From: Bacteroidota bacterium
GTDB lineage: Bacteria; Bacteroidota; Bacteroidia; Bacteroidales; Paludibacteraceae
Length of the DNA: 64,000 nt
Reading direction: 5' to 3'
NCBI GenBank assembly: GCA_021779195.1
Contig: JAJYBB010000013.1
Coordinates: 1 to 64,000, forward strand
In this document: positions 1-64,000 of the stretch, one piece after another
How positions within the stretch are numbered: the first letter of the stretch is position 1
Layout: each line of letters starts with the position of its first letter
The notes under the pieces: generated by a model
What the model saw: the letters and a program-made list of their open reading frames with translations, nothing else
The model's database searches: none
Told to the model about the DNA's origin: nothing
Position numbers and translations under genes: made by a program

Positions 1-161
1 CGTTTTGTTTTAAATTCTGGCTTATGCCAAAACAAAAATACAAAACTTCTTAATAAAGTAACCTTACCGAATGCGCATAATTTTCATTCTCTCGGGCGTC
101 AAGTTTGTGTCATGTGGGTTTCATATTGATTTTTTAATAAGATTATTTGATGATCGAGCTG

Positions 162-169
162 CAAAGATA
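162..169 (-). promoter_or_regulatory. Candidate -7 promoter element, leftward, gene outside window
   Basis: The minus strand reads TATCTTTG, a match to the Bacteroidota -7 consensus TAnnTTTG. No gene starts between here and the left edge, so the transcript would have a leader of at least about 155 nt before a gene beyond position 1. An inverted repeat (4-11 with 30-37, inner TGGC/GCCA) lies in that leader and may be a structured element. The function is unknown. Confidence 0.4.
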
Positions 170-272
170 AGTGTTTATTGCTTTTAAATAGTTTTTTGAA
201 CAGCGAATTTTATTTGATCGATATTAATCGATGGAGAAGATATAAATTGCAAACATTTAAATTAAAAATGAA

Positions 273-1220
273 TTAGAGAACAGTTTTCTTTTGGTCAAAT
301 TCCATGATTGAAACTGCTTCTTTGTCTTTTTTTAGTTGTTCTGTCAGTGTGTTAATATCGTTGAATTTTATTTCCTCCCTTATTTTGTCATAAAACTGAA
401 CTGCAACAGTTTCACCATAAATATTTTGGTCAAAATCAAGTATATGAACTTCCAGACTCAAATTGTTTCCATTTGCCACCGTTGGACGAAACCCGATATT
501 CATCATTCCTTTATACCATTTTTCTTTAACAATAATTCCGACTGCATATACTCCATTTCCCGGAATTAATTTATCGGTAAAATCGGGACGGATATTTGCC
601 GTGGGAAATGCAATTTGCCGACCAAGTTGAAATCCTTCGACGACTGTGCCTGTAAATGAGTAGCGATAGGCTAATAACCGATTTGCTTTACCGATTTCAC
701 CATTACTTAATGCATGACGGATTTCGGAGGAACTAACGTGTGAATCGGTTTGAGTTTCGAATCGCGAAGCCTGAAAAACTTCCATGCCGATGGCATTACC
801 ATAGATTTTATATGCTGGAAATCCATCGGCACGGTTGTGTCCGAACCGATGATCATGCCCGACCAATAAGAACCGAACGCCGCAACGGGTATAAAGTATT
901 TCGTTTAAAAATGCTGCGGCTGAAAGCGAAGCCATTTTTTCGTCGAAATTCAATACATAACATTTATCGATTCCGCAATCCGAAAGTAGTGCCAGCTTTT
1001 CGTCAAGTGAAGTAAGTAAAAGTGGTTGAAAATCAGAATGTAAAACCTTTCGAGGATGAATGTCAAAAGTAATTACAGAGCTTTTCAAATTTTTTTCGGA
1101 AGCAAATGCTTTTAACTGTTCGATAAGGAAACGATGTCCGGAATGTACGCCATCAAAAAATCCAACAGTTGCCACACATGGTGAATTATCCATTATTCCC
1201 GATTGGTAAATGATTTTCAT
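273..1220 (-). CDS. ribF: Bifunctional riboflavin kinase/FMN adenylyltransferase (RibF)
   Basis: The enzyme phosphorylates riboflavin to FMN and then adenylylates FMN to FAD in the cytoplasm. The N-terminal nucleotidyltransferase domain carries GFFDGVHSGH at residues 20-29, the HxGH-type ATP-binding motif. The C-terminal flavokinase domain carries FPTANI beginning near residue 205 and GNGVYAVG after it. At 315 residues the length fits the family. The start is taken at 1220 (MKIIYQ). An alternative ATG at 1253 would overlap the upstream HAD gene, whereas 1220 leaves a 10-bp gap to that gene's stop. It is probably co-transcribed with the HAD phosphatase upstream. That partner could act on a flavin or sugar phosphate, but nothing in the sequence shows this. 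Confidence 0.95.
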   Translation of the reverse strand: MKIIYQSGIMDNSPCVATVGFFDGVHSGHRFLIEQLKAFASEKNLKSSVITFDIHPRKVLHSDFQPLLLTSLDEKLALLSDCGIDKCYVLNFDEKMASLSAAAFLNEILYTRCGVRFLLVGHDHRFGHNRADGFPAYKIYGNAIGMEVFQASRFETQTDSHVSSSEIRHALSNGEIGKANRLLAYRYSFTGTVVEGFQLGRQIAFPTANIRPDFTDKLIPGNGVYAVGIIVKEKWYKGMMNIGFRPTVANGNNLSLEVHILDFDQNIYGETVAVQFYDKIREEIKFNDINTLTEQLKKDKEAVSIMEFDQKKTVL

Positions 1221-1230
1221 AAATTGCAGA

Positions 1231-1866
1231 TTATCTAAATGTTTCGGGATCAAGTAAAAAATCTAACGATTGGTTTTTTTGTACCCAATGCGTTTGAAAT
1301 CCTGATTTTCGTGCTTGTTCGATATTTTTTAACCCATCGTCTAAAAACAAACAATTGCCTGCTGAAACGCGTTCGTGTTCAAGTAATGTTTCAAAAATTT
1401 CGATATCAGGTTTTGCCATGTGCATCTCATACGAAAAATAACAGGCATCAAAAATGTCATCTATTGCTTTACCGGCTTTGGCAAATTCGTTTGCCAGACT
1501 AATTTCGATATGCAAAGGATTGGTATTACTTAACGCAACAATTCTGAATTGTTTTTTAAGTTTTGAAAGTAAATCAATTCGTTTTTGGGGAATATCTACT
1601 AAAAATGAACACCAAGCTGCATCAATTTCAGCATCCAAAATTTCCCGTGTCGACAATCGGCGAAGCTGTTCCCGAAATTCGGGCACAGAAATTTGACCTT
1701 TTTCAAACTGAAGAAAAAAATCAGATTGCCCGAAATTACTTAAATATTTTTCAACATTATCAATGCCTAATTTGTTGATATTTTGAATACAAAGCGGTAA
1801 ATCGAGATTGATAATCACGCCACCTAAATCGAAAATGAGTGTAGAAATATTTTTGAAATGCTCCAT
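1231..1866 (-). CDS. HAD-superfamily phosphatase, YihX-like
   Basis: This is a 211-residue haloacid dehalogenase-type hydrolase. Motif I is FDLGGV with the nucleophile Asp at about residue 13. In this subgroup the usual second Asp is replaced by Gly, as in YihX-type glucose-1-phosphatases (DLGNV). A Ser-Asn-Thr motif II (LSNTNP), a lysine in MAKPD (motif III) and FLDDGLKNI (motif IV) are all visible. The substrate cannot be told from sequence. The start is set at 1866 because longer starts (1899, 1944) approach or lie upstream of the promoter element at 1934-1941, and the first beta strand begins just after 1866. It is the first gene of a probable two-gene operon with ribF. Confidence 0.85.
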   Translation of the reverse strand: MEHFKNISTLIFDLGGVIINLDLPLCIQNINKLGIDNVEKYLSNFGQSDFFLQFEKGQISVPEFREQLRRLSTREILDAEIDAAWCSFLVDIPQKRIDLLSKLKKQFRIVALSNTNPLHIEISLANEFAKAGKAIDDIFDACYFSYEMHMAKPDIEIFETLLEHERVSAGNCLFLDDGLKNIEQARKSGFQTHWVQKNQSLDFLLDPETFR

Positions 1867-1914
1867 TCGTTGATAAAAAAACGGTGATAGTTTTTGCATT
1901 CTCACAAAATTTAT

Positions 1915-1922
1915 TACTTTTG
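1915..1922 (+). promoter_or_regulatory. -7 promoter element for the CAU tRNA
   Basis: The plus strand reads TACTTTTG (TAnnTTTG consensus), 40 bp upstream of the tRNA. It sits 12 bp from the opposing element that drives the HAD-ribF operon, so the two promoters are divergent and their polymerase footprints would overlap. Confidence 0.6.
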
Positions 1923-1933
1923 CAATCGCTTTG

Positions 1934-1941
1934 CAAAGATA
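1934..1941 (-). promoter_or_regulatory. -7 promoter element for HAD phosphatase-ribF
   Basis: The minus strand reads TATCTTTG followed by CAA, a strong match to the Bacteroidota -7 element. Transcription would begin near 1927, leaving a leader of about 60 nt before the chosen HAD start at 1866. The element rules out the start codon at 1944. Confidence 0.65.
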
Positions 1942-1961
1942 CATAAAATCCTGTAATAGTA

Positions 1962-2036
1962 GGGCCCATAGCTCAGTTGGTTAGTAGCACCTGACTCATA
2001 ATCAGGGGGTCGTTGGTTCAAGCCCAACTGGGCCCA
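1962..2036 (+). tRNA. tRNA with CAU anticodon (Met or Ile2)
   Basis: The acceptor stem is GGGCCCA paired with TGGGCCC, discriminator A. The anticodon stem is CCTGA/TCAGG around the loop CTCATAA, anticodon CAT. The T arm is GTTGG-TTCAAGC-CCAAC. CCA is not encoded. A CAT anticodon could be elongator Met or lysidine-modified Ile2; it lacks the initiator-type loop and three G-C pairs. The D arm is odd: GCTC faces GTAGC, one T more than the usual GAGC, giving a bulge and a total of 75 nt. A strong terminator follows at once. Confidence 0.9.
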
Positions 2037-2047
2037 CTCTTAATGAA

Positions 2048-2081
2048 ACACTTATACATTGAGTTGTATAAGTGTTTTTTT
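2048..2081 (+). terminator. Rho-independent terminator after the CAU tRNA
   Basis: A perfect 10-bp stem (2048-2057 with 2066-2075, ACACTTATAC and its complement) with an 8-nt loop is followed by a run of seven T. It lies 12 bp past the tRNA end. Confidence 0.85.
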
Positions 2082-2572
2082 ATATTATCTGAAATATGAC
2101 AGAAAATTTTATCATTTATAGTGAAAATTCCATTGTTGCCATATTGCGTTATATCAGAAAATGTAGATTTGAGAAATTGTACTCATATTTTGCCATGGTT
2201 ACCAATTTGAATGAATCTGTATTTATTGACTTCAGTCAATATTTTCTATTCATTATTGTTTCATTTAAAATATTCCAGGGTGTGGTTATTCTTCTGGCAT
2301 TGGAATTTTGCGCTGTTTATAAACGATTGAATTAGTTTAGTTTACATAATTTATTTGATAATTTTCTTGTAAAACGATCGTGTTTTTTGTTGGTTTCTTC
2401 ACAGATAGTTTTGATTTAAGTCAACATGTGTTTACGTTGAAATATAAGTATTTATATATAAAATTATGTAAATTATTTTCCTTTAATAGTTTTTTTCATT
2501 TTAAATTGGAGACTATCCACAATATTTTTGTAATTTTTTCTGATTTTGCTTGGGAGAAACGAATATTTGCCT
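2082..2572. other. AT-rich spacer without a convincing gene
   Basis: About 490 bp between the two tRNA transcription units. A 79-codon open frame (2096-2335, plus) has the composition of random AT-rich sequence, with no recognisable domain and no promoter of its own downstream of the terminator. I see no repeats or structured element here. Confidence 0.5.
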
Positions 2573-2580
2573 TATCTTTG
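2573..2580 (+). promoter_or_regulatory. -7 promoter element for tRNA-Arg
   Basis: The plus strand reads TATCTTTG, 19 bp upstream of the tRNA, with a TTG at 2550-2552 about 20 bp further upstream as a plausible -33 element. This is one of the best promoter matches in the window. Confidence 0.65.
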
Positions 2581-2599
2581 CACTCGCAAAAACAAAAAA

Positions 2600-2673
2600 G
2601 GCCCCGTGGCTCAACTGAATAGAGTATCTGACTACGGATCAGAAGGTTACAGGTTTGAATCCTGTCGGGGTCA
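2600..2673 (+). tRNA. tRNA-Arg(ACG)
   Basis: The acceptor stem is GGCCCCG with CGGGGTC (one G-T pair), discriminator A. The D arm is GCTC/GAGT. The anticodon stem is TCTGA/TCAGA around CTACGGA, anticodon ACG. The T arm is ACAGG-TTTGAAT-CCTGT. It is 74 nt and CCA is not encoded. The A at position 34 is expected to be read as inosine. Confidence 0.95.
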
Positions 2674-2683
2674 CTGAAATGAT

Positions 2684-2726
2684 AAAACTACATGTCTGAA
2701 TATCAGGTATGTAGTTTTCTTTTTTA
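2684..2726 (+). terminator. Rho-independent terminator after tRNA-Arg
   Basis: A 10-bp stem (AAAACTACAT at 2684-2693 with its complement at 2709-2718) is followed by TTTTCTTTTTT, 10 bp past the tRNA. Confidence 0.75.
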
Positions 2727-2777
2727 GTACTAGTTTTGGATCCCTAGTTGTAAGGATTCAAATGGACAATAATATAG

Positions 2778-2820
2778 AAAAACCAATGCATATTTACTAA
2801 AAAATAGCATTGGTTTTCTT
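2778..2820 (-). terminator. Terminator between tRNA-Arg and pheS, probably bidirectional
   Basis: An 11-bp perfect stem (AAAACCAATGC, 2779-2789 with 2807-2817) is flanked by A-runs and T-runs on either side. It sits downstream of pheS on the minus strand and could also stop read-through from the tRNA. Confidence 0.65.
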
Positions 2821-2890
2821 AATGATTGATCTAAAGCCGATCTTAATTTGTAAGTATATAAGATTCGAGAAATTTTGATTTTTATAGTTT

Positions 2891-3910
2891 TTAATGTGCT
2901 GATTCAAATTGCTTTAAAAAACGAATGTCATTTTCGGAAAACATACGTAGATCTTTTACCTGGTACTTTAAGTTGGTGATTCTTTCCACGCCCATACCAA
3001 AAGCATATCCCGAGTAAATTTTTGAATCAATGCCGCAATTTTCGAGCACGGCGGGATCGACCATACCACAACCCAGAATCTCAACCCATCCTGTATATTT
3101 GCAAAAAGGGCAACCTTCACCTCCGCAAATATTACATGAAATATCCATTTCGGCACTTGGCTCGGTAAATGGGAAATAGGAGGGTCGTAGACGAATTTGT
3201 GTATGCTCGCCAAACATTTCTTTTGCAAAATACATCAGGGCTTGTTTTAAATCGGCAAATGAAACATCTTTATCAATATATAGTCCTTCTACTTGATGAA
3301 AAAAACAATGAGCCCGATATGAAATGGCCTCGTTTCGGTAAACCCGTCCGGGAAATATCATACGAATGGGTGGTTTTTGGGTAGTCATTACCCTGGTTTG
3401 AACCGAAGAAGTGTGTGTTCGCAACACGATATCGGGATTTTGTTCAATGAAAAATGTGTCTTGCATATCTCGTGCCGGATGTTCGGGCGGGAAATTCAGT
3501 GCTCCGAAAACATGCCAGTCATCTTCTATTTCGGGACCTTCTGCAATTGTAAAACCGATTCGTGAAAAAATATCGATAATTTGATGTTTAACTAAAGACA
3601 GTGGATGACGTGAACCCAGCAAAACCGGATCAGCTGTTCGGGTCAGGTCGGAATGTTGCTCATTTTTATCAGACTGATTAAATGAATCTTTTAAATCGTT
3701 TATTTTGCTTTGAGCTGCATTTTTAAGTTCGTTCAATAATTGACCAACTTCACGTTTCTCTTCATTTGCCACATTTTTAAAATCGGTGAATAACTCAGAG
3801 ATTAATCCTTTCTTGCTTAAATATTTAATTCGAAGTGCTTCTAAGTCTTCCTGATTTGAGGCAGCCAGTTGATTTACATCGTCTAATAGTTCTTTAATTC
3901 GATTCTTCAT
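2891..3910 (-). CDS. pheS: Phenylalanine--tRNA ligase alpha subunit
   Basis: This is the catalytic alpha subunit of the (alpha-beta)2 enzyme that charges tRNA-Phe in the cytoplasm. It has 339 residues, normal for the family. An N-terminal coiled coil (residues 1-90) binds tRNA. The class II core follows, with the motif-2 region MIFPGRVYRNE, the Phe-pocket strand with FTEPSAEMDI, and motif 3 as FGMGVERI near the C-terminus. Four cysteines in CNICGGEGCPFC form a zinc-finger-like cluster found in many bacterial PheS. pheT is not in the window, so the subunits are encoded apart or pheT lies elsewhere. It is a single-gene unit with its own promoter and terminator. Confidence 0.97.
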   Translation of the reverse strand: MKNRIKELLDDVNQLAASNQEDLEALRIKYLSKKGLISELFTDFKNVANEEKREVGQLLNELKNAAQSKINDLKDSFNQSDKNEQHSDLTRTADPVLLGSRHPLSLVKHQIIDIFSRIGFTIAEGPEIEDDWHVFGALNFPPEHPARDMQDTFFIEQNPDIVLRTHTSSVQTRVMTTQKPPIRMIFPGRVYRNEAISYRAHCFFHQVEGLYIDKDVSFADLKQALMYFAKEMFGEHTQIRLRPSYFPFTEPSAEMDISCNICGGEGCPFCKYTGWVEILGCGMVDPAVLENCGIDSKIYSGYAFGMGVERITNLKYQVKDLRMFSENDIRFLKQFESAH

Positions 3911-3993
3911 TTTTTTAAGTATCTTGTTCTTAATATAATATGATGATTACAGCCACGTCGGTTATAATTATCGGTTATACATTATTTTGTTCA

Positions 3994-4001
3994 CAAAAGT
4001 A
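3994..4001 (-). promoter_or_regulatory. -7 promoter element for pheS
   Basis: The minus strand reads TACTTTTG, 83 bp upstream of the pheS start. The leader of about 75 nt shows no clear attenuator. Confidence 0.5.
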
Positions 4002-4075
4002 ATCAAATTTCGATAAAGTTTGGACAGCCATAAAAAAATATCGGTTTTTTGCAGCACTATGTCTGAATTTTAGCT

Positions 4076-4083
4076 TATATTTG
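4076..4083 (+). promoter_or_regulatory. -7 promoter element for the DUF2461 gene
   Basis: The plus strand reads TATATTTG, 22 bp upstream of the ATG at 4106, giving a short leader. Confidence 0.55.
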
Positions 4084-4105
4084 TGCGATGTTAATTGAAT
4101 AAATT

Positions 4106-4786
4106 ATGTTGGTGAATGATATTTTGAATTTTTTGAATGAATTGAAAGTCAATAATAATCGTGAATGGTTTGCCGTAAATAAATCGCGATATGACAGTCT
4201 ACGTATGGGTTATGAGCAGATCGTGAAACAGTTGATTCTTGAAATTTCGATTTTTGATGAAGAAATTAAACATGTACAAGTAAAAGATTGTGTTTTTCGT
4301 ATTTACAGAGATACACGTTTTTCGCACGATAAAACGCCTTACAAAACTCATTTCGGGGCTTATATTGCTGCTGAAGGCGGACGTAAAAGTCAACGAGGCG
4401 GTTATTACCTGCATATTGATCCTGCCGGAAGCTTTATTGCTGTTGGAATATGGTCGCCCGAACCGGATTTATTAAAAGTTTTGCGTCAGAGCGTGTTCAT
4501 TAATATAGAGGAGTTTAATGCAATTCGTAAGCAAAAAGATTTTGCTGCAAATTTTCCGTTCTTTTTTGAAGAAAATAAGCTGAAAACAGTTCCTCGCAAT
4601 TTTCCAAAAGATTTTCAGGATGCAGATTTATTAAAGTTGAAACATTATATCGTTGAACATCAATTGACTGATACCGTGGTTTGTTCAGAAAATGTTGTAA
4701 CTAAGATTGCTGAGTTAGCCAAAATAGCTTATCCATTGAACCGTTTCCTAAATTATTCAATTGATGAAAAAATTAATGGTTTGTGA
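4106..4786 (+). CDS. DUF2461 family protein
   Basis: A 226-residue cytoplasmic protein of the DUF2461 (TIGR02453) family, whose biochemical role is not established. The recognisable signature runs from NNNREWF near residue 17 through the conserved block FRIYRDTRFSHDKTPYKTH near residues 72-90 and a GGYYLHI strand. The length is typical and there is no signal peptide. It is the first gene of a rightward run with the YhcH-family gene (52 bp downstream) and the branching enzyme, so the three may be co-transcribed, though nothing links their functions. Confidence 0.85.
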   Translation: MLVNDILNFLNELKVNNNREWFAVNKSRYDSLRMGYEQIVKQLILEISIFDEEIKHVQVKDCVFRIYRDTRFSHDKTPYKTHFGAYIAAEGGRKSQRGGYYLHIDPAGSFIAVGIWSPEPDLLKVLRQSVFINIEEFNAIRKQKDFAANFPFFFEENKLKTVPRNFPKDFQDADLLKLKHYIVEHQLTDTVVCSENVVTKIAELAKIAYPLNRFLNYSIDEKINGL

Positions 4787-4838
4787 AAGGAGTTTAATTA
4801 TAGTCCATTAGAAATAAACATTATAACAATATCTTTTT

Positions 4839-5285
4839 ATGATTTTAGATTCTTTACAAAATGCAGGAATATATGAATCGATACATCCGCATTTCCGACA
4901 AGCTTTCGAGTTTTTACGTTCGACTGATTTACAACAATTACCTCTTGGAAAAATTGAGCTCGATGGCATCAATTTATTTGTTAACGTAGTTGAAATAAAT
5001 GCACAAACAACTTCAGAGGCTAAATTGGAAACGCATCAACGATATATCGACATTCAACTGCCGATTTCTTCATCCGAAACTATGGGCTGGATTGCCGGAA
5101 GCGAATTGAAATTACTGGCTATGGAGTACAACGTAGAAAAGGATGTGGCTTTTTTTGGTGATAAAGCTACCAATTTTTTTGATGTTAGCCCTTATGAATT
5201 TGTAGTGTTTTTTCCATCAGATGGTCATCAACCTGGCATTGCCGACCGATCGCACAAAAAAATAATCGTTAAAGTGCTGGTTTAG
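4839..5285 (+). CDS. YhcH/YjgK/YiaL family (DUF386) protein
   Basis: A 148-residue single-domain beta-barrel (cupin-like) protein. Family features visible here are the opening MILDSL, ETHQRYIDIQLPISS with the conserved His and Asp, and a C-terminal FFPSDGHQPG carrying a further His. Relatives include YhcH and the biofilm/sugar-associated YjgK and EbgC; some are thought to act on anomers of sugars. That activity is family knowledge and is not shown here. It sits 67 bp before the branching enzyme gene, which fits a loose link to sugar metabolism. Confidence 0.85.
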   Translation: MILDSLQNAGIYESIHPHFRQAFEFLRSTDLQQLPLGKIELDGINLFVNVVEINAQTTSEAKLETHQRYIDIQLPISSSETMGWIAGSELKLLAMEYNVEKDVAFFGDKATNFFDVSPYEFVVFFPSDGHQPGIADRSHKKIIVKVLV

Positions 5286-5352
5286 ATATAATCGATTGAT
5301 CGAGTCATTTTAAAAAAACGAATTGGAAAACAATTAATTGCCTGATATATTT

Positions 5353-7353
5353 ATGAGAGAGCTTGAAATTTTAAAGTCTGATCCATGGCTTGCTCCTTAT
5401 GCCAATGCCATCGTAGGTCGTTATGAGTATTTTGAGAGTGTCGAAAAGAAATTGACAGGCGAGGGGACGAGTTTATCAGATTTTGCTACCGGATATTTAT
5501 ATTTCGGATTACACCGATTACCCGATGGATGGGTTTTCAGGGAATGGGCACCCAATGCATCGGCAATTTTTATGATTGGTGATTTTAATAATTGGCAGCG
5601 GCATCCCGAATACCAGCTAAAGAAAATGCAAAACGGAATTTGGGAAATCCGTTTACCAGATTATGCCATTGCGCATACACAACTTTATAAATTGTTGGTA
5701 GAGTGGGAAGGTGGAAGTGGTGAACGTATTCCTGCTTGGGCTCGAAGGGTTGTGCAAGACGAAGAAACAAAAATTTTCAGTGCTCAGGTTTGGAATCCAA
5801 TTAAACCATATACATTTAAAATCAAGAAGTTCGTTCCCAAAGTTGATCCACTGTTAATTTACGAATGTCATATTGGAATGTCGGGCATGGAAGAAAAAGT
5901 ATCTTCCTACGATGAGTTTCGACGCAATATTTTGCCACGAATTCACAGAGCCGGATATAATTGTATTCAAGTTATGGCTATTCAGGAACATCCATATTAT
6001 GGCTCTTTTGGTTATCATGTTTCGAGTTTTTTTGCTGCTTCTTCCCGCTTTGGAACGCCAGATGAATTAAAACACTTGATTGATGATGCTCATGAATTGG
6101 GTATTTCGGTTATTATGGATATTGTTCATTCACATGCAGTTAGAAATGAAGTAGAAGGTTTGGGACGTTTTGATGGCACGCCCTATCAGTATTTTCATGG
6201 TGGCTCTCGCCGTGAACATCCGGCTTGGGACTCGCTTTGTTTGGATTATGCCAAACCGGCTGTGCTTCACTTTTTACTTTCAAATTGTAAATTTTGGATT
6301 GAAGAATACAAATTCGATGGTTTCAGGTTCGATGGAGTAACCTCCATGTTGTATCGCAGTCATGGATTAGGTGAGGATTTTAATGGTTACGATTCATATT
6401 ATAACCTGAATCAAGATGGTGATGCAATTTGTTATCTTACGTTGGCAAATAAACTGATTCATCAAGTGAATCCGCATGCCATTTCTATTGCTGAAGAAAT
6501 GAGCGGTATGCCCGGGTTAGCTAATAAAGTTGAACATGGCGGCTTAGGATTTGATTATCGTTTAGCCATGGGTATTCCCGACTTTTGGATTAAAATGATC
6601 AAAGAAGTGCGGGATGAAGACTGGAATGTCGGGAAAATTTACTGGGAATTAACCAATCGACGTTCTGACGAAAAAACGATTAGTTATGCCGAAAGCCATG
6701 ATCAAGCATTGGTTGGTGATAAAACAATTATTTTCAGACTGATAGATGCCGATATGTACTGGCACATGCAACGTGGTGACAATACGCTGACTGTGGATAG
6801 GGGAGTGGCATTACATAAAATGATACGACTTATCACAGCCACAACTATCAATGGGGGGTATTTGAATTTTATGGGCAATGAATTCGGACATCCTGAATGG
6901 ATTGATTTTCCGCGTGAAGGCAATGGGTGGTCATACAAATATGCACGTCGACAGTGGAGTCTATTTGATAATGAGCGATTTTTATATCATGGTTTAGGTG
7001 AATTTGACCGAGCTATGATCACGTTGATTGAGTCGGTTCCGAATTTTAATTTAATCCCGATACTCCAACTTTGGGACAAGGAAAATGACCGGGTGTTGGC
7101 TTATCAGCGGGGTGATCTGATTTTTGTGTTTAACTTTAATGGCTTAAAATCGTTTACAGACTATGGTATTTTAGCCGATAAAGGTAGTTATAAAATCGTG
7201 TTAAATACTGATAACGGTTACTTTGGAGGTTTTGACCTGATAGATGAAGATATGGAATATTTTACGCTTACAAACCAAAAAGAACTCGTCGGGAAAGAAT
7301 GGCTCAAGTTGTATATTCCTGCCCGAACCGCTTTTGTTTTGAAGAAGCAATAA
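5353..7353 (+). CDS. glgB: 1,4-alpha-glucan branching enzyme, eukaryotic-type (GH13)
   Basis: The enzyme makes the alpha-1,6 branches of glycogen. It has 666 residues: an N-terminal CBM48 domain (about 45-140) then a GH13 barrel. Barrel motifs are DIVHSH (region I), GFRFDGV with nucleophile Asp at about 327 (region II), IAEEMSG with acid/base Glu at about 381 (region III) and YAESHDQ (region IV). An all-beta C-terminal domain follows. The order and wording match the eukaryote-like GH13_8 group found in many Bacteroidota rather than E. coli-type GlgB. The ATG at 5353 (MRELEIL) fits relatives better than the TTG at 5338. No other glycogen genes are adjacent. A bidirectional terminator follows. 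Confidence 0.93.
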   Translation: MRELEILKSDPWLAPYANAIVGRYEYFESVEKKLTGEGTSLSDFATGYLYFGLHRLPDGWVFREWAPNASAIFMIGDFNNWQRHPEYQLKKMQNGIWEIRLPDYAIAHTQLYKLLVEWEGGSGERIPAWARRVVQDEETKIFSAQVWNPIKPYTFKIKKFVPKVDPLLIYECHIGMSGMEEKVSSYDEFRRNILPRIHRAGYNCIQVMAIQEHPYYGSFGYHVSSFFAASSRFGTPDELKHLIDDAHELGISVIMDIVHSHAVRNEVEGLGRFDGTPYQYFHGGSRREHPAWDSLCLDYAKPAVLHFLLSNCKFWIEEYKFDGFRFDGVTSMLYRSHGLGEDFNGYDSYYNLNQDGDAICYLTLANKLIHQVNPHAISIAEEMSGMPGLANKVEHGGLGFDYRLAMGIPDFWIKMIKEVRDEDWNVGKIYWELTNRRSDEKTISYAESHDQALVGDKTIIFRLIDADMYWHMQRGDNTLTVDRGVALHKMIRLITATTINGGYLNFMGNEFGHPEWIDFPREGNGWSYKYARRQWSLFDNERFLYHGLGEFDRAMITLIESVPNFNLIPILQLWDKENDRVLAYQRGDLIFVFNFNGLKSFTDYGILADKGSYKIVLNTDNGYFGGFDLIDEDMEYFTLTNQKELVGKEWLKLYIPARTAFVLKKQ

Positions 7354-7380
7354 TGTGTTAACTACATATCAAAATTATTT

Positions 7381-7425
7381 CATAAAGCTCCGAAAATCAT
7401 TTATACTGTTTTTCGGAGCTTTATG
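7381..7425 (+). terminator. Bidirectional terminator between glgB and the thiamin receptor
   Basis: A stem of about 16 bp (7381-7396 with 7409-7425, core AAAGCTCCGAAAA) separates two converging genes. T-rich sequence follows on the plus strand and the A-rich arm gives a U-tract on the minus strand. Confidence 0.8.
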
Positions 7426-7438
7426 ATTTATATTATTT

Positions 7439-9880
7439 CTACAACTTCACACTTATTTCGGCCAGAAAATTGATGCCGGCTTGTGGATAATATCCGAAAT
7501 CATCATACCGTTGGGTGTCAGCTGGTGTATTTCCCTGATAATATGAATAGGTCCATGCGTTGCTGATATATTGTTCGTTGAAAATATTATTGACTAAAAC
7601 AGTTATTCCCACTGCACGAATACCTTTCACCGGAACGTTGTAATTCAAGCGTAGATTGTTAATAAAGTAGGCATTCAACGAACGATCGTTACTGCCCGTG
7701 TTGTCAATATATTGTTTTCCAACCGATTGAGATTGAAAACCTGCTTCGAAATTTCCGATGGTAAATGTGAATAAACTAGTTGCTATCGCAGCAGGAGAGA
7801 AGGCAATGGGCGTTGAAGAATAACGATTTTCCTGCTGTCCTGTCCAATTTGAGTTTGCATCGAACACATCCACATATTCATTAAAATTTTGAATTCGATT
7901 TTCGCTGAAAGTTGCTGAACCATCCCATCGTAACCAATCAACCGGTTTCACACTTGCCGTTAGTTCTATTCCTGAACGATAACTTACGGGAATATTTTCG
8001 GTGAGCATTTCGCCAATGTCATTAATTTTTCCGGTAAGAATCAATTGATTGTGATAATACATGTAGTATGCATTTACGCCTAATGAAAAAGTTTGGTTGT
8101 GAAACTTATAACCTGCTTCGGTGTCATACAGCGTTTCGTTGGTTGGAGCTGTAGCCGGAGTTCCATCGGTATAGTTTGTCCTTGTTGGTTCTCGGTTTGC
8201 CACAGCAAACGATGCAAATAAATCAGCATTTGGAGAAAGTTGAAAAATAGCACCTGCTTTCGGGTTAAAAAAGTGAAATGGTTTATTTATGTCCAAAATT
8301 TGCATGGCATTTATGGCATAGTCCCACTGATCGTTTGTTCCCTGAAGGCTGTAATGCACATAACGATATTGTAAATCGGCATAAATGTTGAGTTGTTTAG
8401 TGAAAGCATAATTACCTTTCAAATAAATACTCGCATCTAATTTTGAAACTTTACTTCTGTAGTATTCCGTAATTGGCAAAATATTTCCTATGTAATTTTT
8501 TACCCAAATCACATCTCCCCAGTGATTTCCCCAATAATTATTGACAGCTCCACCTAATTGGGCAATCAATTTATTTTTCTGATAATTAAATGAATATACC
8601 AAGCCTCCGAAATCATTTCCCATTATTTTTCGACGAACCAGATCAGAGTTTTCAACTGTCGTTCCATTCAGATTATAAGGATTTAATGAATATGTTTTTA
8701 AATCTTGGTCTGGTTTGTATTCTTCGTAATATCCGTCGCCACGGGTATAATGCAAGCCTGCATTAATTGAAAATTCAGGTGAAAATACATGTACGCCAAT
8801 TAGTTGATAGTTGGTTTGAATGTAATTATCAGTTTGATTTTGATAGTAGAGCGGTTTACCATTGGCATCGTTACCCATAAAACCGCAAGGGTTATACGTG
8901 CGATGAGTAAGCAATGAATCTTTGGGAACGCCATCCCATGCATGGTAAGTCATTTCGGTACCCCCAAATGATACTAATTTAATTGATGTTTTTTCGTCAT
9001 AATAACCTGCCTGGATAAAATATGATTTCATATCCACAGCGCCTCTATCGATGTAACCATCCGATTTTATGGTTGATAATCGGGCATCAATTGCCCAATG
9101 ACCATTTATCAACCCAGAACTTGCTTTGACAGTTCCTTTCAGTGTATTAAATGATCCGGTTGAACCGTCAATTTCACCTGAAGCTTTTGTGGCATAATTT
9201 TCGGTTTGAAGGTTAATATTTGCTCCAAATGCACCGGCACCATTGGTAGAAGTTCCTACACCTCTTTGTACTTGCACACTTTCGACTGATGATGTAAAGT
9301 CAGGAATATCAACCCAATATGTGCCTTGTTCGTCTGGATCGTTGTAAGGAATTCCGTTTATTGTAACGTTGATGCGTGAAGCATCAGTTCCCCTAATTCG
9401 AAATCCTGTGTACCCAATTCCAGTTCCTGCATCGGATGATGCCACAAATGAAGGAGTCATTGACAAGAGATAAGGAATATCCTGTCCTAGGTTGGTTTTT
9501 TGTAATGTTTCTTTATCAATATTGCTGAAAGCGACCGGCGATTTGTCGTTAGCTCGAAGCGAACCGATCGTGATTTCGTCGATTAAAACTGCGTTTGGCT
9601 TCAAACGTACAAACAGTTCTTTGTCTGCAACTGCATCGATAAAAGTAGTTTCATATCCGATATACGAAATCTGAAGGGTATACAACTTTTCAGGAAGTCC
9701 TCCTATAACGAATTTTCCTGATTTATCAGAAGTTTGACGAATGGATGAGTTTTTGATGTGGATCGTAGCACCCACTAAAGGCATGCCTTTTTCATCGGTT
9801 ACTCTTCCTTTAATCTGATACTGACCGAATGTATACACGGTCGATAACAACATGATAGCTGCAATAAATACTTGTCTCAT
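7439..9880 (-). CDS. TonB-dependent outer-membrane receptor under TPP riboswitch, probable thiamin receptor
   Basis: An 813-residue TonB-dependent receptor. A signal peptide (MRQVFIAAIMLL, residues 1-20) is followed by a carboxypeptidase-regulatory-like domain (IKGRVTDEKGMPLVGATI), then the plug (about 110-230, with GYTGFRIRGTD and QRGVG) and a 22-strand-type barrel ending in FLAEISVKL. The start is set at 9880; a longer frame to 9925 would place extra residues before the signal peptide. The TPP riboswitch in its leader means it is made when thiamin pyrophosphate is scarce, so thiamin or a derivative is the inferred ligand. This agrees with known thiamin-regulated outer-membrane receptors of Bacteroidetes. 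No thiamin synthesis or inner-membrane transporter gene lies beside it. Confidence 0.9.
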   Translation of the reverse strand: MRQVFIAAIMLLSTVYTFGQYQIKGRVTDEKGMPLVGATIHIKNSSIRQTSDKSGKFVIGGLPEKLYTLQISYIGYETTFIDAVADKELFVRLKPNAVLIDEITIGSLRANDKSPVAFSNIDKETLQKTNLGQDIPYLLSMTPSFVASSDAGTGIGYTGFRIRGTDASRINVTINGIPYNDPDEQGTYWVDIPDFTSSVESVQVQRGVGTSTNGAGAFGANINLQTENYATKASGEIDGSTGSFNTLKGTVKASSGLINGHWAIDARLSTIKSDGYIDRGAVDMKSYFIQAGYYDEKTSIKLVSFGGTEMTYHAWDGVPKDSLLTHRTYNPCGFMGNDANGKPLYYQNQTDNYIQTNYQLIGVHVFSPEFSINAGLHYTRGDGYYEEYKPDQDLKTYSLNPYNLNGTTVENSDLVRRKIMGNDFGGLVYSFNYQKNKLIAQLGGAVNNYWGNHWGDVIWVKNYIGNILPITEYYRSKVSKLDASIYLKGNYAFTKQLNIYADLQYRYVHYSLQGTNDQWDYAINAMQILDINKPFHFFNPKAGAIFQLSPNADLFASFAVANREPTRTNYTDGTPATAPTNETLYDTEAGYKFHNQTFSLGVNAYYMYYHNQLILTGKINDIGEMLTENIPVSYRSGIELTASVKPVDWLRWDGSATFSENRIQNFNEYVDVFDANSNWTGQQENRYSSTPIAFSPAAIATSLFTFTIGNFEAGFQSQSVGKQYIDNTGSNDRSLNAYFINNLRLNYNVPVKGIRAVGITVLVNNIFNEQYISNAWTYSYYQGNTPADTQRYDDFGYYPQAGINFLAEISVKL

Positions 9881-9943
9881 AACAAATTGATTAATAATGT
9901 TAATAAAATTGTTTTTGAGAGCCAAAAAAACGGATGAATGAAT

Positions 9944-10020
9944 TCTTATTCCCTTCGCGGAATTACCCGTGCAGGTTCAAAGGGTATGATCTCAGCCCGA
10001 AATATTAAGGCACCCCAGTT
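9944..10020 (-). ncRNA. TPP riboswitch (THI element)
   Basis: The minus strand carries the conserved THI-box blocks in order: GGGGTGCC (10009-10016), GGGCTGAGA (9992-10000 region), ACCCTTTGAACCTG (about 9972-9986), a short P4/P5 hairpin ending GGTAAT, and GAAGGGAA (9949-9956). The P3 extension is short. It lies 64 nt before the start of the TonB receptor gene and about 85 nt after its promoter element. No clear terminator stem lies between the aptamer and the start codon, so control may act on translation, but the expression platform is not resolved by eye. Confidence 0.93.
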
Positions 10021-10104
10021 TTGTATGTGCGTAAAAACGCTTGAAAAATAAAAAACAAAGGAAAAATTTTGAACGCGCAGGTTGAATTGTTTCCTTTCAG
10101 CCGG

Positions 10105-10112
10105 CAAAAGTA
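10105..10112 (-). promoter_or_regulatory. -7 promoter element for riboswitch-receptor transcript
   Basis: The minus strand reads TACTTTTG. Transcription would start near 10098, placing the whole TPP aptamer within the leader. Confidence 0.55.
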
Positions 10113-10345
10113 TGAAAATTTATTGCAATATGAAATTTTTTGAAAAGAAATTATGTAAATTAATTACAAGTATATAAAACAGGTTCAATTATCTGATAAA
10201 TTTTGAGTATTTACCAATTATAAACTGATAAAGTAAATTTTGACCATTCTATAAGCTCAATATATTTTAAAACTCCGAACTAATTTTTCATGCAATTGTT
10301 TGCTCTTTGCAAAGTGTTGGTCTATGGGTTGCGGAATAATTTATG

Positions 10346-10353
10346 TAATTTTG
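10346..10353 (+). promoter_or_regulatory. -7 promoter element for fumarase
   Basis: The plus strand reads TAATTTTG followed by CA, 48 bp upstream of the fumarase ATG. Confidence 0.55.
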
Positions 10354-10400
10354 CACGATTTTAAAAAGAAATTGAAAATGACTAATTCGTAAATGTTATC

Positions 10401-12032
10401 ATGGCAAAAGAATTTAAGTATCAAGAACCATTTCCGGTTGGAAAAGAAAGCACCGCGTACTATTTGCTTAGCAAAGCGCATGTATCGGTATCAACATTTG
10501 AAGGTCAGGAAATCCTGAAAGTTGAACCTGAAGCACTGACCATGTTGGCTCGTGCTGCCATGCGCGACTGTTCATTCCTGCTTCGTCCTGAGCATCAGAA
10601 ACAAGTGGCTGCAATCCTTGCCGATCCCGAAGCCAGCGAAAACGATAAATATGTGGCATTGACTATGCTTCGTAATGCTGAAATAGCTGCAAAAGGCGTG
10701 TTGCCTTTTTGTCAGGATACCGGCACAGCTACTGTTTATGCTAAAAAAGGAAGTAATGTGTGGACTGATGGAACTGATGAAGAAGCACTGTCGAAAGGAA
10801 TTTATCAGACCTATACCGAAGAAAATCTGCGATATTCTCAAAATGCCGCACTGAATATGTATGATGAGGTTAATACCGGTACTAATTTGCCGGCTCAAAT
10901 TGATTTGGTTGCCGGACATGGAAATGAATATAAATTTCTGTTTATCGCTAAAGGAGGCGGTTCGGCAAATAAATCATATCTTTTTCAGGAAACAAAGGCA
11001 TTGTTGAATCCCGTTTCGTTGGAGAAATTCCTGACCGAAAAAATGAAAACTCTCGGTACTGCCGCTTGCCCGCCTTATCACATTGCTTTTGTTATTGGTG
11101 GTACTTCGGCTGATGCCTGCATGAAAACGGTAAAACTGGCTTCGACAAAATATTATGACGAGCTTCCGACGGTTGGCAACGAATTCGGGCAAGCTTTTCG
11201 CGATGTAGATATGGAGCAAAAAATTCTGAAACAGGCACAAATTTCGGGTTATGGAGCTCAATTCGGAGGAAAATATTTTGCTCACGATATCCGCATTATC
11301 CGTCTTTCGCGTCATGGAGCATCCTGCTTTGTGGGCATGGCGGTTTCGTGCTCTGCCGACCGAAACATCAAGGGAAAAATCAACAAAGAAGGTATTTGGG
11401 TAGAACTTATGGAGGATAATCCAGGTCAATATATTCCTGAAGAATTGCGCAACGCAGGCGAAGGCAATGCAGTGAAAATAGACCTGAATAAGCCTATGAA
11501 AGAAATCTTGGCGACATTAACAAAATATCCAGTCTCTACGCGATTGTCGCTTACGGGAACAATAGTTGTGGGTCGAGATATAGCTCATGCAAAACTTAAG
11601 GAATTGCTCGATGCCGGAAAACAGCTTCCGCAATACGTTAAAGATCACCCGATTTATTACGCCGGACCGGCTAAAACGCCAAAGGGAATGCCTTCGGGTT
11701 CGTTTGGTCCAACCACTGCCGGTCGTATGGATTCGTACGTTGATTTATTTCAGGAAAATGGTGGTAGCATGATTATGATTGCCAAAGGAAACCGCAGTCA
11801 GCAAGTAACCGATGCCTGTCTTAAGCACGGCGGTTTCTACCTTGGTTCTATCGGTGGTCCGGCTGCTATTTTGGCTCAAGATAGTATCAAAAATGTGGAG
11901 TGTATAGAATATCCGGAATTAGGCATGGAAGCTATTTGGAAAATTGAGGTGGTGGATTTTCCAGCTTTTATTTTGGTGGATGACAAAGGAAATGATTTTT
12001 TCAAACAGATAAAACCGACTTTGATTTGTTAG
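10401..12032 (+). CDS. fumA: Class I fumarate hydratase, [4Fe-4S]
   Basis: Interconverts fumarate and L-malate in the cytoplasm, in the citric acid cycle or, in anaerobes, in the reductive branch towards succinate and propionate. It has 543 residues, the length of single-chain class I fumarases (FumA/FumB type). The three cluster cysteines are in place: Cys104 (LPFCQDTGT), Cys223 (AACPPYH) and Cys317 (AVSCSAD), matching E. coli 105, 224 and 318. The C-terminal half has the beta-domain signature ending [11 protein letters not shown]. It is a single-gene unit with promoter and terminator. The oxygen-sensitive cluster suits an anaerobe. Confidence 0.95.
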
Positions 12033-12056
12033 TTTGGGTTTGAAAATATAAACATT

Positions 12057-12092
12057 AACCGATCCGGATGTATTTCCGGTTCGGTTTTTTTT
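12057..12092 (+). terminator. Rho-independent terminator after fumarase
   Basis: An imperfect stem AACCGATCCGGA/TCCGGTTCGGTT is followed by a run of nine or more T, 25 bp past the fumarase stop. Confidence 0.8.
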
Positions 12093-12315
12093 TGCTCAAA
12101 CACGATTATAAGTGGGAAAAAATCTATCAAACCAATTCAATTTTGCTGAATTCTATTTTGTGATAAAACTTAAAGCAGTCGTAACGCATTTCCACCCTTG
12201 CAGGATAAATTGCAGGGATGTAAACTGTCATAGAGATTCATAAAGAAGGAGTTAGTATGGAAACTAAAATGGATCAAAAATTCAGAATAAATTCAAATTG
12301 TTAAAATGAATTTAA

Positions 12316-12639
12316 TCATACATGTAATTTTTTTCTTTTTTGTAAAAATTCCAAAACAACTTCGTGAATTTCTCCGGAATAATTCAAATAAATATTCATG
12401 CCATATTTCGTACATACTCCTGCAGAATGATCCGGCATTTTATTTGCAAGCAAAATATTAACTCCCTTTTGTTGCATAATCAAAGGAATGTTATTTTTAC
12501 AATCACAGCCTTCAGGCGTGAACAATAATTCTGAATCGATAATTTTATCGGTATCATCAATTGTAAAAATTGTGAAAACTTCACAGGAATAAAAAAAGTC
12601 ATCTAAAAGACTACCTATTGTAGGAACCGCTATTTTCAT
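12316..12639 (-). CDS. NifX/NifB-type dinitrogenase cofactor-binding family protein
   Basis: A 107-residue protein of the dinitrogenase iron-molybdenum cofactor family (PF02579 fold): MKIAVPT opening strand, central alpha/beta core, and a cysteine-rich middle (EGCDCKNN, with CTKYG later). It lacks the PRFGR motif seen in its neighbour. Such small proteins are thought to bind Fe-S or metal clusters in species without nitrogenase; no nif genes are visible here. It starts 13 bp after its upstream partner. A perfect Shine-Dalgarno AAGGAGG lies at 12648-12654, 8 nt before the ATG and overlapping that partner's stop codon. Such a site is unusual in Bacteroidota and hints at transfer. Confidence 0.8.
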   Translation of the reverse strand: MKIAVPTIGSLLDDFFYSCEVFTIFTIDDTDKIIDSELLFTPEGCDCKNNIPLIMQQKGVNILLANKMPDHSAGVCTKYGMNIYLNYSGEIHEVVLEFLQKRKKLHV

Positions 12640-12652
12640 GCTATTAACCTCC

Positions 12653-12979
12653 TTAATAATTAGTTTTGTTTAAAATTTCAATTATATCTTTGATTTTCGT
12701 CTCAGGCTCTTTAAGAATTATCATTTGAATTTTCAGGCTGTCTAAGTTTGATTTTATTTTCAGACCAAACTCTCCCGATATGATTTTAGATATGGCTTTT
12801 GAAGCCATTAATTGAACGGATGCTGATCCTGCCTTTTCTTCCGCATTTTTGTTTGGATTTGGAATAAAATCTATTGTTTTGTCTTCAGTGTCATAAATCA
12901 CAAAATAGCAACAGCGACCAAATCGAGGGTCGATCGGTGAGTCTAATGAATTTCCGGTCGAAGATATTGCAATTTTCAT
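12653..12979 (-). CDS. NifX/NifB-type cofactor-binding family protein with PRFGR motif
   Basis: A 108-residue member of the same family as the next gene. It starts MKIAISSTGNSLDSPIDPRFGRC, the classic opening of stand-alone NifX/NafY-like domains with the SxxDxRFGR signature and a nearby Cys pair. The middle (SASVQLMASKAISKIISGEFG) keeps the usual Ala/Gly pattern of the fold. The role is probably metal-cluster binding or carriage, but the partner is unknown. It lies 22 bp after the DUF134 gene and 13 bp before the second NifX-like gene, so the three form one leftward operon. Confidence 0.8.
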   Translation of the reverse strand: MKIAISSTGNSLDSPIDPRFGRCCYFVIYDTEDKTIDFIPNPNKNAEEKAGSASVQLMASKAISKIISGEFGLKIKSNLDSLKIQMIILKEPETKIKDIIEILNKTNY

Positions 12980-13001
12980 TTTTTGTTAATAAGGAGTTAT
13001 T

Positions 13002-13577
13002 TTAACAATTATATATTTTTTTTCTTTTCATTATACTTTTGCATTTCGGACAAACTTGCTCATTGTAAACACCTTCATTTACAAGCGCTTGTTCAAATCC
13101 GCAATCAGGACAAACTAAAGTATCAATGCAGTTGTTTTTCCCGCTATTCTTGGTAGGACTACCAAAATTATATCTCTTTATTTGATTGCTACCGCATAAA
13201 GGACAGTTTTTTATTTCCTTTTCTCTTTCTGGATTGTTAAAATTGCAAAGACATTGATCGCATTGATACCAATCACTATCAAAATATACTTTGCCTCCTT
13301 CAATTGAAATTTGCCGTCCTTCGACAAATGCACTTGCAATTTTTTGTAGTGCCGACGCATAAATCCTTGTAAAAGTTGGTCTGGATACCCCCATTATTTC
13401 GGATGCCTGATGATGATTAAGAATGTCATAGTCGCTTAGCCGTAATGCTTCATATTCTTCATAAAGTAAATTTACGGGCTCAAGATTTCGTTTGCCTGAT
13501 TCTCGTCCATAAGGTTTAAATCCTTTTATTAATGGAGGACTTAAAACCTTTCGAAGTATTTTTTTTCTGGGAGACAT
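13002..13577 (-). CDS. DUF134 predicted DNA-binding protein with C-terminal zinc ribbons
   Basis: 191 residues. The N-terminal DUF134 domain opens MSPRKK and contains a helix-turn-helix (about residues 45-85: EYEALRLSDY, then HHQASEIMGVSRPTFTRI), as in sigma-70 region 4-like regulators. The C-terminal half has several CxxC pairs (CDQCLC, CPLCG, CPDCG, CPKCK), suggesting two zinc ribbons. DUF134 genes are commonly linked to NifX-like genes, as here, so it is probably the regulator of this small metal-cluster operon; that is inference. The ATG at 13577 is chosen because the alternative at 13592 lies only 11 bp from the -7 element. Confidence 0.85.
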   Translation of the reverse strand: MSPRKKILRKVLSPPLIKGFKPYGRESGKRNLEPVNLLYEEYEALRLSDYDILNHHQASEIMGVSRPTFTRIYASALQKIASAFVEGRQISIEGGKVYFDSDWYQCDQCLCNFNNPEREKEIKNCPLCGSNQIKRYNFGSPTKNSGKNNCIDTLVCPDCGFEQALVNEGVYNEQVCPKCKSIMKRKKIYNC

Positions 13578-13602
13578 AGTTTTGTAAATCAATAATTCGG
13601 TG

Positions 13603-13610
13603 CAAATATA
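13603..13610 (-). promoter_or_regulatory. -7 promoter element for DUF134 operon
   Basis: The minus strand reads TATATTTG followed by CA, 26 bp upstream of the DUF134 start. Confidence 0.55.
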
Positions 13611-13611
13611 A

Positions 13612-13625
13612 TGAACTATTGTTCA
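13612..13625. promoter_or_regulatory. Candidate operator palindrome beside DUF134 promoter
   Basis: TGAAC-TATT-GTTCA is a perfect 5-4-5 inverted repeat lying 2 bp upstream of the -7 element. A dimeric regulator bound here would block the promoter. Autoregulation by the DUF134 protein is a guess from position only. Confidence 0.35.
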
Positions 13626-13731
13626 ATTACAATATATTTATATCTATTAATTGAAAATATTTTTAAATTAATGGATTACTCAATTTATTGGTAACGGATT
13701 ATGCCTTCTCCCCAAAAATGAACTTATTTTC

Positions 13732-13763
13732 TACTTTTGTATTCTCATTAATATGTACTTTTG
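13732..13763 (+). promoter_or_regulatory. Tandem -7 elements upstream of the secreted glycan block
   Basis: Two copies of TACTTTTG occur on the plus strand (13732-13739 and 13756-13763), 24 bp apart, the nearer 29 bp before the ATG at 13792. The TTTG of the first could serve as the -33 element of the second. Confidence 0.5.
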
Positions 13764-13791
13764 TTTCATAATTATAAAATAAAGAATTAAA

Positions 13792-16700
13792 ATGAATCGA
13801 CCGAAGATTAAAATTGTTTTCATCTTGGCTATACTTTTTCAACTCGAAGGTGCTTTTGCCCAATCCAATTTAATTTCAAACTGGAATGCGGGTACATTGA
13901 CAGGAATCGGATCGAAACCAACAGATGTGGGATGGCTTTGTACTCCGAACGGTTCGCTTCCTTGGAATCAGGCAAATGCAACTTCAGGAAGTCGTTTTTT
14001 AGATTATAATGTATCGGGAGGGCAAACTGGTTTTATTTACAATTCGACAATTTTTACCGGTCGATTAATGTATATTCGCTGGGATAGTGGTAATTCAGGA
14101 AGCTATTATACTTATCCGGTAATGCTGACTACCTGTAAAAATTATGTGTTCAACTGGAAATACAGTTTAGCTGCCAATGCTACTTCTTCAACAATGACAG
14201 TAGGGGTTTGCAAGGCTACCGATGGTACAACCGGCACTATTTCTTCAAAACAATTTGTATGTTCAACAACCCTGAAAACTTTATTATCAGGTTCATTTGC
14301 ATTTACTCCACCGGTTTCAGGGCAATATTATTTGTCCTTCAATTCTACCACTAGTTCGATGAACGCCATAGCTGACTTATCGGTTACTGAAAATACGTCT
14401 AAATCATTATCTCTCTCGGCTTCATCGCTTTCATTCGATGACATTCATACGACGCGCTCGTTTCTGGTAAATGGTAACGCATTGACCGATTCAGTGAAAC
14501 TTTCTTCGCCGGCAGGAGTTAGTTTGAGCAAAAATAGTCTATCGGCAGGTGAAGTGCAATGTGGATTCATAATTACGGCAACATTTGATGGAAGCCGTTC
14601 CATTTCAAATGATTCAATCGTGATAAGCAGTGGAACTTCTTTGTCAAAATCGATCAAAATCAGATCTGTTTCGGGTGATGCAGCGTGTTTTACTCCGCTT
14701 TATTCCGATAAAGCCGATTTGATAAGCGATCCATGCATCAATAGTTTAGATAACTTTTCAGGTTGGGGAACAAAATCGCTCGATTCTTTATCAACTTATT
14801 GCGGAAAATATTGTGGAAAAATATCAAATGGCACAGGTTCGATCGATTATAACCTTACTTTAACTCCATTCACAAAATACAGAATGAGAGCTATGGTGAA
14901 AACAATAGGAGGGTCATTTCAAATCGGACTATCGAAATATAATGGAAGCTCTGCTGATCTAGATCAGGTTTTTAATACCAACGGAATCTGGCAGGCTGTT
15001 GATTTTACTTTTGAAACAGGACAAACAGTTGCGGGAGCATTGACATTTTTCAATAATTATCTACGAGATGGAACTACGGGCTATATTGATAATTGGGAGC
15101 TTTATGCTATTGGATCGGTGGATGGAAATGATACAATAATATCGACTGATCAAATTCCTGAAACTACCGTAAAAACTACTATTCGTGAAATGTTGGTGCA
15201 TCATCTTCCGTATGCCGAAAGTAAATTCGTATCTTCTGGAGGATATTTTGGAAATGGACAAAGTGTTGAACATGGTGCCCGAACTAATGCCGATTATGCA
15301 TTGATTTATGCATTTATATATAAAAAATGTCAGGATCAACCACTTCCTAACGGATTGACTTTTGAAACTGTAAAGCAACATGCCTTGGATGCAATTCGCT
15401 ATTCGTATAGTACACATAAAGCCATTAATGCTAAAACCTGTACCGATGGAGTGAATTGGGGCATCGTGTGGGAGTCGTCACTCTGGTCGGAATCATTGGG
15501 ATATGCCGCCTGGTTGTTGTGGCCTGATCTGACGGATGCCGATAAAGCTGCCGTCAAGAAAGTGATTCTTGCAGAAGCAAATTATAATCTTTCACGTACT
15601 ATACCTACTGGAGTAAATTCCGACACAAAAGCTGAAGAGAATGGTTGGGATACAAACATTCTGGCTGTAGCAGCAGCCATGTTTCCCGAAGAGAAAAATG
15701 CAGAAGCATGGACATTGCGGTGTAAACAATTTGCTATGAACTCGTACAGTGTTGGAGCCGATTTGTACCGAAATAATCCTGTAAATGATGAGGTTGATGG
15801 TAAAACAGTAGCTGACTGGTATATAGGGGCAAATCTTTTTCCGGATTATGCATTGGAAAATCATAATTTCTTTCACACTTCCTATTTGAATATTCCTATT
15901 CAGGAAATGTCTGAATCATTGTTGGCATACAAAGCCATTCAGAATCAAACCACACCTATCTTCCCCATTCCGGATGCATTGAAACATAATGTTACAAATG
16001 TATGGAATACCATGTTGAAAGAATTGATTATGGCTGATGGTATTTTGGCTATGCCCAATGGTAACGATTGGTCGATGTATATTTATGATGAACTTTCAAC
16101 TTATTCAGCTTTAGCTTGTATATATCGTGATCCTGATGCACTTATGCTTGAAAGTATTATTTTGCAATGGGCAAAATACCGGCAGTCGACTACTGGCGAT
16201 GGAGCTTTCCTTTTGAATCCAGATGTTGCTGAACGACGTATGGCAGTAACTGGTCGAAGGTTGGTGTTCGCATATCTATATCACGATTTCTACCCTACGA
16301 ATGAAATGATTGCTACGAAATGGAGCGATTTCAGCAAAAAACATGAAATGACAAAATTATTACCCTTCAGTAATATTATCCGAAATAGCAATGATGATAA
16401 GTTTGTTACATTCTCCTGGTTTCAATCGGTAGATGGAACGAGTTACAAATCGTACATGGGCATGGTATCGCCTAATAATGCTAATTATAGCAATATTGTA
16501 TTCCCTTTTAAAACCTCAAATACCGGAAACTTTACCGGCTATATTGATGTATCTGGACAAACACGCAATGCGTCTTTTATTTCAAATTCTTTTGTCATGT
16601 ATCCTAAAAGTTTTTCAACAACAGGGAAACTTAGTGTTACAGGTGGTAGTCTGACAAAGTACCTGACTTTTTATTCAACGCCGGGTAAAGCCACTATATA

Positions 16701-17946
16701 TCAAGAAGATATGGTTGGTGCAAAATCTGGAACCATTACCAAGGATGGCGGGTTAATGCTGGGTATCACCACAGATGTTTTGACAAAAATATCGCGGAAT
16801 ATTTATTCGCAAGCAGGGAATATCACTTCCAATGGAGATATACTCAGTACTTTAACGGGCAATTGGGTGAATGTTGATAATGTATTGGGAATGGTGGTGA
16901 ATGGAGGTAATGGAATCGCATTTGGAGAAAAAGAATTAAGCACTTCGATTTACGTTTCGAAGTTGTATGGTTCATATTCTACAACTCCAAAACCATTTAA
17001 TTCGGGCGATCTGGTTTTCTCTCGTTCGGCTATTGTCTATCCGAATGTCGATGCAACTACAACGCAATTATTGGCTTTAAAAGAAAAATATCCTGTTGTT
17101 GTTGCAGGATGGAAAGCTACAGCAGCCCAAGATCCCGATGGACGTCGTTATTTGGTTCTTTCAAATTTCAGGTCATCTGTTTCAACTCCTGTAACTCTAT
17201 CTTTTCCGGAGGGAGCTCCGGTTTATGACAGGGTCACCACCGTTACCGACTCTACAGGTAGCACTACTTTTAATACCATGACCAATGCATCCGCTGTCAA
17301 CGAATTATATGCCTATGTAAAAACCGGAGCTGACACGCTTCTGGCTGTTCAGGGTGATAATCCCTATTCCGTTTATGTGAAAAATCCGAATGCGGTGGAT
17401 GTTTCTTCGGGCATTTCAATTTGGAATGAAGGGCATTATCAAACCCTGAATACCATTTTAAAACCCAATGAATGCAAGTTGGTCTATTTGGAGAACAACC
17501 TTTTGGTTGCTGATACCACTCAATTTCCGGGGGGTTACAGAAATATTTCGCGTGGAAAACAAATCATTGCCGATGACCAGTGGCCTGAACATTTTCCATT
17601 TGCCATGATTGATGATGTGGATAGTACTTATTATCAATCACTTATTTTGCCTACAGCGACTACACCCGAAAATCTGACCATTCGTTTGTGGGGATTATAT
17701 ACCTGCGATAAATTAATCGTAAAATCAGTTCAAAACATTGGCCCAAAAGATATTTTGGTTCAGACTTCAACCGATGGCACAACTTTTACGACTGTTGGAG
17801 TTGCTACTTTATTGAATACAACTACCGAACAAGCCGTGAATTTTACAGCATCGGATGCCAAATATCTAAGAATTAAAATTAATTCAACTTATGGATCTAA
17901 AAATGTCGGCATAGCGTCGATAGGCTTATTTGGCTATCCAAAATAA
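13792..17946 (+). CDS. Large secreted polysaccharide lyase-like protein (toroid plus beta-sandwich) with N-terminal binding modules
   Basis: 1384 residues with a signal peptide ending AFAQ. In order I see: the shared module NLISNWN...GRLMYIRWD (about 25-200); the shared Ig-like module (about 203-297); a CBM-like beta domain (about 300-445, ending TGYIDNWELYAIG); a helical, toroid-like region (about 455-835) with EHGARTNADYAL, AEENGWDTNILA and ENHNFFHTSYL; an extended beta-sandwich (about 845-1190); and a C-terminal discoidin-like domain (about 1250-1384). Toroid plus beta-sandwich is the layout of several polysaccharide lyase families (PL8-like, heparinase-like), and NHNFFH could supply catalytic Asn/His. 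I cannot assign a numbered family. No T9SS sorting tail is seen at its end. The next gene follows after 6 bp. Confidence 0.6.
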   Translation: MNRPKIKIVFILAILFQLEGAFAQSNLISNWNAGTLTGIGSKPTDVGWLCTPNGSLPWNQANATSGSRFLDYNVSGGQTGFIYNSTIFTGRLMYIRWDSGNSGSYYTYPVMLTTCKNYVFNWKYSLAANATSSTMTVGVCKATDGTTGTISSKQFVCSTTLKTLLSGSFAFTPPVSGQYYLSFNSTTSSMNAIADLSVTENTSKSLSLSASSLSFDDIHTTRSFLVNGNALTDSVKLSSPAGVSLSKNSLSAGEVQCGFIITATFDGSRSISNDSIVISSGTSLSKSIKIRSVSGDAACFTPLYSDKADLISDPCINSLDNFSGWGTKSLDSLSTYCGKYCGKISNGTGSIDYNLTLTPFTKYRMRAMVKTIGGSFQIGLSKYNGSSADLDQVFNTNGIWQAVDFTFETGQTVAGALTFFNNYLRDGTTGYIDNWELYAIGSVDGNDTIISTDQIPETTVKTTIREMLVHHLPYAESKFVSSGGYFGNGQSVEHGARTNADYALIYAFIYKKCQDQPLPNGLTFETVKQHALDAIRYSYSTHKAINAKTCTDGVNWGIVWESSLWSESLGYAAWLLWPDLTDADKAAVKKVILAEANYNLSRTIPTGVNSDTKAEENGWDTNILAVAAAMFPEEKNAEAWTLRCKQFAMNSYSVGADLYRNNPVNDEVDGKTVADWYIGANLFPDYALENHNFFHTSYLNIPIQEMSESLLAYKAIQNQTTPIFPIPDALKHNVTNVWNTMLKELIMADGILAMPNGNDWSMYIYDELSTYSALACIYRDPDALMLESIILQWAKYRQSTTGDGAFLLNPDVAERRMAVTGRRLVFAYLYHDFYPTNEMIATKWSDFSKKHEMTKLLPFSNIIRNSNDDKFVTFSWFQSVDGTSYKSYMGMVSPNNANYSNIVFPFKTSNTGNFTGYIDVSGQTRNASFISNSFVMYPKSFSTTGKLSVTGGSLTKYLTFYSTPGKATIYQEDMVGAKSGTITKDGGLMLGITTDVLTKISRNIYSQAGNITSNGDILSTLTGNWVNVDNVLGMVVNGGNGIAFGEKELSTSIYVSKLYGSYSTTPKPFNSGDLVFSRSAIVYPNVDATTTQLLALKEKYPVVVAGWKATAAQDPDGRRYLVLSNFRSSVSTPVTLSFPEGAPVYDRVTTVTDSTGSTTFNTMTNASAVNELYAYVKTGADTLLAVQGDNPYSVYVKNPNAVDVSSGISIWNEGHYQTLNTILKPNECKLVYLENNLLVADTTQFPGGYRNISRGKQIIADDQWPEHFPFAMIDDVDSTYYQSLILPTATTPENLTIRLWGLYTCDKLIVKSVQNIGPKDILVQTSTDGTTFTTVGVATLLNTTTEQAVNFTASDAKYLRIKINSTYGSKNVGIASIGLFGYPK

Positions 17947-17952
17947 ATAAAA

Positions 17953-19023
17953 ATGAACGATATGAGTCTAAGAATGAAAAGGATAATTTTTTTATTGAGT
18001 TTTCAGTGTTATTTGTTGGTTGCTTTTTCGCAAATTCCGAATTCAGATATGATACTGATAAAGGCTGGTAGTTTTATTATGGGCAATAGTTCATTTGCCC
18101 GTGAATCGCCTACCAGAACATTGAATATTAGTCAATTCTATATGAGTAAAAACGTTGTTACCAATGCTCAGTTTGCAGCGTTTTTAAATGCTTATGGTAG
18201 TTCAATTGTTAAGGATGGAGAATTTGCAGGAAAACCAATGTTTAAAATTGATTCGTGGGGAATTATAAACAATAACGGGACTTGGCAGGCGGCAGCTGGT
18301 TACGACTTGTTTCCTATGATTGAAGTTACCTGGTATGGAGCAAATGAATTTTGCAAAGTTTCAGGCGGTCGTTTACCCACTGAAGCTGAATGGGAATATG
18401 CAGCTAAAGGTGGACCGACCCAGCAATCATACACGTATAGCGGGAATAACACCCCAACAGTTGTAGCCTGGTATTACGATAATTCCGGATTGATAAATCA
18501 TCAGGTTGGATTAAAAGCTGCAAATAGTCTTGGTTTATTCGATATGAATGGGAATGTGTACCAATGGTGTTCAGATTGGTTTGGTCGTTATACTGATGCA
18601 GGAACTTCCGGAGATTCAGATCCCAAAGGACCTTCATCAGGAGTTTCAAAAGTAATTCGTGGAGGTTACCGGTCAATAGGGTATGGAGATTTACATTTAA
18701 CAAATCGTGAAAGTCTATCGCCTGACGAATCGTACAATTTTGTTGGATTTCGGTTGGTGAAAGACTTGATTAGTGCTGTTGAAAACCCGAAAGACGATGC
18801 CAAAATTTTAGTTTTTCCCAATCCGGCAAGGCAATACATTAATATTAATTCTACTGCAAATATTGAATCTATTAAAATATTCGATGGACAGGGAAAACTA
18901 ATTAAAAATATCGCCGGAAATAGTAAAAATATTTCGCTTGTCGACTTCTCGGCGGGAGTATATTTTATGAAAATACTTGTCAAATCAAAATTAACGATTC
19001 GAAAATTTGAAGTAGTCAATTAG
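17953..19023 (+). CDS. Secreted SUMF1/FGE-like domain protein with T9SS sorting tail
   Basis: 356 residues: signal peptide (MKRIIFLLSF..., ATG alternatives at 17962 and 17974), an SUMF1/formylglycine-generating-enzyme-like domain (about 25-265) and a C-terminal T9SS sorting domain (VFPNPARQYI to the end). SUMF1 hallmarks are GGRLPTEAEWEYAAKGG, GNVYQWCSDW, VIRGGY and a final GFRLV. The active-site cysteines of true FGE, expected between RGG and GFR, are absent, and no sulfatase is encoded nearby. Sulfatase activation is therefore unlikely; a binding or structural role, or another chemistry on the cell surface, is more probable. It starts 6 bp after the lyase-like gene, so the two are co-transcribed. 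Confidence 0.75.
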   Translation: MNDMSLRMKRIIFLLSFQCYLLVAFSQIPNSDMILIKAGSFIMGNSSFARESPTRTLNISQFYMSKNVVTNAQFAAFLNAYGSSIVKDGEFAGKPMFKIDSWGIINNNGTWQAAAGYDLFPMIEVTWYGANEFCKVSGGRLPTEAEWEYAAKGGPTQQSYTYSGNNTPTVVAWYYDNSGLINHQVGLKAANSLGLFDMNGNVYQWCSDWFGRYTDAGTSGDSDPKGPSSGVSKVIRGGYRSIGYGDLHLTNRESLSPDESYNFVGFRLVKDLISAVENPKDDAKILVFPNPARQYININSTANIESIKIFDGQGKLIKNIAGNSKNISLVDFSAGVYFMKILVKSKLTIRKFEVVN

Positions 19024-19349
19024 CATTTACTTTTACGGGCTGCGATATATACTGAAATTTGGCTGAGATTTAAATTTCCAGTCGAGCATTATTGGCTTCA
19101 ATTATTCTATCCAATTGAACCTTTTTTTTAAATTATTCTATCAAAACCATATCAAATTAGTCAATTCATCCTCTCCTGAGAACGAATGGTTTATTGGAAT
19201 TAGAATTTTTCTCCTTGCAGTTAGTGCATTTTTACAATCAATTTCAATCAATGTTAATACGAACGAAAATTTATTCTAATTGGTTTATTATGGGTTATTT
19301 GTTCTACTTTTATGACTTAATTCTCCTCCTTTAATCAGTATTGAAATTC
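19024..19349. other. Intergenic spacer without a gene
   Basis: About 325 bp between the SUMF1-like gene and the promoter of the duplicated protein. It is AT-rich. I see no coding frame of merit on either strand, no terminator-quality hairpin and no repeat. Confidence 0.4.
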
Positions 19350-19357
19350 TATTTTTG
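19350..19357 (+). promoter_or_regulatory. -7 promoter element for the duplicated secreted protein
   Basis: The plus strand reads TATTTTTG, 57 bp before the chosen ATG at 19415. It lies almost on a longer in-frame start at 19355, which is therefore unlikely. Confidence 0.45.
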
Positions 19358-19414
19358 TGCCAAAGAGTTTTGATTACCATAAAACAAATTCTAATTCTAA
19401 AAAAATTTTTTGTC

Positions 19415-22400
19415 ATGAAAAAAATTACTTTCATTTTATCATTGTTCTTTACAGCAATGATGTTTTTTCCAGTCAACGCCCAGAATCTGCTTGCGGGATG
19501 GGATGGAAATGGGAAAACAGGTACAGGGTCTCGTCCCGACAGTATTGGATGGCAAAGCGACACTCAAACTGCAATCCCGTGGTCAGTTGCGAATAGTTCC
19601 GGAGGAAGCCGATTCAGAGATTATAATGTTTCTGGTGGTTTTACCGGATTTACCAATGAGTTAGATGGTTCAACTTCTACCACCCGCCAATTAATGTTTC
19701 GCTGGGATGCCAGTGCTTATTCAAAATCTTATTATGCTTATCCTGTAACTTTACAGGCTTGTAAAATGTACACTTTTAGTTTCGATTATGTTTGTGGTGG
19801 TAGTGCAACTCCTCCTCAGAATATCACTGTAGGTATCAGTTCCACGGTAAGCGGAACTGGTAGGCTAAGTTCCCAAACTTTTACGTCGACAAGTAAAAAT
19901 AATGTTTACCGTCATGGTACTTATACATTTTCATCAACTGCTGCAGGGACATATTATCTAACCTTTAATGGGGCATGGGCATGGTTTGGAGTAACGAATC
20001 TTAATTTGTCTTTAAGTACTGATCCCAATATTGTTTACAATCCAGCATCCATTGCGTTTTCGAATGTTAATAAATCGGTTCAGATTACAGTAACAGGAAA
20101 TGCCCTTACAAATGATATTTCAATAGCTGCTCCTGCCGGAATCACATTGGATAAAACTGCAATTGCTGCCACCGATGCACCTTGTGGTGTTACCTTTACG
20201 GCATCTTTAAATTATTCAGCTCCGCTGACAGCCGATTCAATTACACTTACAAGTGGTACATTGGTTAAAAAAATTCCGTTTACTTATACTAAACCTAATT
20301 TGTCAGTTTTTGAACAGAATATTGAGGTTGAGAAGAATGGAAATACTTATCCATTAAATGTTTTATCCGTTAATAATACGGTAGATTCATTATATGTTAT
20401 TCCATCTAAAGGATTTACAGTATCCAAAAATAATTATGCTGCATCTGATTTTGTAAATGGTTCGTTGAGTATTAATGTTGGTACAACAGCCTTAGCCGGA
20501 ACTTCAGGCACATTAATTCTCAAAGGTACAAATTCGGTGGTGTTCGATACTGTTAATGTCTCGACTGTAGTTCCTTATACTCGTTATTATATACGACAAA
20601 ATACAAGTAATTTGTTATTAAGCAATCTTACAGGTGGTACAGCTCCGGTAATTAGAGATTCATTGGGTCTTGTTTCTCAAAAATTCTTCTTCCGTAAAGT
20701 AAATGTAAGCCCAGCTTCTTCTATCGATACGGTATATATAGTTCAGGACAGTTTATATCGTGTTATGCGAAAATCTACTGCTAACGCTTGGAGTACTGAT
20801 TTTGGTGTTCCATCAGCCAATTCAAAATGGATTAAAAAATATTTAGGGAATGGATTATTTACTTTAACAAATACAATAACAAACTCAGTATTAGGTTCTG
20901 ATTTACTCACTTCGGGGAGTAGTTTGTATGATAATAAAACCTGGGTAGCAGGAGGAAATAGTGAATGGAAAATTATTTCTACTACTTCGAATCAAAATTT
21001 GATGGCTGGATGGGATGGCAATGGAAAAACAGGTGCAGGCTCACGCCCTGACAGTATTGGTTGGTTTAGCGATACCCAAAGTGCAATTCCATGGAATACA
21101 GCCAATAGTACCAGCGGTAGCCGTTTCAGAGATTTTAGTGTTACGAATGGTTTTACCGGATTTACCAATGAAACAGATGGATCAATTTCTTCTACCCGTC
21201 AGTTAATGTTTCGTTGGGATGGCAGTGCCTACTCAAAATCGTATTATGCTTATCCTGTAAATTTGGAAACAGGGAAAACATATACCTTAACTTTTGATTA
21301 TGTTTGTGGCGGAAGTGCAACTCCTCCTCAAAATTTAACAGTAGGAATAAGTACTACAGTAAGCGGAACTGGCAGGTTGAGTTCGCAAACTTTTACATCA
21401 ACCAATAAAAATACAGTTTTCCGACAGGGTACTTACACTTTCACAACCACTAAAACCGGTACAAATTATATTACTTTTAATGGTGCCTGGGCTTGGTTTG
21501 CAGTAACAAATCTTAACATGACTGCAGTTAACAATCCAAATATTCTTGTATCACAGTCATCTTTAGCATTATCAAATGTAAATAAATCAGCTACGGTAGC
21601 TGTAAACGGAAATGCTTTAACCAGCGACATTACAATAACTGCCCCTGCAAGTATAACATTGGATAAAACTACAATTAATGCTGCTGCTGCACAAAATGGT
21701 GTCTCGTTTACTGCAAGTTTAAATTATAGCGCTCCATTAACTACCGATACCATTACATTGACAAGTGGCACCTTAGTAAAAAAAATTGCTATTTCCTACA
21801 CGAAACCAAGTTTGTCCGTTTACGAACAAAAAATTGAAGTTGAAAACAACGGGAATATGTATCCATTAAATGTTTCGTCGGTAAATAATACCGTTGATTC
21901 ATTGTATGTTATTCCTTCCGTCGGGTTCACGGTATCTAAAAATAACTTTGCAGCTTCTGATTTTGTAAATGGTTCGTTGAATATAAATGTTGGATCTACC
22001 GCTTCAGTCGGTTCTTCGGGGACATTAATCCTTAAAGGAACAAATTCGGTTATTTTCGATACAATTCATGTTTCAATGGTTACACCTTATACGCGTTACT
22101 TTATTCGTCAGAATACCAGTAAGTTGTTGTTAAGTAATTTAACGGGTGGATCTGCTCCAGTTATCAGAGATTCGTTGGGATTAAGCTCGCAAAAGTTCTT
22201 CTTCCGCAAAGTAAATGTAAGTACAGCTTCAATGACCGATACCGTTTACATTGTTCAAGACAGTTTATATCGCGTATTGCGGAAATCTACTGCAAATGCA
22301 TGGACTACTGAATTTGGAATGCCATCGGCTAATTCAAAATGGACAAAACAAGATCTTGGAAATGGGTTATGCACTTTGACAAATACCGTAACTAACTTAG

Positions 22401-22720
22401 TATTAGGATCTGATGCAATTGTTTCGGGTAGCAGTTTGTACGATAATAAAACTTGGACTGCAGGAGGTAATACTGAATGGTTGGTGCTTGCCGTTTCTTC
22501 AGTTCCAACGGCAGTTAATTTGCCTTCTTCCCAAATGAAAGTGCTTGTGAATAATCACAATGTCACAGTTTTGGGAGTTTACAGTTTTACTATTTATAAT
22601 GTTCAGGGCATGATAGTGGCTGACATAAGAAATAATAATTCTGGTACTGTAGTTTCTCTAAATCAAGGTGTATATATTGTAAAATCCCCGAGCCAGGTTC
22701 AAAAAGTGATTGTGGAATAA
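19415..22720 (+). CDS. Secreted non-catalytic binding protein made of two tandem 504-residue units
   Basis: 1101 residues, signal peptide ending NAQ at residue 23. The body is a head-to-tail duplication with a period of 504 residues: unit 1 starts NLLAGWDGNGKTG (24), unit 2 NLMAGWDGNGKTG (528). Each unit has the shared N-terminal module (about 190 aa), the Ig-like module (ITVTGNALTNDISI...), a second beta module (YEQ/FEQ-IEVE...NGNTYPLNV) and a beta-rich domain (RYYIRQNTSNLLLSNLTGG...) that could be a trefoil-like lectin. The C-terminal 60 residues look like a T9SS sorting domain (GVYSFTIYNVQGMIV...GVYIVKS). I see no catalytic domain. A surface glycan-binding role is inferred from module sharing with the neighbouring enzymes. 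Confidence 0.7.
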   Translation: MKKITFILSLFFTAMMFFPVNAQNLLAGWDGNGKTGTGSRPDSIGWQSDTQTAIPWSVANSSGGSRFRDYNVSGGFTGFTNELDGSTSTTRQLMFRWDASAYSKSYYAYPVTLQACKMYTFSFDYVCGGSATPPQNITVGISSTVSGTGRLSSQTFTSTSKNNVYRHGTYTFSSTAAGTYYLTFNGAWAWFGVTNLNLSLSTDPNIVYNPASIAFSNVNKSVQITVTGNALTNDISIAAPAGITLDKTAIAATDAPCGVTFTASLNYSAPLTADSITLTSGTLVKKIPFTYTKPNLSVFEQNIEVEKNGNTYPLNVLSVNNTVDSLYVIPSKGFTVSKNNYAASDFVNGSLSINVGTTALAGTSGTLILKGTNSVVFDTVNVSTVVPYTRYYIRQNTSNLLLSNLTGGTAPVIRDSLGLVSQKFFFRKVNVSPASSIDTVYIVQDSLYRVMRKSTANAWSTDFGVPSANSKWIKKYLGNGLFTLTNTITNSVLGSDLLTSGSSLYDNKTWVAGGNSEWKIISTTSNQNLMAGWDGNGKTGAGSRPDSIGWFSDTQSAIPWNTANSTSGSRFRDFSVTNGFTGFTNETDGSISSTRQLMFRWDGSAYSKSYYAYPVNLETGKTYTLTFDYVCGGSATPPQNLTVGISTTVSGTGRLSSQTFTSTNKNTVFRQGTYTFTTTKTGTNYITFNGAWAWFAVTNLNMTAVNNPNILVSQSSLALSNVNKSATVAVNGNALTSDITITAPASITLDKTTINAAAAQNGVSFTASLNYSAPLTTDTITLTSGTLVKKIAISYTKPSLSVYEQKIEVENNGNMYPLNVSSVNNTVDSLYVIPSVGFTVSKNNFAASDFVNGSLNINVGSTASVGSSGTLILKGTNSVIFDTIHVSMVTPYTRYFIRQNTSKLLLSNLTGGSAPVIRDSLGLSSQKFFFRKVNVSTASMTDTVYIVQDSLYRVLRKSTANAWTTEFGMPSANSKWTKQDLGNGLCTLTNTVTNLVLGSDAIVSGSSLYDNKTWTAGGNTEWLVLAVSSVPTAVNLPSSQMKVLVNNHNVTVLGVYSFTIYNVQGMIVADIRNNNSGTVVSLNQGVYIVKSPSQVQKVIVE
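19484..22498 (+). repeat. Intragenic tandem duplication, period about 1512 bp
   Basis: Nucleotides from about 19484 and from about 20996 encode nearly the same 504-residue unit. The DNA copies differ mostly at third codon positions, so the duplication is old enough to have diverged while the protein was conserved. Confidence 0.85.
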
Positions 22721-22736
22721 TGGCTTTTTAATTCAT

Positions 22737-22779
22737 TTTGCAGCGGTTAATTATTCATTTAGCCGCTGCAATTTTTTTG
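22737..22779 (+). terminator. Rho-independent terminator after the duplicated protein gene
   Basis: A stem of about 12 bp (TTGCAGCGGTTA at 22738-22749 with TAGCCGCTGCAA at 22760-22771) is followed by T7. It splits the secreted block into two transcription units, so the BNR and GH105 genes need their own promoter. Confidence 0.85.
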
Positions 22780-22834
22780 TTGCTTGACCTTTCTTTTTGT
22801 TTGATATAGTTTCTTGTATATTAATATAATTTTA

Positions 22835-25825
22835 ATGAAAGCGAACATATCTCTTTTAATGCTTATTTTATTTGGCATCGTGATTTCAACCATTGCCCAA
22901 ACCAATTTGATAGCAAATTGGAATGGGAATGGAAATATTAATATTACTTCTTCTTATCCAGATAAATATGGATGGGCAGTAACGGTTGGCACTTTTAATT
23001 ATGCAAATTCAACGAGTGGAATTCGTTGGAGCGATGTTTCTTCTTCATCAAATCCTCAACATAAATTAAATGGCGTTGTTTATACAGGTCGGTTGCTTAT
23101 GGTGCGTTGGGATGGTGCCGGATCTACCTCACTTTCTTCAGTTTACAGTTATCCTGTATTACTTGAAGCTAATAAAAGCTATAAATTTTCATGGATATAT
23201 GAATGGTGGAATAATGCTTCAGTTCCTGTTTATACAGTTGGCATCAGTGAGGATAAAGCTGCTTTAAATTCGGTTATTACTAAAAATTTTACATGCTCAT
23301 CAACCAAAAATTTATTAGTTAACGATTCGCTCAGTTTTCATGTAATTACTGCAGGAACATATTATTTAACTTTGAAGGTGAATAGTTTGGCGGTTCTCGG
23401 TGCGATAGGAAATTTATCTATTATCCAACAACCGGCTGTTTTACAATCAACTGTATCATCTGTCTTTCTGAATTATTATGAAAATCAAAAGTCTTTTGAT
23501 ATATTACCCGATGGTTCGACTGATTCTATTCAAATCGATGTTCCGCAAGGAATAATTGTTTCATTACACAGCATGGGTTCGTCTGGGGGTACTTTGACCG
23601 TTTTTTCAGCCGATTCGACAAGTGTTTCGGGGAATATTGTGATTTCTCAGGGCATTCATCAACTGATTATTCCGATTAAAACAAGCTTTCCTTCAAAATT
23701 TTTATCGAATTCCAAATTACCTATTGACACATTGACCGTTGACGGAGCATGGTGTTGGTTTAACGATCCACGGGCAATTTATTACAAGGGAATCAAAGAA
23801 CAAACATACTTTACTTGGGTTGATAAAGCCGGAGACATGATGGTCGCATCGTATAATCACATAACACATGTTTATAATCAAAAATTACTTTATCCTAAAT
23901 TAGAGGAAGATGACCATGATGTACCTGCCATTTTTATTAGAAAAGATGGACGATTGGTGGTTTATTTTTCTAAACATACCACTGCTCCTGCTCACAGGTT
24001 TATCTCTACTTATCCCGAAGATATTTCATCATGGGGAAATGATTATCAATTTGGTGTGAATGTAACTTATCCTTATCCTTTTCAAGTTGGAGATTCTATT
24101 TATGTTTTTTACAGAGGCATTAACTGGCATCCTACACTGATTGTTTCTTCCGATAATGGTGTAACCATGGGAACGCCCCATCAGATAATTACCGGCGGCG
24201 GAGATCGACCTTATGCCCGTTATTGTCAGGATAAAACAGGTGCAATTCATATGGCTTTCACAACAGGACATCCTCGTAATGAACCTAATAACAAAATTTA
24301 TTATGTTTGTTTTAAAAATGGTAATTTTTACCGAGCGGATGGTACTTTTATTAAAAAATTTACGGGCGATTCTCTTTCTGCCCTGAGCATAAATAATAAT
24401 GATGCTGAAACGGTTTACAACGCAAACAACGGAAAAGGATGGATTTGGGATATTACTGTGGACTCATTAAACCATCCTGTTTTGGTTTATACTGCATTTC
24501 CCACAGATACGGATCATCGGTATTATTATGCACGATGGACAGGTACATCTTGGTTCTCAAAACAATTGACAAATGCCGGAAGATGGTTTCCTCAAACTCC
24601 CACTGGAACCACTGAACCCGAACCAAATTATTCGGGTGGAATTTCGCTTGATTATGATTATCCTTCAGTGGTTTATCTATCGAAACAAATTAAAGGTGTT
24701 TTTGAAATTTTAAAATTTACTACACCTGATCAAGGAGTTACCTGGGACTCTACTGCTGTTACTTGGAATACACCTTCCAATTTGGTGAATGTTCGTCCGA
24801 TCGTTCCTCGTCATCATAAAACGGGATTCTTTGATGTGCTTTGGATGAGGGGAACATATATTCACTATACCAATTATAATACTTCTGTGGTATTTAAAAT
24901 GGATTCTTTAGTCAATACTTTAGATAGCATTGTTTTGAATCAAAAGACAGTGGAGCTTTTCAAAGGTAATACTATCCAATTAAATGTTTCATTTTATCCA
25001 TTTATTACTCAGAATAAGGGTGTTGAATGGACTTCATCTGATGAAAATGTGGCGACAGTACAAAATGGACTTATTTTAGCCAAAAACTTAGGTGTTTGCA
25101 CAATAACTGCTACTGCCGGAAATGATATTTCAAGTTCCTGCAGGGTAACCGTTAATGAGCCCAATTACATTTCAAATGCTTTTTTTGATTTTGGGACTAC
25201 TTCTTCACCTGTTGCAGTGGGTGCCATTGGAATTAATGAAACGACGATGATGAACAGCAATAGTAATTATGGGTGGTTATCTGCAGTCAGTTCACGTGAC
25301 AGGGGAAGTGGAGAGTCGGATGAACTTCGCGATTTTAATATGTCATCAGGTAACGGAACATTTAAAGTATTGGTGAAAAATGGTAACTATGACGTTATTA
25401 TAAAACAAGGGGATTTAATGTATTTACATGATAATATGTCAGTTACTGTAAATGGACAATTAGCTGTTTCCGGTGTTACATCAGCCTTAGGCACGTTTGT
25501 TACCAACGAATTTCATGCTACTGCGGATCAGAATTTTTTGGAATTTTCTTTTGCTGATAATGGTGGTTCTGATGCAAATTGGGTCGTCAATTCACTGGCT
25601 TTGACAATGACTACCGAGAATAATATCCCTGATTCTTTCGATTATTCGGATAATAGCGTTCAAATGATTGTTTTTGATATTTCGGGAAGAGTGCTTTCCA
25701 GCCAGAAATTAAATGGCAGAAGTTATTATCAGGTTTTTAAAAAATTGAGTTTACCTCAAGGGGTATATTTAATTCAACTGCAATCAAAATCTGCATTTAA
25801 ACGACTTAAAATGCCTAAATACTAA
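22835..25825 (+). CDS. Secreted BNR-propeller (BNR_4) protein, putative polysaccharide lyase, with Big_2, CBM-like and T9SS domains
   Basis: 996 residues. Order: signal peptide (1-22); shared module NLIANWNGNG (about 24-195); Ig-like module (about 200-285); BNR_4-type beta propeller (about 290-690: DGAWCWFNDPRAIYY, EEDDHDVPAIF, ITGGGDRPYARYCQ, IWDITVDSLNHPVL, VPRHHKTGF); bacterial Ig-like group 2 (about 700-785: WTSSDENVATV); an FDFG-opening beta module like those of rhamnogalacturonan-active enzymes (about 790-930); T9SS tail. BNR_4 proteins include ulvan and rhamnose-glucuronate lyases (PL24/PL25/PL27-type), so a lyase is a reasonable guess; the subfamily is not proven. The gene start is the ATG at 22835. 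GH105 follows after 49 bp, which supports lyase action. Confidence 0.75.
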   Translation: MKANISLLMLILFGIVISTIAQTNLIANWNGNGNINITSSYPDKYGWAVTVGTFNYANSTSGIRWSDVSSSSNPQHKLNGVVYTGRLLMVRWDGAGSTSLSSVYSYPVLLEANKSYKFSWIYEWWNNASVPVYTVGISEDKAALNSVITKNFTCSSTKNLLVNDSLSFHVITAGTYYLTLKVNSLAVLGAIGNLSIIQQPAVLQSTVSSVFLNYYENQKSFDILPDGSTDSIQIDVPQGIIVSLHSMGSSGGTLTVFSADSTSVSGNIVISQGIHQLIIPIKTSFPSKFLSNSKLPIDTLTVDGAWCWFNDPRAIYYKGIKEQTYFTWVDKAGDMMVASYNHITHVYNQKLLYPKLEEDDHDVPAIFIRKDGRLVVYFSKHTTAPAHRFISTYPEDISSWGNDYQFGVNVTYPYPFQVGDSIYVFYRGINWHPTLIVSSDNGVTMGTPHQIITGGGDRPYARYCQDKTGAIHMAFTTGHPRNEPNNKIYYVCFKNGNFYRADGTFIKKFTGDSLSALSINNNDAETVYNANNGKGWIWDITVDSLNHPVLVYTAFPTDTDHRYYYARWTGTSWFSKQLTNAGRWFPQTPTGTTEPEPNYSGGISLDYDYPSVVYLSKQIKGVFEILKFTTPDQGVTWDSTAVTWNTPSNLVNVRPIVPRHHKTGFFDVLWMRGTYIHYTNYNTSVVFKMDSLVNTLDSIVLNQKTVELFKGNTIQLNVSFYPFITQNKGVEWTSSDENVATVQNGLILAKNLGVCTITATAGNDISSSCRVTVNEPNYISNAFFDFGTTSSPVAVGAIGINETTMMNSNSNYGWLSAVSSRDRGSGESDELRDFNMSSGNGTFKVLVKNGNYDVIIKQGDLMYLHDNMSVTVNGQLAVSGVTSALGTFVTNEFHATADQNFLEFSFADNGGSDANWVVNSLALTMTTENNIPDSFDYSDNSVQMIVFDISGRVLSSQKLNGRSYYQVFKKLSLPQGVYLIQLQSKSAFKRLKMPKY

Positions 25826-25874
25826 TGGATTATATATTAATAAATCACACTGATTTTAATATTTATTTTGTGTA

Positions 25875-27932
25875 ATGAAAAGCAAATTATTCATTTTGTT
25901 ACAATTTTCAACTTTCATATCTTTTAGTTTGCTTGGACAGCAAGTGTTTACTAAACAAGATGTTATAAGTAAAATGAAATTAGTAAATGATTTCTGGATT
26001 TCACAAAATCCCAATCCTGGAAATAATCAATGGGCACGATCGGCTTATTTTACTGGAGATATAGATTTTTATAAACTTTATCCCAAGGACAGTTATAAGC
26101 AATATGCCGAGTTATGGGCAAAAAACAATAACTGGACATTGAATGGTGGAATTTATACACGTGTTGCTGACAATCAAATTTCAGGTCAGACATATATCGA
26201 TTTATATAATCTTGATTTAATAAAACAACCTGCAAAAATTGCCAATATAAAGGCAAGTGTCGATTCGATGATTCATACTTCCAAATCGGATGATTGGTGG
26301 TGGGTCGATGCATTGTACATGGCTATGCCTGTATTTGCAAAAATTGGAGTGTTGAGCAATAACGATAGCGTATATTTCAATAAGATGTATCAATTATATT
26401 CCAATACGAAAATTACCCGCGGATTATTTAATTCAAATGAGGCGTTATGGTATCGGGATGAATCATTTAAACCACCCTTTCAGACTCCGAGTGGAAAAAA
26501 CTCTTTCTGGGCACGTGGAAATGGCTGGGTTTTAGCAGCTCATGTCAAAGTGCTTCAGTTATTACCCCAGCAAGATAACCACCGAGCTGAATATGTTGAC
26601 ACATTTCAAAAAATGGCAGCAGCGTTAAAAAGTCGGCAACGTTCAGATGGGTTTTGGAATGTAAGTTTGGATGATTCAACCGATTATGGGGGAATTGAAA
26701 CCTCTGGAACTTCATTTTTTACGTATGCAATTGCTTGGGGAATTAATAATGCTTTGTTGGATTCTGACACATATTATCCTGTGGTTGCAAAAGCCTGGAA
26801 TGCTTTGTCAACAATAGCTGTTCAGCCCAACGGATTTTTGGGATATGTGCAAGGGGTTGGGTCGGGACCTTCATCATCGCAGCCGGTAACTGTAAGTTCT
26901 ACAGCTGATTTTGGGGTAGGAGCGTTCTTGTTGGCAGGTACAGAGGTCGCTAAATTAGCCAATGGAGTTATGCCGATTCCTTCAAATTTCTCAGTTCAGG
27001 CTATTACAGTAAAGGATAATACCCATATTAAAGTATCATTTTCTAAAAAAATAAATTTATTTTCTGCACTTTTGCCTGCTAATTATCTGATTAATAATGT
27101 GATTGTTTCGAGTGTGAATCAGTCTGATAACGACAGTTCGATTGTACTTACTGTTGATACTTTAAATTTCGGTAAATATAGTTTGCAGGTTAATAATGTT
27201 TTTAGTTCAGATAGTGTAGCTGTTGAGTCAGATGTTTCAACCTCATTTGTATATTCTGGAATTGCAGGTGTAACAGCAAGTGGTTTTGAATCAGGAACCG
27301 CGAATACCCCAGATAAAACCATTGATTTTGATTTTTCAACCCGTTGGTCAGCTTATGGAATCGGGCAATGGATTATGTACAATTTGGGTGAATCAAAATT
27401 AGTAAATTCTGTTGATCTTGCTTTTTATAATGGCGATATCCGAAAAGGCTATTTTTCGATTAGTCTGTCAAATCTTACCGAGGATAGCACAGCATTTCAC
27501 ACGGTTGTTGAAGGAGCTTCAAGCGGAACGACCAAAAATTTTGAGAATTATAAATTTATCCCACAACCCGCTAGGTTTGTTAAAATTACAGGAAAAGGGA
27601 ATAATCAGAATTTATGGAATAGCATTACTGAAACCCGGATAAATTTTTATTCTATTCCGACTTCTATAAAAATGCTTGATTATCAAAACCTACAATTTAA
27701 TGTTTTTCCAAATCCCTTTTCTGGAAATAAACTCAATATAATAAGTCAAAATATTGATGGACGATGCAATTTACGTATTTTATCTTTATCGGGGGACGAG
27801 CTGTTTTCAAGAAATATCGAACTAAAAAATAATAAAGCTACAGTTGATAATCTGAGTTTTACCAAGGGTTTATATTTGATTTCTTTAAAAAATTATTCAT
27901 TTTCAGGCTCTTTATTGCTTTTTGCCAATTAA
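25875..27932 (+). CDS. GH105 unsaturated uronyl/rhamnogalacturonyl hydrolase with discoidin-like and T9SS domains
   Basis: 685 residues. After a signal peptide (1-22), a GH105 (alpha/alpha)6 domain spans about 25-360: DDWWWVDALYMAMP (Asp139-Asp145 region, catalytic Asp), NSFWARGNGWVLAA near 210, and GIETSGTSFFTYAI. It is followed by a small beta domain (about 368-465), a discoidin-like module (about 468-595: ASGFESGT...DFSTRWSAYGIGQWI) and a T9SS sorting tail (FNVFPNPFSGNKL). GH105 enzymes remove the 4,5-unsaturated uronic acid left at chain ends by polysaccharide lyases, which ties this gene to the upstream lyase-like proteins. Secretion by T9SS rather than periplasmic location is notable for this normally intracellular or periplasmic step. 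Confidence 0.88.
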   Translation: MKSKLFILLQFSTFISFSLLGQQVFTKQDVISKMKLVNDFWISQNPNPGNNQWARSAYFTGDIDFYKLYPKDSYKQYAELWAKNNNWTLNGGIYTRVADNQISGQTYIDLYNLDLIKQPAKIANIKASVDSMIHTSKSDDWWWVDALYMAMPVFAKIGVLSNNDSVYFNKMYQLYSNTKITRGLFNSNEALWYRDESFKPPFQTPSGKNSFWARGNGWVLAAHVKVLQLLPQQDNHRAEYVDTFQKMAAALKSRQRSDGFWNVSLDDSTDYGGIETSGTSFFTYAIAWGINNALLDSDTYYPVVAKAWNALSTIAVQPNGFLGYVQGVGSGPSSSQPVTVSSTADFGVGAFLLAGTEVAKLANGVMPIPSNFSVQAITVKDNTHIKVSFSKKINLFSALLPANYLINNVIVSSVNQSDNDSSIVLTVDTLNFGKYSLQVNNVFSSDSVAVESDVSTSFVYSGIAGVTASGFESGTANTPDKTIDFDFSTRWSAYGIGQWIMYNLGESKLVNSVDLAFYNGDIRKGYFSISLSNLTEDSTAFHTVVEGASSGTTKNFENYKFIPQPARFVKITGKGNNQNLWNSITETRINFYSIPTSIKMLDYQNLQFNVFPNPFSGNKLNIISQNIDGRCNLRILSLSGDELFSRNIELKNNKATVDNLSFTKGLYLISLKNYSFSGSLLLFAN

Positions 27933-27941
27933 AACATTGCT

Positions 27942-28910
27942 TTATTCCAATTTTATTACCCGTTTGCTTTCTGTATAGCTCCCTAAAATTCCGATTCCGC
28001 CTGTAACATTGCTGTACACCTGAACTGGTTCTGAGAAAAAATTATTGTTTTTAGTCGAAGCACGTGTTTGCAGATACAAGTAATAACTTTTACTTATGCT
28101 TTGTAATTTTACAATCATTTCCTTTTGAGGAAAAAGGAACGAATTCCCGGCTGCATAGTGGTCGATATTATCGGAAATGCTGAAGGTTAACGGATACGTT
28201 TTTCCGTTGAATAAGTCATCAGAAAAGACATTGTATTTGTTTGACGTGAGGGAAGTAGGAGGTCCTACTGAATTTTGATTTGCATTCCCCGAAACTATAT
28301 CATCAAACGAAAAATTATAATTTTCGTAACTGCCTATAATTGAATTTGTTTTGGTAATTACTACCAATCGATAATAGTTTCGAATGTCAGGCATGTCAGT
28401 GAAATGAAGGATAATTTTTAAAGTCCGGCTTTGTGAATATCCGATTGTGTCTATCTTTTGGGTCATCTTATTTATGTTAATTAGCGGTGTACTTATTCCG
28501 GTGAAAACCGAAGTAGTATCAATCGACATGATGGCAGGGGCAGGAACAATATTGGTTCCGCACGATAAACTTTGTTTTCCGGGAGCTTTAACCAATAGAC
28601 TGATTGAGTCGCCTACTGAAGGATGATAACTTCCCACATAATATCCGCTATCGGTATGTACTAAATTCTCTTTTGGCAATCCATCTACCATCAGTGTAAT
28701 GGTGGAATTGTCCACGGTATTGAACGTGGTTTGATTACTCAGAAAGAACCTACTTTCAGTCAGTTGAGCTTTTACAACCGAATCGGGTGTAATAATGCTA
28801 TTGATTACTAATAATGGTTCGGTGATCTTTCCATTGAACTCGATCACTTTTTGGCAAGAACTAACCATAAGCATCAAGATCGGCAGAATATATAGAATTT
28901 TTTTTTTCAT
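27942..28910 (-). CDS. DUF4249 lipoprotein
   Basis: 322 residues. A lipoprotein signal (MKKKILYILPILMLMVSSC, lipid on Cys19) is followed by the DUF4249 beta-rich body (EPLLVINSIITPDSVVKAQL...). DUF4249 lipoproteins are typically encoded beside a TonB-dependent receptor, as here, and are thought to be its surface partner, analogous in position to SusD. The substrate is unknown. The start is the ATG at 28910; a TTG at 28925 would lengthen it before the signal peptide. It lies 26 bp after the receptor gene and converges with the GH105 gene with only 9 bp between stops. Confidence 0.85.
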   Translation of the reverse strand: MKKKILYILPILMLMVSSCQKVIEFNGKITEPLLVINSIITPDSVVKAQLTESRFFLSNQTTFNTVDNSTITLMVDGLPKENLVHTDSGYYVGSYHPSVGDSISLLVKAPGKQSLSCGTNIVPAPAIMSIDTTSVFTGISTPLININKMTQKIDTIGYSQSRTLKIILHFTDMPDIRNYYRLVVITKTNSIIGSYENYNFSFDDIVSGNANQNSVGPPTSLTSNKYNVFSDDLFNGKTYPLTFSISDNIDHYAAGNSFLFPQKEMIVKLQSISKSYYLYLQTRASTKNNNFFSEPVQVYSNVTGGIGILGSYTESKRVIKLE

Positions 28911-28936
28911 TTTAACTATTTTCAAGGGATGAGTTT

Positions 28937-31384
28937 TTAAAATTTAAACGTATAGCTTACCGATGGAATGATCGGGAAGATTGAAAGTTGCACTAATTGT
29001 TTTTGATCGGTGTATTTTCCGGTTGCAGCATCGTAAACCGTGTTTGTCCTTACGGTTGTCAAGAATGGATTCAATCGGTCATAAGCATTGTAAATACTGA
29101 TGTTCCATGTTCTCGTTCCATGTTTTAATTTTTTATGAAAATTGATTCCCAAATCTAATCGGTGTGTCGGTTCGTAGCGATAATTATCTCGGGAACTGAT
29201 ATATGGTAAACTTGTTAAACTTTGAATGCTATTAAGCCCGCTTAATCCGTTATTGGTATCGGGTACAGGATTGCCAGCATAATTTTGCATGGCAAGTGTT
29301 CCCGCGTTACCGGTGCTATAAACCCAGGTAGCAGCTACGTCAATTCGTTCGTTAAATTTGTGCGAAATGACAATGCTTAAATCGTGTGTTCGATCATATT
29401 TTGCAGGGAAAACGAGTCCATTATTGAGCATTTGTCCGGGACGGTTGAATAAGCGTTCAGTTTTCGACCAAGTGTAACCAATCCAGCCGGTAGTTTTACC
29501 TATTGATTTCTGAGCCAGAAATTCAACGCCGTATGCCCAGCCTTCACCGATATCGACTTTATCTTCCCAGCCGGTGCTTGAACCGAAAAATGAAGCCCCA
29601 TCTTTATATTCAATCAGGTTATCCATCTTTTTATAGTATGTTTCCACTGATAAATCAATAAAATTCAATAAATTATAGAAAAATCCAAGTGAGACTTGTT
29701 GCGAAAGCATGGGTTTAATTCTTTTCGTAACCGGAACCCATAGGTCGGTCGGAAGTTCAATATTGCTGTTTGAAAGCAAATGAATATATTGACTCATAGA
29801 GGCATAACCGGCTTTTATGGAAAAGTTGTCTGTTAATAAATATCGAAAACTAAGTCGCGGTTCAAGTGATTGATAAAACTGACTTTGAACAAAGAAAGTG
29901 GAATAATGCAGTCCGATATTGGCTTTAAACGAAGGAGTTATACTAATATTATCCTCGGCATAAGCAATGGCTTCCTGAGAATTTATATTTTGGTCGCCAA
30001 TGGTTGTGTCCATTGGTTGCGTGCCACCGGTAGTTTGTGCCACAGTAACGCCCGGGCGAAAGGTATGGTGTGTGTAATTTACACCGAATTTTATATCGTG
30101 ATCGGGGTTTGGCAAATAATCGAAATCGACTTTTGCAGCATAATCTTCAATACCCGAGTTGAACCCTAAATCGATGGAAGAATTTGAGGTTGAAGGAGGC
30201 GTTTTGATACTGGTTTGGGACTTAGTCCCGATTCCCAGCAAAAAGTTGTAACGGGTATAATATCCGGTGGTATTCATAAATAGTTTGTGCGACAAAATGT
30301 GATTCCAGCGTGCTGCAGCTAAGATATTTCCCCAATTCCAATTCATATTCAGCCATGTGCTTTGTGAACTATTGTCTGTATTGGTTATGCTTTGATTGAT
30401 GTTGGCATAAATCACATCGCTACCCGTAAAAAAACTTAAATACAAACGGTCCATATCTGAAAATTTATGACTCAATTTGGCATTGATATCATAAAAATAA
30501 TAACCGGCAGAAGTTTTTTCCATGCCTGGTTGTTTTGAAAACATTGATTTGATGATTGGTTGTGCTATAATATCGGCATAAGACCGGCGGGCTGAAATAT
30601 TAAAACTTGTTTTTTCGTTGACAATAGGTCCTTCAAAATTTATTTTTGAAGAAATCAATCCGATGGTAACGTTTCCATGATACGAATGTGTGTTTCCGTC
30701 ATTCATTGTAATATCAACAACAGATGAAAGCCGTCCGCCGAATCGAGCCGGAAAACTGCCTTTGTAAAGGGTTACATTTTTGATGGCATCGGCATTGAAA
30801 ACTGAAAAAAAGCCGAACACATGATTTACGTTATAAACCGGAACACCATCTAATAAGATTAGGTTTTCATCCGGTCCGCCACCACGAACATAAAAGCCGG
30901 CAGAACCTTCGGTGCCGGCTTTTACTCCCGGCAGTAATTGTAATGCCTTGAGCACATCCGTTTCGCCGAAAAGCGTTGGTATTGATTTGATCTGGCTTAT
31001 GGGTACATCTATTGCACTCATTTGTGCACTCTGCACCCCGAATTGTTTACGATTACCCACAACCTTTATTTCCGACAATTCAGTGTTGGGCATCAGTTTC
31101 TGATTGATAATTGTATCTTTTTGTAAAGTAAATTGCTGATTTACTGAATTATATCCTACATATGAAAAGTTGATATTTACTTTTCCTTTTGGTAAAGTCA
31201 ACGAGTAAAATCCGTAAGAATTGGTAATGGTACCTCGTGCAGTGTTTTTGTTAATAATCGAAGCATTCAATAAAGTTTCACCAGTTTTCAGGTCGGTAAT
31301 ATATCCGCTTATGGTGTAACTTTGAGAAAAGGAATGGTTCAAAATTATAATCAGAAAAATAAATAATAAATTGATTTTCTTCAT
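28937..31384 (-). CDS. TonB-dependent receptor paired with DUF4249
   Basis: 815 residues: signal peptide (1-20), carboxypeptidase-regulatory-like domain (YTISGYITDLKTGETLLNAS, about 22-105), plug (about 120-225, with FYVRGGGPDENLILLDG and FPARFGG) and an outer-membrane barrel ending in PSVSYTFKF. The ligand cannot be told. It differs from SusC-type receptors, which pair with SusD; the DUF4249 partner points to another class of cargo such as a peptide, metal complex or small oligomer. It faces the secreted glycan block tail to tail, so it is not in the same operon and a functional link is not shown. Confidence 0.87.
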   Translation of the reverse strand: MKKINLLFIFLIIILNHSFSQSYTISGYITDLKTGETLLNASIINKNTARGTITNSYGFYSLTLPKGKVNINFSYVGYNSVNQQFTLQKDTIINQKLMPNTELSEIKVVGNRKQFGVQSAQMSAIDVPISQIKSIPTLFGETDVLKALQLLPGVKAGTEGSAGFYVRGGGPDENLILLDGVPVYNVNHVFGFFSVFNADAIKNVTLYKGSFPARFGGRLSSVVDITMNDGNTHSYHGNVTIGLISSKINFEGPIVNEKTSFNISARRSYADIIAQPIIKSMFSKQPGMEKTSAGYYFYDINAKLSHKFSDMDRLYLSFFTGSDVIYANINQSITNTDNSSQSTWLNMNWNWGNILAAARWNHILSHKLFMNTTGYYTRYNFLLGIGTKSQTSIKTPPSTSNSSIDLGFNSGIEDYAAKVDFDYLPNPDHDIKFGVNYTHHTFRPGVTVAQTTGGTQPMDTTIGDQNINSQEAIAYAEDNISITPSFKANIGLHYSTFFVQSQFYQSLEPRLSFRYLLTDNFSIKAGYASMSQYIHLLSNSNIELPTDLWVPVTKRIKPMLSQQVSLGFFYNLLNFIDLSVETYYKKMDNLIEYKDGASFFGSSTGWEDKVDIGEGWAYGVEFLAQKSIGKTTGWIGYTWSKTERLFNRPGQMLNNGLVFPAKYDRTHDLSIVISHKFNERIDVAATWVYSTGNAGTLAMQNYAGNPVPDTNNGLSGLNSIQSLTSLPYISSRDNYRYEPTHRLDLGINFHKKLKHGTRTWNISIYNAYDRLNPFLTTVRTNTVYDAATGKYTDQKQLVQLSIFPIIPSVSYTFKF

Positions 31385-31536
31385 GAAAAAAGATTGTTTA
31401 ATTTATTTTCGAATCACAAAAAAATGGAAAGTGTGAATCTTAACTGCAATGAGAAACGTTTTTGGTAGTGTTTTGTTTTTTCTTTTTTGTTTATTCACGT
31501 AGGTTTATTCATAAATTTCAATGATTTTACTTTCGA

Positions 31537-32187
31537 TCATTCCAATTTTGCCAATTCATACACCTGATTCAAGGTGTAGAACCCTGATTTTGTTTTTTCG
31601 GCAGCATTCAACATGGCTTGAGCAACATCGACAGCCTGAATTGGTCTATATTTTCTAAATAGACCCAACGCATTTATACCATACATGAAACTGAGTCCGA
31701 TTTTTTCGCCGACTCTTTTTTCGATTCGTTTTCCGTCTAATTGTCCTGGACGAATGATACTTATATACTCGAAACCTAAAGACTGTACAGCTTGTTCTAA
31801 TTCTCCTTTTATATTCATGTAAAAATTTAATGAGTTTGGATTTGCACCTGCTGCTGAAACCAAAATATAATTATTAATTCCTTGTTTAATAGCCATTTGA
31901 GCAGTGTTAAATTGATAGGTGAAATCTACTTTGTATTGTTCGGTTTTATTTTTGGCTTTTGCAATTGTAGTTCCCATGGCGGAGAAAAGCACATCACCAT
32001 GCAACAAATTCTGCCATTTTTCAGGATGATCAAAATCGACGATATATTCTTGTAACTTAGGATGACTCTTTTCTCCCGACCTGCGAACAAACGAAATGAC
32101 TTGAATGTATTTATTGCTATTTAAAAGTAAATCAATAAGTTGAGATCCTACCATCCCTGTAGATCCGATAACAACGGCTGTTTTCAT
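31537..32187 (-). CDS. NAD(P)-binding Rossmann-fold protein, HTATIP2/YwnB-like
   Basis: 216 residues, atypical short-chain dehydrogenase fold with the nucleotide motif GSTGMVG at residues 8-14 and the Ser/Tyr region LVSAAGANPNSLNFYMNIKGELE, where Y-x3-K is kept as YMNIK. The IIRPGQLDG motif is typical of HTATIP2-like NAD-binding proteins. There is no membrane segment. The substrate is unknown. It is the last gene of a leftward series, but 220 bp separate it from serB, so it may have its own promoter. Confidence 0.8.
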   Translation of the reverse strand: MKTAVVIGSTGMVGSQLIDLLLNSNKYIQVISFVRRSGEKSHPKLQEYIVDFDHPEKWQNLLHGDVLFSAMGTTIAKAKNKTEQYKVDFTYQFNTAQMAIKQGINNYILVSAAGANPNSLNFYMNIKGELEQAVQSLGFEYISIIRPGQLDGKRIEKRVGEKIGLSFMYGINALGLFRKYRPIQAVDVAQAMLNAAEKTKSGFYTLNQVYELAKLE

Positions 32188-32297
32188 TTGTGATATTGGT
32201 TGATTGAGTTAATTTGAATTTAATTGTGCTATGTTTCAATGTTTTAGTTTATGCTGAATTTTTTTTAACGCCAAGACAAAGTTCTATTGCTATACTA

Positions 32298-32371
32298 AAT
32301 TCATTTTGATAATGTTATCAATAAGATTCAAATATAAACTGACTTTTCGGAGTGGATTCATATTTACAATT
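32298..32371. repeat. Dispersed intergenic repeat, copy 1
   Basis: From TTCATTTTGATAATG through AAACTGACTTTTCGG to GAGTGGATTCAT, this segment resembles the intergenic sequence at about 38849-38932. The two conserved ends are nearly identical between copies while the middle differs in length by about 20 bp. It lies between serB and the Rossmann-fold gene. Confidence 0.45.
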
Positions 32372-32408
32372 TTGAAAAATAGAACTTCCACGATTTGTTT
32401 CAGATGAA

Positions 32409-33632
32409 TTAATTTCCAATATGTATATCTCTGAAACCTAAGAAATAAAGTACTCCGTCTAATCCAATAGTTGAGAGCGATTGTTGCGCATTTGCTTTTA
32501 CTTTGGGTTTTGCATGAAAAGCTATTCCTAATCCGGCAAGGTTGAGCATTGGTAAATCGTTGGCACCATCGCCAACGGCAATTACCTGTTCTAATTCAAT
32601 TTTTTCAACTTGAGCAATTAATTTTAAGAGTTCGGCTTTTCGTTTTCCGTCAACAATATCGCCTAAATAATTACCGGTCAGTTTTCCATCTGTTATTTCT
32701 AATTCGTTGGCATACACGTAATCAACGTCGAAAAGCTTCTTCAATCGTTGTCCGAAATAAGTAAAACCTCCTGATAAAATAGCTACTTTAAATCCGATTT
32801 TTTTCAATATTGAGATCAACCGCTCCGCACCGTCCATAATTGGTAAATTATCAGCAATTTCTTCAAGCACTTTTTCGTCCAATCCTTTCAGTAAAGCTAC
32901 CCGGCGACTGAAGCTTTCGTTAAAATCAATTTCGCCCCGCATAGCCGATTCTGTGATAGCCCGCACTTCTTCACCAACTCCTGCACGGTCCGCTAATTCG
33001 TCTATTACTTCCGTTTTTATCAACGTGGAATCCATATCAAAGCAAATTAATCGACGGTTACGCCGATACATATCGTCTTGTTGAAATGATATATCAATAC
33101 CCAATTCAGCGCTGTAATTCATAAACTTTTCCGACAAACTATTTTTGTCTTTCAGCGCACCCCGCACCGATAGTTCAATACATGAACGCAACGATGACTC
33201 ATCGAGAATTTCGAGTGAAGGCCGACCTGAAAGTCGAATTATAGAGTCAATATTCAGTTCTTGTTCCGAAATGGCTTTTGTTACCATTGATAATTGCCTG
33301 GCAGTTATTATTTTGCCTAATACGGTAACGATGTACCGACTTTTTCCTTGTTGTGTTACCCAGTTGTCGTATTGATCAACATAAATAGGTGTAAATTTTA
33401 CATTTACGTTCATATCCGAACATTTGAAAAGTACTTCCTTCAAAATATTCCCAGAATCTGCCGTATCCGAAATTTTAAATAAAATTCCCAATGAAAGGGT
33501 ATGATGAATATCGGCTTGTCCGATGTCTAAAATCGTGGCATTATATTTTCCTAAAATTTCAGTAACCGCAGTGGTTACTCCAGGTTTATCATTTCCCGAA
33601 ATATTGATCAAAATTAGTTCGCTGTTTGGCAT
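32409..33632 (-). CDS. serB: Phosphoserine phosphatase with N-terminal ACT domains
   Basis: Hydrolyses phosphoserine to serine, the last step of serine synthesis. 407 residues: two N-terminal ACT-type domains (about 5-80 and 90-175), then a HAD core with CFDMDSTLI (nucleophile and acid/base Asp), LSGGF (motif II), and VAIGDGAND-type motif VIAVGDGANDLPML (motif IV). The ACT domains suggest feedback control by an amino acid. It begins 16 bp after the MltF-like gene, so it belongs to the leftward operon udk-exonuclease-mltF-serB. Confidence 0.95.
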   Translation of the reverse strand: MPNSELILINISGNDKPGVTTAVTEILGKYNATILDIGQADIHHTLSLGILFKISDTADSGNILKEVLFKCSDMNVNVKFTPIYVDQYDNWVTQQGKSRYIVTVLGKIITARQLSMVTKAISEQELNIDSIIRLSGRPSLEILDESSLRSCIELSVRGALKDKNSLSEKFMNYSAELGIDISFQQDDMYRRNRRLICFDMDSTLIKTEVIDELADRAGVGEEVRAITESAMRGEIDFNESFSRRVALLKGLDEKVLEEIADNLPIMDGAERLISILKKIGFKVAILSGGFTYFGQRLKKLFDVDYVYANELEITDGKLTGNYLGDIVDGKRKAELLKLIAQVEKIELEQVIAVGDGANDLPMLNLAGLGIAFHAKPKVKANAQQSLSTIGLDGVLYFLGFRDIHIGN

Positions 33633-33648
33633 AATTTATTTTTTTTAA

Positions 33649-35022
33649 TTATTTTCTTCGTATATATTTTTCGTAGGTGTCCAGTGTATTTTTTACATAT
33701 CGTACGGTTTCATTTCCTCGAAAATAGCCGTATTTTACCACTGGATCGTTATAAAATTCAGGTTCGCTTTTTTTTAACAGGAAATATTCTACCTGATTGA
33801 ACCAGATGTGCGGATTTTTGCCGTATTTATTGGCTAATGCCATGGCATCGAGTATATGAGCAGGACCTGAATTGTAAGCAGCCAAAATAAATTTGATACG
33901 TTCTTCTTTATTTTCAATTTGTCGGAAGGCAAGATTTAAACTTTTAATGTATTCCACACCTGCTTCAATATTCATTTCAGGATTTTTAACGGTTCTTCTG
34001 TCTAAACCGAAATTGGATGCAGTTCGTGGCATAAGTTGCATAATACCGGCAGCACCAGCCCAGGATACTTGTGATGTGTCGAAACGTGATTCATGAAAAG
34101 CCAAGGCTGCTAATAACCGCCAATCCCAATTGATTTCGGATGCATATTTTTTAAATAAATGATCGTAAGGTGAAATGTGTCCTTTGGGTATTTTGACTTT
34201 TTGAAGTGATACGTATGGGCTTTTGTTCCAATATTTATCGAACAATCGTTCCTGAGTTAGATGTGTGTCGGGTAAATCTTCCCATTTTTTGATGATTTTT
34301 CCCAATTTTCGGCTCGATTTCCGAATCAACCAGCCATTACGTTGATCAAATCCAACCGATAAATGGCAATCCAGCGTTCGTTGAAAGGATTTGTGAAGCA
34401 TGGCTACATTATAATATGCCAGCGTAAAGCCAATTTTCTTTTCGGCAACTTCATTAATTAAGTCATCGTCGCTTACTGAATCTGGTACTGTGATTATTTT
34501 AATCGTTCCACCTATTTCATCATTGAGCGATTGTAACCTATTCTGAAATATACTATTGGAAGTTACATAAACTGATTTTCCAGCTAATTCGGTTACATCA
34601 GAAATAGACGATGTACCCATGTTTTGAACTAAAACCTGATGAGATTCGGATTGAGGCAACACAAAATTAAATTGATTTTTTAATTCTTTGGTTTCTATCA
34701 GATTATATGCCACCAAGTCTACCTGGTTGGTTTGAAGCAATTCAGCCAACTCACCTTCAGAGCGTGCTACAGTAACATCAATATTTACATGAAGATAATT
34801 TGCTAAATCTTCAGCCATTTCGTAATCAAAACCCATGTATTCATCACGAAATAAAAAATAACTTGTCGAACCGTACATGGTTGCTATGCGCAAGGTGTCG
34901 GTATTCACAATGTTCTGCAAATCATTATTTACGGTATGTTCGTTCTCCGGCTTACGCGGTTGACACGATGCCAGCATTAACCCCATAAACAGTAAATTAA
35001 TAAATGATGCGGGTTTTTGCAT
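33649..35022 (-). CDS. mltF: MltF-like membrane-bound lytic murein transglycosylase
   Basis: 457 residues. A lipoprotein signal (FMGLMLASC) anchors it to a membrane. An extracytoplasmic solute-binding domain (SBP family 3, about 45-270: TLRIATMYGSTSYF...GFDYEMAEDL) is followed by an SLT lytic transglycosylase domain (about 290-440) with catalytic Glu in ALAFHESRFD and GIMQLMP. This is the MltF layout, where the regulatory domain senses peptidoglycan fragments and the SLT domain cleaves peptidoglycan with 1,6-anhydro product formation. It lies in the operon with udk, the exonuclease and serB. Confidence 0.92.
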   Translation of the reverse strand: MQKPASFINLLFMGLMLASCQPRKPENEHTVNNDLQNIVNTDTLRIATMYGSTSYFLFRDEYMGFDYEMAEDLANYLHVNIDVTVARSEGELAELLQTNQVDLVAYNLIETKELKNQFNFVLPQSESHQVLVQNMGTSSISDVTELAGKSVYVTSNSIFQNRLQSLNDEIGGTIKIITVPDSVSDDDLINEVAEKKIGFTLAYYNVAMLHKSFQRTLDCHLSVGFDQRNGWLIRKSSRKLGKIIKKWEDLPDTHLTQERLFDKYWNKSPYVSLQKVKIPKGHISPYDHLFKKYASEINWDWRLLAALAFHESRFDTSQVSWAGAAGIMQLMPRTASNFGLDRRTVKNPEMNIEAGVEYIKSLNLAFRQIENKEERIKFILAAYNSGPAHILDAMALANKYGKNPHIWFNQVEYFLLKKSEPEFYNDPVVKYGYFRGNETVRYVKNTLDTYEKYIRRK

Positions 35023-35084
35023 GTTGGATTTGATAAACTTCAGGATTGAATTGATCGAATGATTGATGTCGTTAATATTTTAAA

Positions 35085-35828
35085 CTATAGACTTATGTGT
35101 TTTACATTTTCGGTCGCAATTGTACTTAACCCGTTCATGCGTAGGAAAATCTGAGCAGTGGCTAATACATCTTTTTGACAATAAACGGCAATTCGCTTCA
35201 GATTTTTTTCACGGTAATAAACATCTGCAACTTGACTGCCATCAATATCATCTTTTGGAGTCGGAATACCAAAAACGGCAGTTAATAATTTCAAGGAAGT
35301 ATAATTTTTATAATCACCAAATTTCCACAATTCGAGTGTATCAATAAATGGACTTTCCCAGGTTTTTTTTCGTGAAAGATGCAATATCGGTGAAAGTTCC
35401 AGTCCGTTTATCAACATACGCCGGCAAATGTAGGGAATGTCAAATTCCTTGATATTATGTCCGCAGAATGTGTTATTGTTTGTATTGAAGAACTTGATGA
35501 TCAAATTATTAAATTCAGTCAGAATTTTTTTTTCATCATGATCGGCAAACGATTTTGTACGAAAACACATTTCTTTTTCCTTGAAATGAATAAACCCAAC
35601 CGAAATACAAACAATTTTTCCAAATTCGGAATAAATTCCCGCACTTTGGTTAAATGCCACATTGGCAGTGGTTTGTTCATCATATTTTTCGGGCATGCGT
35701 TTTTGTATTAATCTGAATTTCTCTTCCCATAAATGAGCTAATTCAGCAGGCAATTTATCAAAATCGGCAACTTGCGGTACCGTTTCGATGTCTAAAAACA
35801 TGATTTTTGTTAAATCGGTTTCTTGCAT
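35085..35828 (-). CDS. PolB-like predicted 3'-5' exonuclease
   Basis: 247 residues. A DEDD-type exonuclease fold with Exo I in FLDIETVP (residues 11-18), Exo II in CGHNIKEFDIPY, and Exo III in YCQKDVLAT. This matches the family of predicted 3'-5' exonucleases related to the PolB proofreading domain (PF10108 type). It is stand-alone, without a polymerase domain. A role in DNA or RNA end trimming is inferred. It sits 62 bp before the MltF-like gene and 67 bp after udk. Confidence 0.85.
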   Translation of the reverse strand: MQETDLTKIMFLDIETVPQVADFDKLPAELAHLWEEKFRLIQKRMPEKYDEQTTANVAFNQSAGIYSEFGKIVCISVGFIHFKEKEMCFRTKSFADHDEKKILTEFNNLIIKFFNTNNNTFCGHNIKEFDIPYICRRMLINGLELSPILHLSRKKTWESPFIDTLELWKFGDYKNYTSLKLLTAVFGIPTPKDDIDGSQVADVYYREKNLKRIAVYCQKDVLATAQIFLRMNGLSTIATENVKHISL

Positions 35829-35895
35829 TGTAATATAAACATTAATTAATCAATGAATTGAATAGAATAACCACCTAATTTTAGATTGTCGTTTG

Positions 35896-36510
35896 TTATT
35901 CACTCTTTAATTTATTCTCGATATATTTAGTTAATATATCGATGGCAATATGGTTGTTTCCACCTTGAGGAATAATCAGATCGGCAAATCGTTTTGAGGG
36001 TTCGATAAATTGCAAATGCATGGGTTTTACTGTGCATTCATATCGTTCCATCACTTTATTTACCGACCGTCCACGTTCAATAATATCGCGGTTTATTACT
36101 CTGATCAATCGATCGTCAGCGTCGGCATCTACGAAAACTTTCAAATTCATCAATTCCCTCAGCAGGGGATTTGTAAGTACCAAAATGCCTTCGATAATAA
36201 TCACGCGGTATGGATGAATAGGAATAGTTTCGGCTGAACGGGTGCAACTTAGATATGAATAGATGGGTTGCTGTATCGTAATTCCTCTTTTTAAATCATT
36301 CAGATGTTTCACGAGTAATTCAAATTCTATTGAATCAGGATGATCAAAATTGATTTCAAGTCGTTCTTCGAGCGGTAAATGACTGTTGTCGCGGTAATAC
36401 GAATCCTGAGGAAGAACAACAACTTCACCTTCAGGAAGTCGTTCCATTATTTTTTTGACTACGGTAGTTTTACCCGAACCCGTGCCTCCTGCTATCCCTA
36501 TTATTAACAT
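35896..36510 (-). CDS. udk: Uridine kinase
   Basis: Phosphorylates uridine and cytidine in pyrimidine salvage. 204 residues, normal length. Walker A is GGTGSGKTT (residues 8-16); YYRDNSHLPLEER, NFDHPDSIEF and IIIEGILVL are the nucleoside-binding and Walker B-like motifs; RLIRVINRDIIERGR follows. It appears to be the first gene of the leftward operon with the exonuclease, mltF and serB. Confidence 0.95.
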   Translation of the reverse strand: MLIIGIAGGTGSGKTTVVKKIMERLPEGEVVVLPQDSYYRDNSHLPLEERLEINFDHPDSIEFELLVKHLNDLKRGITIQQPIYSYLSCTRSAETIPIHPYRVIIIEGILVLTNPLLRELMNLKVFVDADADDRLIRVINRDIIERGRSVNKVMERYECTVKPMHLQFIEPSKRFADLIIPQGGNNHIAIDILTKYIENKLKSE

Positions 36511-36825
36511 ATCATGGTTCCTTTGTTCTTTCAGAGCACTAAAATAAGAATTTATTTTTTTGTTTTGAATATGTTTTGCATAATTTTTAAAAGTGAAATG
36601 GCGACTATCGATTTAAAGTGCATTTAATGAGATAGATGTGATTTTAATTTATGTATATTTAATTTATTGTTTAACTATTTCTCTCGAAAGAAATTACTCG
36701 AGTATTTTTTTTAAATTTTAATTTCTTAAATTAATATTTGCTGCTTCTGAAATATAGTATTGGGTATTCCAGTTTATTTTCTCAATTTAGAGGGATGACT
36801 TTCGTGGCTTTATCTAAAAATATAT
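36511..36825. other. Divergent intergenic region between udk and the GH20 gene
   Basis: About 315 bp, AT-rich, holding the udk promoter on the minus strand (a weak TATTTTAG near 36540) and the GH20 promoter at its right end. I see no gene, hairpin or repeat. Confidence 0.4.
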
Positions 36826-36833
36826 TATTTTTG
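36826..36833 (+). promoter_or_regulatory. -7 promoter element for GH20 gene
   Basis: The plus strand reads TATTTTTG, 28 bp before the ATG at 36862. Confidence 0.55.
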
Positions 36834-36861
36834 TGAATTGAAAATCAAAGACTAACCAAAA

Positions 36862-38706
36862 ATGATCGGCATGAATTCCAACATAATGAAGATTTTTATA
36901 TTATTAAGTTTTTTTTCTGGGGTATTTATGATTCAAGCGGCTAAATATCAAATAATTCCAATCCCTCAGAAGTTAATTCCCAAAAATGGAAGTTTTAAAT
37001 TCAATTCTAAAACGGTGGTTCTATGCGATTTTAATTGTCCTGAAGAAGTCAGGCTGGCTCATCAGTTTGTGTCTCAGATTCAATTGGTTTCGGGTCTGAA
37101 TATTCCTGTTTTACGCAATCAGCAGAATCTAAATGCACGAGCCATTATTTTTAAATTGACAACCGACAGTGGAGCTGAATCTTATCGGTTGAAAGTAACA
37201 CCCAACTTCATTCAAATCAATGCTGGCGCTGCAGCGGGAATCTTTTATGCCATGCAAACTTTATATCAATTAATGCCTGTTGAAATTTACGGAAACAAGT
37301 TAGCGCATAAAGTGAAGTGGCAAGTTCCCTGCGTTGAAATTGTTGATGCTCCGCGTTTTGCCTATCGTGGTTTACACTTAGATGTGAGTCGTCATTTTTT
37401 TTCTATAAATTTTATTAAGAAATATCTTGATGCCATGGCGATTCACAAACTGAACACATTTCACTGGCATTTAACGGATGATCAGGGATGGCGTATCGAA
37501 ATAAAAAAATATCCGAAACTAACACAAGTGGGTTCAATTCGTGCTCAAACCCTTGAAGGTTACTATTTTTCAAATCCACAAAAATTCGATGGAAAACCTT
37601 ATGGCGGTTTTTATACACAAGATGAAGCCCGTGAAATTGTGGCATATGCAGCGCAGCGATTTATTACCGTGATACCCGAAATTGAAATGCCGGGTCATTC
37701 AGAGGCTGCGTTAGCATCTTATCCGTTTTTGTCGTGCAATAACGATACAACGATTCGTGTGGCTACAAATTGGGGAATTTTTAAAGATGTTTTTTGTCCC
37801 CGCGATACAACTTTTCGATTCTTAGAAAATGTTTTGACCGAAATTATGGATATTTTTCCGAGTAAATTTATTCATATCGGTGGCGATGAATGTCCCAAAG
37901 ATCGCTGGAAAAGTTGTTCCGATTGTCAACAACTTATTCAAAAGCTTGATTTAAAAGACGAAAATGGATTGCAGAGTTATTTTATTCATCGTATCGAAAA
38001 TTTTTTGAATGCACATGGTCGTTCAATTATTGGTTGGGACGAAATTTTAGATGGAGGATTGGCTCCGAATGCCACGGTCATGTCATGGCGGGGCACTGCC
38101 GGTGGAGTTGAAGCAGCTAATGCCGGTCATAACGTGATTATGACTCCAGTTACAAGCTGTTATTTCGATCATTATCAGGGTGATCCATCTACTGAGCCGT
38201 TGGCAATCGGTGGTTTTTTACCCATTAGTCAGGTGTATGCTTATGAGCCTATTGCACCTGAACTTGCAGCTAACGATAAAAAATATGTTCTTGGTTCTCA
38301 GGCAAATGTTTGGACAGAATACATGCCAAACAGCCGCCAGGTGGAATATATGGTTTTCCCGCGGTTGGCTGCCTTATCAGAAGTATTATGGAGCGGAAAA
38401 AATCAACGTAACTGGAATGATTTCCGAGGTAGATTATTAACTCAGTTCGAAAGATATAAACAATTGGATATAAATTATTCAAAAGCATTTTTTAATGTCA
38501 GTTTTCAATCACAACTTACTACCGATCATCAAACACAGGTATTTTTATCATGCGACGATCCGATTGCAGAGATCTATTATTGGATTTCAGGGAAAAAATT
38601 TAGATATACACATCCTATAATAGTTGATAAAAATATGATAATCAATGCTCAAGCATTCGAAAAAAAAATTCCGGTAGGAAAACTACTTTCAAAAACATTC
38701 CATTAA
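36862..38706 (+). CDS. GH20 beta-N-acetylhexosaminidase
   Basis: 614 residues. Signal peptide (start may be 36862, 36871 or 36886), an N-terminal GH20b domain (about 30-160: QIIPIPQKLIPKNG), then the GH20 barrel (about 165-520). Catalytic Asp342-Glu343 sit in HIGGDECPKDRW; YRGLHLDVSRHF, FHWHLTDDQGWRIEI and GWDEILDGG are further family motifs. A small C-terminal beta domain (about 540-614) follows. It removes terminal GlcNAc or GalNAc from glycans, chitin oligomers or peptidoglycan-derived sugars. There is no T9SS tail or lipobox, so periplasmic location is likely. It stands alone, not in a polysaccharide utilisation locus. Confidence 0.94.
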   Translation: MIGMNSNIMKIFILLSFFSGVFMIQAAKYQIIPIPQKLIPKNGSFKFNSKTVVLCDFNCPEEVRLAHQFVSQIQLVSGLNIPVLRNQQNLNARAIIFKLTTDSGAESYRLKVTPNFIQINAGAAAGIFYAMQTLYQLMPVEIYGNKLAHKVKWQVPCVEIVDAPRFAYRGLHLDVSRHFFSINFIKKYLDAMAIHKLNTFHWHLTDDQGWRIEIKKYPKLTQVGSIRAQTLEGYYFSNPQKFDGKPYGGFYTQDEAREIVAYAAQRFITVIPEIEMPGHSEAALASYPFLSCNNDTTIRVATNWGIFKDVFCPRDTTFRFLENVLTEIMDIFPSKFIHIGGDECPKDRWKSCSDCQQLIQKLDLKDENGLQSYFIHRIENFLNAHGRSIIGWDEILDGGLAPNATVMSWRGTAGGVEAANAGHNVIMTPVTSCYFDHYQGDPSTEPLAIGGFLPISQVYAYEPIAPELAANDKKYVLGSQANVWTEYMPNSRQVEYMVFPRLAALSEVLWSGKNQRNWNDFRGRLLTQFERYKQLDINYSKAFFNVSFQSQLTTDHQTQVFLSCDDPIAEIYYWISGKKFRYTHPIIVDKNMIINAQAFEKKIPVGKLLSKTFH

Positions 38707-38848
38707 ATTAATGAGTCGTCAGTTTTATTTTAGTTAAAAGATAAATTAGTGTTTTATTATCAGTAACATATCGAAGTTTGAGTATATGCAGAAAATGAGA
38801 TTTATTCAACTCTGAGAAAACATGATATCGCACTATAATTATAAAAGG

Positions 38849-38932
38849 TTCATTTTGATAGTGCTAAATAAAAGATTTTGAATAGAAAATCATTGGTTTT
38901 CAATTAAAACTGATATTTCAGAGTGGATTCAT
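38849..38932. repeat. Dispersed intergenic repeat, copy 2
   Basis: TTCATTTTGATAGTG through AAACTGATATTTCAG to GAGTGGATTCAT resembles the intergenic segment at about 32298-32371. It lies between the converging GH20 and comM genes, in a 248-bp gap with no other feature. Confidence 0.45.
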
Positions 38933-38954
38933 GTATTATAAATTTAATACTTTT

Positions 38955-40493
38955 TTATCCTGCCCAACCTTCTCTGTCTAAATTGCGGTAATTAATCGAT
39001 TCAGCGATGTGATTCGACTGGATATTTTCAGCATCATCCAAATCAGCTATTGTGCGAGCTACTTTTATAATTCGGTCGTAGGCACGTGCGGATAAATTTA
39101 GGCGTTGCATGGCATTTTTAAGTAACTCTGAACTGGCTTTGTCTAATTGTGCAAAAGTCCGCATTTGTTTCGATGACATTTGCGCATTACAGTAAACTCC
39201 ATCAATATCTTTAAAACGTTGTTCCTGAATTTGTCGTGCATTAATTACTCGTTGGCGAACTTTTTCACTGCTTTCAGCATCTTTAAGTTCCGAAAGTTTC
39301 TCAAAAGGCACAGGAATAATTTCGATGTGAATATCAATTCGATCGAGCAATGGACCTGAAATACGATTCAAATATTTTTGTACTACTCCCGGTCCGCATA
39401 CACATTCTCTGTCGGGATGATTATAGTAACCGCAAGGGCAAGGATTCATGGCTGCTACCAGCATGAAACTGGCTGGATATTCGACAGCGAATTTTGCACG
39501 TGAAATACAAATTTTGCGATCTTCAAGGGGCTGACGCATTACTTCGAGAACCGTTCGTTTAAATTCGGGTAGTTCATCTAAAAAAAGTACACCGTTGTGT
39601 GCCAATGAAATTTCACCGGGTTGTGGAAATGTGCCGCCACCTACTAACGCTACATCTGAAATTGTGTGATGAGGGCTTCGAAACGGGCGTTGAGCAATCA
39701 AAGACGTATTGCTATCAATATTTCCGGCTACCGAATGGATTTTGGTCGTTTCCAAAGCCTCTTGTAAAGAGAGTGGTGGCAATATCGAAGGAATGCGCTT
39801 GGCTAACATTGATTTGCCTGCTCCAGGAGGGCCTACCATGACGATATTATGACCCCCCGCTGCTGCAACTTCCAATGCTCGTTTTACATTTTCTTGCCCT
39901 TTTACGTCAGAAAAGTCAATATCATTCTGGCTAAGATTACTAAAAAATTCTTCACGGGTATTTACTATTGTTGGTTCAATTTTATTCTTTCCATTCAAAA
40001 AATCAATCACTTCAGTTAAATTTTCAACACCGTAAATTTTCAAATTGTTCACTACGGCAGCTTCGCGGGCATTCTGCTTTGGTAGTATGAATCCCTTGAA
40101 TCCTTCTTCTCTTGCTTTGATGGCAATGGGCAAAACTCCTTTTATTGGTTGCAATCCACCATCGAGCGAAAGTTCACCCATAATAACATATCGGTCTAAT
40201 TCTTCGTTTTGAATTTGATTGGATGCTGCTAAAATACCAACAGCCAGTGATAAATCATAGGCAGAACCTTCCTTGCGAATATCTGCCGGAGCCATATTGA
40301 TGATAATTTGGTATTTGGGCATTTTCATCCCATTATAACCCAGAGCTGAAGCAATTCGTTCGTGACTTTCTTTTACAGCGCTATCGGGTAAACCTACCAA
40401 AAAAAATTTTATTCCCTGGCCTAAATTTACTTCTATGGTCACAATGGTGGCATTGATACCCTGAACTGCAGCTCCGTAGGTTTTAACTAACAT
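38955..40493 (-). CDS. comM: YifB/ComM family Mg-chelatase-like AAA+ ATPase
   Basis: 512 residues. An N-terminal Lon-protease-like ChlI domain (about 1-180), an AAA+ core with Walker A GPPGAGKSML near residue 221 and Walker B VLFLDELPEF, a cysteine cluster (NPCPCGYYNHPDRECVCGP) and the C-terminal Mg-chelatase helical domain. ComM is a hexameric helicase that aids branch migration during natural transformation; in species that do not transform the role is unclear. The length is standard. No other competence gene is adjacent. Confidence 0.94.
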   Translation of the reverse strand: MLVKTYGAAVQGINATIVTIEVNLGQGIKFFLVGLPDSAVKESHERIASALGYNGMKMPKYQIIINMAPADIRKEGSAYDLSLAVGILAASNQIQNEELDRYVIMGELSLDGGLQPIKGVLPIAIKAREEGFKGFILPKQNAREAAVVNNLKIYGVENLTEVIDFLNGKNKIEPTIVNTREEFFSNLSQNDIDFSDVKGQENVKRALEVAAAGGHNIVMVGPPGAGKSMLAKRIPSILPPLSLQEALETTKIHSVAGNIDSNTSLIAQRPFRSPHHTISDVALVGGGTFPQPGEISLAHNGVLFLDELPEFKRTVLEVMRQPLEDRKICISRAKFAVEYPASFMLVAAMNPCPCGYYNHPDRECVCGPGVVQKYLNRISGPLLDRIDIHIEIIPVPFEKLSELKDAESSEKVRQRVINARQIQEQRFKDIDGVYCNAQMSSKQMRTFAQLDKASSELLKNAMQRLNLSARAYDRIIKVARTIADLDDAENIQSNHIAESINYRNLDREGWAG

Positions 40494-40574
40494 CGTATTA
40501 AGGTTAAATTATTCGTATTCACATAAAGCAAACTCTTTGTTCTATTGAAATTATAACTGTCTTTTTAGTAGAGA

Positions 40575-41795
40575 TTAAAAACTATAACCAACTAAAAGTG
40601 ATAGTGGAATTTTTACAGCATCATTATGTGGAAACGTGTTACCGTTTGAATAATGTCCAATCTTTAATTCAGCATTAAAATTCCGATTTGCACCAAAAAA
40701 AGCTCCAGCGCCCATCGTATCCTGAAATGTAAAATGATCACCTGTATTATTGCCATCAATTATAATTTTTGATATGTACGTTGGACCGGCTACAGAATAA
40801 TAAAAATAGGCATCAAGCGGTTTGCTATGCAAAAAGTTCAACCGAAAAACGGGAAATACTGAAAGCGTGAAAAAAGTTTCCTTATTCGGATTATCCAAGC
40901 CCGGACCAGGTCCTTTTGTTTGCCAATAGGAAGCATTAATACCCCAATCTAATGCAAATATTTTTGCTCCATGAAAAATATTGCGTTGATAATTAATTGA
41001 AATACCTTGTTTTACTTCTGCATCGCCTCCCCAAAAAAGATAAGCAGATGTAATGGCATTGTTTATCCCATAACCGGCTAAATTACTGGTGTACCCAATC
41101 TGCAGCCATTGCTTAGGATAAATAAATCCCGTTTGAGCCGTTTTTTGAAGTTGCTTTTCATTAAAAGTGCCAAATTTATATACAAATCCGGCTCCGATAT
41201 AAGTTGTTGAAGGTTGTTTATAAGTAATGTTAGCCGGCGAATAATCCGAACAAAGTTGTAAATCCCAATGGTTATTCACTTTATATTTAAGCCCTGCGCC
41301 CCATAAAAAGGTTCCATACTGAGCATTTAGCACAACTGGTACTCCGTATGGATCGGAGAAACCATGACGTGTTATCAATCCTAATCCGGCTTCGCCGTAA
41401 ACTGACCATCGTTTTCCCAATGGCAAAGTAGGTTTTAAGGTTAAACCACCCACATTCATCCATACTGTACGTTCGTGTACCCTGCTTTCAGTACCGGAAT
41501 AACGGTATCTGACCCAGGATACAGGTCGCATATACGATAATTGTGCCGATAAATATTTATTGAATTCATATCCAAACAAAACCAAACGAACTGCTGGATG
41601 AGGAACTTGAACGGAGACAAGTGAGAATCCGGGTTCTAAACTTGAAGCTTGAAAAGGAAAATCAACCGAACCGATATTTACTTCAAAATAAGCCTTTTGA
41701 AGAAGAGAAGGAATTTGTGCCCGTTGATCTTGAGAGAAAATTTGTCCTGATTCAACGAAGAGTACAAACAGTAAAATTGACAACCTGAAATTCAT
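40575..41795 (-). CDS. Acyloxyacyl hydrolase (PagL-like) with extra N-terminal beta-barrel region
   Basis: 406 residues, signal peptide ending IFSQ. The C-terminal half (about 215-406) matches the PagL/acyloxyacyl hydrolase barrel; His381 and Ser383 in HYSNGN are the likely catalytic pair for removing an acyl chain from lipid A. The usual third acidic residue 14 positions after the His is not evident (a Lys stands there), so activity is uncertain. The N-terminal half (about 20-210: PHPAVRLVLFGYEFNKYLSAQLSYMRP...) looks like a second outer-membrane barrel, making the protein about twice the usual length. The ATG at 41795 is used; a TTG at 41816 overlaps the -7 element. Confidence 0.78.
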   Translation of the reverse strand: MNFRLSILLFVLFVESGQIFSQDQRAQIPSLLQKAYFEVNIGSVDFPFQASSLEPGFSLVSVQVPHPAVRLVLFGYEFNKYLSAQLSYMRPVSWVRYRYSGTESRVHERTVWMNVGGLTLKPTLPLGKRWSVYGEAGLGLITRHGFSDPYGVPVVLNAQYGTFLWGAGLKYKVNNHWDLQLCSDYSPANITYKQPSTTYIGAGFVYKFGTFNEKQLQKTAQTGFIYPKQWLQIGYTSNLAGYGINNAITSAYLFWGGDAEVKQGISINYQRNIFHGAKIFALDWGINASYWQTKGPGPGLDNPNKETFFTLSVFPVFRLNFLHSKPLDAYFYYSVAGPTYISKIIIDGNNTGDHFTFQDTMGAGAFFGANRNFNAELKIGHYSNGNTFPHNDAVKIPLSLLVGYSF

Positions 41796-41813
41796 GAGTT
41801 CTACTAAAAAGTT

Positions 41814-41821
41814 CAAAAATA
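41814..41821 (-). promoter_or_regulatory. -7 promoter element for PagL-like gene
   Basis: The minus strand reads TATTTTTG, 19 bp upstream of the ATG at 41795. Confidence 0.5.
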
Positions 41822-42264
41822 AAATAACAAACTACTCCAAGAAATGAGCAATATCTGCAAAAATAGTTAATCTTTTTGTTTGCTGAAACAATATTAAAAG
41901 AAAAGATGAATTTCGATTCTTTTAATTCAAAAACTAACGGCTTAAATGCTTTTAAATTGTAGGTAGCTTATAAAAATCAACATTCAAAAAGAAAGAAGAA
42001 TACTGTGAACAAGAACGTGTTGGATTGTAAATTCAACTTATTTATAATTTTACATTACCAAATCAAAGGCGATTTTTTTATAAATGGGATGCTAATTGAC
42101 ATTTGTTCAATTTATTCTGTAAGTCAGGATGAACTTGGTTTATAATGATATTCAATTGTAATCGTCATTAAATCTGAAAGGGACTTGAAGTATTAACTGA
42201 CAAAGTACGTTTTTAGAAAAAATATAGTAATATTATAATTTTTAAAATATTAATAACCAAAGAT
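41822..42264. other. Intergenic spacer without a gene
   Basis: About 440 bp, AT-rich, between the PagL-like promoter and the stop of the TauE/SafE gene. No open frame, strong hairpin or repeat is evident. A small RNA cannot be excluded by eye. Confidence 0.4.
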
Positions 42265-43038
42265 TTAAATGTATTTGTAAACCATATAAACTGCCACAGT
42301 CAGTAAAAACACTGCATAAATCTTTTTGAAAAGAGCAGAAGGCAATCTGACACCTAATTTAGAGCCGAAAAATGCTCCGGCAAGTATTCCAAGTGCAATA
42401 AATGAGGCATTTAACAAATTCAAATGTCCATTATTGGCATAAATAATTACACTGGGTAATCCTACAGGTAATTGTAAGGCTGCAAGTGAGGTAGCTGCTG
42501 CAGCCTTGGCATCATAATGAAAAATTCCAATTAGTACTGGAACAATAATTATACCTCCACCTTTACCGAAAAGTCCAGCAAAAACACCCGCAGCAATCCC
42601 TACCACAACAAAAACCCATATTGAATGCTGTACATATGGAGTCGTGCTTACTTTTTTATTTTTTTTCTTTTTAAAATAAGATGGAATATCGAAATAGCTG
42701 ACAGCGATATATATAAGAATGGCAGCATATAGTTTTGATAGCAAACTTTCGCTGATGTGTACTGCGATTTCTCCTCCGCCAAACGATCCGATGAATAACC
42801 CAAGCGCAATCCATAAGGATTCCTTGACATTGATTAAACCTGCTTTATAATATGACCAAACACCCAAAACACCAACCGGCAAAAGCATGGCAGCTAATGA
42901 GGTTGCATTGGCATTAAGGATGTCTAATCCAAATAAAACCACTAAGGATGGCACTAAAACAATACCACCTCCAATGCCGAACAATCCTGATAAAATACCA
43001 GCTGCTATGCCCAAAATAAGAAAACCAACTTGTTCCAT
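42265..43038 (-). CDS. TauE/SafE family sulfite/organosulfur exporter-type permease
   Basis: 257 residues, about eight membrane helices in two homologous halves, each opening with a glycine-rich GLFGIGGG / GLFGKGGG motif (about residues 19-26 and 154-161), which is the TauE/SafE signature. Members move sulfite, sulfoacetate or other small anions across the inner membrane; the substrate here cannot be told. It has its own promoter and stands alone. Confidence 0.88.
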   Translation of the reverse strand: MEQVGFLILGIAAGILSGLFGIGGGIVLVPSLVVLFGLDILNANATSLAAMLLPVGVLGVWSYYKAGLINVKESLWIALGLFIGSFGGGEIAVHISESLLSKLYAAILIYIAVSYFDIPSYFKKKKNKKVSTTPYVQHSIWVFVVVGIAAGVFAGLFGKGGGIIIVPVLIGIFHYDAKAAAATSLAALQLPVGLPSVIIYANNGHLNLLNASFIALGILAGAFFGSKLGVRLPSALFKKIYAVFLLTVAVYMVYKYI

Positions 43039-43090
43039 AATAAATTTTTAATTCATTAAAAGAAATACTTTTGATGAATGATTACGGGTG

Positions 43091-43098
43091 CAAAGATA
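43091..43098 (-). promoter_or_regulatory. -7 promoter element for TauE/SafE gene
   Basis: The minus strand reads TATCTTTG followed by CA, 53 bp before the start codon, in the gap after the stop of the macroglobulin gene. Confidence 0.55.
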
Positions 43099-43131
43099 AT
43101 TAATTTTAATCCAATTTTCCCGATTTTGGTA

Positions 43132-46100
43132 TTACATTGGTATTACACTAATCTGTTTTCCACCCGTATGACTCACAAATTCAGGAGCATACAGGCATTG
43201 AATTGTTGCAATACCATCGTTGAAAATGCCACTGGTATTCACCCATAGTTCATATTCGAAGATATAAGTTCCTTTGGGCAATAGATTGAAAAAATATTGT
43301 GTAGAAGTATCTTTTGTTGTTTGATAATAGTATACACCATCATTCCATGTACATCCAGACCGTTGACTGACAGGCTCGAAACATGCCGCTCTTGTATCTT
43401 TTAATGCTACAAATTCAAGATTTCTGTCGGTTGATATTACCAAACGTGTTACAACTTTGTCTCCTTTTTTAAGTTGTGTTTGTTCAATGGGCAACAATGA
43501 TTTCCCCTTTGAAGTGATTTTTTCTACAAAAAGTTTTTTTTGTATTTGTAAAATGCCGCTTTTGTTATCTATCTTATTGATATCCTGATAATACTGCCAA
43601 TAAAGTGCACCCCAACCGATTGAATTTGAATGTGGGTTTAAACGATCGGTTGAAACTGTAACTTTTCCAATTAAAGACTTGACTTGCTCAGCCGTAAATG
43701 TTTTCTTAAAATATCCTGTTCCGGCTTCGCTATCCGATGGGTTCACAACTATATTTCCAAGTTTGATTTTTACCGAACCAGTATTATTTAACCAATTATT
43801 TCCTTCCAAAAGCAATGCATAAATGGCATCAACCGTAGAAAGTGACGAATTCCAGCGTTGAGTTTGTTTTTGTTTGAGCAACCATATTTTCATTTCGTCA
43901 ATGATAGAAGATGGTTCTCCCATTTTTACAAAAGATTCAATTATAGAGGATTGAACTTCAATCGGATGTTCATTCCAAAAATATCCGGCAGTATTTTTTG
44001 CCCAATACATTCCCATTTCGTCTGATTTTAAAGCATTTTCTTTCAACGATTGAATAATTTCTTTTGCCAATTGAATTTTTCCATCTCGAAAAGCAATTTG
44101 GATAACCTGAGATTTACCGTATAGTGAAAACCCTGTCCAATATTTTTCAGCTTGTGCCAAAAAGAATTTTACGGCTGACTTTGATGTAACTGGAATCGTA
44201 ACTTCTTGATATTCAGAACGTACATGTAAATATAATAATTGTAGATTGTTAATGCATTTTTCGTGAATATAATTTGGATTATTTTTTTGTAACTCGGTAA
44301 AGTCATTCGAGATAGCCTTATCTACATAATTCAATGCCGATGACAGTGCTGAATGTTGATTGGAAAACGGATCTTTTTGGGTTATATTCTTTAACTGAGA
44401 CAGTTTGAGCAGAATTTCTAAGGTTAGATAACGACTTTGAGGCATTCCATCATACCACGAAAATCCACCATCCAAATTTTGTAATTTAAAGAGTTTTTCT
44501 AAATATTGATGGCTTTGATTATCTTGTACATTCGAATCAAATAAAATTGCAATTTGTTTTTTTTGCTCGGTTTCGTCTTGAGCCTCTCTTACCCAAGGAG
44601 TTTCATCGCTTAAAAAATTTTTTAAATTCAAATTTTTTGAAAGATTCGAACTTAAAGAATTGCTGTATTGATATTTCCATTGATTATATACAGCTGCAAT
44701 TTTTGGATTCGAATGAACAATAAAACCAGCCAGAGAATTTGAATAATATGCTGATAAATAATCAAATGCATTATTGTTAAGAGGAGTGGAAATAGATGGT
44801 AACGCTTGGACGGCATACCATGCAGGATTTGTCGAAAACTCTACAGTCATACTTTGAAGATCGTTTTTCGATGTGTTTTTTAAAATGTTTTCAATGTTAT
44901 ACGACTTGGTTTGATTGTTTCGCAAAGTCAAAGGCTGGCTTTCGGTAATAAGTATTTTAACAGGCAATACTGGTAAATATTTTTGCTCGCTATCGCTGAA
45001 ATTACCTGCATGGGCTTCAACTTTACAAGCTACCAGATCGAACGTTGAGAATTCAGTAATTGTCCATGATACCGATTCGGTTTGATTCGGTTTTAGAGCA
45101 ATTGTTTTAATCTGATTGTCTTTTAATTGAATAGAATTACCGTTAGTAGGATTAATCAAGGTGAATTTAATAGTTGCAAGTTGTTGTTTATCAGTTAAAT
45201 TTGTTACTTGTGCGGATAAATTTAATTGATCAGACTGATGAACGAAACGTGGCAAATTTAATTGCACCATCAATTCCTTTTGAGTAATGATCTGTGTTTC
45301 GGATTGTCCGAAAAATAAATCGGCTGTATGTGCCAACATCTTGAGATTCCAACGCGTCAAACTTTCAGGAACTGAAAACTTCAATTTAAGGTTTCCGATT
45401 GAATCGGTTTGCAATTGCGGATAAAAAAAAGCCGTTTCATTGAAATTGGTACGGGGCTCGAAGGTGGTATGAGTAGATGTTGTTGCTGAAGAATAAGAAG
45501 CCGTTAAATCTTGTTTATTATTCGTATTATCAGATTTTTCGATAGGTTTATCAATCGATTTTTTATTTACATCTAATAATTTATCAGGTGATGCTGTTCT
45601 TGCTAAACCGCGTATGAAAAAGGTTCCAGTGCCGAGATTTAAATTTAACCCAAACCAATTTATTCGAGGAACAACTAATTCGGGCACTGATTCAAATGTT
45701 CGATTCACAGAGGCATAATCGCTTGAATTTGTAAAATTATTTGAAATCCAGGCTGGGGCGGGCATTATTGAAGGTATAAAAACCGGATTGAAATTCCATT
45801 GAAGCGGACGTATGGCATCCAGTGATGCATCGTACATGTCGACTAATAATTCTGCATGTTCGTGATTGCGCATAATTTCAGGTACGGTTATGGTCCATTC
45901 GGCTGTTGAACCTGGCAAAATTTTGTTTCGGAAAACGCTCAAAGTAGGTGTAAGGCTTTTCTGGATTTGTTTGAGCTGAATTTGGATTTGTTTGTTAAAA
46001 TACATTTCGTTTTTAATGAAAGTAAATGAAACTGTTATGCCAGATCCGTATTTTTTTTTGAAGGGTATGTCGAATTTCTTGATCTCGTTGTTGAATTTAA

Positions 46101-49011
46101 TCCATTTATTTTCAATGATTTTATTCCCAACCATTAATTCGTACAAAACATAAACGTTTGATGCTGAAGTTCCAAAATGGATAACCGATTTGTCGCCGAT
46201 AGCACATTCGGTTTTATCTGTAAGCAACCATGTATACGTTTTAATGGGAGGGCGCTTGTCTGTAGAATCATAAAGTGCGAAATTTGATGATGATTCAACG
46301 GCATTATTCCATGCATCAAGAGTTTTAAGGACTAACTGATACTGCCCCGTCGCCATTGATTTTAAATTTAAAATCAATGTTTTATCAATTGTATTGAATT
46401 CACCCGAAAGAACATTTTTCTTTCTTTTTGGTTCATAATTTTCATTCAGATTTTGTTCAAAATCAGGTAATTTCTCCAACCGATATAAATCATAATGAAT
46501 TTTTGATTTTTGCAGCTTATTATTTAACGTCTCGGTGGAAATCGCGATGCGAAAAGGTGTGTTTTTCTCAACTTTATTTGGAATTTGTGCTTTGATAAAC
46601 AATGATTTATTACCGACTGAGATTACTTGCTGAGTTTGTTGAGTTTCACCATCCGTTGAAGTTGCTTCAGCAGTAATTCTGTAATTGTAAAATTCTCCGC
46701 GTGTATCCGTTGAAACAATAAACGATTTTTCTGGAACAAATTCGATTTGGAAATTTCCATCATTATCGGTAATTGTAACGCCGCTTTTAATTTCTTTATC
46801 CGGTGCGTGCATCCACCAACAGTAAGGATGTGGAACACGGACAATATAAAATTTTACATGCGCATTTGCAATATTAAAACCGGCAAATGATTTTACGTTG
46901 CCAATTAAAGAGACCTTTTCGCCAAAGCGTATTTCGGTATTGGGTTTTGGGATAATTATTTCAAAAGTCGGACGCTTATATTCTTCCACCCAAAAACTTT
47001 GTGAAAAATTTCCCGATTGTAATTTGAATTCACCGGTTAATCCACTTTTTGGTAGTACGAACGCTCCCGCAAATGAACCGAATGCATTTGTTTTGAATAT
47101 TTGAGAACTAATTTTCTGATTGTTAGCATTATAAAGCGTCAATTCAAAAGTTTTATTTTTGTCAATATTTTGCTTTTCTTTATTTGCATAAAATGATATT
47201 CCTTTGAAATATACGATCTGACCGGGGCGATAAACCGAACGATCAGTAAATAAACTCAACTGGGCTTTTATTATTCCGTGATCCTCAGTTTGTTCATTAT
47301 AATAACTGAATGATTCGGATGAAAAATAACGGTCGTTTCCTTTTTGAAATATGTAAATATAATTCTGATTATTATCGGGTTGTTGAAATTCAACAAAACC
47401 CGAGCCATTGGTTTTTCCGGTTGAACCGTTTTGGATTTCGTAACCGCTTCCCATCCATTTTTGAGTGTATGATTGAATATTTACTTTTTCGACCGGTTTT
47501 CCTGATTGACGCTGGAGCACGTATAAACTCTGGAATTGAGGCTTTTGTGATCGAAAAATATAACTTAGATTTGTAACTGTAAAATTACCAACCGCTTCGT
47601 CTGACAAAACCGTATCGTGTAATTCTGTAATTTCAAATTCATAAATTCCTACATTTTTAGTTTGAATATTAAAGACTGTATCAATAGTTTCAAAATTCGA
47701 ATCTGATGGAAGCCGAATGATCTTTTCGTCCACAATTATCTTATCCGGATACAGTTTCTTTCGATTATTTATTTTAAATTTAAAATTCAAATAATCTTTT
47801 GAAGACGCATTTACACGATAAATTTTTAAATTCAGATGCGAATGATTTGTGGCATGTATCGTAAATCGAAAATTGGTTTGTGGACTTGCAACATTTTTAT
47901 ACTGAACATCTAATTTTGGTTGAGTAATGATTTTAATTAAATTGTGGAGCAAACCAATTCTTTTGTAATTCGGATATAACTTTATACCTTTTGTGCAAAG
48001 CAGAAAGGCATTTCTCATATAGACAGGGTGAGAAATCGCATTGTATTTTTGAAGATAATATTCGGCTAATTGATCATAAACTTCAACCACTGATTCATTT
48101 GTTTCATTTCCATCCTTTAATCGCTGAAGTGCAGCGATATATAATGAATCGGACGAAGCATTATCCGCATTTGAAAAAACATAGCGCAATCGGTTTAAAT
48201 CTGTAAATATGAGCGGTAAAACCTGATGTTTGCTTAATCTAAATTGAAGCCATTTTTGATAAGTTTCTATAATTTGATTTTCGGCTGAAATCGAAAAGGT
48301 TGTATCCGGAATTAATTTGATAAAATCAGATAAGTCAGCAAAATACTGATTATCAATCAAATTATTTTTAATTGTTTCAGCTTCCGTGATTTGCTGTAAA
48401 ATATTAATGCGTCTCTGGGATAACCAATCGAAGAGGGTGGGTTGCAAAATCTGCGTTTCACTTCCATTTTCGAGAAATAGTGAAAATTTAAGTATGGGCG
48501 TATTTTGTAATATTAAAGTATTGGAAACCGATTCAGCTAAAAGCGAAGAGATTTTGTTAAAATAAATATTCTTGGACCAAGCATTGATATCATCCGGAAT
48601 GTACCCCATTACATTAATTCGACGATTGATAATGAATGCATTACTTTGATAATATTGTGTATAAAGTTCAGCAGTCATTGAGAAAAGCATCGCTTTTTCG
48701 TCGGTCAAAACTGATTGATTCGCAAAAGTTTCAAAATTGCGGATTAAAATTGGAGCTTCGGCAGGATTCTTTTCAAGAATAAACCGCATTTTATAAATCC
48801 TGGCTTTGATAATTTCTTGTCGATTGTTTTCCTTTTGAGCTTGTAAAAGAATGCTGTCTAGCTCATTTAAAGCAGATTCAGGTAAATTCTTTGCAGCAAA
48901 ATCTTCAACGGTTTTCCACCGTAATGATAGCGGAATCGAATTTGGTTGAGCAAATAAAAAGACATTCACGAAAACAAAAAATGTGAGGGTCGTAAAAATA
49001 GATTTTTTCAT
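43132..49011 (-). CDS. Alpha-2-macroglobulin family protein, thioester-less
   Basis: 1959 residues, the largest gene here. A signal peptide (ending FLFAQ) is followed by a helical N-terminal region (about 25-360), MG-type beta domains including an MG2 signature (LSLFTDRSVYRPGQIVYFKG near 590), the A2M core (SLTRWNLKMLAHT near 1220) and a toroid-like helical domain (LDGGFSWYDGMPQSRYLTLEI). Bacterial A2Ms are thought to trap attacking proteases in the periplasm or at the surface. The CxEQ thioester expected at the start of the toroid domain is missing; the equivalent stretch reads LNNNAFDYLSAYYSNSLA. Thioester-free members are common in Bacteroidota. No lipobox is seen and no pbpC gene is adjacent. 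Confidence 0.88.
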   Translation of the reverse strand: MKKSIFTTLTFFVFVNVFLFAQPNSIPLSLRWKTVEDFAAKNLPESALNELDSILLQAQKENNRQEIIKARIYKMRFILEKNPAEAPILIRNFETFANQSVLTDEKAMLFSMTAELYTQYYQSNAFIINRRINVMGYIPDDINAWSKNIYFNKISSLLAESVSNTLILQNTPILKFSLFLENGSETQILQPTLFDWLSQRRINILQQITEAETIKNNLIDNQYFADLSDFIKLIPDTTFSISAENQIIETYQKWLQFRLSKHQVLPLIFTDLNRLRYVFSNADNASSDSLYIAALQRLKDGNETNESVVEVYDQLAEYYLQKYNAISHPVYMRNAFLLCTKGIKLYPNYKRIGLLHNLIKIITQPKLDVQYKNVASPQTNFRFTIHATNHSHLNLKIYRVNASSKDYLNFKFKINNRKKLYPDKIIVDEKIIRLPSDSNFETIDTVFNIQTKNVGIYEFEITELHDTVLSDEAVGNFTVTNLSYIFRSQKPQFQSLYVLQRQSGKPVEKVNIQSYTQKWMGSGYEIQNGSTGKTNGSGFVEFQQPDNNQNYIYIFQKGNDRYFSSESFSYYNEQTEDHGIIKAQLSLFTDRSVYRPGQIVYFKGISFYANKEKQNIDKNKTFELTLYNANNQKISSQIFKTNAFGSFAGAFVLPKSGLTGEFKLQSGNFSQSFWVEEYKRPTFEIIIPKPNTEIRFGEKVSLIGNVKSFAGFNIANAHVKFYIVRVPHPYCWWMHAPDKEIKSGVTITDNDGNFQIEFVPEKSFIVSTDTRGEFYNYRITAEATSTDGETQQTQQVISVGNKSLFIKAQIPNKVEKNTPFRIAISTETLNNKLQKSKIHYDLYRLEKLPDFEQNLNENYEPKRKKNVLSGEFNTIDKTLILNLKSMATGQYQLVLKTLDAWNNAVESSSNFALYDSTDKRPPIKTYTWLLTDKTECAIGDKSVIHFGTSASNVYVLYELMVGNKIIENKWIKFNNEIKKFDIPFKKKYGSGITVSFTFIKNEMYFNKQIQIQLKQIQKSLTPTLSVFRNKILPGSTAEWTITVPEIMRNHEHAELLVDMYDASLDAIRPLQWNFNPVFIPSIMPAPAWISNNFTNSSDYASVNRTFESVPELVVPRINWFGLNLNLGTGTFFIRGLARTASPDKLLDVNKKSIDKPIEKSDNTNNKQDLTASYSSATTSTHTTFEPRTNFNETAFFYPQLQTDSIGNLKLKFSVPESLTRWNLKMLAHTADLFFGQSETQIITQKELMVQLNLPRFVHQSDQLNLSAQVTNLTDKQQLATIKFTLINPTNGNSIQLKDNQIKTIALKPNQTESVSWTITEFSTFDLVACKVEAHAGNFSDSEQKYLPVLPVKILITESQPLTLRNNQTKSYNIENILKNTSKNDLQSMTVEFSTNPAWYAVQALPSISTPLNNNAFDYLSAYYSNSLAGFIVHSNPKIAAVYNQWKYQYSNSLSSNLSKNLNLKNFLSDETPWVREAQDETEQKKQIAILFDSNVQDNQSHQYLEKLFKLQNLDGGFSWYDGMPQSRYLTLEILLKLSQLKNITQKDPFSNQHSALSSALNYVDKAISNDFTELQKNNPNYIHEKCINNLQLLYLHVRSEYQEVTIPVTSKSAVKFFLAQAEKYWTGFSLYGKSQVIQIAFRDGKIQLAKEIIQSLKENALKSDEMGMYWAKNTAGYFWNEHPIEVQSSIIESFVKMGEPSSIIDEMKIWLLKQKQTQRWNSSLSTVDAIYALLLEGNNWLNNTGSVKIKLGNIVVNPSDSEAGTGYFKKTFTAEQVKSLIGKVTVSTDRLNPHSNSIGWGALYWQYYQDINKIDNKSGILQIQKKLFVEKITSKGKSLLPIEQTQLKKGDKVVTRLVISTDRNLEFVALKDTRAACFEPVSQRSGCTWNDGVYYYQTTKDTSTQYFFNLLPKGTYIFEYELWVNTSGIFNDGIATIQCLYAPEFVSHTGGKQISVIPM

Positions 49012-49180
49012 AATTCGAAGAAATTTTGCATGACATCAAAGAAATAAATTTCGACTGCACTGAATGTTGAAAGATTTTTTAGGTTATAACGATTTTATTT
49101 TCAATCCGAATCGTAAAATATCAACTGTCTATAATGTAACTAAATTAATCACTATGATATGATTTTTCAGAAAAAATTAA

Positions 49181-52100
49181 TCAGGAGTTAATATAATGCG
49201 AAGGTGAACATCCGTATTGAGCTTTAAAACATTTGCTAAAATAGAAGGGATCATTGATTCCCACCATATACGAAACTTCAGACACATTGTATTTGTAGGT
49301 TTTCAATAGTTCAGCTGCTTTTTTCAATCTTCGTATTCGTATGAAATCGTTGGGTGTATAGCCGGTTAGAAATTTGATTTTCTTGAAAAATAATGTTCGT
49401 CCGGTGTTGGCTAAAGTGGCAAATTCATCTACCGAAAAGGTTGGATCAGCAAGATGTTCTTCAAGCAATTCTTCAATTAAATTGAGAAATTGAGCGTCCT
49501 TATCCGGAAACTCCTGTCTTATTTCTTCATTAAACGATAGAGCATTTTCGTTGCTTGCAAAGTGTTTGTGCAATCTTTCGTTTTTTTCTAATAGTTTGTT
49601 AATTTGAAGCATTAAATGCCTCATACTAAATGGTTTACTAATATAAGCCTCAGCTCCGGATTCGATTCCCTCAAGTTCATGTTCATCTGCAACATATGCA
49701 GTTAACAAAACAATCGGAATGTGACAAGTGGAAAAATCTTCTTTTAATTTTTTAGTCAAGTCGAAACCATTCATTCCGGGCATCATTACATCGCAAATAA
49801 TTAAATCGGGATCGTCATTCATGCTTCGATGAATACCTATATCGCCATCTTCTGCTGTAATTACTTCAAAATAAGGGCTTAGCTTTTCATCGAGGAATTG
49901 ACGAATATCATCATTGTCGTCGATCACCAAAATTTTATACTTATGATTCAGAATAGGAGAATGAGGCAATAAATCTATTGAAATTTTGTTATCATTTTCC
50001 TTGATGAAATCTGAAAGCGGATAAACCTCTTCTCCATATTCTTTTTGCACGATGACGTTTTCATTCAAAAAGTCATCACTGTTGTATATGTCTGATTTCA
50101 AGGGAAATTCAACATAGAAAACAGACCCACCACCCATATTTTCTTGAAATCCGGTAGTGCCTTTATGTAAGTTTGTAAATTCATTGACCAGCGAAAGTCC
50201 GATGCCGGTTCCCGATGCCGAGAAATTAATTTGCATAAATCTACTAAATAGCAGATTTTGTTTTTCTTTTGGTATCCCGATTCCATTATCAGCAACGGCA
50301 ATTCGAATACTTTCTTTGGATTCATCTACTTCAACAATTAAACTAATTTTACCCCCACGAGGAGTAAATTTAAAGGCATTCGAAAGTAAATTGAAAACAA
50401 TTTTATCAACTTTATCTCTATCAATAAATAATGTCAGTTCGGGCAATGCATGAACAAAATTATATTCGATATGCATTTTAGACGATACATTGCTGAAACT
50501 ATGAAAAATATCATTTAAAAAACCGATTATTTCTGTATTCTGAAGATTGAGTTTTTGTTTGTTATTCTGGAGTTTACGAAATTCTAATAATTGATCAATA
50601 AGACGTAGCAAATGAGCTGTATTTTTCTCTAAATCAGTTACTAATTGTTGCAGTGGTTCTGTCATCTTGTTTTTAATATCGGTTAAAGTATCCACACTTC
50701 CTTTGATCAAGGTCAACGGAGTCCGAAACTCATGGCTGATATTAGTAAAGAATCGTAGTTTATAATCGGTCAATTGACGTTCGACTTTGATCGCATTGTT
50801 TAAATTGTTAAATTTTCTTATCAACTTTAATGCGAAATATCCCAGTGCAACTAAAATCAGGAAGTAAATAAAAATTGCAAAGTCAGTGAGCCAGAATGGA
50901 GGATGTATTACAATCAAAAGCTTTGTAACCTGAGCATCCCAAAGTCCTTCACTATTCAGGCTTTTCACCATAAAAATATATTTTCCAGGCGGCACATTTC
51001 GATATGTAGCCACATTAACAGATCCGGACAAGTTCCAGCGTTTCTCGAAGTTTTCGAGAATATACATAAATTGGTTGGCTTTTGGATCTCTGAAATTAAG
51101 ATTGGCAAATTCGATATGAAATACTTTGTCAGACGACTGCAAGTCAATTCTGTCGGAAAAAGTGACAGATTCTTTCAAAGGAGCATTTTTTTTATTTATT
51201 TTTGCAGGCTGATCAAAAAGCGAAAATCCGGTAAAAACCACATGATTTGTTTCGTTTTCTGGCATTTTGATATCTGCTGGATTAAACACATAAAAGCCTT
51301 TAAGACTTCCCCAAAGCATTTTATTGTTTTTACAGGTTAAACAAGCTGTTTCAGAAAATAAATTAGAAGAGAAATCATCCGAGAAACGATAATATTGAAA
51401 CAAATTCGTTTGTGGATTCAGTTTTAATAATCCATTTTCTGTACTTACCCATAAACAACCGCTTTTATCTTCCTGAATGCCCATGATATTATCGTTAGCC
51501 ATTCCCTGTTTGTTGTTGTAAACTTTAAAAATTCCATTTCCAGTGGATGATTCGCCAAGAAATTTATTCACGCCTCCACCGGCTGTGCCGATCCAAATAA
51601 AACCCCTTGAATCCTGAAAAATATATCGAACTTCGGGATTACTCAAACAATTTTTACTTTCAACATTGAACGTATAATAACGGAAGTTTTTGGCATTTTG
51701 GAGCAATTTATCGGGATTAAACCGCAGTATCCCGTTGGTGGTACCAACCCACAAATCGCCTTTTTTATCCATAAATATATATCGGGCAAAACGCAGCCAA
51801 TCATCGTTGTCAAAAAATGTACGAAATCCGAGTGTGCCCTTCGGAGTGGTTTTAACACAAACTCCTCCGCCAAATGTAGCTGCCCATAATCTTCCTTGAT
51901 GGTCTTTAACGATCGAAAAAACAGTGTTGTTACTTAAACTTCCTGCTACAGACTCTTTTTTATAATGTAAAGCATTTGTGATTTTTCCATCTTTGAAGCC
52001 TACAATACCATTATTTTTGGTAGCAAGCCAAATTGTACCATCCGGATCCTGCAACATGCTGTATACGTTATACCCATTTTCGTAAACAACCTTTTTATGT

Positions 52101-53524
52101 GAAAGATTTGAATCATAGATATATAAGTTGCCAGCTTTTGTGGCAACCCAAATATTATGATGTTGATCTTCAAGAAAAGCCCGAATTACATTTCCGCTCT
52201 GGAAATTGTGCTGATGATCAGGAAAAAATAGTTGAACGTTCCGGTTTAAAAATGACAATTTGTTTATGCCCATATTTTCAGTTCCAAGCCAAATATTATC
52301 GTTTTTGTCAAGAATCATTGATAATAAATAATTGGAAGCCAAACCGTTCTGAGTAGGAGAGTGGGTTAAATGACTTAAATTTCCTGTGCGAATATTATAA
52401 CAAAACAACCCATTTCCGTAAGTGCTTATCCACACATTATCGCGTTTATCTGCTATAAATTGATAACGTTCTTCATCAATTAGTTTCATGATGAAATCCG
52501 GAATTAATTTCAATTTCACAATTTTATTTGTGCTTTTAATCCACAACCAAGCATTCCCTGATAAATTATAAGCTAAAATATCGTGGTTTTCATTTTCAAG
52601 GAAACTGACGTTGCCTGATATGTTTTCTCCATAAAAAGAATCAGCCGATGTTACTGATAATTTGATCGGATTAAATATGTAAACTCCTTTTCCAAAAGTA
52701 GATATTATTAAACTGTCATTTCTTATTAAAGCAATTTGTGAAACAGTAACTGCTATATTCAAATTAAAATTGTTTTCGAATTTATTCTTTATTAAATCAA
52801 ATATTTTTACAATTCCTTTATCTGAAATAAGAAATACCTTTTTATTGATTTCGTATGCTTTAATAAAGTTGAGATTTCCTTTGTTTTTAATTGGGTCAGA
52901 TGTTAATTTGCCTTGAACCAATCTGTTTATTCCTTTTGATGTTAGTATCCAAGTGTTTAACCTGCTATCCTGAAAAATATAATTAACTGTATTTGATAAA
53001 ATTTGATTAACGGCACTCGTTGCATTATAATGGATAACTTCAATATCTCCATTTTTAAACGAAAATCGGACACAACCCGAAGATACACTTCCAAGCCATA
53101 CATTTTTCTGATTATCTTCATAATACAAGTTATATCTTAAATACTGATCAGATTTTTTAGTGTATAATTGAACAAAATTATCAATCAATGGGTCGTAACA
53201 ATGAATAATATCGCTGTAAGTCCGAACCCAAATATGTCCGTAACTATCCAAATGCAACTCTTTAATTTTTCCACTTGATAAGGAATTGGGATTTTGCGCT
53301 TCAGGAACAAAAGTTTTTATTTGTATTCCATCATAGCGATTCAATCCATTTAACGAACCGAACCACAAAAAACCCGTTTTATCTTGTATTATGCAACGTA
53401 TCGTGTTGTGCGACAAGCCATTATTGGATGTTATATGATCAATAATCGGCTGAATTTCACCATAAGTAACATGCGAGAATAAGAGAATAAACAGGAGGAT
53501 GAATTTAGTTTTGAGGAAGTGCAT
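49181..53524 (-). CDS. Hybrid two-component system protein (sensor, kinase, receiver, AraC output)
   Basis: 1447 residues in the HTCS layout: signal peptide (1-22), two-component regulator propeller repeats (about 25-770; many WxGTxxGLxRF-like blades), Y_Y_Y domain (about 785-850), one membrane helix (about 870-895), HisKA with His931 in ISHEFRTPLTLIKG, HATPase, receiver with Asp1245 in ICDVMMPGMNG and Lys in ISKPF, and a C-terminal AraC helix-turn-helix (FIRIRRLKKAAELL...). Such proteins sense oligosaccharides in the periplasm and switch on nearby glycan genes. No SusC/D locus or glycan gene adjoins it, so the target is unknown. It has a strong promoter of its own. Confidence 0.95.
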   Translation of the reverse strand: MHFLKTKFILLFILLFSHVTYGEIQPIIDHITSNNGLSHNTIRCIIQDKTGFLWFGSLNGLNRYDGIQIKTFVPEAQNPNSLSSGKIKELHLDSYGHIWVRTYSDIIHCYDPLIDNFVQLYTKKSDQYLRYNLYYEDNQKNVWLGSVSSGCVRFSFKNGDIEVIHYNATSAVNQILSNTVNYIFQDSRLNTWILTSKGINRLVQGKLTSDPIKNKGNLNFIKAYEINKKVFLISDKGIVKIFDLIKNKFENNFNLNIAVTVSQIALIRNDSLIISTFGKGVYIFNPIKLSVTSADSFYGENISGNVSFLENENHDILAYNLSGNAWLWIKSTNKIVKLKLIPDFIMKLIDEERYQFIADKRDNVWISTYGNGLFCYNIRTGNLSHLTHSPTQNGLASNYLLSMILDKNDNIWLGTENMGINKLSFLNRNVQLFFPDHQHNFQSGNVIRAFLEDQHHNIWVATKAGNLYIYDSNLSHKKVVYENGYNVYSMLQDPDGTIWLATKNNGIVGFKDGKITNALHYKKESVAGSLSNNTVFSIVKDHQGRLWAATFGGGVCVKTTPKGTLGFRTFFDNDDWLRFARYIFMDKKGDLWVGTTNGILRFNPDKLLQNAKNFRYYTFNVESKNCLSNPEVRYIFQDSRGFIWIGTAGGGVNKFLGESSTGNGIFKVYNNKQGMANDNIMGIQEDKSGCLWVSTENGLLKLNPQTNLFQYYRFSDDFSSNLFSETACLTCKNNKMLWGSLKGFYVFNPADIKMPENETNHVVFTGFSLFDQPAKINKKNAPLKESVTFSDRIDLQSSDKVFHIEFANLNFRDPKANQFMYILENFEKRWNLSGSVNVATYRNVPPGKYIFMVKSLNSEGLWDAQVTKLLIVIHPPFWLTDFAIFIYFLILVALGYFALKLIRKFNNLNNAIKVERQLTDYKLRFFTNISHEFRTPLTLIKGSVDTLTDIKNKMTEPLQQLVTDLEKNTAHLLRLIDQLLEFRKLQNNKQKLNLQNTEIIGFLNDIFHSFSNVSSKMHIEYNFVHALPELTLFIDRDKVDKIVFNLLSNAFKFTPRGGKISLIVEVDESKESIRIAVADNGIGIPKEKQNLLFSRFMQINFSASGTGIGLSLVNEFTNLHKGTTGFQENMGGGSVFYVEFPLKSDIYNSDDFLNENVIVQKEYGEEVYPLSDFIKENDNKISIDLLPHSPILNHKYKILVIDDNDDIRQFLDEKLSPYFEVITAEDGDIGIHRSMNDDPDLIICDVMMPGMNGFDLTKKLKEDFSTCHIPIVLLTAYVADEHELEGIESGAEAYISKPFSMRHLMLQINKLLEKNERLHKHFASNENALSFNEEIRQEFPDKDAQFLNLIEELLEEHLADPTFSVDEFATLANTGRTLFFKKIKFLTGYTPNDFIRIRRLKKAAELLKTYKYNVSEVSYMVGINDPFYFSKCFKAQYGCSPSHYINS

Positions 53525-53567
53525 AGTACGATAAGATTTCCATTATGTTGGACGGATTTACAATTGG

Positions 53568-53575
53568 CAAAGATA
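53568..53575 (-). promoter_or_regulatory. -7 promoter element for the HTCS gene
   Basis: The minus strand reads TATCTTTG, 44 bp upstream of the start codon. Confidence 0.6.
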
Positions 53576-53690
53576 GAAATTATTACCTGATTATAAATAA
53601 AAAAAACAGAAAATTTAGTCCTGAAAAGTTTCTCGCGATTGAAATCGATATTGCGATAAAACAGTATGAAATAAGAAAAAAGTCCTGATT

Positions 53691-54419
53691 TCAGATTAAA
53701 TCGTTATGTATTACTATCCAAGTTTGCTGGATAAGTTCATTTATTTGGTCTGGAAGAAAAATATTTACATCTATTGGTTCATGCACAATCATTTCAATAA
53801 GGCCGGGATGAACATTCAAACTATTTCGATGAAGCCGGTCATAACTACCTCTAATAGTGATTGGTACAATTGGCAACCGCAGATCGGTGGCAATTCGGAA
53901 AGCACCTTTTTTAAAACTTCCCATTTCTCCGTTACGAGTACGTGTTCCTTCGGGAAAAATGACTACCGAAACGCCATCTTTTAATTGAGCTTCAGCCTTT
54001 TCGATGCTATGTTTTGCTGCAATTAAATTGGAACGATCCATAAAAATATGACCTGCCGACTCGCAAGCTATACCTACCAATGGTATTTTTCGTAACTCAG
54101 CCTTCATTATCCATTTGAAAATAGATGGTAGCCAGCCATATATTACAAAAATGTCGAAAATGCCTTGGTGATTACTTACCAATATGTACGATTGTTTTGA
54201 ATCTAAATATTCTAACCCGGAAATTTTTACGTTGATAAATAGAAGCGTGCAAAATGATTTCGCCCACCAGCGTGCCGGTAAATATGAAACCTGTCGATTG
54301 GGTAACAAAGGAGATAGTATAATTGTGAAAACTGAAGTAAAAATAGTGATAATCAATAGAATAGGAAAAGCAATTATCCACTGATAAAGAATAAAAAAGA
54401 AGTTATGTTTTGATTTCAT
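53691..54419 (-). CDS. plsC: 1-acyl-sn-glycerol-3-phosphate acyltransferase
   Basis: 242 residues. Transfers an acyl chain to lysophosphatidic acid to give phosphatidic acid at the inner membrane. An N-terminal membrane helix (about 10-35) precedes the PlsC domain with the catalytic HX4D motif NHQGIFD, the FMDRSN block and the acceptor motif FPEGTRTR, followed by FKKGAFRIA and VPITIRGS. The length is usual. It is likely in one leftward unit with the EamA transporter gene, 57 bp upstream. Confidence 0.93.
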   Translation of the reverse strand: MKSKHNFFFILYQWIIAFPILLIITIFTSVFTIILSPLLPNRQVSYLPARWWAKSFCTLLFINVKISGLEYLDSKQSYILVSNHQGIFDIFVIYGWLPSIFKWIMKAELRKIPLVGIACESAGHIFMDRSNLIAAKHSIEKAEAQLKDGVSVVIFPEGTRTRNGEMGSFKKGAFRIATDLRLPIVPITIRGSYDRLHRNSLNVHPGLIEMIVHEPIDVNIFLPDQINELIQQTWIVIHNDLI

Positions 54420-54476
54420 ACTGTGTGAATTAAATATTAGAGAACAATCAAACTCCCAAAAAAATGGGATAAATAG

Positions 54477-55388
54477 TTAATATTCAGTTCCTCTGATCAA
54501 TTTGAGCTTCAATTTAAAATTACTTAACTGACTTATAAACAATCCAATAACAACGATAAAAATGCCTAACCAACGAATTGAACTTACTTTTTCACCCATG
54601 AATATCCACGCAAATAATGCTGTAAAAACAGGAATCAGGTTGATAAAGACATTGGTACGTGCCACGCCGATTTGTCTGACAACACCCGCGAACAAAACAA
54701 ATGCCAGTACCGATGCAAATACAGCCAACATAAAAAGGGCACTCCAAGCCTCAAAACTAACATGTATATAAGGAATTGTACGTAAATCGGTAATTAAAAA
54801 GGTGGGTATAAAAAACAATAATCCTATTGCACTCTGATAAAAAACGACATTGATGGTTGAATAATGGGTTGATATCTTCCTTAAAGTGGTAACATATAAG
54901 ATTGCAGACAAAACAGCCAGAAAAAGCAACGTAATACCTAACGGGTTAGTAGTTAATCCTTTTTGCGGTTCATAAATTACCAAAAATACGCCACATAACG
55001 AAACTAAAATGCCCACTATGTTTGTCCAGCCAATTTTTTCGTGCAATAATAAATAAGCCAAAACAGGTGCAAACAAAGGAATTGTTGAAACAATAACTGA
55101 AGCTAAAGTTGAGTCAACTAACGTCAATCCATAAGTCTCGCCAATGTAATACATAAACGGTTCAAAAAAAGCCATCAATATAAACCATTTTCTGTCCTCA
55201 TGGCGTATAGTTTGAAATTTTCCCGAAAAATACGAAACAATGAACAGCAAAACCGAAGCTATCAACAAACGAAGAGCAATCAAGGTTACAGGATGGAAGG
55301 ACAGAATAGCCACACGCGTCCAAATAAACGAAACAGACCAAAATATCATTGCAAGCAAAATAGCCCCATACAATTTAATTTTTTGCAT
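54477..55388 (-). CDS. EamA/DMT family transporter
   Basis: 303 residues with about ten membrane helices in two EamA repeats (about 8-140 and 150-290), typical of drug/metabolite transporters such as RhaT- or YdcZ-type amino-acid or metabolite exporters. The first helix has AMIFWSVSFIWTR, the repeat signature. The substrate cannot be told from sequence. plsC lies 57 bp downstream. Confidence 0.88.
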   Translation of the reverse strand: MQKIKLYGAILLAMIFWSVSFIWTRVAILSFHPVTLIALRLLIASVLLFIVSYFSGKFQTIRHEDRKWFILMAFFEPFMYYIGETYGLTLVDSTLASVIVSTIPLFAPVLAYLLLHEKIGWTNIVGILVSLCGVFLVIYEPQKGLTTNPLGITLLFLAVLSAILYVTTLRKISTHYSTINVVFYQSAIGLLFFIPTFLITDLRTIPYIHVSFEAWSALFMLAVFASVLAFVLFAGVVRQIGVARTNVFINLIPVFTALFAWIFMGEKVSSIRWLGIFIVVIGLFISQLSNFKLKLKLIRGTEY

Positions 55389-55480
55389 AGTTCTTCCATT
55401 AAATCATTCTACGTCTTTTTTCTTCCATATTAGTTTACAAGCATATAATTGCAACAAAAAGATTTTAACGCATATATTTA

Positions 55481-56470
55481 CTAATTCTGAATTGATGTAA
55501 TTGTATCGAGTTCTTTCAAAATTGTATCCCATGTTTGTTCATTCATTTTAGCCCCAATCACTTCAATTACACTTCCCGAAAGGAGTGAACCTAAATTACC
55601 ACAGGTTTCAAGCGAATAATCGTTTGCCAAACCAAATAAAAATCCAGCAGCGTACAGATCGCCTGCTCCGGTTGTATCAACCACTTTTGCTTTGCGAGGG
55701 TTTATTTTTATTTTAACATTATCTGATTTAATGAGCGAACCTTCTTTACCAATTTTAACAACTGCTATATTACAAAATTCTGCAATTTGATGTAATGCCT
55801 CATTTGGTTCATGCTTGGTAAATGCTCGTGCTTCTTCTTCGTTGGCAAACACAATATCAACAAATTGAGAAATGATTTCCTGTAAAAAATCCAAGTTTGC
55901 TTCCACTACATTATAGCTCGCTAAATCCAAAGAAACTGTAAGACCTGCTTGTTTTGCCAAGTATACTGCTTGTCGAATTAATTCATGATCTTGCACCAAA
56001 TAACCTTCGATATGAAAAATATCATATCCTTGAAACATATCAATGGTTAAATCAGAAGCGTTCATTTCTGATGAAGCACCTAAAAAAGTGCATAGTGTCC
56101 GCTCGCCATCCGGCGTAATCAGTACAGTACATCTACCTGAAGGTGAACTGCTTTCAAACAAAATAGGGGTAACTCCGTTTTGAATAGTATCATTTTTAAA
56201 GAAAGTACCCACTTCATCATTACCAATTTTTCCTACGAATCCTGTTTTACCATGCAATTTTGCAATCCCATTAATCGTATTCGAAGCAGAGCCTCCTGTA
56301 ACCATAATTTTTGAAAATTGATTTACCGACCGACTTATTTCGGCTGATTGAAGATTATCTACCAACTGCATACCACCTTTCATTAAATGAAGGGAGGTCA
56401 ATAAAACCTCATCATCAATTTGCAACAAAATGTCTGTCAATGCATTACCCATTCCTAAAATTTTTTTCAT
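55481..56470 (-). CDS. PfkB family carbohydrate/adenosine kinase
   Basis: 329 residues, ribokinase fold. The N-terminal glycine region GMGNALTDIL, the VTGGSASNTINGIAKL block with GKIGNDEVGTFF (PfkB signature 1), and the C-terminal DTTGAGDLYAAGFLFG (signature 2, anion hole and catalytic Asp) are all present. Best resemblance is to adenosine-kinase-like members widespread in Bacteroidota; fructose or ribose as substrate cannot be excluded. The ATG at 56470 (MKKILGMGN) is used because a start at 56506 lies upstream of the promoter element. Confidence 0.9.
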   Translation of the reverse strand: MKKILGMGNALTDILLQIDDEVLLTSLHLMKGGMQLVDNLQSAEISRSVNQFSKIMVTGGSASNTINGIAKLHGKTGFVGKIGNDEVGTFFKNDTIQNGVTPILFESSSPSGRCTVLITPDGERTLCTFLGASSEMNASDLTIDMFQGYDIFHIEGYLVQDHELIRQAVYLAKQAGLTVSLDLASYNVVEANLDFLQEIISQFVDIVFANEEEARAFTKHEPNEALHQIAEFCNIAVVKIGKEGSLIKSDNVKIKINPRKAKVVDTTGAGDLYAAGFLFGLANDYSLETCGNLGSLLSGSVIEVIGAKMNEQTWDTILKELDTITSIQN

Positions 56471-56492
56471 AAAATTATCCGTGTTTTTTCTG

Positions 56493-56500
56493 CAAAGATA
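56493..56500 (-). promoter_or_regulatory. -7 promoter element for PfkB kinase gene
   Basis: The minus strand reads TATCTTTG followed by CA, 22 bp before the chosen ATG. It faces away from the tRNA-Asn promoter 24 bp to the right. Confidence 0.6.
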
Positions 56501-56523
56501 TTGCATATTTCAATAAATCCTAT

Positions 56524-56531
56524 TACTTTTG
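56524..56531 (+). promoter_or_regulatory. -7 promoter element for tRNA-Asn
   Basis: The plus strand reads TACTTTTG followed by CAA, 33 bp before the tRNA. It repeats the divergent tRNA/gene promoter layout seen at 1915-1941. Confidence 0.6.
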
Positions 56532-56564
56532 CAACGCATTTGAAGAAAAAATGTAACCGTAAAT

Positions 56565-56638
56565 TCTTCCTTAGCTCAGTCGGTTAGAGCATCTGACTGT
56601 TAATCAGAGGGTCCTTGGTTCAAGTCCAAGAGGGAGAG
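56565..56638 (+). tRNA. tRNA-Asn(GTT)
   Basis: The acceptor stem is TCTTCCT with AGGGAGA (one T-G pair), discriminator G. The D arm is GCTC/GAGC. The anticodon stem is TCTGA/TCAGA around CTGTTAA, anticodon GTT. The T arm is CTTGG-TTCAAGT-CCAAG. It is 74 nt with no encoded CCA. Confidence 0.96.
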
Positions 56639-56643
56639 CGATT

Positions 56644-56684
56644 AAAAAAGCTAAAACGCATAAAATAAGCGTTTTAGCTTTTTT
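56644..56684 (+). terminator. Rho-independent terminator after tRNA-Asn
   Basis: A 16-bp perfect stem (56644-56659 with 56669-56684, core AGCTAAAACGC) with a 9-nt loop ends in T6, 5 bp after the tRNA. Confidence 0.9.
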
Positions 56685-57100
56685 GTTTTATGATTAAATG
56701 AATTGCATTAGTAATCTTAAAATTGTTTTTTTTCCACTATTTGCGCAAGACAAGGCTGTAAATATGAACCATCGCTTTCAAATTTCTTTAAACATGGCTT
56801 GGAAAATTGTATTTTAAATTCTTGATTTTTCAGATTCAATTTAAATTAATAATCAAATTTGTGAATCATCTCGTAATTTTGAGATAATTTTAATGATTAG
56901 TGCTGAATAGAACATATATAAATAACTGTAAGTTGTTGAGAAAAGATAAACTTGAGTTTTTTGAACTTTTTTGGAAAGTACATGTTTTTAATAAAATTGC
57001 ATCTTGAATCAAACTGTTTTTTGAATGATTTTACTTCAAAAAATGGTTGAAATCCGCAAAACTAATAATTAACTTAATTGCATAATTTAAAATATCATCT
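56685..57100. other. Intergenic spacer without a gene
   Basis: About 415 bp, strongly AT-rich. It should hold the promoter for the outer-membrane protein at 57101, but no clean TAnnTTTG element is visible close to it. No gene or strong hairpin is seen. Confidence 0.4.
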
Positions 57101-57985
57101 GTGAGTAAATTTATCCTAATCAACCTATTTGTATTATTTTTTTATTCATCAACCCTTTTCTCGCAAACAACCGATGAAGCAAAAAAATCATATCTAAATG
57201 CTAAAATTAAATATACTACCAATTCAGTATGGTTGGGGCGATCTGATTCTATTGTAACACCTGTCTTCGGTTTGTCAGCCGGCTATCATTTCAATTTTGG
57301 AGCGTATCTAAACACTGAAATGAGTATTATTCCAAGCCGTCAAATTGATATTCTTGATCTAACTACCGTTCAGGCTGGATATGGGTTTTCAATTATCAAG
57401 GATGTTTTTGATGCTGATATTTCATACACGCATAATTTTTATAGCCAATACAGTACACAGGTAGGTTCGGAGGTTATAGGAACGGCTACTGCTGATTTAT
57501 CGTACGATTTTGATTTGGTTCAATTGTCGGTTAATGGAGAATTCAGTTTCGGATCATCAAGCGACATCGGAATCAGTTCGTCTTTAAGTAAAAGTATTGA
57601 CATAGAATTTAAAAAGGGAAGTTCGTTAAATATCACTCCAACTGCCACTGCCTATGCGGGAACACAAAATTTATATGCCGTCTATTTGGTTACGCGATCG
57701 CAAAAAGCAGTACATGGAAAGAATTCACATACTGCTAAATCTTCGTCCAAAAACCCACATGCTTCAGTAAATTCATCTGCAACAATCACGACAACAACTA
57801 CTGTAACGCAGGAATACGCAAGATTTAATATGCTTGACGTAGATGTTTCATTGCCGATAAGTTATACGTACAAGAAATTCACTTTTGCCATAACACCCGT
57901 AATGGCTATTCCTTTAAATGTCCAATCGGGTGAGTTTACGAGCAAACCGTTTTTTGTCAGTTTATCAGTAGGTTATAAAATTTAA
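57101..57985 (+). CDS. Predicted outer-membrane beta-barrel protein of unknown function
   Basis: 294 residues starting at GTG. A signal peptide (SKFILINLFVLFFYSSTLFSQ) is followed by alternating amphipathic strands (GLSAGYHFNFGAYLNTEM, FDADISYTHNFYSQY, VQLSVNGEFSFGSS) and a terminal strand ending in SVGYKI, the usual shape of a small outer-membrane barrel. A low-complexity loop rich in Ser, Thr, His and Lys (about residues 205-240: KSSSKNPHASVNSS then a Thr run) probably faces the outside. I do not recognise a family. It converges with the LolA-like gene, 8 bp between stops. Confidence 0.65.
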   Translation: MSKFILINLFVLFFYSSTLFSQTTDEAKKSYLNAKIKYTTNSVWLGRSDSIVTPVFGLSAGYHFNFGAYLNTEMSIIPSRQIDILDLTTVQAGYGFSIIKDVFDADISYTHNFYSQYSTQVGSEVIGTATADLSYDFDLVQLSVNGEFSFGSSSDIGISSSLSKSIDIEFKKGSSLNITPTATAYAGTQNLYAVYLVTRSQKAVHGKNSHTAKSSSKNPHASVNSSATITTTTTVTQEYARFNMLDVDVSLPISYTYKKFTFAITPVMAIPLNVQSGEFTSKPFFVSLSVGYKI

Positions 57986-57993
57986 CAGGATAA

Positions 57994-58734
57994 TTAATTC
58001 AGGTTTCCTAAATTAAAATAATTTGCAGGAATGGCGGAATCCAACTGAATATCCAGAATGGAAATTTTAGTTCCCACCCCATCTTTCAGCATATCTTTAT
58101 AGGTAAAGGACATCGGAAACCAACGCCCCTGAACTTTTTGTATATTCGATAGTGTGGTGCGTTTGAGCAGTTTACCGCTTTTGGCAAACATTTCAATTTT
58201 TAGCGGCACGTAGTGTTCTTTGTCAACCCACATTTTCTGTCTGTAATAAGTAATATCTGCAATGATTGCTGTAAGCGTTACAATCCAACAGGTTCGGCTA
58301 TCAATGCTTTCTTCGCCGGTTACATCAGCTTTATATCGGTGCAGTAATGGAGTGTCGTTCATCAAATCTTCATAGGACATATCGCTACCCATAACCGATT
58401 GGCGTAACATGTGTCCTGAAATTTGAATCGTTCGGTCGGTCGATGGAGAATAAATCCACAACTGGTTTTCGAGTTTCAGCATTTTAGTGCCTTTTTCGCG
58501 TGCTGGAGCTAAATATTCGGTGTATGCTTTGTGATCACCTTCACTATAAGTTTTTTCAACCATGGTTCGCGTAGCACGCGATCCGGCTATTTCCATTTTT
58601 GCAGTAACCACCCGGCTTTTTGATGACATGTTGTTATCTACTTTATCGAGAATGGATTTCCCCGAAGGGTAATTCTGAGCATTTGAAATAGTGGTAATCA
58701 GTAACAATGATAAACTAAATTTTAATGATTTCAT
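57994..58734 (-). CDS. LolA-like outer-membrane lipoprotein-sorting protein
   Basis: 246 residues, signal peptide ending SNAQ. The rest is the LolA-like (PF17131-type) open barrel seen in outer-membrane lipoprotein-sorting proteins: SRATRTMVEKTYSEGDHKAY, REKGTKMLKLENQLWIYSPS, the MLRQSVMGSDMSYEDLMND segment and a final IPANYF. It would carry a lipoprotein or lipid across the periplasm. It is the last gene of the six-gene TetR-OMP-ABC-permease-permease-LolA operon, 34 bp after the second permease. Confidence 0.85.
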   Translation of the reverse strand: MKSLKFSLSLLLITTISNAQNYPSGKSILDKVDNNMSSKSRVVTAKMEIAGSRATRTMVEKTYSEGDHKAYTEYLAPAREKGTKMLKLENQLWIYSPSTDRTIQISGHMLRQSVMGSDMSYEDLMNDTPLLHRYKADVTGEESIDSRTCWIVTLTAIIADITYYRQKMWVDKEHYVPLKIEMFAKSGKLLKRTTLSNIQKVQGRWFPMSFTYKDMLKDGVGTKISILDIQLDSAIPANYFNLGNLN

Positions 58735-58768
58735 ATTTTTTAATTGTAAATGAATTATTGTTAATAAA

Positions 58769-60040
58769 TCAAGACTCCAATTCTTTAAATAGATTGGCTG
58801 TCTGACGTTTGTAGATCCCTATTCCGGCCAACATAGCCCCAATCACCGTTGAAATAATTCCCGGGATAAACCCGATAAAATAAGTAGTAGCAGTAATATG
58901 TGCCCGTAACACGGTGGGCAACATAAAGGTAGAATCTTTCATCATTTCACTCGTGTCAATTCCGTATTTTTCCATAAAATACGAAATAAATAATCCGAGT
59001 AGCACACCGATTAATGAACCGATAATGCCAACCAGTAATGATTCGGCAACCAGTGAACGGTAAATTTCGTGCTTACTTTCGCCTATTGCCAGCCGTAAAC
59101 CAAATTCACCATAGCGGCGCAATCCGCCTATCAAACCGGCATTCCAAAGTACTACAGCCATTGCAATAATAAATACCATGATAATAATCTTTTGCACTTC
59201 ATTGTCATAAGCTACAAAAAATCCCATATTGTTCATATCGCTTAAAGGCAACATTTCAGGAGCATATTTGTCTTTTGAAGTAGCATATTGTTTGTTGAAA
59301 TTATCGGCATAGGTAATTGCCATCTTATCATCATAACGCTTCCCTCTAAAGAAACCCAGAATCTCACCTGCAGCATTTTCCATATTCAGGGCTGAACGCA
59401 CGTCGGATATATCGGCTATCATCGTACCCCGATCGAGTACATTTATACCAAAATGCAAGGTGCCTGAAACATGAAAATTGTACATAGCCATATCGCCATA
59501 CATACTGCTGGAAATCAGAGTAACTTCATCGCCAAGCTTTAGATTCATTTTATGAAATAGCTGGTCGCTTAACAATATTTCATCTGGTTTGTTGGGAAAT
59601 CTTCCACTTACAAGGTTATTTCGCAGATTCATACGGTCAATCTCTTCATTTGATTTTAGTAATGAAATCCCCATTCCGGTAACATTTCCCTGCGAACGAG
59701 TATGTCCTTTGCTGTCAGGGGCATCCAATAATCCTGCAAATTGAATTCGTTCTGCCCAAGTAACGTCGGGATATTGTTTATTCAATTTTTGTAATAGTGT
59801 ATCCACGCCCAGCAATGCCATATCATTTGGCATTTGAGAAATATTCTGATTGTATGCGCGGGTCATTACTTTCACATGTCCTGTCGTAAAATTGGCTGAT
59901 GCTTCAATGCTGTCGCCCATCACTCCATTCATATACGATTGAAGAAAGACAGTCATCATCACTCCCAATGCCACCACAATAATAGGCAACAAACTCCGAC
60001 TTTTGTCGCGCATAAGTCCATCAAATAAAAACTTTATCAT
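58769..60040 (-). CDS. ABC transporter permease, FtsX/MacB-like (second)
   Basis: 423 residues: an N-terminal helix (about 12-35), a large periplasmic MacB-core-type domain (about 40-280) and three C-terminal helices with the FtsX domain (from about 285: IIIMVFIIAMAVVLWNAGLIGG...). LolC/LolE and MacB share this four-helix plan. Its start overlaps the stop of the first permease by 4 bp, so the two are translationally coupled and probably form a heterodimer driven by the ATPase upstream. Confidence 0.88.
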   Translation of the reverse strand: MIKFLFDGLMRDKSRSLLPIIVVALGVMMTVFLQSYMNGVMGDSIEASANFTTGHVKVMTRAYNQNISQMPNDMALLGVDTLLQKLNKQYPDVTWAERIQFAGLLDAPDSKGHTRSQGNVTGMGISLLKSNEEIDRMNLRNNLVSGRFPNKPDEILLSDQLFHKMNLKLGDEVTLISSSMYGDMAMYNFHVSGTLHFGINVLDRGTMIADISDVRSALNMENAAGEILGFFRGKRYDDKMAITYADNFNKQYATSKDKYAPEMLPLSDMNNMGFFVAYDNEVQKIIIMVFIIAMAVVLWNAGLIGGLRRYGEFGLRLAIGESKHEIYRSLVAESLLVGIIGSLIGVLLGLFISYFMEKYGIDTSEMMKDSTFMLPTVLRAHITATTYFIGFIPGIISTVIGAMLAGIGIYKRQTANLFKELES

Positions 60041-61209
60041 AATGCTTTCCCCCTTATGGCATCTGTTGGTTTCATGCGGGCAATTTTTCGAGCCGGCAAA
60101 TAACTTACAGCTGCTGTTATTACAATTATAAAAATTATAGTGCCAAAAATCAGATTTGGCGTGAATACCGGATACATTCTGTCATCCATTGGAATGCCGA
60201 AACTACTGGTGTCCATCCCAAAACTAAGACCTTTCAGTGCATAGTAAATAAAAAGAGGTAATCCATATAATGTGCCAGCAACGATAGCCAGTAGGGCATT
60301 CAAAGTGCCTTCGAGCGTGAAAAGCCCTACCACCTGTGATTGTGTCATTCCCAATGCCACAAATGTTCCGATTTCGCGCTGACGACGAAAGATTGAGAGG
60401 GTTTGTGTGTCGAAAATAGCTATGAGAGCCAGCATAAGAAAGATGAAATAAAATATACTGAATCCTGTTGATTTGGCTTTTACAAGTGCTACTGTTTGTT
60501 TTGTCATTTCAATCTGATCTTTAAATGGCCAGGCTGTTAATGTCTGGGTAGCAACCTGATCCGATTTTATCAGGATTGTAGCAGCATTTGGTTGCAGGGT
60601 CATTTTCTGCAATTGTTTCAGTGATAACCATATTTGTCCAACATCTACTGTGGGTACCGGAGTTTTAAAAATTCCAGCTATCCGTATATCCACAGCTTCA
60701 AATGTTCCGTTTACATCGCGCCAGCGAAGTGTAACGATGTCGTTAACTTTTAAGTTAGTTTGTTTAGCCATGTTCATTCCTATAATAACAGGAATATCAG
60801 AGCTGTTTTTGCTTTTTAAAAGATTAGTTGGCAAAGCTAATAAATGTTGATCGGCTCTGATGCCTTTCAAAAGAGTGCTAAACATATGCCCACCAGGATA
60901 AATAGTTCCTTGACTAATGAGTATAGGTTCTAACTGATGTGCTGCATATTCTGATTTGAATGTAACTGGCAGTGCAGATGCGCTTGAATCAATCGAAAAA
61001 GGGTCATAGGGATCATATTTTTGGTTCCAATACTGACCTCCGGCAATTTCCCATTTCACGGCATCTTTCACTGCCTGTCGGTTCCAGCCTTCGAGTAATC
61101 CCTGCATAAAGATAATCAAAACAAACGAAAACGATAGCACAAACACGTTGAGCCATGTTTTCAGTCCGTTACCGATTAAACTTCTGAGAGCTGTTTTTAT
61201 TAGTAGCAT
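60037..61209 (-). CDS. ABC transporter permease, FtsX/MacB-like (first)
   Basis: 390 residues with the same plan: first helix (about 18-40, SFVLIIFMQGLLEGWNRQAV), periplasmic core (about 45-240), then three helices in the FtsX domain (GFSIFYFIFLMLALIAIFDTQTLSI, RQREIGTFVALGMTQSQVVGLF, and a final helix before RKIARMKPTDAIRGKAL). The RREIGxxxALG and PTDAIRG motifs are FtsX/LolE hallmarks. It lies 55 bp after the ATPase and overlaps the next permease by 4 bp. Confidence 0.88.
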   Translation of the reverse strand: MLLIKTALRSLIGNGLKTWLNVFVLSFSFVLIIFMQGLLEGWNRQAVKDAVKWEIAGGQYWNQKYDPYDPFSIDSSASALPVTFKSEYAAHQLEPILISQGTIYPGGHMFSTLLKGIRADQHLLALPTNLLKSKNSSDIPVIIGMNMAKQTNLKVNDIVTLRWRDVNGTFEAVDIRIAGIFKTPVPTVDVGQIWLSLKQLQKMTLQPNAATILIKSDQVATQTLTAWPFKDQIEMTKQTVALVKAKSTGFSIFYFIFLMLALIAIFDTQTLSIFRRQREIGTFVALGMTQSQVVGLFTLEGTLNALLAIVAGTLYGLPLFIYYALKGLSFGMDTSSFGIPMDDRMYPVFTPNLIFGTIIFIIVITAAVSYLPARKIARMKPTDAIRGKAL

Positions 61210-61264
61210 GATTTCTTGAATTAAGTTGAGTTATTTTTTTGCGTAAGCTGTCAGATTGACTTGA

Positions 61265-61954
61265 TCAATCAACGGCTTTATCTTCTACAATCTTTCCGTC
61301 TTTCAACCTGATAATCCGGCGTAAATATCCAATTACTTTTTCATCGTGCGTAGCAAATATAAAAGTAGTTTTCAGTTCAGTATTCAATTTTTCCATGGTT
61401 TGCAGTATGTTATGTGAATTTGCAGAATCTAAATTAGCTGTGGGTTCATCGGCCAGTACTAATAATGGACGTTTTACCATTGCACGGGCAATGGCTACCC
61501 GTTGGCATTCACCCCCTGATAATTGAGATGGTCGTGAATTTACTTTTTCGGTCAGACCAACCCATTCTAATGTTTCCATGACACGTTTTTTACGTTCTTC
61601 TGTATTCATTTTCAACAACAACAATGGAAATTCTACGTTTTCGAAAACGGTATATACAGGCAACAGATTGTAATTCTGGAAAATAAAGCCGAGTTCTTCC
61701 TTGCGGAGTTGTGCCGCTTGTCGAGGCGAGAGCTTACCGACTGATTTGTTCAGAACAATAACCTCTCCTTCCGAAGGAATATCCAGCGAACCGATAATAT
61801 TCAACAATGTGGTTTTCCCTGAACCACTTGGACCAACCAATCCTGCAAACTCGCCTTCTGAAAATTCTATATTAACTCCATTCAAAGCCGTAAATATTCC
61901 GGTTCCGATTGGGAAATTTTTTACGAGGCTCTTTACTTCTACAATTGTTTTCAT
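61265..61954 (-). CDS. ABC transporter ATP-binding protein, LolD/MacB type
   Basis: 229 residues, one complete nucleotide-binding domain: Walker A GPSGSGKTT (about 41-49), Q-loop QNYNLLPVYTVFEN, signature LSGGECQRVAIARA, Walker B LLVLADEPTANLDS and the H-loop FATHDE. The PTANLDS form and length are those of the LolD/MacB/FtsE group that powers mechanotransmission rather than solute import. It energises the two FtsX-type permeases downstream. Confidence 0.92.
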   Translation of the reverse strand: MKTIVEVKSLVKNFPIGTGIFTALNGVNIEFSEGEFAGLVGPSGSGKTTLLNIIGSLDIPSEGEVIVLNKSVGKLSPRQAAQLRKEELGFIFQNYNLLPVYTVFENVEFPLLLLKMNTEERKKRVMETLEWVGLTEKVNSRPSQLSGGECQRVAIARAMVKRPLLVLADEPTANLDSANSHNILQTMEKLNTELKTTFIFATHDEKVIGYLRRIIRLKDGKIVEDKAVD

Positions 61955-62011
61955 GTAATTAATTTTTATTAAGTACTTTACATTATTTAAAAATTTGTAT
62001 TATTTCTTATT

Positions 62012-63166
62012 TTAAAAATTATAATTTACCATCAATTGAATTCCTTTTCCGGCAAACAAATTATTTCCCTGGGCTTGAACATTCAGCAGTTGAAAATTAT
62101 CCGGATTCCAAAAACCAATGACATACAGACTCCAGTTATCATATATTCTACTCCAGCTAACGTAATTACACCACAACTGCGGATCAGGAACATAAAAAAT
62201 CATTGCCGAAAGATTGTCGAGAATCGAAACAGGATAAGTAAACATACTTCCAATCAAATTCAAGGTGGTGCCACCTGTAAGGAATTGAAGTCCGACGTGA
62301 TATCTGAAATATTCTACTGTCATTCCAAGCCCGTTTCCAATTCCGAAAGTATAATCGGCCCCCACGTTCCATGCATCCTGAATAGGATAAGGATTAAATG
62401 TATATTTTTGCGTAAGGGTTACACTCGATTCGAACCACAGTCCGATACCGACATCCCATTTACCATCCAATCCTATCTTCCCTTCATTTAGAAGGGTCTG
62501 ATCATTCCAAATATTTGATTCCCAATTACGAACCTGAATTTTTCGGTAATTGGTACTAAGTGCTATTTGTCCAGTGCCGACCGGCATTTGGAGGCGTCCG
62601 CCTACTTCTGGTTTCCATTGAGCTGTGCCGTAGAATTCATATCCTTTAGGATTTTTATTGCCAATTAAACCCCATAACCAAATGTTGGCATTGTTTTGAA
62701 AAAAATACTTACCTAGTAATCCATAAACCCCATCCGTAAGTTGTAATGGATCACGCACATCCAGTCCGTCAAACCACATGAGTGGACGAAACATTTTTGC
62801 AGAACCAAAGTTGATCTGTTGCAACCCGGCACGCAATTCCCAGTTTTGTCCTAAATATCGAGCCCAAACCCGATATGGTTTTAATTGTCCCATAACAGAG
62901 TCGTATTGAAGTCCTGAAAAATTTGCAGTTCCGTTGATATTCATCGAGGCTTCAAAATCTATATTCGATTGAGTTGCCAATGCAAAATTTCCGGTTAATG
63001 TCGGTACAAAACGTCCGCCAAACTGAATGCCGAACGGGTTTTGAAACTGCCCGATTCCCCAGGCCGTAACCTGTCCGTTAAATGAAATATGCGTTGAATC
63101 AGTCCTTTCAGCCTTTAGAACTAATCCATTCAACAGAAAAATGAGTACAATTAATTTACTGCGCAT
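62012..63166 (-). CDS. Outer-membrane porin-like protein of the TetR-ABC operon
   Basis: 384 residues, signal peptide (1-18, ending LVLKA), then a predicted outer-membrane barrel: repeated strand pairs with WELRAGLQQINFGSAKMFRPLMWFDGLDVRDPLQ near residues 95-130 and a terminal strand ending LMVNYNF. The RAGxQQINFG-LRP-DPL stretch resembles DUF1302/alginate-porin-like proteins; no exact family is claimed. Its gene lies 30 bp after TetR. A run of 7-nt repeats fills the gap before its ATG. It may be the outer-membrane end of the transport line encoded downstream. Confidence 0.7.
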   Translation of the reverse strand: MRSKLIVLIFLLNGLVLKAERTDSTHISFNGQVTAWGIGQFQNPFGIQFGGRFVPTLTGNFALATQSNIDFEASMNINGTANFSGLQYDSVMGQLKPYRVWARYLGQNWELRAGLQQINFGSAKMFRPLMWFDGLDVRDPLQLTDGVYGLLGKYFFQNNANIWLWGLIGNKNPKGYEFYGTAQWKPEVGGRLQMPVGTGQIALSTNYRKIQVRNWESNIWNDQTLLNEGKIGLDGKWDVGIGLWFESSVTLTQKYTFNPYPIQDAWNVGADYTFGIGNGLGMTVEYFRYHVGLQFLTGGTTLNLIGSMFTYPVSILDNLSAMIFYVPDPQLWCNYVSWSRIYDNWSLYVIGFWNPDNFQLLNVQAQGNNLFAGKGIQLMVNYNF

Positions 63167-63196
63167 TCTTGGTTCTTTGTTCTTTGTTCTTGGTTC
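63167..63196 (-). repeat. Heptanucleotide repeat between TetR and porin-like gene
   Basis: Reading the minus strand, GAACCAA GAACAAA GAACAAA GAACCAA GAA runs from just after the TetR stop to the ATG of the next gene: four 7-nt units and a partial fifth. It fills the whole 30-bp gap. Confidence 0.7.
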
Positions 63197-63769
63197 TTAT
63201 TTCACCGGCATAATACCATAAAGTGAATATTCAGCCAATTGTCTGGTCATTGATTCTGCATCGGGAAACATGGCAATTAATTCCGGCATGCTGCAGAAGT
63301 CTCCCAATTTCTGGATAATCCACATAACGAAATCCAGATTCAGATCCGGATTCATTTCGCCTTTTTCCTGGGCAAGCCTGAAAAATTCCCGCGACAAGTC
63401 CATTGATTCTTTCATGAATTTCTGAAAATAATCTGACACTTCGCCTGCATCCGGACTGTATAAATCGGCAATAAATTCGAGCGATATGGTCTCACTGAAT
63501 TTGAGTTTCCTGTCCAGCATGATTTTCATTTTTTCTCCAAATGAAATATCGGATTCAATGACTTTCAGATTTTCGGATTTCAGATTTTCGATGGTTTCAC
63601 TCAAAATAAATAAAACCAACGCGTTCTTATTTTCATAAATCGTATAAAACGTTTTCCGACTGACGTTTGCCTTTTTGCAAATCTCGTCAATTGTTACTTT
63701 TTTAAATCCATGCTTCCAAAAAAGATCTTTGGCTTTATACTCTATTTGTTGTTTTTTAGTTAATTTCAT
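63197..63769 (-). CDS. TetR/AcrR family transcriptional regulator
   Basis: 190 residues. The N-terminal TetR helix-turn-helix spans about 8-55 (AKDLFWKHGFKKVTIDEICKKANVSRKTFYTIYENKNAL). The all-helical C-terminal ligand domain has no recognisable signature. As the first gene of the operon it probably represses its own promoter and so the porin, ABC transporter and LolA-like genes; its ligand is unknown. The porin-like gene begins 30 bp after its stop. Confidence 0.9.
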   Translation of the reverse strand: MKLTKKQQIEYKAKDLFWKHGFKKVTIDEICKKANVSRKTFYTIYENKNALVLFILSETIENLKSENLKVIESDISFGEKMKIMLDRKLKFSETISLEFIADLYSPDAGEVSDYFQKFMKESMDLSREFFRLAQEKGEMNPDLNLDFVMWIIQKLGDFCSMPELIAMFPDAESMTRQLAEYSLYGIMPVK

Positions 63770-63793
63770 TTGATTTGGGATACGTTATTGCGA

Positions 63794-63801
63794 CAAAGTT
63801 A
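63794..63801 (-). promoter_or_regulatory. -7 promoter element for the TetR-ABC operon
   Basis: The minus strand reads TAACTTTG, 25 bp upstream of the TetR start. No clear TetR-type palindrome is visible around it. Confidence 0.5.
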
Positions 63802-63933
63802 CAAAATTTATTTATAATACAATAATATGTTACCCTTTTCTGAATTATTATTATTTTCTGAACATCAGGATTTGAAAATGTATGATCGAAAGCTGTTGTG
63901 TATTATAGGGTTGTCAAATATTAAACGCTGTGA

Positions 63934-63968
63934 AATAAAAAAAATGCCCACAGCATTGTGAACATTTT
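63934..63968 (-). terminator. Possible terminator of a leftward gene beyond the right edge
   Basis: On the minus strand AAAATG-tt-CACA-atgc-TGTG-gg-CATTTT forms a hairpin followed by a T-rich tract. It would end a gene lying to the right of the window. The stem has two internal mismatched pairs. Confidence 0.45.
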
Positions 63969-64000
63969 AAAATTGGTATGAAAAGCATTGCTTTTGCGAA

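Follow-up and report, generated by a model that had tools for sequence, protein, structure and literature searches.

A shared module at the head of three secreted proteins

Three secreted proteins encoded within a block of five neighboring genes begin with the same module, here called M1, raising the question of what this module is, which enzymes it accompanies and whether the proteins work on a common substrate. A sequence-only reading of the window (the whole 64-kb stretch of DNA analyzed here) had proposed a cell-surface machine for a uronic-acid polymer, set apart from ordinary polysaccharide utilization loci by T9SS tails and the absence of SusC/SusD. The best reading of the present analysis is that the block holds a new module and new enzyme families within a known kind of glycan-degrading system. 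The genes, with a hairpin between two of them, are:

13792..17946, + strand: P0001; signal peptide, M1, Ig-like domain, 8xmz-like CBM, P1cat (820 aa), F5/8C
17953..19023, + strand: P0002; FGE-sulfatase fold, T9SS tail, no Cys after the RGG motif; recurrent P0001 neighbor
19415..22720, + strand: P0003; M1, Ig and a ricin-like-looking repeat, this set present twice, weak T9SS tail
22738..22771, + strand: terminator-like hairpin in the P0003–P0004 gap; 13 pairs and a T tract
22835..25825, + strand: P0004; M1, degenerate Ig, BNR_4 propeller, Big_2, T9SS tail
25875..27932, + strand: P0005; GH88/105 (unsaturated uronyl hydrolase family), F5/8C, T9SS tail

The open reading frames and starts of P0001, P0003 and P0004 were correct as first read; P0003 lies within a TTG-initiated frame starting at 19355 and P0004 within one starting at 22814. 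Pfam confirmed the BNR_4, GH88/105 and F5/8C domains but recognized no catalytic domain in P0003, where matches to PTHB1_GAE and similar models fell below the cut-off and were discarded. T9SS tails had been claimed for several members: profile searches placed those of P0002, P0004 and P0005 above the curated cut-off and that of P0003 just under it (20.6 vs 23 bits), while none was found in P0001. The hairpin at 22738–22771 was by far the strongest stem in a consensus scan whose site count did not exceed that of shuffled sequences, and RNA folding of the gap upstream of P0003 revealed nothing notable. Since this hairpin argues against a single transcription unit, one operon was dropped as the default reading, and the five genes probably do not form one.

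M1 and its Ig-like partner

The four copies of M1, each of about 178 residues, and the first Ig-like domain were located as follows:

13867..14400, + strand: M1 copy 1 (P0001), alignment of four copies
14392..14667, + strand: Ig-like domain after M1 copy 1, alignment
19484..20023, + strand: M1 copy 2 (P0003, modeled), alignment and structure prediction
20996..21535, + strand: M1 copy 3 (P0003), alignment of four copies
22904..23431, + strand: M1 copy 4 (P0004), alignment of four copies

The sharing of M1 among three secreted proteins proved real. A single-sequence search of the bacterium's own genome retrieved the other copies at E values of 1e-128, 4e-48 and 1e-23, which exclude chance likeness, and alignment of the M1-Ig region contains 43 columns invariant in all four copies. 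Identity is 34–38% between proteins and 74–77% between the two copies of P0003. The Ig-like domain said to follow M1 is well defined in P0001 and P0003, whereas that of P0004 is degenerate.

M1 had no Pfam match above the cut-off, and a profile search of the PDB returned essentially antibody chains only, read as chance; these searches bear out the earlier statement that M1 cannot be placed in a named family. Structure prediction of copy 2 gave a confident model (pLDDT 94.5) whose matches were beta-sandwiches of the CBM4/16/22/61 type (Z 11–13). Because this fold is that of carbohydrate-binding modules, M1 is most likely a sugar-binding module, probably an ordinary one that is uncatalogued in Pfam and the PDB. 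It resembles CBM families 4, 16, 22 and 61 and the porphyran-binding CBM 8xmz in its beta-sandwich and size, but no sequence kinship with any of them was detected, and the M1 profile gave no link to that of the 8xmz-like CBM (probability 2%) despite the matching folds. A plasmid scan found no M1.

A putative lyase in P0001 and its FGE-fold neighbor

Downstream of M1 and the Ig-like domain, P0001 contains three further regions:

14692..15120, + strand: CBM related to porphyran-binding CBM 8xmz (phmmer E 2.4e-7)
15112..17571, + strand: P1cat, putative uronate lyase of 820 residues, with invariant residues in the alignment
17581..17907, + strand: F5/8 type C (galactose-binding) domain, Pfam

The 8xmz-like CBM, at residues ~301–443, was missing from the sequence-only reading and recurs in many related proteins. 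P1cat had neither a Pfam match nor a sequence relative in the PDB and so, as judged by sequence, belongs to a family that none of the libraries searched (Pfam, PDB) names; a scan of viral contigs found no member. Alignment of its relatives reveals invariant residues at E615/E616/N617, N690/H691, H695, Y698 and R816. Toroid lyases of PL5, PL8 and PL17 use an Asn/His/Tyr set of the kind formed here by N617, N690-H691, H695 and Y698. Following the toroid-plus-sandwich proposal of the sequence-only reading, P1cat would share with the toroid-type lyases of PL37, PL8 and PL12/21 a helical toroid and beta-sandwich layout along with these residues, though it matches neither Pfam models nor solved structures in sequence. 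Profile comparison with hhalign to PL8, heparinase II/III, GH105 and DUF2264 gave no match, and the control comparison of PL8 with heparinase was equally negative. Beside the P0004 propeller, P1cat may be another uronate lyase, one whose family is undescribed.

P0002, which the sequence-only reading did not mention, is a secreted protein of FGE-sulfatase fold (Pfam E 9.9e-46) encoded between P0001 and P0003, and its synteny with P0001 is kept in four genomes. The cysteine pair that follows the RGG motif of formylglycine-generating enzymes is absent from P0002 and from three orthologues, and Pfam found no sulfatase among the block genes; a role as sulfatase activator was rejected on both counts.

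The propeller of P0004 and the GH88/105 protein P0005

The catalytic candidate of P0004 is a Pfam domain:

23690..24940, + strand: BNR_4 propeller (Pfam E 4.5e-36)

Residues D366, H368, H388 and R434 are invariant in 17/17 aligned sequences, those of haloarchaea included. The model of this domain, of moderate quality (pLDDT 70.7), lies closest to structures 5mum, 5mvh, 5uam, 5muk and 7esk, with Z scores of 28–33 to GH145/PL42, ~32 to PL25 and 20–22 to PL24. GH145/PL42 and PL25 propeller enzymes act on Rha-GlcA glycans (PMC8377490). The His-His-Asp triad of the PL42 enzyme FoRham1 consists of D83, H85 and H105 (PMC10951650), and D366, H368 and H388 of P0004 have the same spacing (Asp-x-His, then His at +20). 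At the spacing of the neutralizing arginine of PL42 and PL25 (Arg166, +81 from His85), P0004 has Gly449; the invariant R434 and the mostly conserved R465 might stand in for it. P0004 thus shares the seven-bladed BNR_4 propeller and the triad with PL42 and former GH145 members (FoRham1, BT3686, BACINT_00347), but identity to them is about 12–15%, no arginine stands at the PL42 spacing, and P0004 carries M1, Big_2 and a T9SS tail in the same chain. The PL25 and PL24 ulvan lyases (PLSV_3936, LOR_107) likewise combine a BNR_4-type propeller with the His-His-Asp triad but have no sequence match to P0004, and the window has no ulvan context. Neither phmmer nor a profile search of the PDB retrieved PL24, PL25 or PL42 chains with P0004. 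We infer that the propeller is a lyase.

P0005 matches Glyco_hydro_88 at nearly full length (Pfam E 4.6e-76, profile positions 10–351 of 352) and as a GH88/GH105 homologue is predicted to hydrolyze unsaturated uronides. The two domains are coupled elsewhere: in Persicobacter a BNR_4 gene adjoins a GH88 gene inside a SusC/SusD locus, and in the Paludibacter relative G024 a BNR_4 domain is fused to GH88/105 beside two P1cat pieces, while on C117 of that genome BNR_4 adjoins GH88.

Genomic context

Searches of the 64-kb window turned up no SusC/SusD pair, in agreement with the sequence-only reading, and the closest pair identified on the contig lies ~41 kb downstream of the block (C20:68.7-73.4 kb). 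This absence does not set the system apart from ordinary loci as had been supposed, since M1, P1cat and the BNR_4-GH88 combination all occur in SusC/SusD-type loci of other genomes. In Flavobacterium, M1 loci contain SusC (20/21), GH105 (16/21), GH16 (15/21), GH43 (14/21), DUF2264 (11/21) and GH2 (9/21), a gene set that appears arabinogalactan-like. The P1cat locus of genome G493, with two SusC/SusD pairs, DUF2264, GH43, GH2 and GH30_2, also looks arabinogalactan-type by gene content. Arabinogalactan-type utilization loci (GH105, GH16, GH43, DUF2264 (GH154)) thus have GH105 in common with the block, and M1 occurs in those of Flavobacterium, the P1cat family in that of G493; the block differs from them in lacking SusC/SusD, GH43, GH16 and DUF2264 and in encoding T9SS-exported proteins instead. 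No relevant paper on arabinogalactan loci in Paludibacter turned up in the literature searched.

P1cat genes adjoin GH105 genes or lie within a few genes of them in five genomes (G000, G028, G047, G005, G024). BNR_4 is present in 9/10 genomes with P1cat (hypergeometric test over 48 genomes of the genus, P 1.2e-4, uncorrected for phylogeny). Independence of the three M1 genes across genomes, which would have told against joint action, was found in part: P1cat and BNR_4 genes of relatives lie mostly on separate contigs or far apart, and most P1cat relatives have no M1, yet the P1cat and BNR_4 genes co-occur as stated.

A model for the block and its alternatives

The data presented above have led us to propose, with slightly better than even confidence, that the block encodes secreted, mostly T9SS-exported machinery for a Rha/GlcA polysaccharide. 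The likeliest substrate is a type II arabinogalactan or a gum-like glycan ending in Rha-GlcA. Attachment to it would fall to M1, to the 8xmz-like CBM and F5/8C domains and to the ricin-like repeats; the P0004 propeller would carry out beta-elimination at GlcA in a Rha-GlcA or related linkage, P1cat would act as the second lyase, and P0005 would take off the 4,5-unsaturated uronic acid left by such enzymes. The uronic-acid polymer of the sequence-only reading is retained here, as the enzymes fit such a substrate and proteins of the P0001 and P0004 types co-occur; its special status for want of SusC/SusD is not.

Substrate clues vary among relatives, from arabinogalactan-like and ulvan-like to pectin-like (GH28 near a stand-alone P1cat relative) and fucose-containing (the Persicobacter locus). 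The same machinery could be directed at an ulvan-like or other algal or bacterial Rha/GlcA polysaccharide: a P1cat/BNR locus of the haloarchaeon Halocatena, with GH78, several sulfatases, a rhamnose mutarotase, BNR proteins and an annotated endo-xylanase, resembles an ulvan locus and the needs of ulvan breakdown, and PL24 and PL25 ulvan lyases are among the propellers closest to P0004. We consider this unlikely for the present block, given its lack of sulfatases by Pfam, an FGE-fold protein devoid of active-site cysteines and the arabinogalactan-like appearance of the best-supported M1 contexts and of the G493 locus. Rather doubtful, if less so, is the reading of P1cat as a glycoside hydrolase, or as another enzyme of toroid fold, rather than a lyase, with GH88/105 serving the BNR_4 lyase only. 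Its profile links to no lyase family, one stand-alone relative lies near GH28, GH2 and GH105, and a second relative carries a fused acetyl-esterase domain; the invariant Asn/His/Tyr set and the repeated proximity of GH105 genes favor a lyase.

It may also be that the neighbors have no joint function and that the three M1 genes encode independent secreted proteins and are adjacent by chance, as the hairpin and the usual separation of P1cat and BNR_4 genes would allow; the 9/10 co-occurrence, the coupling of BNR_4 to GH88/105 and the conserved P0001-P0002 synteny make this improbable. Least probable is a structural or anchoring role for M1, a beta-sandwich that would then bind no sugar and owe its sharing to domain shuffling among T9SS cargo. 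A fold by itself shows no function, and the Ig-like partner is common without M1 in large proteins of the genus, but M1 is rare (4/345 genomes of the phylum) and tied to glycan-acting proteins: those examined in named genomes mostly carry such domains (PF11790 enzymes, BNR_4, LamG), and a 296-aa protein at L072, with M1, a T9SS tail and no further recognized domain, is encoded next to an M1-BNR_4 gene.

Implications

There is nearly, though not quite, an even chance that a new polysaccharide lyase family acting on Rha/GlcA-type glycans begins with P1cat and spans Bacteroidota and a haloarchaeon, and that M1 likewise starts a new family of CBMs steering such enzymes. If so, a testable substrate class would be at hand for two families that are uncatalogued, that of a binding module and that of a probable lyase, and their genomic contexts, from Flavobacterium, Paludibacter and Persicobacter to the haloarchaea, provide a short list of candidate glycans. 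The fusion and tandem arrangement of BNR_4 with GH88/105 would likewise widen the PL24/25/42 propeller group past its present members.

Block genes and the M1 module

Contig C20 of a 3.1-Mb Bacteroidota genome begins with the window. The block comprises five genes, listed with their Pfam/NCBIfam matches:

13792-17946, + strand: P0001, F5/8C
17953-19023, + strand: P0002, FGE-sulfatase, T9SS tail
19415-22720, + strand: P0003, no Pfam/NCBIfam match over cut-off
22835-25825, + strand: P0004, BNR_4, Big_2, T9SS tail
25875-27932, + strand: P0005, GH88, F5/8C, T9SS tail, 49 bases after P0004

These matches agree with the sequence-only reading, which had reported T9SS tails on several members, a BNR_4 propeller and a GH105 enzyme. 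Also real is the shared pair it described, a module of ~178 residues (M1) followed by an Ig-like domain: the four copies form an alignment of 279 columns with 43 invariant positions, and each M1 copy scores E 1e-23 or better in a search of its own genome, where contigs C2 and C28 carry two further, more diverged copies.

M1 had not been placed in a named family, and sequence searches of Pfam and of solved structures indeed gave no match. An AlphaFold2 model built from 41 homologues (pLDDT 94.5, pTM 0.90) has among its nearest solved folds CBM4, CBM22, CBM61, CBM16 and the porphyran-binding 8xmz, at Z 11-13. Since all of these score alike, as do further beta-sandwiches, for example Cry protein C-terminal domains, the fold is supported but a specific CBM family is not; by its modelled fold, M1 is probably an uncatalogued carbohydrate-binding module.

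M1 loci and the type of system

M1 is rare, being found in 4 of 345 phylum genomes (E 1e-10), while the combined M1-Ig model is positive in 13 of 100 relatives (E 1e-8). Flavobacterium supplies most of the named carriers, joined by Mucilaginibacter, Chitinophaga, Leeuwenhoekiella, Lewinella, Botryobacter and Paludibacter. The P0004 architecture, M1-Ig-BNR_4-Big_2, recurs in three other lineages. In genome G019, a 2513-aa protein (L096:6514-14055) combines three copies of M1 with several of the Ig-like domain and two 8xmz-like CBMs.

Flavobacterium M1 proteins have two M1 copies followed by a PF11790 glycoside-hydrolase core. Within 10 kb of them, scored by similarity to one annotated locus, 21 loci contain SusC (20), SusD (18), GH105 (16), GH16 (15), GH43 (14), DUF2264 (11) and GH2 (9), a gene set resembling that of type II arabinogalactan loci. 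The absence of SusC/SusD, proposed to set the block apart, thus fails as a distinguishing mark, as loci in genome G493 and Persicobacter also show. The block is best read as an incomplete, T9SS-based form of a known type of uronate-glycan degradation system.

Adjoining the block and convergent to it (27942-31384, - strand) are a DUF4249 protein and an 815-aa TonB-dependent receptor, which could be an uptake pair, though on the opposite strand. A hybrid two-component sensor of the type controlling glycan loci (49181-53524, - strand; Reg_prop, HisKA, response regulator, AraC-type HTH) has no SusC/SusD identified nearby. Nothing indicates block membership for a GH20 hexosaminidase ~9 kb downstream (36862-38706, + strand).

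The BNR_4 propeller of P0004

The substrates of GH88/105 enzymes are 4,5-unsaturated uronic acids. In Persicobacter psychrovividus pPP8, GH88 comes immediately after a BNR_4 protein that shares 34.5% identity with P0004, within a SusC/SusD locus with uronate-catabolism genes, and in genome G024 (L146:787-3216) BNR_4 and GH88/105 are fused as one protein, flanked on both sides by pieces of genes for P1cat, the putative catalytic region of P0001. This coupling, given the GH88/105 substrates, favours lyase chemistry. BNR_4 relatives in haloarchaea have other gene settings.

The P0004 BNR_4 model (5 sequences, pLDDT 70.7) is nearest to GH145/PL42 and PL25, with PL24 next. In FoRham1 (PL42), His85 serves as base/acid together with His105, Asp83 and Tyr150, and Arg166 is the neutraliser (PMC8377490, PMC10951650). 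D366, H368 and H388 of P0004 are spaced identically and Y433 falls at the Tyr150 spacing, but Gly449 stands where Arg166 would fall. D366, H368, H388 and R434 are invariant across 17 sequences; the Tyr at Y433 varies. In predicted fold and triad, P0004 resembles the PL42/GH145-PL25-PL24 group, of which it is a candidate, unproven member.

The P1cat family and its associations

P1cat (820 residues) has no Pfam match, and PDB searches, including one with a profile of 13 sequences, found no relative. Residues invariant across 13 homologues include E615-E616-N617, N690-H691, H695, Y698 and R816. Two relatives, L088 and the acetyl-esterase fusion L089, match the N-terminal half alone, which suggests a separable domain. 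The family occurs in 10 of 100 relatives and a few other Bacteroidota; its genes accompany GH35 and GH2 in genome G005, GH2 and GH106 in G024, and two SusC/SusD pairs, DUF2264, GH43, GH2 and GH30_2 in G493. They adjoin P0002-type genes in four genomes, with GH105 nearby in several; this conserved neighbour (P0002; L084/L085/L086) is an FGE-fold protein with a T9SS tail and without the FGE cysteines. A haloarchaeal relative, in Halocatena marina (32% identity across ~640 residues), is annotated as a hypothetical protein. Its plasmid locus (L104/L120), which also has sulfatases, GH78, an annotated xylanase, rhamnose mutarotase and BNR proteins, is a candidate for an ulvan-type locus in archaea.

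That the block genes act together had been proposed, and was upheld in part. Within the genus, 10 genomes have P1cat and 9 of these also have a P0004-type BNR_4 gene, against 17 of 48 genomes overall (P 1.2e-4, uncorrected for phylogeny), so a functional association is likely. The two are, however, mostly on separate contigs or far apart, most P1cat proteins lack M1, and downstream of P0003 lies a hairpin of 13 pairs with a T tract, making a fixed operon unlikely. A putative lyase is the best inference for P1cat, and this family, matched by neither Pfam nor the PDB, is the most interesting remainder of the analysis.
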